Source of the DNA: a virus
DNA length: 22,974 bases
Strand: one strand, 5' to 3'
Virus record (IMG/VR): IMGVR_UViG_3300017786_000156
Location: 1-22,974 of that record
Every line of letters begins with the position of its first letter. Within the stretch, counting starts at the first letter, position 1. Positions 1-22,974 of this stretch are shown piece by piece. Under the pieces are notes generated by a model. It was not told where the DNA came from. It did not search any database and saw only the letters and a program-made list of their open reading frames with translations. A program made the position numbers and the translations under genes.

Positions 1-1305
1 AAAACTAGTGTTTGATTCCGAAAGAGTTAAACCACTTGAAGCTAGTTTTACGTATGTTGTAGCTCCGCTCTTAATTAACAAATCCCCAGAGCTAGTAAGC
101 TCAACGTCGCCAATCTTTCCAATAGTTGCCAATATTTGCGGACAGGCAATTCTTTGATCTGAATCAATTTTTCCACTTACAGTAAGGTCTCCTCCTACGC
201 CAACGTCTGAAGGTGCTACAATAGAAGAAGTAGAACTAGTAAGGTTAATATCTCCGCTTACCGTCAAATCCCCAGAAACACTTGTGTCGGTAAAAGCTCC
301 CGTTCCTCCGTAATAAAAATTGGATTTGATAGAATTAGCATCAACCTCCCCGGTCACCTCTACGTCTCCGACTACATCTAATGCGGCAGTAGGAATAGCT
401 TTATTGATGCCGACATAGTTGTCATTAGGTTCGATGACTAAAGTGTCTGTGTCTACTGTTAGACCATCAGTTACTATCGCATCGCTCTTCGACTCTAGAT
501 CTCCATTTACAGTTAGATCGCCTGCGATCTCTGGATTAGGGAAAGAAGAAAGGAACGTATATGCGGCGGCAGGAATCTCTGGGCTTACGGGAATGGATCC
601 GGAAAAGTTGTGTCCGATGACCTCTCCATTCAGATCTACTTGAGCCTGCAAAACTGTGCGAACATTGCCGTCAGAAGAAGTAAGCTCGACCTCGAAGAAC
701 GTCTTCACAGCACCAGACTGCGCTATAAGCTCGTAGAGTCCTGCAGTAGCGAGCGAGAGAGTTCCTCTGACTCCGTTGGTTGCGATGTTTGTAAATGTAT
801 TCGTGAACGCTAGAGGATCTCTGAAAACTCTCCAGAGCCAGACCTCCTTAGTCGTAGAATCTCCTGTTACTAATTTAGTGACGCTTACCGTGCTTCGAGG
901 CTGTAAGAGAGTGACGTCGATAGAAGGGATGTTTTGCGCTCCGACTGCGTCAAATTGAACCTTGAAGACAAACCCAGTAAGTTCAGTTGTCACATTTGCT
1001 GATGCAATAGAAGCGACCGCAGTTTGAAGATCAGACGCTGAGTGATTATAAGCCAGAGTCTGAGATCCATCGACTTGATAGCTACCAGACTCCGGACGAG
1101 CGTCGAGATTGCCCATGCCGAGACGAATCTCTGAGTAGTCTTGAATGTTCAAGGCTCCATCTGTTCCTGTAAGATACAGATCAAGCTCGATGCTATCGCC
1201 TACGACGAACTGCGTAAATTTTTGATTTCTGAGATCGTCGATCCCTCGGCATCGAGCTGATCGCAGGTTCTCAGTATCGAAATTTATATATACAGACTGT
1301 CCCAT
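1..1305 (-). CDS. tail fibre / receptor-binding protein, N-terminal 435 residues (truncated by window edge)
   Basis: Open from an ATG at 1305 to the left edge with no stop, so only the N-terminal 435 residues are seen. The first ~200 residues form a globular, beta-rich region like baseplate-attaching fibre domains (BppU-like, by position and style only). From about residue 240 the protein shows short repeats of the type GDLTVNGDL, VSGDLTVSGDI and GGDLTVSGKI, and a segment like YVGINKAIPTAALDVVGDV. These are typical of trimeric beta-helical fibre shafts that often end in an S74-type intramolecular chaperone, which would lie outside the window. The start follows the dehydratase stop by 22 bases and has an AGGAG-like sequence about 11 bases upstream. 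It probably acts in host recognition at the tail tip. The family is clear from the repeats; the exact receptor role is inferred. Confidence 0.8.
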   Translation of the reverse strand, partial: MGQSVYINFDTENLRSARCRGIDDLRNQKFTQFVVGDSIELDLYLTGTDGALNIQDYSEIRLGMGNLDARPESGSYQVDGSQTLAYNHSASDLQTAVASIASANVTTELTGFVFKVQFDAVGAQNIPSIDVTLLQPRSTVSVTKLVTGDSTTKEVWLWRVFRDPLAFTNTFTNIATNGVRGTLSLATAGLYELIAQSGAVKTFFEVELTSSDGNVRTVLQAQVDLNGEVIGHNFSGSIPVSPEIPAAAYTFLSSFPNPEIAGDLTVNGDLESKSDAIVTDGLTVDTDTLVIEPNDNYVGINKAIPTAALDVVGDVEVTGEVDANSIKSNFYYGGTGAFTDTSVSGDLTVSGDINLTSSTSSIVAPSDVGVGGDLTVSGKIDSDQRIACPQILATIGKIGDVELTSSGDLLIKSGATTYVKLASSGLTLSESNTSF

Positions 1306-1327
1306 TAAAAATGCTGCTCCTGTCAAT

Positions 1328-2317
1328 TTACTCCTGCCATGCTTCGTGCTTTCTCACATGGTCGATCACTTGGTCGAATGTCTCCTCTAGCTCGATAGGA
1401 GGACGCCATCCTGCGGAGTATATCTTGCTGCTGTCAAGAGCGTAGCGAAGATCGTGTCCTGCTCTTGTCCGGTGAAAGTCTACAAACTCGTAGATGAGTT
1501 CTTCTCCCATTCTATCAGCGATCTTCTGCGCCAGTTCTAGATTCGTTATCTCCTCTAGTCCTGCGATGTTAAACTTAGTCATTCGAGAATGCTGTTCGCC
1601 GTAGGAAGCGAAGTCTATCTCTTGAAGCATGAAGAGCCAAGCGTCGGCTAGGTTCCTGCAGTCTATATACATTCGAGATCCGACCTTGTCTGGCTGTCCG
1701 TGAACTGTGACAGCCTCTCCCTTATGAACGCGAGAGACGATCTTCGGTAGATACTTCTCCGGATCCTGCATCGTGCCGATCATATTCATGCAATGAGTGA
1801 TGGCGATCGGAGTTCCGTATGTTCTCCAGTAGGCAAAGCATAAAGCGTCCTGTGCCGCTTTAGATGCCGCGTAAGGATTAGAAGGAGCGATGACATCCCA
1901 TTCATGATGGCAATGGTCTCCGTAGGCAGAGCCGAAGACTTCGTCTGTCGAGCAATGGATGAACTTCTCTAGACTAGGAAGATCGCGAGCGAAGTGCAGA
2001 ATGTTTCCAATCAGCCGAGTGTTTGATTCCCAGACGTATATGGGATCCTCGATCGACGTGTCTACATGCGAGATCGAGGCGCAGTTTATGATGTAGTCTA
2101 TATGTCCGATCCGAGATGCTGTTCGCTTCGAGATGGGAGCGTTAAGATCGTGGCAGATCATCGAGTATCGAGGATCTCCGGAGACTCGCTCTGCATCGCC
2201 TAAATGACGAAAGGAGTCGAGTCCGACTACCTCCCATTCTGTTTTTTCTAATGCCCACTTCGCCGTATGAGATCCGACGAAGCCTGCGCTCCCTGTTATT
2301 AGTAGTCTTTTTTTCAT
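1328..2317 (-). CDS. NAD-dependent NDP-sugar 4,6-dehydratase/epimerase (RmlB-like extended SDR)
   Basis: A 329-residue extended short-chain dehydrogenase. The Rossmann NAD-binding motif GSAGFVG is at residues 9-15, the active-site motif STDEVFG at 123-129 (Thr124, Asp125, Glu126), and the catalytic Tyr149-x3-Lys153 in YAASK. The TDE triplet next to YxxxK is characteristic of dTDP-glucose 4,6-dehydratases, which make the 4-keto-6-deoxy sugar nucleotide. Length fits the family (about 320-360). Its start overlaps the stop of the upstream glycosyltransferase by 4 bases (ATGA), so the two are translationally coupled and probably one pathway: this enzyme makes or modifies an activated sugar that the transferase uses. 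The nucleotide and sugar specificity cannot be read from sequence; a GDP-mannose or UDP-sugar dehydratase or epimerase remains possible. Finding it between tail genes is unusual. Confidence 0.85.
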   Translation of the reverse strand: MKKRLLITGSAGFVGSHTAKWALEKTEWEVVGLDSFRHLGDAERVSGDPRYSMICHDLNAPISKRTASRIGHIDYIINCASISHVDTSIEDPIYVWESNTRLIGNILHFARDLPSLEKFIHCSTDEVFGSAYGDHCHHEWDVIAPSNPYAASKAAQDALCFAYWRTYGTPIAITHCMNMIGTMQDPEKYLPKIVSRVHKGEAVTVHGQPDKVGSRMYIDCRNLADAWLFMLQEIDFASYGEQHSRMTKFNIAGLEEITNLELAQKIADRMGEELIYEFVDFHRTRAGHDLRYALDSSKIYSAGWRPPIELEETFDQVIDHVRKHEAWQE

Positions 2318-3330
2318 ATAAATTTATGGAATGGAGTGCGCCGATATCGTAGATGCCCTCTCGTCTCTCCCTCTGTTTCGTGATAAGCCTTGAGAGTGGT
2401 AAGTCCTCCCTCTGCATCCTCGTCTCTCACGACGTGATCGCAGACCGTGTGAGTGATACAGCAAAATCGGAGTCCTTCCGGATGCCATTTGTGCCAGTTA
2501 AGATACAGATCCTGCGTCCCTCCTCCATCGTATCCGTCGAAGTGAGCTAGAGATGCGGCTCGCTTGCTCATGAGAGTGCATCCGAGTCCAGTCCAGTCCG
2601 TCTCGATGACTGCGCCTCGACCTGTGCCGACATGACTGTTGTCTAGCCATCCTCTGCGTCTCCACTTCTTCGCATTCAGCTCGAAGACGTTGCCGCTCGG
2701 AGGACATTTTTTAATGCGCTCATTTATCCTGCCCATTCTCTCATGCTCCTTGTCGAATGATTCTCGGCTCATGTCCTTATTTTTTAGCCTCTCCTCGCAA
2801 GAGTCTATGAGTAGCTGTAGCTTGCTGGGAATGATCCGCTCCTCTGGCAGATAGTCCTCTGCGATCGGATGCCTATAGCTTCCATGTCCTCCTAGAAAGC
2901 TCCCGCCTCCCTGCGAAGGATAAGTGACGAAGGAGACGTCGTAGTAGCCTCCGTCGAAGCGTAGCATGTCTAGAGATACAGATAGAGCATTATGAGGAAC
3001 TAGAACGTCTGCCTCGACGCTCCAGAGAAAGTCGCATCCCCAGCGTCTCGCTGCGTCAAATCCTGTAGACTGCAGAGAAGCTATTAGGATCTGCCGATCC
3101 TTTTTGTAATGCTCTCCGCTCTCCTCCATGTCGATTGCTATGATCTCTCGATCCTCGAAGTCTTTAGCCAAGGCATCGACTGCCTTTTTGCTCGCCTTGT
3201 CTGTGACTACGATAAGTCGATGATCGAACTCGGAACTCTCATGCTCGATCGCCGTCCTAGTTCTACGAAGGCACACTTCTAAGGGATCGACATAGGATTT
3301 AGTCGCTACGATTACTGTGGCTATTTTCAT
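2314..3330 (-). CDS. GT-A type glycosyltransferase in the tail operon
   Basis: A 338-residue protein with the layout of a GT-A glycosyltransferase. The N-terminus MKIATVIVATKSYVDPLEVC is a nucleotide-binding beta strand and turn. A DxD-like metal/nucleotide motif lies in WSVEADVLVP (Glu106-Ala-Asp108). The acceptor-side segment DWTGLGCTLMSKRA and a late His/Asp-containing segment (THTVCDHVV) fit the second half of such enzymes. No signal peptide or membrane segment is visible, so it should act in the cytoplasm. Its start lies just past the stop of the 776-residue tail protein and its end overlaps the dehydratase start by 4 bases. The likely role is sugar transfer onto a virion protein, or less likely onto host surface glycan. 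The fold is inferred from motifs and the acceptor is unknown. Confidence 0.72.
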   Translation of the reverse strand: MKIATVIVATKSYVDPLEVCLRRTRTAIEHESSEFDHRLIVVTDKASKKAVDALAKDFEDREIIAIDMEESGEHYKKDRQILIASLQSTGFDAARRWGCDFLWSVEADVLVPHNALSVSLDMLRFDGGYYDVSFVTYPSQGGGSFLGGHGSYRHPIAEDYLPEERIIPSKLQLLIDSCEERLKNKDMSRESFDKEHERMGRINERIKKCPPSGNVFELNAKKWRRRGWLDNSHVGTGRGAVIETDWTGLGCTLMSKRAASLAHFDGYDGGGTQDLYLNWHKWHPEGLRFCCITHTVCDHVVRDEDAEGGLTTLKAYHETEGETRGHLRYRRTPFHKFI

Positions 3331-3332
3331 TA

Positions 3333-5663
3333 CTAGCGTAATATAGTTGCTCTAGCAGAGCTATCGCAGGTTACAAATGAAGACATTTTAAAGAAAAGGA
3401 CGCTATTTTTAACAACAGTCATTGTATTATACGTATTATACGTTCCGATCGCTGTCGAGCCTTGGCTAACATAAGAAGAATTATTTCTTCCGAATATGTA
3501 ATAAGAGAGAGGAGGATGTCTTCCGTTAAAATCCAATATAGTTCCATCTTCGTCGGTAAAATTTTGTCCTCCTACTATAGAGTTATTTCCCATGACCACC
3601 ATATTTGCTTGCGTCTTCTCTCCTGCGTTATACTGCGCTCCTAGTTGGACTTCGGCTTTCCCTCTTAATATAGTAGAGAACGTCTGAGTAGTCCTCGAAT
3701 TATTTTTGCTAGTAGAATATTTTCCCGTCGAAGAAAAATGAATTAACGATTCGTCCCCTTCTAGACTAAATAAGTATCCACTAGAATTTTTAGAGCTATA
3801 TATATCTCCGAAGTCTCCGTTAGGAAGATAAGATAAATACCTATTTAGACTTATGTTTAAACCAAGCGGAAGTCCTCCGCTAAAAGTATAGTGGTTGGAG
3901 TCCGCAGAGTTGGCGGTTATATTGCCATTAGCGGCAGGAGACGTGTAAGTCCCTGTCGTAGCTTTCTGATCCGCTATACTAATAGGACGATAGCTTCTAA
4001 CGGCGTCGCTGATTTCGTTCTTATATTCATTCTGTATACCGCCCTGCTTTCCCTTATCAACTGTTATTAGTCGAATTATAGGATACCAGACACGCCCTAC
4101 TCCAGTCCTAGAAGAGATTGGAGACACAGGCTGAACATAGCGACTAGTTGCTCCTGCAGCGTGTCCCGGAGTAACAGGTGTTTGTCGTCCGTGTCCGACT
4201 AGCTTAGAATAAGTCGTATCGCTATACACAGTGCTAAAGAACTCGGTAGTCATGAATCCGTCAGATCCTAAGTAACTTTTTTCCACGTTAGACGTTACGC
4301 TAGCGTAACCACTAAACTGGACACTCGTATATCCTTCGTAAATTCTATCTGTAGTAGTAAATAACGCCGCATCTGATAGAGTAATCGTATCTTGATAAAA
4401 ACGCTCCTGTTCCGAAGTCGTAAATTTTACGACTGTATCGTCTACGATGTCTCCGAAGTCGTAAGTCCCTCCTTCGAACTCAGTCGTCGTAGTAAATACA
4501 GTATCTGTGCTAGTAAAACCTGCAAGCGTGGTTACATCCGTATAGTCTCTTGCAGTAACAGTCGTTGCTAAGTCTCCATCTATTCCTTTATATAATTCTT
4601 TTGTCTCTTCATTAAAGTTTGTAGGTTGAGACTTGAAGGAGGAAAAGGAAGTAGTGGTGTCCGCGTTCGTTACGACTCCATTACTTAAAGTCTGTCCTCC
4701 TGTTATAAACACAGCTCCTCCGTATGCGCTAGATAGATTATAGGTTGTGCCGAAGTATCCTGTGATAGGAAGATATTCGCTCTCGTAAGTTTGCAATGTC
4801 TGTGTAAAATTGTAAGTGTCTCCGAACGAATGCGCTTTGTATGTGACCGTATCCGTTATAGTGAGGAGTATATTATCCGGATCTATCCGCGTATATGTAA
4901 GATCGGAATCTGTTGTCGTAATAGATCTAGTGACTACTTCACCCGTAGACTCTCCTAGACTTGTCTGGAATCTATAAACGCGTATGGGGCTATCGCTAGT
5001 CCCCGGATCCGGCTCATAAGTATCAGTATCCCCATAAGTCGTAGAGCTTGTAGTTTGCTCAGTCCCCGTCTCACCTTCTCCTGTCTTGTCTCTAGTAAAA
5101 GTATTATAGTTAGACTGACCATATTGGCTCGTTCCTTTTCTAGAATCCGATATTTGAGATCCGAATCTATTAGTAGAACTAGTCCCTACACTGTTTCCAG
5201 TTCGTTTAAATGAATTGGCTTTCGACGCTCCATCTGATCCATTATAATACGCAGAGCCAGAGCTGCCCGCGTTTTCAAATGCTCCCATGACTGACTTAGA
5301 GCTTTGATAATTCGCGGTATACTTCGTCGTAGTTTGACGGACACCATAAGGACTCTCTCTCCTTAATTTAGTAGATGCAGTCGTTAGTCCTATCTGCCCT
5401 TTAAAAGTATAGCTATCATTGGTCTTATCGCCATCTGGCTCCGAGCCACTAGATATTCTCGAATATCCCCTAAAGATTTTACCTAATTCGTCAAAACTTT
5501 TTATAGATCCTTCTGATTTAGTCTCGGACTTATAACCATTGTCTCTTGTCTCGCTTTCGCTATAAGTGCTAACGAAGTTAGTCGTCACATAATCCGTAGT
5601 AGAAGGCTCGTAAGCATAAGCTGTATGCCTTTTACCTCGTGGCTGATCGTGAGTAAAAGCCAT
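3333..5663 (-). CDS. large Ser/Thr/Tyr-rich tail or fibre protein of unknown fold
   Basis: A 776-residue protein encoded between baseplate-type genes and the sugar enzymes. The first ~230 residues are low-complexity and full of Ser, Thr, Tyr, Gly and Asn (for example TTSSTTYGDTDTYEPDPGTS), with almost no hydrophobic core. The middle consists of repeated beta-like Thr/Tyr-rich strands, and the last ~180 residues look globular (NSIVGGQNFTDEDGT and following). There is no signal peptide or coiled coil. By position it is a virion protein of the tail tip or a fibre. The high density of hydroxyl residues beside a glycosyltransferase makes it the best candidate acceptor for glycosylation; this is inference only. 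It ends TAG followed at once by TAA. The start (ATG at 5663) lies 7 bases after the preceding stop. Confidence 0.7.
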   Translation of the reverse strand: MAFTHDQPRGKRHTAYAYEPSTTDYVTTNFVSTYSESETRDNGYKSETKSEGSIKSFDELGKIFRGYSRISSGSEPDGDKTNDSYTFKGQIGLTTASTKLRRESPYGVRQTTTKYTANYQSSKSVMGAFENAGSSGSAYYNGSDGASKANSFKRTGNSVGTSSTNRFGSQISDSRKGTSQYGQSNYNTFTRDKTGEGETGTEQTTSSTTYGDTDTYEPDPGTSDSPIRVYRFQTSLGESTGEVVTRSITTTDSDLTYTRIDPDNILLTITDTVTYKAHSFGDTYNFTQTLQTYESEYLPITGYFGTTYNLSSAYGGAVFITGGQTLSNGVVTNADTTTSFSSFKSQPTNFNEETKELYKGIDGDLATTVTARDYTDVTTLAGFTSTDTVFTTTTEFEGGTYDFGDIVDDTVVKFTTSEQERFYQDTITLSDAALFTTTDRIYEGYTSVQFSGYASVTSNVEKSYLGSDGFMTTEFFSTVYSDTTYSKLVGHGRQTPVTPGHAAGATSRYVQPVSPISSRTGVGRVWYPIIRLITVDKGKQGGIQNEYKNEISDAVRSYRPISIADQKATTGTYTSPAANGNITANSADSNHYTFSGGLPLGLNISLNRYLSYLPNGDFGDIYSSKNSSGYLFSLEGDESLIHFSSTGKYSTSKNNSRTTQTFSTILRGKAEVQLGAQYNAGEKTQANMVVMGNNSIVGGQNFTDEDGTILDFNGRHPPLSYYIFGRNNSSYVSQGSTAIGTYNTYNTMTVVKNSVLFFKMSSFVTCDSSARATILR

Positions 5664-5670
5664 ATTCTTT

Positions 5671-6252
5671 TTACCCTCCTGCCGTCTGCTTCCAAGTGTA
5701 GTAAATGTCGTTAGGATATTCTCCTAGATCTACGGATCTTTTAGGAATTTCGTAAGCTATATCGACGGAGAAATAGAGATTGTGATTCACTATTTGACTA
5801 ATTAACTCGTTCTCTCCTACGACAGCTATAACATATTTAAAACTAGTATTAACTCCATTTTCTACGAATTCAATTCCGTCTGGAGCGGAGCTTTCGCGAA
5901 CTAATTTTACTGAAGTAACTCCATCGGAGTCTGCGTCTATCTCTAAGCATAAATAAGAAGTCCCAGAGCCATTATTTACTGAAAGATTCTGCACGATAAG
6001 TCCATTTACTAATCCTGCGTTAATACGAACGACATCGTCATTAACCGATATTACTTCGAATGGATTATATTTAATAATTCCGTCTAGCTGTTTTGCTGGA
6101 GCTATAAGAAGAGATCCATCTCCGTTCTGGTTTACGGAGATTCCTCCCGCTCCTCTGGAATTATATAATCCATTAATCGCATCGATAAGCTCGTTAGCTT
6201 TTTCCGTATCTAGTAGAGACGGAGCTTCGTTTCTAGTAAGTCTCTCGATCAT
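5671..6252 (-). CDS. tail/baseplate protein, unknown (193 aa)
   Basis: A 193-residue protein with no motif I recognise. It begins MIERLTRNEAPSLLDTEKAN, a helical segment often seen at the N-terminus of phage tail-tip proteins that carry a predicted trimerisation or attachment helix, followed by a beta-rich body with repeated Ile/Val-Asn strands. Its ATG overlaps the stop of the 238-residue gene by 4 bases, and its own stop is 7 bases from the next gene, so it sits firmly inside the tail operon. Position after the tape measure and before the fibre genes suggests a baseplate or fibre-attachment component. No function can be assigned from sequence alone. Confidence 0.6.
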   Translation of the reverse strand: MIERLTRNEAPSLLDTEKANELIDAINGLYNSRGAGGISVNQNGDGSLLIAPAKQLDGIIKYNPFEVISVNDDVVRINAGLVNGLIVQNLSVNNGSGTSYLCLEIDADSDGVTSVKLVRESSAPDGIEFVENGVNTSFKYVIAVVGENELISQIVNHNLYFSVDIAYEIPKRSVDLGEYPNDIYYTWKQTAGG

Positions 6253-6965
6253 ATCGTAAAGTTACTAACGATTTCGTATGTCTTATTATAGTAAATATTT
6301 CCTATATATTTTCCTGCTTCAAACTTTATTGGTTGTGACGGACTTGAATTAGTAAATTCAAAATCCATATCGTCGTCTATCTTTCCAGCGTTTCCGTTTG
6401 AAGGATTTGCCTCATAGTTTGCTGTCGCGATTGTAAAAGGAGAGAGGCTTCCGTTTTGTATCGCGGCGAGATCCGCTTTCTCATATTCATGTTTAACACG
6501 AACGACGCAGTTAATAGATCCGCTCTTAGTTACGCTATCCGCGTAAACGTCTTCGTTAAAATCTCTTACGTCCTCTATACCTTGAAGATTTAGCCATGCG
6601 AATAAAAAAGTAGATGTTATTACTACGCTGCTAGATCCCGTAATCGTAACTCCCTGAAACTTTGTAAAGGGAACGCTTTGAGCTTGGAAAGAATACCAAG
6701 TCGGAGGAACGACAGCATACTTGGATTCGATCTCAAAGATTCCATTCCCTATATCTCTTACAGATTCCTCATATAGAAAATACTTTTTTCTAGTTTTGTG
6801 CGGCGTCCCTATTGCCGTCGGAGTATATGATCCCTTATTCTGCGCCGCCTTCTCGACGATCACATAAGACTCTGGAATCTGCGGATCCTTGATGAAAAAA
6901 TTAGCTTCTGAGTCTAGCTCTACTCTTGAGGCTAGACTTTCCGGCATGTCGTCTGTTCTAGCCAT
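6249..6965 (-). CDS. tail/baseplate protein, unknown (238 aa)
   Basis: A 238-residue protein directly downstream of the tape measure gene, where siphophages usually encode the distal tail protein or a baseplate hub component. It has mixed alpha/beta composition, with a Val/Thr-rich central segment (FTKFQGVTITGSSSVVITS). I see no metal, catalytic or carbohydrate-binding motif. Its start lies three bases after the tape measure TAG in the same frame (TAG, one Ile codon, ATG), so any amber readthrough would join the two proteins. The end overlaps the next gene by 4 bases. A tail-tip role is inferred from position only. Confidence 0.6.
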   Translation of the reverse strand: MARTDDMPESLASRVELDSEANFFIKDPQIPESYVIVEKAAQNKGSYTPTAIGTPHKTRKKYFLYEESVRDIGNGIFEIESKYAVVPPTWYSFQAQSVPFTKFQGVTITGSSSVVITSTFLFAWLNLQGIEDVRDFNEDVYADSVTKSGSINCVVRVKHEYEKADLAAIQNGSLSPFTIATANYEANPSNGNAGKIDDDMDFEFTNSSPSQPIKFEAGKYIGNIYYNKTYEIVSNFTI

Positions 6966-6968
6966 AAT

Positions 6969-9173
6969 CTATTGCGATACGAATTTGCCCTCCAGAGTTG
7001 CGTTAATTTTTTCGAGAAGAGCTTCAGAGCCTTCTTTATCTATCTGCTTTTGTAAACTCGCCTGCATCTGCTCTTCGGTAAAAACCTTTCCTTTATTTCC
7101 TCCTACGAACTGCTGGAAATTCCCCTTCCCGTCTCTCTCAAATCGAATATCGTCCCCTCCCAGAAAAGAGGCTTCATCTCCCGCCATCCCTTTTCCTGCT
7201 AAATTGGCAGCTTTCTGGAGATCTCTTCCCGTTAGTTCGCTCCTAGGAGCATCCTTCGCAGCCTTAGCTTCTTCTGCGTCTCTCATTTTATTGGCTATGC
7301 GAGTGGCTTCCTCCTGCGAGACATTGTGATCGTTCATGATGTCTACAATTCTGTTCGCTAGTTCTACCCTTCTCTCCATAGCGGCTTGTCCCTTCTCATC
7401 GCCATCGGCTTGGGCGCGTATAGCCTGCAGCTCCATGTCTTCTATCTGCTTCTCTAGCCCCTTGATCTTCTCCGCTCTCTTATCGTCTGCCGTTGGCTCC
7501 TCTGGTTTTTCTTGAGTCTGCTCGGCGAGACTTGAAGCCTCTTCATGCGAGATATCATATTTCCTCATGATATCTAAGATCTTCTTAGTCAGCTCTGCTC
7601 TTTTCTCCAGACGAGCTTGCGCCTCCTCGTCTCCTTTAGCTTGCGCTCGAAGGGATGCGAGCTGCATGCCGTTAATCTCTTCTTCTAGAGCTTTTATTTT
7701 CTCCTTCCTCTTATCTTCGTCTGTTGAAGGATCGAATGTTTGAGATCTTATGCCGTTAATCTCTTCTTCTAGAGCTTTTATTCTCTCTCTCCTTTCCTCT
7801 TCGTCTGTTGAAGGATCGCCTCCTTCGGAGTCTGTTCCTCCTTCGGAGTCTGTTCCTCCTTGTATGTCGTTAATCTCTTTTTCTAGAGCTTTAATTTTTT
7901 CATTCTTATTCTTTTCAAATTCTTTTTCTCCTTCGGAGCCTTTGGATCCTGTGCCTCCTTCGCCTCCTAAGTCTTCGAGTTCCTTCTCCTTTTCTCTAGA
8001 TTTTTCGAGTATCGCTTTCTGATTCTCTATCTCTTTATCGTAAAACTTGCCCGGATCGTATCCGGTTTCACCGACCACATCGAAACCCTCTTCGCCTCCT
8101 TGTAGCTCTCGCGCTCCTTCGATGCCCGTAGTTCCCATTAAGTGATCGGTATACGTCGCCGATCCCTTCTTTAAGTCTTCTTCTAGCTTCTTCGCTATTT
8201 TGCTAGTATCGATTAAGTCTATATCGACCATAGGAAGCTTATTCATCTGGATAATCATCGCGTTCACAGCGTCGAAAAATTGCATCTTTAAGATATTTCC
8301 CAACATCTTAGCAGAAGTAGACATCTGATTCCAAAAGAAGTCTGCGAAAGCTCCGAAAGCGTTTCGAGCGAAGATGACAGCATCCGCCATACTGTTGATC
8401 ATTCCTACGCCTAGCATTGCGCCCGCTTTGGCGATCGAAAGTCCTAGAATTTTTAGCGCGGCTCCGTCCGCTTCTCCTGCTATTAACTCACCTACTCGAA
8501 TCGTAGCTTTATTCTTAAATCGCTCTATCGTATCTGCCGCCTTATCGAGAGCCTTTTGAGTCTCCGCGTCCATGATACCGTAAGCCTTCTCGATATCTTT
8601 AGCCATCTTTCCATAGCCATCCTTGTCGAGTCGCTTAAAGACCTCTATGAGTCTGCCTGCGTTCTTCTGTCCGAAGATCTCGATCGCTGCAGTTAAAGCT
8701 CCCTGCTGATCTTCCGCTCCTGCGATGGCTTTTCCGATCGTCTCGAACTGCTCCTCCGGACGCATCTTTCTGAGCTTGTCTACGTCCAGACCTATACGCT
8801 CGAAGGCTCGCTGATAAGTAGTCAGACCCTCAGAGCCTTGGACGATCGCCTTCTGCATGATGACGATAGCCTTCTCCATGCTCTTGGCAGCACCTCCGGC
8901 GTCGATGAGTGCGCCTCGAAAGACTTGAAATTCTTCTGTAGCGAAGCCCGTGTTGTTCGCTATGTCTGAAAGCTCGGAGCCAAGAGCGATTGCGTTCTTG
9001 GATAGAAGAGCAAATGCGGCGGCGGCAGCTCCGAGTCCCATTTTCGCGAGCTTGTTGCTCGCGCTTAAAACTCCCTTGCCGAATTTACTTACTCCAGTTT
9101 TCGCTTTATCTAGACCCTTCTGAAAGCCTTTGGAGTCTAATCCTATCTTTGCTAGTAATGAGAAATTAGCCAT
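6969..9173 (-). CDS. tail tape measure protein
   Basis: A 734-residue protein, the longest in the tail module apart from the fibre, placed directly after the tail assembly chaperone. The N-terminus (MANFSLLAKIGLDSKGFQKGL) is the classic tape measure start. Alanine/glycine-rich hydrophobic segments lie near residues 45-60 and 235-275, fitting membrane-inserting parts. The C-terminal half is charged and coiled-coil-like, with four copies of an (E/K)KIKALE(E/K)EIN-type heptad block and two ~65-residue homologous blocks ending NRIVDIMNDHNVSQEEA and KKILDIMRKYDISHEEA. Using about 0.15 nm per residue for tape measure proteins, the tail would be near 110 nm. The start overlaps the chaperone gene by 8 bases. 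It sets tail length and is ejected with the DNA. Confidence 0.9.
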   Translation of the reverse strand: MANFSLLAKIGLDSKGFQKGLDKAKTGVSKFGKGVLSASNKLAKMGLGAAAAAFALLSKNAIALGSELSDIANNTGFATEEFQVFRGALIDAGGAAKSMEKAIVIMQKAIVQGSEGLTTYQRAFERIGLDVDKLRKMRPEEQFETIGKAIAGAEDQQGALTAAIEIFGQKNAGRLIEVFKRLDKDGYGKMAKDIEKAYGIMDAETQKALDKAADTIERFKNKATIRVGELIAGEADGAALKILGLSIAKAGAMLGVGMINSMADAVIFARNAFGAFADFFWNQMSTSAKMLGNILKMQFFDAVNAMIIQMNKLPMVDIDLIDTSKIAKKLEEDLKKGSATYTDHLMGTTGIEGARELQGGEEGFDVVGETGYDPGKFYDKEIENQKAILEKSREKEKELEDLGGEGGTGSKGSEGEKEFEKNKNEKIKALEKEINDIQGGTDSEGGTDSEGGDPSTDEEERRERIKALEEEINGIRSQTFDPSTDEDKRKEKIKALEEEINGMQLASLRAQAKGDEEAQARLEKRAELTKKILDIMRKYDISHEEASSLAEQTQEKPEEPTADDKRAEKIKGLEKQIEDMELQAIRAQADGDEKGQAAMERRVELANRIVDIMNDHNVSQEEATRIANKMRDAEEAKAAKDAPRSELTGRDLQKAANLAGKGMAGDEASFLGGDDIRFERDGKGNFQQFVGGNKGKVFTEEQMQASLQKQIDKEGSEALLEKINATLEGKFVSQ
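7660..7910. repeat. direct repeats in tape measure coiled-coil region
   Basis: Within the tape measure gene, a stretch of about 30 bases containing gttaatctcttcttctag recurs nearly unchanged near 7670 and 7752, with a diverged copy near 7866. They encode the IKALEEEIN(G/D) block. Between them an 18-base unit is duplicated in tandem (around 7818-7860), giving GGTDSEGGTDSEGG. DNA-level identity points to recent duplication rather than only protein-level convergence. Confidence 0.8.
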
Positions 9174-9777
9174 CTTCTTTTAGTCTTTTAAGTTCGTTGG
9201 CTTTAGCCTGTTGAGTGATTGCGTTGCGCGCAGAATAGCCATCTGAGTTACGCTGCAGGATGCGCTGTAATAGCTGTAGAGCAGTCGAGAGCGGCGTGTC
9301 TAATATCTCGCCTAAAGTCCAGCCGTAGTTGAATGCTATACCGTCTACGAGCGTCATGACGGAGACCGAGCTATCGACCTTGTCGGCTATATTGCCAGAT
9401 CCGGAATTAGGGATCGATGGCATGTCGTTAAAAGCTGCGTTAAAGTAGCAGAGCAAATCCTGTCTGGCATCGTCATGCTCTCGAATGAGACTGCCCACCC
9501 TCTTGGCATATCGAGCTTTAAAAAATGGCTTATCGTTAGACAGCATCAAGGCGAAAGCCAGAAAGTCTTCGAGCCAAGGCTCTTCGCCCAGAGTGAGTCT
9601 GTTCTCTGTGAACTCTAAATTTAAGAGATCTCTGACTGTGATCTGCCGAAGTTTTAATCCGGCGATCTCTTGATCGACTCCGATGACAGCTTCCATCCGC
9701 AGCTTCTTCTCAAAAGCTGCGGCATCCGCGATGCGCTTCTTAGCGGCATCATCAAAACTGACCGCTTTAAGTCGCAT
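9166..9777 (-). CDS. tail assembly chaperone candidate
   Basis: A 203-residue, mostly helical, charged protein encoded between the small tail tube candidate and the tape measure, the position of lambda gpG/gpGT-type tail assembly chaperones. Its 3' end overlaps the tape measure start by 8 bases. It begins MRLKAVSFDDAAKKRIADAA and ends with a Lys/Glu-rich helix. I found no second downstream reading frame that would need the -1 frameshift of lambda G/GT, because the next gene starts at once. The call rests on position, size and helical content rather than on a diagnostic motif. It would bind the tape measure and recruit tube subunits, and be absent from the mature virion. Confidence 0.6.
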   Translation of the reverse strand: MRLKAVSFDDAAKKRIADAAAFEKKLRMEAVIGVDQEIAGLKLRQITVRDLLNLEFTENRLTLGEEPWLEDFLAFALMLSNDKPFFKARYAKRVGSLIREHDDARQDLLCYFNAAFNDMPSIPNSGSGNIADKVDSSVSVMTLVDGIAFNYGWTLGEILDTPLSTALQLLQRILQRNSDGYSARNAITQQAKANELKRLKEDG

Positions 9778-9784
9778 TAAATGG

Positions 9785-10114
9785 CTAAGAGTTTGTCTTT
9801 ACGTAGCCTGTGATCGAGTAGCGACGATAGTCTGCTTGAGCCTCTGTGAGATCTACGCCTGTGACTAATATGCTTAAGTCGCCGTAGGATACAGTAGCTC
9901 CGATAGCGGGAGCAGAATCTGTGTCTCCCATCTGAACTGTTAGCGATGCCTCTTGACGCTGAGGAACGACAGTAGAGCCTAGTGGCTCGCCGTCTCCATT
10001 GTCTAGATCTACTCGATTAGACGGAGTCGTGAGCGAGAAGCTCTCGACGACCATTGAGCTGAATGTTGATGTTTCTATTCCGAAGAGCTGCGCTCCATCT
10101 TGTGTTACTGCCAT
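9785..10114 (-). CDS. small tail tube / tail structural protein
   Basis: A 109-residue beta-rich protein (MAVTQDGAQLFGIETSTF... ending DYRRYSITGYVKTNS). The order connector, completion protein, this gene, chaperone, tape measure places it where siphophages encode the major tail tube subunit, but it is short for one (usually 130-250 residues). The central SLTTPSNRVDLDNGDGEPLG plus the C-terminal 'ATVSYGDLSILVTGVDLTE' pattern looks like a compact beta-sandwich. Its upstream leader is A/T-rich with no Shine-Dalgarno (ccta then six a bases, then taactttt), as expected of a strongly expressed gene in an A-rich-leader host. A minimal tube protein is the preferred reading; another tail structural role is possible. 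Confidence 0.5.
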   Translation of the reverse strand: MAVTQDGAQLFGIETSTFSSMVVESFSLTTPSNRVDLDNGDGEPLGSTVVPQRQEASLTVQMGDTDSAPAIGATVSYGDLSILVTGVDLTEAQADYRRYSITGYVKTNS

Positions 10115-10165
10115 AATATATAAAAGTTATTTTTTAGGTTGAAAGGTTCAAAAATGGATTTGTTG

Positions 10166-10819
10166 TCAATTTGATGAAGTCGAACTACTCGTGGCGGAAG
10201 TCGAACTACTCGTAGCGGAGTTACTAGTCGAAGTCGAACTGCTTACAGTAGAGTTACTGGTCGAAGTCGAACTACTCGTAGCGGAGTTACTGGTCGAAGT
10301 CGAACTGCTTCCAGTAGAGTTACTCTGCGACTGCGACGTCGTGCCGAAATAGCTTGGCTTGATCGTGAACTTGATCTCGAAGGTTAGAGTCGAGATCGCT
10401 AGATCTCCGTCTACCTCGAAGTCGCTTCCGGAAGGTCTCATATATTTGACCTCATAGAAAGGCAGAACGGGATCCCCATTGCTGTCTGTCGATGTCCAGT
10501 TCGCTGCGTTCAGAAGCATAGCCTCGCGCACCTTCTCCCTGTAGGATCTGTGATTCGTCTGAGTCCCGCTTACTGCGGCGTCGCTCACGATCGAGATCGA
10601 GAGATTCAGATTGTATTGAGTATACTCTAAGACGGCTCCGGCGACGACCGTCGGAGGATCTTCTGACGCGCCTATCTCTGCGCGTATAGATAGCCTAGGA
10701 GAGACGAACGTGTCTTGGTCGAGTGAGGCGTAGAAGCTCGACGCCGGAAGCCCTGTGGCAGTCTCTAGGAAGGTCTTAGCCGCATCCTCGAAGTTAGTCT
10801 CTAGATCTAGATATCCCAT
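10166..10819 (-). CDS. tail completion/terminator-like protein with Ser/Thr repeat tail
   Basis: A 217-residue protein. The first ~165 residues look like a compact alpha/beta domain (LDLETNFEDAAKTFLETATG, then strands ending STLTFEIKFTIKPSY), compatible with a tail terminator or completion protein given its place between the connector and tail tube genes. The last ~50 residues are only Ser, Thr, Asn, Ala, Gly and Val, in 11-residue repeats of SNSATSSSTST type. Such a tail would be unfolded and exposed, and could be O-glycosylated like a mucin stalk. The repeat is encoded by a tandem DNA array that can change length by slippage. The assignment of the globular domain is positional. Confidence 0.6.
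   Translation of the reverse strand: MGYLDLETNFEDAAKTFLETATGLPASSFYASLDQDTFVSPRLSIRAEIGASEDPPTVVAGAVLEYTQYNLNLSISIVSDAAVSGTQTNHRSYREKVREAMLLNAANWTSTDSNGDPVLPFYEVKYMRPSGSDFEVDGDLAISTLTFEIKFTIKPSYFGTTSQSQSNSTGSSSTSTSNSATSSSTSTSNSTVSSSTSTSNSATSSSTSATSSSTSSN
10179..10331. repeat. 33-bp tandem repeat, about 4.6 copies
   Basis: Units begin gtcgaact and are 33 bases long at 10200-10232, 10233-10265, 10266-10298 and 10299-10331, with a shortened 21-base copy at 10179-10199. Two variants alternate (ctactcgtagcgg and ctgcttacagtag cores), giving a 66-base higher-order period. The array is in frame and encodes 11-residue Ser/Thr-rich repeats at the end of the tail completion-like protein. Confidence 0.92.
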
Positions 10820-10826
10820 GTCTTAT

Positions 10827-11147
10827 TTATCTCTGATATTCAGAAGCGCAGTCGAGCCTGCGAGTGACTCCTACCGAGTCGTCGTGAACGCTGACGACCT
10901 TGTAGTTCGTCGTGCCGTCCGTTAAGATCATCCCCTTGGAAGGAAGGATCGAGTAGTCTGCGCGAGCGATGTAGAACTTTGTGTCGATCATCTCCTCGCG
11001 ACCGTCCTCGTAGATGTCGAAGCTAGACTCTGCGTCCTGCTTGTTAGCTGAGTATGTCTCTCCGTTTGAAGGCGATGAAGTCAGAGAGACATTGATCTGC
11101 GAGATCGCGAACTTGAGATTATCAGAAATTAAAGAAGTGAGGCTCAT
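10827..11147 (-). CDS. head-tail connector / stopper candidate
   Basis: A 106-residue beta-rich protein, first gene of the tail-side block after the second insertion. Size, the pattern of strands (FYIARADYSILPSKGMILTDG, TNYKVVSVHDDSVGVTRRLD) and place before the tail completion-like gene fit small head-tail connectors of the lambda gpFII / SPP1 gp16 type, which close the portal channel and dock the tail. No diagnostic motif is available, so this is inferred from context. The ATG at 11147 has no Shine-Dalgarno. A terminator lies only 30 bases upstream, with no recognisable promoter between, so its expression depends on readthrough or an unseen start. Confidence 0.5.
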   Translation of the reverse strand: MSLTSLISDNLKFAISQINVSLTSSPSNGETYSANKQDAESSFDIYEDGREEMIDTKFYIARADYSILPSKGMILTDGTTNYKVVSVHDDSVGVTRRLDCASEYQR

Positions 11148-11170
11148 TTACTAATGCCTCGAATGTAAAC

Positions 11171-11202
11171 ACGAAAGAGCCTCCGGCTTTCGCGGGAGGC
11201 TC
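11171..11202 (-). terminator. intrinsic terminator after the second insertion
   Basis: On the minus strand GAGCCTCC and GGAGGCTC (11195-11202 and 11177-11184) form a perfect 8-bp stem whose loop contains GCGAAAGC, itself an extra-stable GNRA-type mini-hairpin. The following T-tract is short (TTTCGTG), so it may be leaky. It ends the two-gene cargo unit. Confidence 0.75.
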
Positions 11203-11224
11203 TAGAGTGTTTGATATAATGCGC

Positions 11225-11674
11225 TTAATTATTTTCGACGCATATGCTGTATCCGACGTTGCGCCGTGAAGCCTTTTTCAGAGTGAGCATCTCGTTGCCT
11301 CTGGTTACTCTTTCGAGGCATTTTTCTCTGCTAGATTCTAATGCTTTTGATGTTCTGACTCGACCGCTTCCTCCCATAAGCTCCCAATTACAGATGCCTC
11401 TTTTGATGCTGTAGAACATTTCAGAAGATACAATCCAGCTGAAATTTTCTAGCTTCATGATGGAGAAGTCATAAGTCCAGTTCTGACCATATTGAATGAT
11501 CTCGACTCTAAGATTGTAGCTACTGACTGAGTTCATTAAGTCCTGTAGGTTGATGTCTTTGCATTCCTTTACAGAGAACTTTTCGAGGAGAATCTTCTTT
11601 GCTTCTTCCGGAGTCTTGATCGGAAGATCGGCGAGCCTTTTTACTGTTTTAACTTTGCAAGGTTGTTTTTTCAT
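11225..11674 (-). CDS. cargo gene of unknown function (149 aa)
   Basis: A 149-residue basic protein (start MKKQPCKVKTVKRLADLPIK) with no motif I recognise and no signal or membrane segment. It is the second gene of the two-gene unit inserted between the major capsid gene and the connector genes, 68 bases after the upstream cargo gene. The start at 11674 is supported by the start leader shared by all cargo genes (A-rich run then ACACGACT directly before ATG). The gap upstream carries a 25-base element also found in the other insertion. It is not expected to be structural; a role in host takeover or superinfection exclusion is only a guess from the setting. Confidence 0.6.
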   Translation of the reverse strand: MKKQPCKVKTVKRLADLPIKTPEEAKKILLEKFSVKECKDINLQDLMNSVSSYNLRVEIIQYGQNWTYDFSIMKLENFSWIVSSEMFYSIKRGICNWELMGGSGRVRTSKALESSREKCLERVTRGNEMLTLKKASRRNVGYSICVENN

Positions 11675-11702
11675 AGTCGTGTTTTTTAGTAGGTTTAATA
11701 TG

Positions 11703-11727
11703 TGAAGTGTAAGATGCTTCGCCCTGT
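11703..11727. repeat. 25-base intergenic element, copy A
   Basis: The stretch tgaagtgt-a-agatgcttcgcc-ctgt occurs here and at 17324-17348 with one mismatch (a to g). Both copies lie between the first and second gene of a cargo unit, upstream of the second gene's start leader. GAAG and CTTC can pair weakly. Confidence 0.85.
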
Positions 11728-11742
11728 GGTAGATTTTTTATA

Positions 11743-12129
11743 TTAGCAGTAGCGATCCATCTCTTCTTCGTCTCCACTAAGACGAGCGATTTCAAAGTTC
11801 TGACGACGCTGACATTCTTCGCCGCGCCAAGCGGCTGATCCGTATCTCGCATAAGTCTCGACCCAATGCTCTGGATTTATCTCGCCTGCTTTAGCAACTC
11901 GATCCGCGAGAGCTTCGACCTTTAGTGTGATCTGATCATAGTCGCCGTCTACAGGATTAGAGAAACCGCGATCATGTAGATAGCGAGATCCGTCATCTAG
12001 CTCGATAAGAACGCGATATACTGGACGAACGATATCTCCGCGAGGATTATCCATATCCGCACATTCTGGATCGGAGTATAGAACTTCTTCGTTAGCTTGA
12101 GTTGAGACTTGTTGTGCTGTGATTTTCAT
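11743..12129 (-). CDS. cargo gene of unknown function, acidic (128 aa)
   Basis: A 128-residue acidic protein (MKITAQQVSTQANEEVLYSD...) that I cannot assign to a family. It is cytoplasmic by appearance, with several acidic patches and a C-terminal Glu/Asp run. It is the first gene behind the promoter module at 12130-12247, which begins directly at its ATG, and it follows the terminator of the major capsid unit. Regulation therefore appears independent of the capsid genes. Small acidic early-type proteins often bind host enzymes, but nothing here identifies a partner. Confidence 0.65.
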   Translation of the reverse strand: MKITAQQVSTQANEEVLYSDPECADMDNPRGDIVRPVYRVLIELDDGSRYLHDRGFSNPVDGDYDQITLKVEALADRVAKAGEINPEHWVETYARYGSAAWRGEECQRRQNFEIARLSGDEEEMDRYC

Positions 12130-12247
12130 TGTCGTGTTTTTTTTAGGTTATTCTCGGCGTTTCTCGCTTCGATATGACAGATAAAGTAGTATAAAATGAC
12201 CCCCGTCAATAGCATATTTCACCTTTTTTTCACTTTATTTTAGGCAC
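12130..12247 (-). promoter_or_regulatory. cargo promoter module, copy 1
   Basis: Reading on the minus strand: gtgcctaaa, two AGTGAA-like boxes 11 bases apart (the second is GGTGAA), TTGAC at 12209-12205, a candidate -10 near TACTTTATC 18 bases after TTG, then a leader with ATCGAAGCG-N5-CGCC and CCTAAAAAAAACACGACA-ATG. TTGAC lies 80 bases from the ATG. The same order and spacing occur in three other places in the window. Confidence 0.82.
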
Positions 12248-12278
12248 AAAAAAGCCCCTCCCGTCTAGCAGGAGAGGC
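12246..12278 (-). terminator. intrinsic terminator after the major capsid gene
   Basis: On the minus strand GCCTCTCC pairs with GGAGGGGC (8 bp with one G-T/U pair) around an eight-base loop and is followed by TTTTTTG. It lies 22 bases after the capsid stop and directly in front of promoter module copy 1. Confidence 0.88.
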
Positions 12279-12300
12279 TGATAAGTGATAGCTATATCGA

Positions 12301-13218
12301 CTACGCGCTTGCGATCTTCTCGCAGGCGTTAGTATTGATGATCGACTCGTCTACGCTGTTGAAGACGCGAAGGACATCGCTCTTGATTGGCTCATCGCGA
12401 TACTGCTCTGCAGAGAAGACGCCGCCGTCTGCGCTGTAGGATAGTGTGCGACCGAAGCCTCCGTTGGCGAAGTCGCCTCCGGCTACTTGACCTACAAAGT
12501 AGGAATCGGTAGACCAGATCTTGGAGCGAGATGCTGTGGCTCCCTTGGCTGCGCTGTTGTAGCGAGTAGGAGTGATGATGATTTCATTAACACCTAGAGC
12601 GTCGAGGATGACTTGACGATTGCTGTATTGACCGTTGCCGTTGAAGATTCCACGGACGTCGTCTGTGTTGAGCATAGCGTTGAACAGAGAAGTCTCCATG
12701 ATGAGCGCGATGCCATCATAGAAGCCGTTACCGTTAAGACGCTCTACAGCGTTCTGGATATCGGCAATAGGTTTAGCTGTCGCGCTAGTAGCCATAGTAG
12801 CTGTAGCGTCTGTGCTGTTGAAGCCTGCTGCTGCCATTAGAGAAGCTACACGAAGTTCGTGACCTACCATGATGTCGCGCTGCAGCTTCTTAGCGATAGC
12901 TGCTGCGGAATCAGAGATGCCGTCGTCGCTTGCTTGCGTTACGTCTTCGTCCGGAAGTAGACCTTCGAGAGCGTATTGCTTGCAAGAGTAGTCTTGCTGA
13001 CCGTATGCGAAATCGCGACGTGCGAAGGCAGAGCCTGCGGCGCGAACTTTGGAAGCGTTGAGATCGAACTGATCGTCGCCGAAAACAGGATACTGACCGC
13101 TCTTGGTCGCGACATCGCGAACAGGAAGGATCTTAGTTCCTACGAATTGATTTTCGCCGATCTTGTTAAGAGCCTCGGAGAGAACTGGGTTGAATGTGGC
13201 TGATGTATATAAGCTCAT
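12301..13218 (-). CDS. major capsid protein (HK97-fold type)
   Basis: A 305-residue protein after the protease/scaffold and decoration genes, the standard place for the major capsid protein. It starts MSLYTSATFNPVLSEALNKIG; mentions of RDFAYGQQDYSCKQYALEG and later EIIITPTRYNSAAKG fit the E-loop and P-domain pattern of capsid proteins that lack a long N-terminal delta domain (scaffold supplied separately). Codon use is strong and regular. The start at 13218 is preceded by an A/T-rich leader without Shine-Dalgarno. It ends TAG and is followed by a good intrinsic terminator, giving a high-abundance transcript that stops there. The fold is inferred from position, size and composition. Confidence 0.85.
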   Translation of the reverse strand: MSLYTSATFNPVLSEALNKIGENQFVGTKILPVRDVATKSGQYPVFGDDQFDLNASKVRAAGSAFARRDFAYGQQDYSCKQYALEGLLPDEDVTQASDDGISDSAAAIAKKLQRDIMVGHELRVASLMAAAGFNSTDATATMATSATAKPIADIQNAVERLNGNGFYDGIALIMETSLFNAMLNTDDVRGIFNGNGQYSNRQVILDALGVNEIIITPTRYNSAAKGATASRSKIWSTDSYFVGQVAGGDFANGGFGRTLSYSADGGVFSAEQYRDEPIKSDVLRVFNSVDESIINTNACEKIASA

Positions 13219-13239
13219 TTAAAAAATAAAGTTTAAGGG

Positions 13240-13602
13240 TTATTTAGCTGTAAGCACCTCGATTACATCGCCGTCTGATGCTGCAGCACTAAGTGCTACT
13301 CCGATCTTCTCGGTTCCAGATGCGTCTGTAAGTTTGCCGCCAGTTGTGTTGTAGACGAGATCACCGATAGCGATGTCTTTAGAAGCGATGGCAAACGAAG
13401 TGCCTCCACCGTGAATTAGAGATACAGTAGTAGCTTCGGAAGCTGCTGCTGGGGAAGTGGTGAAACCTACGACTGGATCTGCGCTAGCATCGGAAGCGGA
13501 TAGCGTTCCGTCTGAAGCGACTTTGACCAAGATATAAGCTCCTAGTGCGCTCGAACCATTTACAAATGTCCGGTTGCTGTTGGATACTGTTGTTGCTGAC
13601 AT
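13240..13602 (-). CDS. capsid decoration protein (DUF2190-like)
   Basis: A 120-residue Ala/Ser/Thr-rich beta protein between the protease-scaffold and major capsid genes, as with lambda gpD. The segments VKVASDGTLSASDASADPVVG and IAIGDLVYNTTGGKLTDAS, and the ending GDVIEVL, match the DUF2190-type decoration/stabilisation proteins seen beside capsid genes in many siphophages. It would bind the outside of the mature capsid at threefold or quasi-threefold sites. The start at 13602 follows an A-rich leader without Shine-Dalgarno. Alternative: a head fibre base protein. Confidence 0.75.
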   Translation of the reverse strand: MSATTVSNSNRTFVNGSSALGAYILVKVASDGTLSASDASADPVVGFTTSPAAASEATTVSLIHGGGTSFAIASKDIAIGDLVYNTTGGKLTDASGTEKIGVALSAAASDGDVIEVLTAK

Positions 13603-13623
13603 AATGTTAGTTATTTTGTTGGG

Positions 13624-14247
13624 TTAGATTTGAAAGAGTTCTGGACGATCTTTGCCGAGGCGAAGAGTCGCTGCGAACTCAGAGATTTTGTTTTCTTTTG
13701 CAAATTCTGAGATGATCTTGGAGCGATTAGCTTTGCTAGGCTCGTAGTCTTTATCGCCTACAGATGCTTGAACGAGATCAGAACCTTCGATGAGCTTTTC
13801 GAGAGTGGCGACCTTCGAGGATAGCTTGGATGCTTTAGCTTCCATCTTCTCTTGATCTTCGCCCATCTCTTTTTCCATCTCTTCGAGCTTAGAATTTAGT
13901 CCGGCGATCTCTTCGAGCTTCGATGCGATCTCCTTCTTTAATTCTTCGACCTCGTCTTCTTCGACGACTTCTTCCTCTTCGACTTCAGCTTCTTCGTCTT
14001 CGACGACTTCAGCATCTTCTTCGACGACTTCAGCATCATCTTCGACGACCTCGTCTTCTTCGACTAGCTCTTCAGCAGCCTCTTCGACTTCAGCTTCTTC
14101 GTCGTCTTCGGCGAGAGGAGCAGAGCTTTCCTTGAGTTTAAATTGTAGCTCTTCTACGCGAGCCTCGGAGTCGGTTACACTAAGCGCGAGAGTTTCATTC
14201 TCCTGCTTTAGCTTTTCGTTGAGTTCAGTTAGTTCTGCTTTTGTCAT
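13624..14247 (-). CDS. possible nested scaffold protein (internal start)
   Basis: An in-frame ATG at residue 310 of the protease gene begins MTKAELTELNEKLKQENE, a typical scaffold N-terminus, and would give a 207-residue protein containing only the coiled-coil and acidic part. Lambda makes its scaffold Nu3 from an internal start in gene C in the same way. The ATG is preceded by aattacaag with no Shine-Dalgarno, which is not unusual for this genome. The scaffold might instead be released by protease cleavage. Confidence 0.4.
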   Translation of the reverse strand: MTKAELTELNEKLKQENETLALSVTDSEARVEELQFKLKESSAPLAEDDEEAEVEEAAEELVEEDEVVEDDAEVVEEDAEVVEDEEAEVEEEEVVEEDEVEELKKEIASKLEEIAGLNSKLEEMEKEMGEDQEKMEAKASKLSSKVATLEKLIEGSDLVQASVGDKDYEPSKANRSKIISEFAKENKISEFAATLRLGKDRPELFQI

Positions 14248-15174
14248 CTTGTAATTAGGTTTGGTGTCAATTATAGAAAATAGTCCTCTCTGATTAGCAG
14301 CAGGAGAGTCTACGAAATCCGCGCTCGAAACTTCTTCGACGCGAATAGATGGATATTCAAACAGCGCATCCTCTGGAGGATTGTCTTCGTCGTATAGACG
14401 ATCGCTGTCATTGTTAGGAAAACGTCCCATAGGAACATCTCCGTCCGGAGTTGCCCATGCGATGTCTGCCTCGAAAACGATGCTGAGTCCGAATCGTTCC
14501 GGCATCTTCTCAGCCATCTCGAATAGTCGATTATATTTGCGACTGTCGTCCTCTCGAAAAGAGTCGAAGGCTTGGAAGTCTCCTAGAAGCCGATCTCCTT
14601 CGATGCGAAAATTGTTGAACATGCCTATCTCGCGAGTGAGGCGATCCTCGAAGAGTGCGCCTCTGTGCGTGATATAGGCAGGCAGCTTAGTGTCTTCTAG
14701 CTCATCGATGATCGTCTCCAGAGACTTACCATCGACGTAGAGTCCGTGACCTAAAGCCGACCCTACTGATATGAGAGCGACCGAGCGCATAGTCCCGTCC
14801 TCGTTATTGACTTGAGTCTCCTTGTTAGACTCTACTCCGAATGCAAATTGTCTCGACATACTTTGAGCCGCTTTGTCAATTTTCTTGAGTTTCGAGATCG
14901 CCCAATTCACTCCGGACGAGCCTCCCCATGCGTCCCACATTAGACCTCCGCAGCCTTCAGAGTAGGGAACGTCCTTGCTCTTTTGATGCCGCTTGAAGGA
15001 TGCCATGCGAGCGATAGTCTCTCGACTGATCTTCTCGCGCTTGGCTAATTGATTCGCTCGCGCCCATCCCACAGGAGTTCCGCATTTGTTGTCTGCATTC
15101 TCGTCCTTATACTTTAAGGCTCGCTTCGCGTTATTCGTAGCTCCTTGAGGATAGTCGTTGTAAGTCTCTGCCAT
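13624..15174 (-). CDS. prohead protease-scaffold fusion with N-terminal extra domain
   Basis: A 516-residue three-part protein. Residues 1-100 form a domain with YNDYPQGATNNAKRALKY, CGTPVGWARANQLA and YSEGCGGLMWDAWGG, known as an accessory N-terminal region in some phage head proteases. Residues ~125-300 are the serine protease: His170 in YITHRG and Ser231 in RFGLSIVF match the His and Ser of the U35/S78 prohead protease fold, and the domain ends VSSADFVDSPAANQRGLFS. From Met310 the chain becomes a coiled coil with a Glu/Asp/Val-rich stretch (~350-410), then a basic C-terminus, typical of a scaffold. It cleaves capsid precursors and itself. The start lies three bases after the portal TAG in the same frame (TAG, one Ile codon, ATG). 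Confidence 0.85.
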   Translation of the reverse strand: MAETYNDYPQGATNNAKRALKYKDENADNKCGTPVGWARANQLAKREKISRETIARMASFKRHQKSKDVPYSEGCGGLMWDAWGGSSGVNWAISKLKKIDKAAQSMSRQFAFGVESNKETQVNNEDGTMRSVALISVGSALGHGLYVDGKSLETIIDELEDTKLPAYITHRGALFEDRLTREIGMFNNFRIEGDRLLGDFQAFDSFREDDSRKYNRLFEMAEKMPERFGLSIVFEADIAWATPDGDVPMGRFPNNDSDRLYDEDNPPEDALFEYPSIRVEEVSSADFVDSPAANQRGLFSIIDTKPNYKMTKAELTELNEKLKQENETLALSVTDSEARVEELQFKLKESSAPLAEDDEEAEVEEAAEELVEEDEVVEDDAEVVEEDAEVVEDEEAEVEEEEVVEEDEVEELKKEIASKLEEIAGLNSKLEEMEKEMGEDQEKMEAKASKLSSKVATLEKLIEGSDLVQASVGDKDYEPSKANRSKIISEFAKENKISEFAATLRLGKDRPELFQI

Positions 15175-15177
15175 GAT

Positions 15178-16644
15178 CTAGACTTCCGGCTCTGCGTCTG
15201 CGCTCGACACGACCTCTGAATAGTTGCCGCTCATCGATGTTGGGAATGGATTGATTAGCTCTCGCCATTCTAGACCTGCGCCTTCGGCGATCTCTTGAGC
15301 CTTCTTAATGTTCTGCGCCTTTCTCATAAGAACCTCCTCGGCAGTATAGCCGAAGGGAGCCGTGATGTCGTCGAGCGACATAGCTCCGGCTCTGAAGTAT
15401 TCCATGTCTGCCTTAACCTGCGCCGCTCGATTGATCCATCTGAACGCCGGACGCTGCCAGCGAACCGCGAAAGGATTAGCCGCCGAGGATACATCGATCT
15501 TCTCACTAGCGATCTGCTGAGAGAGCCAGCGACGGTAGAGGCGGCTCATGATGCGAATGAGATCAGACTGATAGCTCTCGACTGTCTGCTGATACTGGAG
15601 GACGACGCCTTGAGATGCAGAGAAGGAGCTGCCGCCGATCTCCATGAGTAAGAACTCAAGAGGAATGCCGACCGCGCTTCCGACCTTGCGTAGCAGATAG
15701 GAGACCCATTGGATCCCGTCTACGTTCGGACGTCCGTTCGCGCCGATGACGCTGATGTCTTCGCCCGGCTCTAAGTAGTGGAAGCGTCCCGGCTGGAACT
15801 CTTCGAGATTGCCTAGAGCATCCTGCTCGCTTCCGTCTAGTCGATTCTGTAGCTCGAACTCGTAGGAGTTCTCTCGCTTAACTGCGACCGCCAGAGATGC
15901 GCTGACTTTAGCCGCCATCATCTCGACGCGATCATATTCGTCGCAGTCCTGTAAAGTGTTAATCACCGACGATAGCTCTGGAACGCCTCTGTATTGGCTA
16001 GGACGGACGCGACGTAGGAAAGGGATAAAGTCCCTAGCCGGTATGATCTGCGTGTCTCTGAGAGTGCCTGCGACGCGATTACCGACGGCGTAGGCGACAG
16101 GCTTGCCCATCTTGTCGATCTCTACGCCGTTCTGAAATTCTGATTCTTCGTTCGATGTGAAGGCTCCGCTAGGGTTGCCGATCCGAGATCCGTCTACGAA
16201 TTGAACTTGATCCTTGCCGACGATCAGACCGCAGTCGCCATAGAAGAGGAGCGAGTCGATCATCTGTTGCTGCATCTCGCGCATGTCCATCATGCACGTT
16301 ACTTCCGGAGACTCTGCGAACCTGTTCCAGCATTCTAGAATATGAGCATCCGTGTCGTCGTTGCCGGTAGATGGCTGCGGGATTAGTCCCCTGCCTACGA
16401 TGTCTGCCTTACGCAGTCTCGACAGCGAGGCGACGACAGGGTTATTCCTGCGGAACTCTAGGCACGTAGAGATCATGCGATCTCTGTCGTATTCGTTCAG
16501 CTCGATCTCTTCGGATCTCACCGGAAGGTTTCCGCGCTTTGCTCTGTATCGAGTGTTGCGAACTGCGTCGTAGCCTTGAAAGGCTCTGACAAATTGCTTA
16601 AAGGCGAAGGAGACTCTGCTCGGTTTTTTCGTTTTTTTATCCAT
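15178..16644 (-). CDS. portal protein (lambda gpB-like)
   Basis: A 488-residue protein overlapping the gpW-like gene by 8 bases. It fits the lambda-type portal family: N-terminal arginine-rich start, RMISTCLEFRRNNPVVASLSRL near residue 50-75, central GRPNVDGIQWVSYLLRKVGSAVGIPLEFLL, and the C-terminal WQRPAFRWINRAAQVKADME followed by a gamma-turn MSLDDITAPFGYTAEEVLM. The last part matches the ending of many such portals. Twelve copies form the ring through which terminase packages DNA and the tail docks. Length is slightly short of lambda gpB (533). The start is at ATG 16644. It ends TAG, three bases before the protease start. Confidence 0.9.
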   Translation of the reverse strand: MDKKTKKPSRVSFAFKQFVRAFQGYDAVRNTRYRAKRGNLPVRSEEIELNEYDRDRMISTCLEFRRNNPVVASLSRLRKADIVGRGLIPQPSTGNDDTDAHILECWNRFAESPEVTCMMDMREMQQQMIDSLLFYGDCGLIVGKDQVQFVDGSRIGNPSGAFTSNEESEFQNGVEIDKMGKPVAYAVGNRVAGTLRDTQIIPARDFIPFLRRVRPSQYRGVPELSSVINTLQDCDEYDRVEMMAAKVSASLAVAVKRENSYEFELQNRLDGSEQDALGNLEEFQPGRFHYLEPGEDISVIGANGRPNVDGIQWVSYLLRKVGSAVGIPLEFLLMEIGGSSFSASQGVVLQYQQTVESYQSDLIRIMSRLYRRWLSQQIASEKIDVSSAANPFAVRWQRPAFRWINRAAQVKADMEYFRAGAMSLDDITAPFGYTAEEVLMRKAQNIKKAQEIAEGAGLEWRELINPFPTSMSGNYSEVVSSADAEPEV

Positions 16645-16879
16645 TAAAATTCTGCAGCGTGATTCGATTGCGCCCTCGACCTCCGAGAGTCTTGTCCTTC
16701 AGAGCGATGAGCCGGTCTAGCTTCTCGACCTGTGTGATCAGACTGCCGACGTCTGCTAGGGAGAATGTCTGGTCTCCGATGCTGTAGGAAGTGACTCCCT
16801 CCTCTGCGAGTTTTAAGATCGCAGTCAAGAGCTTGTCTCGTATCGCGATCAGTTGAGCTGTAGTAGTAGTAGACGCCAT
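16637..16879 (-). CDS. gpW-like head-tail joining protein
   Basis: An 80-residue protein just upstream of the portal, as gpW is in lambda. The middle segment SIGDQTFSLADVGSLITQVEKL resembles the small beta-hairpin plus second helix of gpW, and the C-terminus is basic and flexible (GGRGRNRITLQ). gpW sits under the portal and is needed before the tail connector binds. The ATG has an AGGAG nine bases upstream, a rarity in this window. A terminator lies 32 bases upstream, with only about 30 bases between, including TATTGAC, so how it is transcribed is unclear. Confidence 0.78.
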   Translation of the reverse strand: MASTTTTAQLIAIRDKLLTAILKLAEEGVTSYSIGDQTFSLADVGSLITQVEKLDRLIALKDKTLGGRGRNRITLQNFNG

Positions 16880-16905
16880 CGTCTAAGGCTCCTATGTCAA
16901 TATAC

Positions 16906-16937
16906 GAAAAAGCCTCCCTGCTTTCGCGGAGAGGCTT
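16906..16937 (-). terminator. intrinsic terminator before gpW
   Basis: On the minus strand AGCCTC and GAGGCT pair (6 bp, extended by partly matched TCC/GGG) around a loop containing GCGAAAGC, followed by TTTTTCG. It ends the two-gene cargo unit 16979-17671 and resembles the terminator at 11171-11202, including the inner mini-hairpin. Confidence 0.78.
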
Positions 16938-16978
16938 TGGAGTGTGGAGTGCTAAAGCTCTAGACTCTTTGCAGGTCT

Positions 16979-17299
16979 TTAGCATACATTAGCGATCATC
17001 TTGATGACTGCTGTGTGAGGACAATCTGACTCGAAGCAAAATGAGTAGTTGTTGTAGTCGTCGTCTAGGACAGTCCACTTTTCTTCGCTTACGAATTTAG
17101 TAGCCTTGAAGGAGCCGCCGTCCTTGTCTGTGTAAGTTAGGATCTCGACGTCATACTTGCTTCCGTCGTTATTAGCGTCGAAAGAATGAACGATAGTCAT
17201 GTCCTTGTCATACTCTTTGCAGGCGAGACGAGTGTCGTTAGCTTTGAAGTCTACGCTCTCGCCAGACCAGTTTGATTTAAGTGTTCGGTAGTTTTTCAT
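16979..17299 (-). CDS. cargo gene of unknown function (106 aa)
   Basis: A 106-residue protein with four cysteines, three of them in the last ~20 residues (FCFESDCPH... and the terminal NVC), and several acidic Asp/Asn runs (DANNDGSKYD, LDDDYNNYS). I do not recognise it. It is the last gene of its unit, followed 40 bases later by a terminator. Its start is supported by the cargo leader (CAAAACACGAC directly before ATG). The upstream gap holds copy B of the 25-base intergenic element, as in the other insertion, which argues that the two-gene units share an architecture by descent or exchange. Confidence 0.6.
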   Translation of the reverse strand: MKNYRTLKSNWSGESVDFKANDTRLACKEYDKDMTIVHSFDANNDGSKYDVEILTYTDKDGGSFKATKFVSEEKWTVLDDDYNNYSFCFESDCPHTAVIKMIANVC

Positions 17300-17323
17300 G
17301 TCGTGTTTTGTTGTGTTAAAAAA

Positions 17324-17348
17324 TGAAGTGTGAGATGCTTCGCCCTGT
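17324..17348. repeat. 25-base intergenic element, copy B
   Basis: Same element as at 11703-11727 with a single mismatch. It lies between the two genes of the second cargo unit, ~25 bases upstream of the second gene's start. Confidence 0.85.
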
Positions 17349-17353
17349 TAGAG

Positions 17354-17671
17354 TTATATCTTATTCCATCCGACTGACTCGCATAGAAAATGCTCTCCGT
17401 CCACTACGACAATATCGCCTGTAGAAAGTGAGTAGTTACCTAGATCGCGAAAATCAGTTGCGATTTTAAGTTCCGCTTCATTTAGCATTTCTTGAGGAGC
17501 ATTTAGAATGTGAAAAACGAAGTCAGCGACTTCTTCGCCGATACGTTTATGATCCATTATAAAGCTCTGAGGAATGACTGCTTCGTAGATTTTGGAACGA
17601 GGAGTATTTTCGTCTGCATCCCATTGATCTCTGCGATTAGTTGGGCGATGTATTTCTATTGAGTTGCTCAT
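17354..17671 (-). CDS. cargo gene of unknown function (105 aa)
   Basis: A 105-residue acidic protein beginning MSNSIEIHRPTNRRDQWDAD. It has no recognisable motif, signal or membrane segment; the C-terminal third (LSTGDIVVVDGEHFLCESVG) looks like a small SH3-like or OB-like beta barrel, which is only an impression. It is the first gene behind promoter module copy 2, whose ACACACGACC sits directly before the ATG. It shares the unit with 16979-17299. Confidence 0.62.
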   Translation of the reverse strand: MSNSIEIHRPTNRRDQWDADENTPRSKIYEAVIPQSFIMDHKRIGEEVADFVFHILNAPQEMLNEAELKIATDFRDLGNYSLSTGDIVVVDGEHFLCESVGWNKI

Positions 17672-17780
17672 GGTCGTGTGTTTTTTTTAGGTTATTCGAG
17701 GCGTGAATCGCTCCGATATGAAAGATAAAGTAGGATGAATTTGATCGAGTCAATACCTTATTCACTTATTTTTCACTATA
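17672..17780 (-). promoter_or_regulatory. cargo promoter module, copy 2
   Basis: Minus strand: AGTGAA boxes 11 bases apart, TTGAC at 17753-17749, candidate TACTTTATC 18 bases after TTG, then CATATCGGAGCG-N5-CGCC and CCTAAAAAAAACACACGACC-ATG. TTGAC is 82 bases from the ATG. The upstream gene's TAG and an immediate TGA fall inside the first box region (tagTGAA), so the module has fused to that gene's end, with no terminator between. Confidence 0.82.
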
Positions 17781-18498
17781 CTTTAGAGACGCTTACCTCC
17801 GGAAGTTTGTGGCTGTTTCTTTGCACGTCGGCATCGATCGTGTAATGCTCGGCATACTTGTTGAGGAAAGCGTCGAGCCAATCGGCATTGTCTGCGTAGC
17901 GGATGAACTTGACCTTTACGTCGCCGGTCTTCGCGACCATCTTGAAGGTATACTTGAAATCGCAGAAGCTCTTCTCGTGTTTGTTGTAGACGCGAGTAGT
18001 GAAACTAGCCTTCTTCTTTTCGAGCTTCGCTAGGCTCTTCGCTAGGCTGTCCGCTACGATCTTGCGACCTCTTACCAGAGCGTCTGCACAGTCTACGTTT
18101 TGAAACGTCTCCTCGACCACGTAGATCCCCTCGATGCGATGTCTGCGATTAGCAGTCATCCAGTCTTCGATCTTGCCGTTCTTTACGGCGAAGATGTGTC
18201 CGCTTGTAAGAACCGCGACCGTGTTATTTTTGAGGAACTTCCGTGCGCCCTTCATGAACTGGCAAACTGTTTTGCCATTGTAAGAATCTAGCCCGCTCTT
18301 GTTGAACTTGAAAAACTTTCTGTAGACAGAATCGTAGGTTCCTCTTCTGCATCCTTGATTCAGTTTGCGACCTGCGTCTGCCATAACAGCTTGAGCGTCC
18401 TCGAACTTGATGCCCGCGATGACGGCGAGAGTTACTACTGTGCATGCGTTGTCGTCGTTTTTGAAGGCTTCGCTTTTTTTGATAGTGTCGTGATTCAT
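17776..18498 (-). CDS. putative papain-like cysteine peptidase (cargo gene)
   Basis: A 240-residue soluble protein and the only cargo gene with recognisable family signs. Residues 1-115 read like a compact papain-like (C39/transglutaminase-like) domain: NDDNACTVVTLAVIAGI puts Cys19 at the start of a helix, a GRKLNQGCRRGTY turn follows at 43-55, and SGHIFAVKNGKIEDW gives His101 and Asp112. This Cys-helix, GH-strand, Asp order is the usual catalytic layout, and similar small proteins occur in many phages. Residues ~140-240 are a charged second region (KSLAKLEKKKASFTTRVYNKH). It forms its own unit behind promoter module copy 3. Possible roles are cleavage of a host protein or deamidation; no substrate is visible. 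Activity is inferred. Confidence 0.55.
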   Translation of the reverse strand: MNHDTIKKSEAFKNDDNACTVVTLAVIAGIKFEDAQAVMADAGRKLNQGCRRGTYDSVYRKFFKFNKSGLDSYNGKTVCQFMKGARKFLKNNTVAVLTSGHIFAVKNGKIEDWMTANRRHRIEGIYVVEETFQNVDCADALVRGRKIVADSLAKSLAKLEKKKASFTTRVYNKHEKSFCDFKYTFKMVAKTGDVKVKFIRYADNADWLDAFLNKYAEHYTIDADVQRNSHKLPEVSVSKV

Positions 18499-18614
18499 GA
18501 GTCGTGTTTTTAGGTTTTTTCTAGGCGTTAATCGCTTCGATATGAAAGATAGAAAACTACTAAGATCGTCGAGTCAATACCTTATTCACTTATTTTTCAC
18601 TTATATTTAGGCAC
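18499..18614 (-). promoter_or_regulatory. cargo promoter module, copy 3
   Basis: Minus strand: gtgcctaaa, AGTGAA boxes 11 bases apart, TTGAC at 18577-18573, a weaker -10 region (TTTTCTATC), CATATCGAAGCG-N5-CGCC, and CCTAAAAACACGACTC-ATG. TTGAC is 79 bases from the ATG. A terminator abuts its upstream edge, the same terminator-promoter arrangement as copy 1. Confidence 0.82.
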
Positions 18615-18650
18615 GAAAAAGCCTCGCCCAGACACGACTCCGGACGAGGC
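18615..18650 (-). terminator. intrinsic terminator after four-gene cargo unit
   Basis: On the minus strand AGCCTCG and CGAGGCT pair over 7 bp (loop 18 bases, partly foldable by further CC/GG pairs), followed by TTTTTCG. It lies about 40 bases after the stop at 18689. Confidence 0.8.
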
Positions 18651-18688
18651 TCAACCTATTTTATTTATTACACGTATGACACAAAGTG

Positions 18689-18925
18689 TTAGAGTTCAAA
18701 GATGCCGACATGATTGTCGAAAGAGTTGTCGCAGAAGATCGCATCTTCGAGCCTGTTCTGGAATGACTTGTTCTTCGCATTGAAGACCTCGAAGTCTCTC
18801 GATACTGCGAACCGGCGAGTCTCGCTGCGGAGATATCGGACGATGTCCTCGATGCGTCTGACAGTCGCGACGTAGACATGATCTGAGTAGTGAATAGAGA
18901 CGTTAGCGTAAGTAGTGTTTTTCAT
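18689..18925 (-). CDS. cargo gene of unknown function (78 aa)
   Basis: A 78-residue protein (MKNTTYANVSIHYSDHVYVA...) with no family I can name. Start chosen at 18925 because the cargo leader (CCTAAAAAAACACTACT, one base different from the usual ACACGACT) directly precedes it. It is the last gene of the four-gene unit behind module copy 4. Its frame is preferred over the overlapping 72-residue frame at 18661-18879, which lacks a leader and has a poor, Ser/Arg-biased composition. Confidence 0.6.
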   Translation of the reverse strand: MKNTTYANVSIHYSDHVYVATVRRIEDIVRYLRSETRRFAVSRDFEVFNAKNKSFQNRLEDAIFCDNSFDNHVGIFEL

Positions 18926-18950
18926 AGTAGTGTTTTTTTAGGTTAGATGA

Positions 18951-19157
18951 TTATTTTACAAGCAGGTCTTCTAGTTTTTTAGTTTCGTCACACAGCTCTT
19001 TGTATGAACACTTCTTATCCCATATCAATACGGGATTGGTGAAGCCATCGCCGATCGGCTTCTGATTTCGGTAATCATATATTTTTCCCGTTCCGGAGAT
19101 TGGAGCATACATGCCTATGATCTTTGTTTTTTTGCGAATGTTTTTTTGTATTTTCAT
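18951..19157 (-). CDS. cargo gene of unknown function, basic (68 aa)
   Basis: A 68-residue protein starting MKIQKNIRKKTKIIGMYAPI, very basic at the N-terminus, followed by a segment resembling a short beta-rich nucleotide-modification or binding motif, though nothing firm. The cargo leader (TAAAAAACACGATC before ATG) supports the start. It lies third in the four-gene unit, 24 bases after the preceding stop. Confidence 0.58.
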   Translation of the reverse strand: MKIQKNIRKKTKIIGMYAPISGTGKIYDYRNQKPIGDGFTNPVLIWDKKCSYKELCDETKKLEDLLVK

Positions 19158-19181
19158 GATCGTGTTTTTTAGTAGTAATGA

Positions 19182-19391
19182 TTAAAGTGAAGCAGCCTCT
19201 TTAGCTGTTTTGTTTATGAGTCTTTGCATCCCTAAAGCTGTTGAACAGAATCCTCCTAGTTGTCGGCAGTCCTTGTGGCTTATGACAACAGTATCGCTGA
19301 AGGGTTCGATGGTAACGCCGTTGTCTAGCGTTTGCTTTTTAACTGTGCGAACGAACTTTACGGCTTTGCAGTATTTTTGGTATTTAGTCAT
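19182..19391 (-). CDS. cargo gene of unknown function (69 aa)
   Basis: A 69-residue basic protein (MTKYQKYCKAVKFVRTVKKQ...) with three cysteines (CKAV, CRQLGGFC) and a helical C-terminus. No family recognised. Start at 19391 carries the cargo leader (CCTAAAAATAAAACACGAC before ATG). It is second in its unit, behind the stable hairpin at 19415-19439. The overlapping plus-strand frame 19210-19413 is a shadow. Confidence 0.6.
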   Translation of the reverse strand: MTKYQKYCKAVKFVRTVKKQTLDNGVTIEPFSDTVVISHKDCRQLGGFCSTALGMQRLINKTAKEAASL

Positions 19392-19414
19392 GTCGTGTTT
19401 TATTTTTAGGTGAT

Positions 19415-19439
19415 GCCTTGCCTCCGAAGAGGCTAAGGC
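19415..19439 (-). other. stable UUCG hairpin between cargo genes
   Basis: On the minus strand GCCTT-A-GCCTC TTCG GAGGC-AAGGC folds into two 5-bp stems separated by one bulged A, closed by the C(UUCG)G tetraloop. No T-run follows, so it is not a standard terminator; it may protect mRNA ends or separate translation of the two genes. Confidence 0.7.
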
Positions 19440-19453
19440 TTGTTAGTTAAAAT

Positions 19454-19666
19454 TTAGTCTTCAAAAATTTTGTGAACACCTTTATAGCGTTCTTGGTATT
19501 GCTCCCATGTAGGAAGTGAGTCGCGATACTGAATCAAGTCGCTGATCAAATCATCAAGATTTTCGCGATTGTGAATTGCGTTTTCAAATCTGAAGTTGTC
19601 TCTGACAAGACTCTTAGCTTCTTCTTTGATTTCTACTGTTGATGGATATTTTTCTGGGTTGCTCAT
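19454..19666 (-). CDS. cargo gene of unknown function, acidic (70 aa)
   Basis: A 70-residue helical acidic protein (MSNPEKYPSTVEIKEEAKSL...). Four-helix-like with many Glu/Asp and Arg pairs; no motif recognised. It is the first gene behind promoter module copy 4, with ACACGACT directly before ATG 19666. The unit that begins here runs through 19391, 19157 and 18925 to the terminator at 18615-18650. Confidence 0.62.
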   Translation of the reverse strand: MSNPEKYPSTVEIKEEAKSLVRDNFRFENAIHNRENLDDLISDLIQYRDSLPTWEQYQERYKGVHKIFED

Positions 19667-19772
19667 AGTCGTGTTTTTTAGGTTTTTTCTAGGCGTTAAT
19701 CGCTTCGATAGAACAGAGTAAGTAGGACAAATTTGAGCGAGTCAATAGCATATTCACTTTTTTTTCACTTTT
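19667..19772 (-). promoter_or_regulatory. cargo promoter module, copy 4
   Basis: Minus strand: AGTGAA boxes 11 bases apart (inside a long A-run), TTGAC at 19745-19741, a weaker -10 region (TACTTACTC) at the same spacing, CTATCGAAGCG-N5-CGCC, and CCTAAAAAACACGACT-ATG. TTGAC is 79 bases from the ATG. It starts about 10 bases after the TerL stop with no terminator between. Confidence 0.8.
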
Positions 19773-19780
19773 TTTTATAC

Positions 19781-21628
19781 CTACCAAAAGCCTGTAGAAC
19801 TGCGGCTTCGCGTCGATGCGTCGCGCTTTCTGGGAGGACGCTCGTCAAACATTGTCGGCATATCTCCTCGATCGATTCGAGCTATGCCGATAAACTTGGA
19901 CAGAGCGCGAGCGAGGATCTCGCAGTCCCATAAGTGATCTCCCTTGCTGCGCTTCAACTTCTTCACGACTTTAATGTGACCGCTTCGATCTGTCTCCTTC
20001 GTCCAGTAAGTCGCGAAGAGCTGATCGTAGTAGACCTTCGGAGTGTCCGTGAAAGTGTGGAAGCCGGAGAGCTGCCGAGAGCGCAGCCGAGAAAGCTCCT
20101 CCTCGTAGATGCTCTTGTTCACGTGAAGGTATCGAATCTTAGATCGACCGCCTCGACCTTTCGTGTCTCCGGTAAATGGATCCTTCATCTGCAGTCGATA
20201 GGGTTGCTCGCCTTGAAGGTTCTTCCAGCCGCGAGATCCGAACCATTTAGAGCGACGCCGGAAGACCTCCTCGTAGATCTCGGAAGTTCTATCTCCGGCG
20301 CAGTCGATGATGGCTGCGTGAGCTTTGTGCTGATCGTAGATAAGATCTAACTCGGAGAACGAAGCGACTTGACCGCAGTCGATGAGATAGCTCGTTCCGT
20401 CTCGATCGAAGCCTCGAACGACGAACCAGAAAGAGTCTGTCTGCGTATCGACTCCCATGACTCGATACTCGCCTCGAAGGTCGCCGCGCTCGTAGTCGAG
20501 TTCGAGTTCGTTCGCATCTGCCTGCTCTTGGTTCGCCCAATCATCTTTCCACGGCTCTGCCAAGTTACCTTGCACGAACTTGCGGAGACCGTGCATCGAT
20601 GAGCTTACCTGTAGCCAGTTAATGATGAGCGCGGAGAAAGTCATCGCCGGAGCGTATAGAGAGTTAAGATGATAGCTGCGATGATTTGCCGGAGCGTTCG
20701 GATTCTGGGATCTCCACTCTCCGTTCTTAATCATCGTAGGCTTATGAGCGTCGAGGATCTTCTGGTCGCAGCGCGGACATACATACGCCGCCGTCGATGC
20801 TACGAGATCGAAGTCGTATCCTCCGTCCTCGAACTTAGCCTCCTCGTCGAACGTGATCGAGTAACGGCTATTGCCGTCCTTATCTTTCTGCCTCCACTCG
20901 AACTGAATGAACTCCTCGCAATGAGGACATGGCATAAAGTATCTGCGCTGATCGCCGTAGAGATACTCTTCCCAGATCCCTCCTGTCTCTTCTTTTGGAG
21001 TGCTGGTCTGAATGATCTTATATTCTCGCCGTCCCTTAATACGTTCGAGCGCAGCGAGGCGAATGTCCGGATCGATCTCGTCGATCTCGTCCAGAACTAG
21101 ATAGGCGACCGGAGCCGACTTCACGTTATTCTCGGAGCCTGCTCCGGCGAAGGTTAGAGTGCATGACAGGAACTCCTGCCGCATGTTCGTGATCTTGTCG
21201 CTATCGACTCTGCCTGTGGCTGCGCTCAGAGGACATTGATCCTTGAGAGGCTTACAGTCGTCGATGAACGGAAGCCATCGACCCTTCGAGAAGTTGCGAG
21301 CGTTCTCTGCGCTCGGCATGATCCAGAGCGTGTCCTTCGGAAACTCGCTGAGAAGATATCCGATGCCGGCATACATTGTCGTCGTCTTGCTCGACTGCGA
21401 TCCCCAGCAGAGAGTGATCTTGCTGATCGTAGGATCGATCAGATCATTTAGAGGCTGCTGCGCGTAGGGAAAGACCTTGAGAGATCCGGGAAGTTCCGAG
21501 ACGTTATCTCTTAGAACGCAGTTGTCGAACGCCCATTCCACAGGAGACTTCAGACGCCGAGGAGAGAATAGTTTTCCTAGCTCATTATTTAACAGAGAAG
21601 CCATTTTTCGTCGCGAATTTTTTTGCAT
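19781..21628 (-). CDS. terL: terminase large subunit (lambda GpA-like)
   Basis: A 615-residue DNA-packaging motor. Walker A lies at residues 74-82 (CWGSQSSKT, with Ser-Ser in place of the usual Gly-Lys), Walker B at 176-181 (YLVLDE, then IDEID), and the coupling ST motif in QTSTPKEE. A zinc ribbon follows in CPHCEEF ... CPRCDQK, a hallmark of GpA-type terminases. The C-terminal RNase H-like nuclease begins VMGVDTQTDSFW, continues AIIDCAGDRT and ends GDHLWDCE, carrying the metal-binding Asps. It cuts concatemers and pumps DNA through the portal. Start: ATG 21628 overlaps the upstream gene; a second ATG is eight codons in. The next head gene (gpW) is 2.9 kb away because of the inserted cargo genes. 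Confidence 0.93.
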   Translation of the reverse strand: MQKNSRRKMASLLNNELGKLFSPRRLKSPVEWAFDNCVLRDNVSELPGSLKVFPYAQQPLNDLIDPTISKITLCWGSQSSKTTTMYAGIGYLLSEFPKDTLWIMPSAENARNFSKGRWLPFIDDCKPLKDQCPLSAATGRVDSDKITNMRQEFLSCTLTFAGAGSENNVKSAPVAYLVLDEIDEIDPDIRLAALERIKGRREYKIIQTSTPKEETGGIWEEYLYGDQRRYFMPCPHCEEFIQFEWRQKDKDGNSRYSITFDEEAKFEDGGYDFDLVASTAAYVCPRCDQKILDAHKPTMIKNGEWRSQNPNAPANHRSYHLNSLYAPAMTFSALIINWLQVSSSMHGLRKFVQGNLAEPWKDDWANQEQADANELELDYERGDLRGEYRVMGVDTQTDSFWFVVRGFDRDGTSYLIDCGQVASFSELDLIYDQHKAHAAIIDCAGDRTSEIYEEVFRRRSKWFGSRGWKNLQGEQPYRLQMKDPFTGDTKGRGGRSKIRYLHVNKSIYEEELSRLRSRQLSGFHTFTDTPKVYYDQLFATYWTKETDRSGHIKVVKKLKRSKGDHLWDCEILARALSKFIGIARIDRGDMPTMFDERPPRKRDASTRSRSSTGFW

Positions 21629-22346
21629 AAGCCTCTAGATCCTTAGCCGCCGCAGTCGCGAAGGCTTTTGTCTGACCGTTAAAAGCGGCGGCGAAGGCTC
21701 GAATGCCGCCGGCTCTTGGATTGAGCGCAGACTGTGACCGACTCTTTACGAGGATTGCTGCCGTGTGCGTATCCTTGTAGATCTTACCGGACAAGACGTT
21801 TCCGTGACCGGCTCCGATCTTTGCCTTCATCGCAGCTCCTAGTCCGCGAGTAGACTTGATAGGGATCCTCAGCTTCTTCATGATCTCTAGAAAGCTCTTC
21901 TGCGATGCTGCGATCCTTGTCTTCTTATCTTTGATGATCTTAGCCTGCAACCTCCGAAGCTCGCCCAGAGCCTTATTGACTCTGCCCTTGAACTTAGCCG
22001 CCAGAGTTCGACCGGAAGGATTCTTCGCGCTGATTGCGTTGAGCGCGTAGTCGCTCCGGATCCTAATCCATCTGCCTGCGCCTGTGCCTCTTGGCTTAAA
22101 GATCAGAGACCCGTCTCTGGCTTTGCGTATCTTGTCTCCGGCAGAAGAGACGAAGCGAGTAGAGAGAGACTTCTTTACTGCTGCCGTGATGATTGCAGGC
22201 TTAGACTTCCCTGTCTTTCGAGCGGCTCCTTCTAGGATAGATCCGGTAGTGGCTTTTAGCACATCCTCGAAACTAGCTCCTGTCTTCTTCTTCAAGGTTT
22301 TCAACATGCCGTCGAAGCCTTTGGAGTTGAGTGACATCTTGTTCAT
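21585..22346 (-). CDS. lysine-rich protein of unknown function between TerS and TerL
   Basis: About 253 residues from ATG 22346 (MNKMSLNSKGFDGML), strongly basic (many Lys, Arg, Ala), with no Cys after the chosen start. The composition and SILEGAARKTGKSKPAIITAAVKKSL resemble HK97 gp10-like or nucleic-acid-binding phage proteins, but I cannot assign it. A longer frame exists from a GTG at 22388, but that start lies inside the 14-bp inverted repeat region and adds a weak sequence, so I prefer the ATG. The end overlaps the TerL start by 44 bases. Lambda-like phages normally have TerL directly after TerS, so its place suggests a role in packaging or head completion. Confidence 0.65.
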   Translation of the reverse strand: MNKMSLNSKGFDGMLKTLKKKTGASFEDVLKATTGSILEGAARKTGKSKPAIITAAVKKSLSTRFVSSAGDKIRKARDGSLIFKPRGTGAGRWIRIRSDYALNAISAKNPSGRTLAAKFKGRVNKALGELRRLQAKIIKDKKTRIAASQKSFLEIMKKLRIPIKSTRGLGAAMKAKIGAGHGNVLSGKIYKDTHTAAILVKSRSQSALNPRAGGIRAFAAAFNGQTKAFATAAAKDLEAYAKKFATKNGFSVK

Positions 22347-22356
22347 ATGTAAATAA

Positions 22357-22436
22357 GTTTCTCGGCAGGTGGATAATACGGTAAACACGACTAAACCGAC
22401 TGGCGTCTTAATAGCTCAGTCTACCTGCCGAGAAAC
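22357..22436. repeat. 14-bp perfect inverted repeat enclosing 52 nt
   Basis: GTTTCTCGGCAGGT at 22357-22370 and its exact reverse complement at 22423-22436. The right arm overlaps the terminase small subunit 3' end (stop TAG included at its edge). On the minus strand the enclosed 52 nt contain a further GACTG...CAGTC pairing. The whole could be a branched RNA or a DNA site for packaging. Confidence 0.88.
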
Positions 22437-22927
22437 AATTTTTCTATTTCACTAAAGACCCTTTCGTCAAGTCCGTTGCGAACTGCAAGCTCTGCGATGT
22501 TGGGGTTAGCAGGATTAGCTTGCGCCGCGACTTGTCGAGGCAGAGCGTCTAGTAAGCGTCTTAGGGGAGTTAAAAGTTTGATGAGAGCCTCGGTCGCCTC
22601 CGACTCTGGGATTAAGTTGTCGCGCTTCTGAGCCAGCTCTAGCTCTCTGATCTGTCCCATAGCATTCTCTCGACGCTCCTGCGCGGCTATGAGCTTTGCC
22701 TTGAGATCTGCGATGTCTGCCGCCGTGTATTCTCGACCGGAGACCGCGATGCGTCCGGCTCCCTGCTCTTGAGACATTGCTCGATCGGCAGCCCAGAGTT
22801 TCCATGCTTCGAGATCCTTAGTCTGAGGACAGTTGTCAGACTCGCGCCTCTACTTCGAGAGCGTCGGCTGCGTGACGCCGAGAGCCTCGGCGATCTGCTT
22901 CCACGTTTTCATTTTTGGAGTCTTCAT
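22421..22927 (-). pseudogene. terS: terminase small subunit interrupted by in-frame amber codon
   Basis: From ATG 22927 the frame reads a helix-turn-helix (WKQIAEALGVTQPTLSK, residues 9-25), then TAG at 22852-22850, then continues open as RRESDNCPQTKDLEAWKLWA and on through 22777 to a stop at 22421, 168 codons in all. The C-terminal part (EATEALIKLLTPLRRLLDALPRQ, ANPANPNIAELAV) matches the oligomerisation region of lambda Nu1-like small subunits, and DLEAWKLW completes the DNA-binding domain, so sequence on both sides belongs to one gene. In related HTH proteins a tryptophan often sits where the TAG is, one base away (TGG). An ATG at 22777 could give a 118-residue protein lacking the DNA-binding domain. 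Mutation, readthrough or sequencing error are all possible. Confidence 0.75.
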
Positions 22928-22974
22928 GTTCTTCAATTAGCTGTGGATTTAAAAACTCGTAAAAACGCACAGTC
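22836..22974 (-). CDS. possible C-terminus of an upstream gene (partial)
   Basis: A frame open from the right edge encodes VRFYEFLNPQLIEEHEDSK and continues to a TGA at 22838-22836, overlapping the terminase small subunit start by about 90 bases in another frame. The first 20 residues look like genuine protein; the part overlapping terS is Arg/Ala-rich and may be fortuitous. Without upstream sequence this cannot be settled. The other open frame at the edge stops near 22933. Confidence 0.3.
   Translation of the reverse strand, partial: TVRFYEFLNPQLIEEHEDSKNENVEADRRGSRRHAADALEVEARV

Follow-up and report, generated by a model that had tools for sequence, protein, structure and literature searches.

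A repeated promoter-like module precedes two islands of small genes in the head operon

We found that an uncultured phage carries, within its head operon, four copies of a module that would combine a sigma70-type promoter with a fixed leader and whose shared flanks would serve the exchange of cargo genes at four permissive sites, a reading to which we assign a probability of roughly three in four. The DNA analyzed here, which we call the window, is a stretch of 22,974 bases from the IMG/VR record IMGVR_UViG_3300017786_000156; its genes run from those for the terminase to those for the tail on the minus strand, and all features given below lie on that strand. A BLAST search of the window with one module copy as the query hit exactly four places (E values of 1e-58, 4e-22, 8e-22, and 5e-15). 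The copies, each of about 115 bases, are 69 to 80% alike, with a mean column identity of 80%, and have the same order of parts, with a TTGAC element located 79, 79, 80, or 82 bases from the ATG. This confirms the four modules with shared part order and near-fixed spacing described in an initial annotation of this DNA, whose positions stood except that two of the copies extend to about 17786 and 19777.

The first copy (19667 to 19777), behind the gene for the terminase large subunit (TerL), consists of an A-tract with AGTGAA repeats, TTGAC at 19741 to 19745, a hairpin-like dyad, and an A-rich leader ending in CACGAC. The second (18499 to 18614; TTGAC at 18573 to 18577) is a mosaic standing behind a terminator, the third (17672 to 17786; TTGAC at 17749 to 17753) overlaps the 3′ end of a 240-amino-acid (aa) gene, and the fourth (12130 to 12247; TTGAC at 12205 to 12209) stands behind the capsid terminator. 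A terminator hairpin and the common junction GTGCCTAAA directly precede two of them, as had been noticed before: an intrinsic terminator behind the capsid gene (12253 to 12279) in the case of the fourth copy, and an intrinsic-terminator-like hairpin with a T tail (18616 to 18652) in the case of the second. The other two are preceded by the ends of TerL and the 240-aa gene, without a direct terminator. A short leader, AAAACACGAC, occurs 11 times in the window at one mismatch or fewer, compared with 1.5 times expected from shuffles, and a short leader ending in CACGAC or a close form precedes all nine small genes.

These nine genes form two islands, in the places and order first described, one between TerL and gpW (site III) and the other between the capsid and connector genes (site IV). 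Site III is bordered by the backbone genes for TerL (19781 to 21628; best match, phrog_15) on the left and a gpW-like head-tail adaptor (16637 to 16879) on the right, and site IV by those for the major capsid protein (12301 to 13218) on the left and a presumed connector (10827 to 11147) on the right. The places of these borders hold, but the naming of two of them is less secure, as gpW matched phrog_118 just weakly (E = 5.5e-6) and the connector gene had no family match in the profile searches. Site III starts with a 70-aa gene (19454 to 19666), first behind the first module copy, followed by genes of 69 aa (19182 to 19391; present in the window only among the fetched contigs), 68 aa (18951 to 19157), 78 aa (18689 to 18925), 240 aa (17776 to 18498; phrog_3754), 105 aa (17354 to 17671), and 106 aa (16979 to 17299), and is closed by a terminator-like hairpin (16907 to 16938). 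Site IV has genes of 128 aa (11743 to 12129) and 149 aa (11225 to 11674) and is likewise closed by a terminator-like hairpin (11174 to 11203). A promoterless intergenic repeat of the GGGCGAAGCATC type, followed by a short leader, is found at 11675 to 11744, with a second copy and its leader at 17300 to 17365. Searches of the cargo genes against defense and Pfam libraries returned no function. For the 240-aa protein, structure prediction (pLDDT, 63.5) gave a fold that lacks a convincing PDB match and resembles small uncharacterized phage proteins; a cysteine peptidase reading of its conserved C/H/D residues was unsupported.

Anatomy of the module

The module starts with an A-rich stretch containing two AGTGAA-like repeats, followed by TTGAC, a variable stretch, CTTTAT-like bases, ATCGAAGCG-n5-CGC, AACCTAAAAAA, CACGAC, and the ATG. 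Among the nonredundant copies, the A-tract block, TTGAC, the block of the ATCG and dyad, and the leader were highly conserved, and the 17 bases behind TTGACN were poorly conserved. ATCG lies 36 bases from TTGAC in the clade A groups and in the window, and 35 bases from it in clade B; the sole exception (29 bases, in the contig L024) comes from the counting of an earlier ATCG. The −10 element is poor (nnnTAT), and a sigma70 consensus scan of the window did not list the module sites for this reason. The leader is A-rich and runs to CACGAC-ATG without a purine-rich Shine-Dalgarno sequence.

We propose that the AGTGAA repeats of the A-tract, about 10 to 11 bases apart, may act as an UP-like element, TTGAC as the −35 element, and the poorly conserved nnnTAT behind the unconserved 17-base spacer as the −10 element. 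With TTGAC as the −35 element, the RNA would start near the invariant ATCG, 35 to 36 bases behind it, and the dyad would form a short stem-loop at the RNA 5′ end, followed by the A-rich leader that ends in CACGAC-ATG with no Shine-Dalgarno sequence. From this arrangement, we infer promoter activity of the module, a role for the 5′ stem-loop, and a timing of island transcription with that of the lysis/replication genes. The module would turn blocks of small accessory genes into separate transcription units, usually closed by a terminator, which would therefore be expressed with the lysis/replication operon that has the same module (see below), not with the late head genes.

The dyad, TCGAAGCG-n5-CGCTTCGA, has arms of 8 bases, with 85% of the pairs formed over 43 copies. 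Folded as RNA, it gives a strong stem in clade A (−11.7 kcal/mol; z score of about −6) but a weak one in three of the four copies of the window, and its arms covary only slightly. The weak stems and slight covariation leave some room for an operator, in which case the conserved block would mainly be the site of a phage or host regulator that coregulates the early genes and the islands, with the dyad acting as DNA rather than as an RNA stem-loop. We consider this unlikely as the main role of the block, although the half sites are conserved even in the window copies, where the dyad is imperfect and weak as RNA, several clade B copies have inverted repeats between TTGAC and the −10 element, and small DNA-binding domains (DnaA_C-like and HTH) are encoded by relatives. 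However, the fixed strand polarity, the fixed spacing to the ATG, and the A-rich leader running to the start codon are all covered by the promoter reading, with which a regulator site would be compatible.

Relatives and distribution of the module

Scans of IMG/VR with TerL and the capsid protein yielded 36 and 21 loci, respectively. A degenerate DNA pattern gave 96 stretches, many of them chance matches with a weak or nil profile score, which were set aside. A profile built from the four window copies and then iterated identified, along with their context, 58 different full-length modules; behind 56 of these, an ATG and an open frame follow within 14 nt. As the initial annotation had anticipated for such a search, the module occurs in related contigs at both of the window's island sites, ahead of variable small genes; the contrary pattern, fixed genes behind diverged spacers, was looked for in the relatives and not found, the modules being conserved and the cargo different. 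By a simple fold rule, a terminator-like hairpin was found upstream of 31 of the 58 modules. As in the window, where it directly precedes two of the copies, the upstream terminator is absent from some copies. A more distantly related contig, L030 (TerL identity, 78%), lacks the module sequence and has two 121-base repeats, 87% alike and of comparable layout, before its own small genes.

The largest close record is about 36 kb; the 36-kb record of the contig L006, G001, is used below for the wider gene context. A TerL and capsid pattern scan of 84,980 bacterial and archaeal genomes found no relative and no prophage copy, and neither the capsid protein nor the module was matched in the INPHARED phages. 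Among the cultured phages, no TerL was at least 60% identical to that of the window; the best ones place at about 22 to 27% identity, and none is T4-like. A search of Rfam returned no known RNA.

Cargo is exchanged at the edge of a retained module

Among phages with 99% identical backbones, the cargo differs and the modules are conserved. The closest view of this is given by the window and the contig L005, with backbones 99.2 to 99.7% identical, where, behind three modules, identity breaks off no more than 12 nt from the ATG. Positions of these exchanges are given in reverse-complement coordinates (22975 minus the window position). The first exchange begins where identity ends at 3306 (ATG at 3309) and finishes where it restarts at 4032, in the leader of the gene at 4050. 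In the second, identity ends at 5316 (ATG at 5304) and restarts at 5997, one base past a stop codon, and in the third, it ends at 10855 (ATG at 10846) and restarts at 11229, the stop codon ending at 11232. At site IV, L005 has an unrelated 105-aa gene in place of the 128-aa gene of the window, from the ATG to the stop, a frame-for-frame replacement also found in L040. The neighboring 149-aa gene is 100% identical in L005 and absent from L006. Unrelated first genes were also exchanged between L026 and L020 and between L014 and L016, with the left junctions 2 to 4 bases past the ATG and the right junctions at the stop codons. When the events were pooled, the left junction lay near a leader ATG in 17 of 28 cases (1.1 expected; this count was reached in none of 10,000 simulated placements), and the right junction lay at a leader or stop codon in 21 of 30 cases (4.1 expected), although these counts are descriptive and nonindependent because the events share ancestry.

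The exchange of cassettes, which had earlier only been inferred, is thus supported by its observation in related contigs, in a modified form: cargo is swapped at the module edge, but the commonest event in the compared sequences is the replacement of a single reading frame under a retained module, and movements of whole module-gene-terminator units are rarer. Cargo would be replaced, mostly as single frames, added, lost, or moved, with the structural genes unaltered. The repetition and conservation of the modules, their sites, the exchanges, and the positions of the junctions can be read directly from the contigs. The module, leader, intergenic repeat, and terminator are recurrent and alike and may therefore act as recombination flanks for coinfecting relatives; that these shared flanks themselves guide recombination is what we infer.

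Such junctions could also arise by ordinary mosaicism, in which illegitimate recombination occurs anywhere, selection keeps the noncoding junctions, and the modules are mere promoters in gaps that give no guidance. A decoration gene located between the protease and capsid genes, which has no module, shows replacement close to the ends of its frame as well, and part of the junction pattern may therefore reflect selection for intact frames. However, modules, leaders, and intergenic repeats of the same families are found repeatedly where exchange has occurred, entire module-gene-terminator units have changed place, and several modules bear marks of recombination within them. The copy at 18499 is a mosaic of both of its neighbors, with a 33-nt exact run in its 5′ half in common with the copy at 17672 and a 36-nt exact run in its 3′ half in common with the copy at 19667, and the module copies of the contig L007 have exact runs of 115 and 84 nt in common. 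The contig L021 is 97.4% identical to L020, of clade B, in TerL and the initial part of the module, is of the clade A type from just before TTGAC through the cargo (about 96% identical to L010), and returns to clade B just before gpW, which identifies it as a recombinant with a crossover inside the module. On the other hand, the longest exact run in common between the L020-like and L010-like modules, the parental types of L021, is only 10 bases, which would suit ordinary mosaicism. Taken with the other marks, we regard ordinary mosaicism as somewhat unlikely to be the whole account.

The copies of L007 and the two repeats of L030 fit concerted evolution within a genome. As a general rule, concerted evolution within each genome was rejected because the copies of the window group resemble the copies at the same site in relatives more closely than they resemble one another.

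Sites of the module and movement of cargo between them

Among the contigs examined, site IV has 22 distinct versions. Eleven are without called cargo, nine of them being gaps of 74 to 87 bases, and the other 11 have one or two cargo genes, which belong to several unrelated families, with the module present in 10. Site III, in contrast to these empty versions, was always occupied and variable in the 27 versions among the contigs examined. In G001, the module starts the operon for lysis and replication, which encodes a transglycosylase/lysozyme, a nuclease, a DnaA_C-like protein, a methylase, and a primase-helicase, and also stands behind the primase-helicase gene. The module had been taken as a driver of moron islands, and it does precede both islands; its presence at these two further sites indicates that it is likely a general promoter-leader of the lineage rather than one specific for morons.

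Five cargo families were each found at more than one genome site. Three of them are represented in site III of the window, with a relative of the 105-aa gene (79%) at the capsid-connector site of L163 and relatives of the 78-aa (59%) and 240-aa (33%) genes at the lysis/replication site of L093 and L043, respectively. The family of an 86-aa gene of L005 occurs at site III, at the lysis/replication site (L074), and behind the primase-helicase gene (L009), and that of a 170-aa gene of G005 occurs at site III in several contigs and at the lysis/replication site in L092 and L093, in the latter two as an inverted module-gene-terminator unit.

Such an inverted, relocated unit might be the work of a dedicated mobile element, with a homing endonuclease, transposase, or integrase moving the cargo and the modules being its footprints, and the capsid-connector island is indeed precisely present or absent: the gap between the two genes is 78 bases in L038, and the window has a 1063-base island inserted between two terminator tails. 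However, none of these enzyme families was matched by the window cargo, the junctions differ between events with no single target site, and the empty capsid-connector site showed no target-site duplication, which makes this account highly improbable.

Comparison with known systems

The morons of lambdoid phages are nonstructural genes with their own promoter and terminator, located between structural genes and carried by some relatives but not others; in the classical case, each is a single unit, and the promoters are unrelated. The capsid-connector island resembles them in that it separates two genes that stand side by side in a relative (L038). A putative promoter and a putative terminator can both be recognized as sequence, but here one promoter-leader family serves several sites as well as the lysis/replication operon.

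The PeSL (promoter early stem-loop) cassettes of T4-like phages are composite promoter-terminator motifs (Arbiol et al. 2010, doi 10.1093/gbe/evq006, and Comeau et al. 2014, doi 10.1093/gbe/evu129, as presented in PMC4503421). In that account, repeated units of a promoter and a stem-loop lie between small accessory genes and are said to mediate gene shuffling among related phages. The units described here are likewise repeated between small accessory genes that are shuffled among related phages. They differ from PeSLs, as far as these are described there, in their unrelated lineage, which has a phrog_15 terminase and is not T4-like, their different promoter sequence, the fixed leader up to the ATG, their two sites inside the late head operon, and the predominant swapping of single frames with the module staying put. 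A PeSL also pairs an early promoter with a stem-loop/terminator; here, a promoter-like element has a terminator-like hairpin upstream at the 31 modules noted above and not at every copy. In its mode of action, the window module is probably PeSL-like, but its lineage sets it apart from the PeSLs.

Start-associated sequences (SAS) and their extended form (ESAS) have been described in cluster K mycobacteriophages (PMC3203893) and cluster EF Microbacterium phages (PMC7302621). In these descriptions, SAS are short, conserved, and located just ahead of the start codons of small genes across gene families, with a consensus that differs between subclusters, and ESAS are extended upstream elements with an inverted repeat at some SAS. 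The module similarly has an upstream imperfect inverted repeat, but with the 8-base arms given above rather than 17-base arms, and its A-rich leader without a Shine-Dalgarno sequence is unlike the SAS, which is a 13-bp element of the GGGATAGGAGCCC type resembling a ribosome-binding site. The −35-like element, the coupling to a terminator, and the frame-for-frame exchange found here have no counterpart in the ESAS/SAS descriptions compared.

Implications for the phage lineage

The most far-reaching form of the promoter-leader reading is that of a standardized expression socket, which we advance tentatively and at slightly less than even odds. One promoter-leader-terminator format would be used across the lineage, the leader and the spacer behind the stop codon would serve as recombination handles, and cargo would be exchanged precisely from the ATG to the stop and moved among four sites, of which two lie within the late head operon, while its expression would keep pace with that of the lysis/replication genes.

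These phage relatives can replace their accessory genes and leave the particle-building genes intact, and near-identical pairs give the edges of the replacements to the base, making it testable whether mosaic junctions are set by shared border sequence or by selection alone. Positions in a late operon can host accessory genes behind a putative promoter of the lysis/replication type. In this uncultured phage lineage, the module and its leader provide a search key for candidate host-takeover or counter-defense genes.

The module copy at 18499-18614 of the window, one of four copies of a roughly 115-base putative promoter and leader preceding small cargo genes, is in sequence a mosaic of both neighbouring copies. 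Its 5' half has an exact run of 33 nt in common with the copy beginning at 17672, and its 3' half an exact run of 36 nt in common with the copy beginning at 19667.

Among near-identical phages (the window versus the related contigs L005, L006, L038, and L040), the head decoration gene (window 13240-13602) has a diverged version in its place, with replacement junctions near the frame ends and no module at that gene. The 516-aa protein encoded between the portal and decoration genes has acidic low-complexity repeats in its C-terminal half (window 13927-14112). In BFVD, the N-terminal domain predicted for the 240-aa cargo protein (window 17776-18498) resembles uncharacterised small proteins from many different phages (best E value of 3.5e-7, the other matches weaker).

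Two related contigs carry paired modules arranged back to back in opposite directions (L092:77-282 and L093:1365-1562), one of them placed ahead of an inverted 170-aa cargo gene that it putatively drives. The second module of the pair, complete in L093, precedes the lysis/replication operon as its putative driver. The distant relative L030 has two 121-base repeats (L030:8015-8135 and L030:10013-10133; 87% alike) that were not recognised by the module profile and have a layout similar to that of the module, i.e., A-tracts, a TTGC element, and a leader ending in TACTACT-ATG. The second module of L010 keeps its 5' half alone (L010:4571-4630); the sequence past TTGAC and the next gene differ. Several clade B copies (the L013, L020, L024, and L026 modules) have an inverted repeat within the 17 bases that separate TTGAC from the -10 element, e.g., GAGGAC..GTCCTC in L024, which is possibly an operator.
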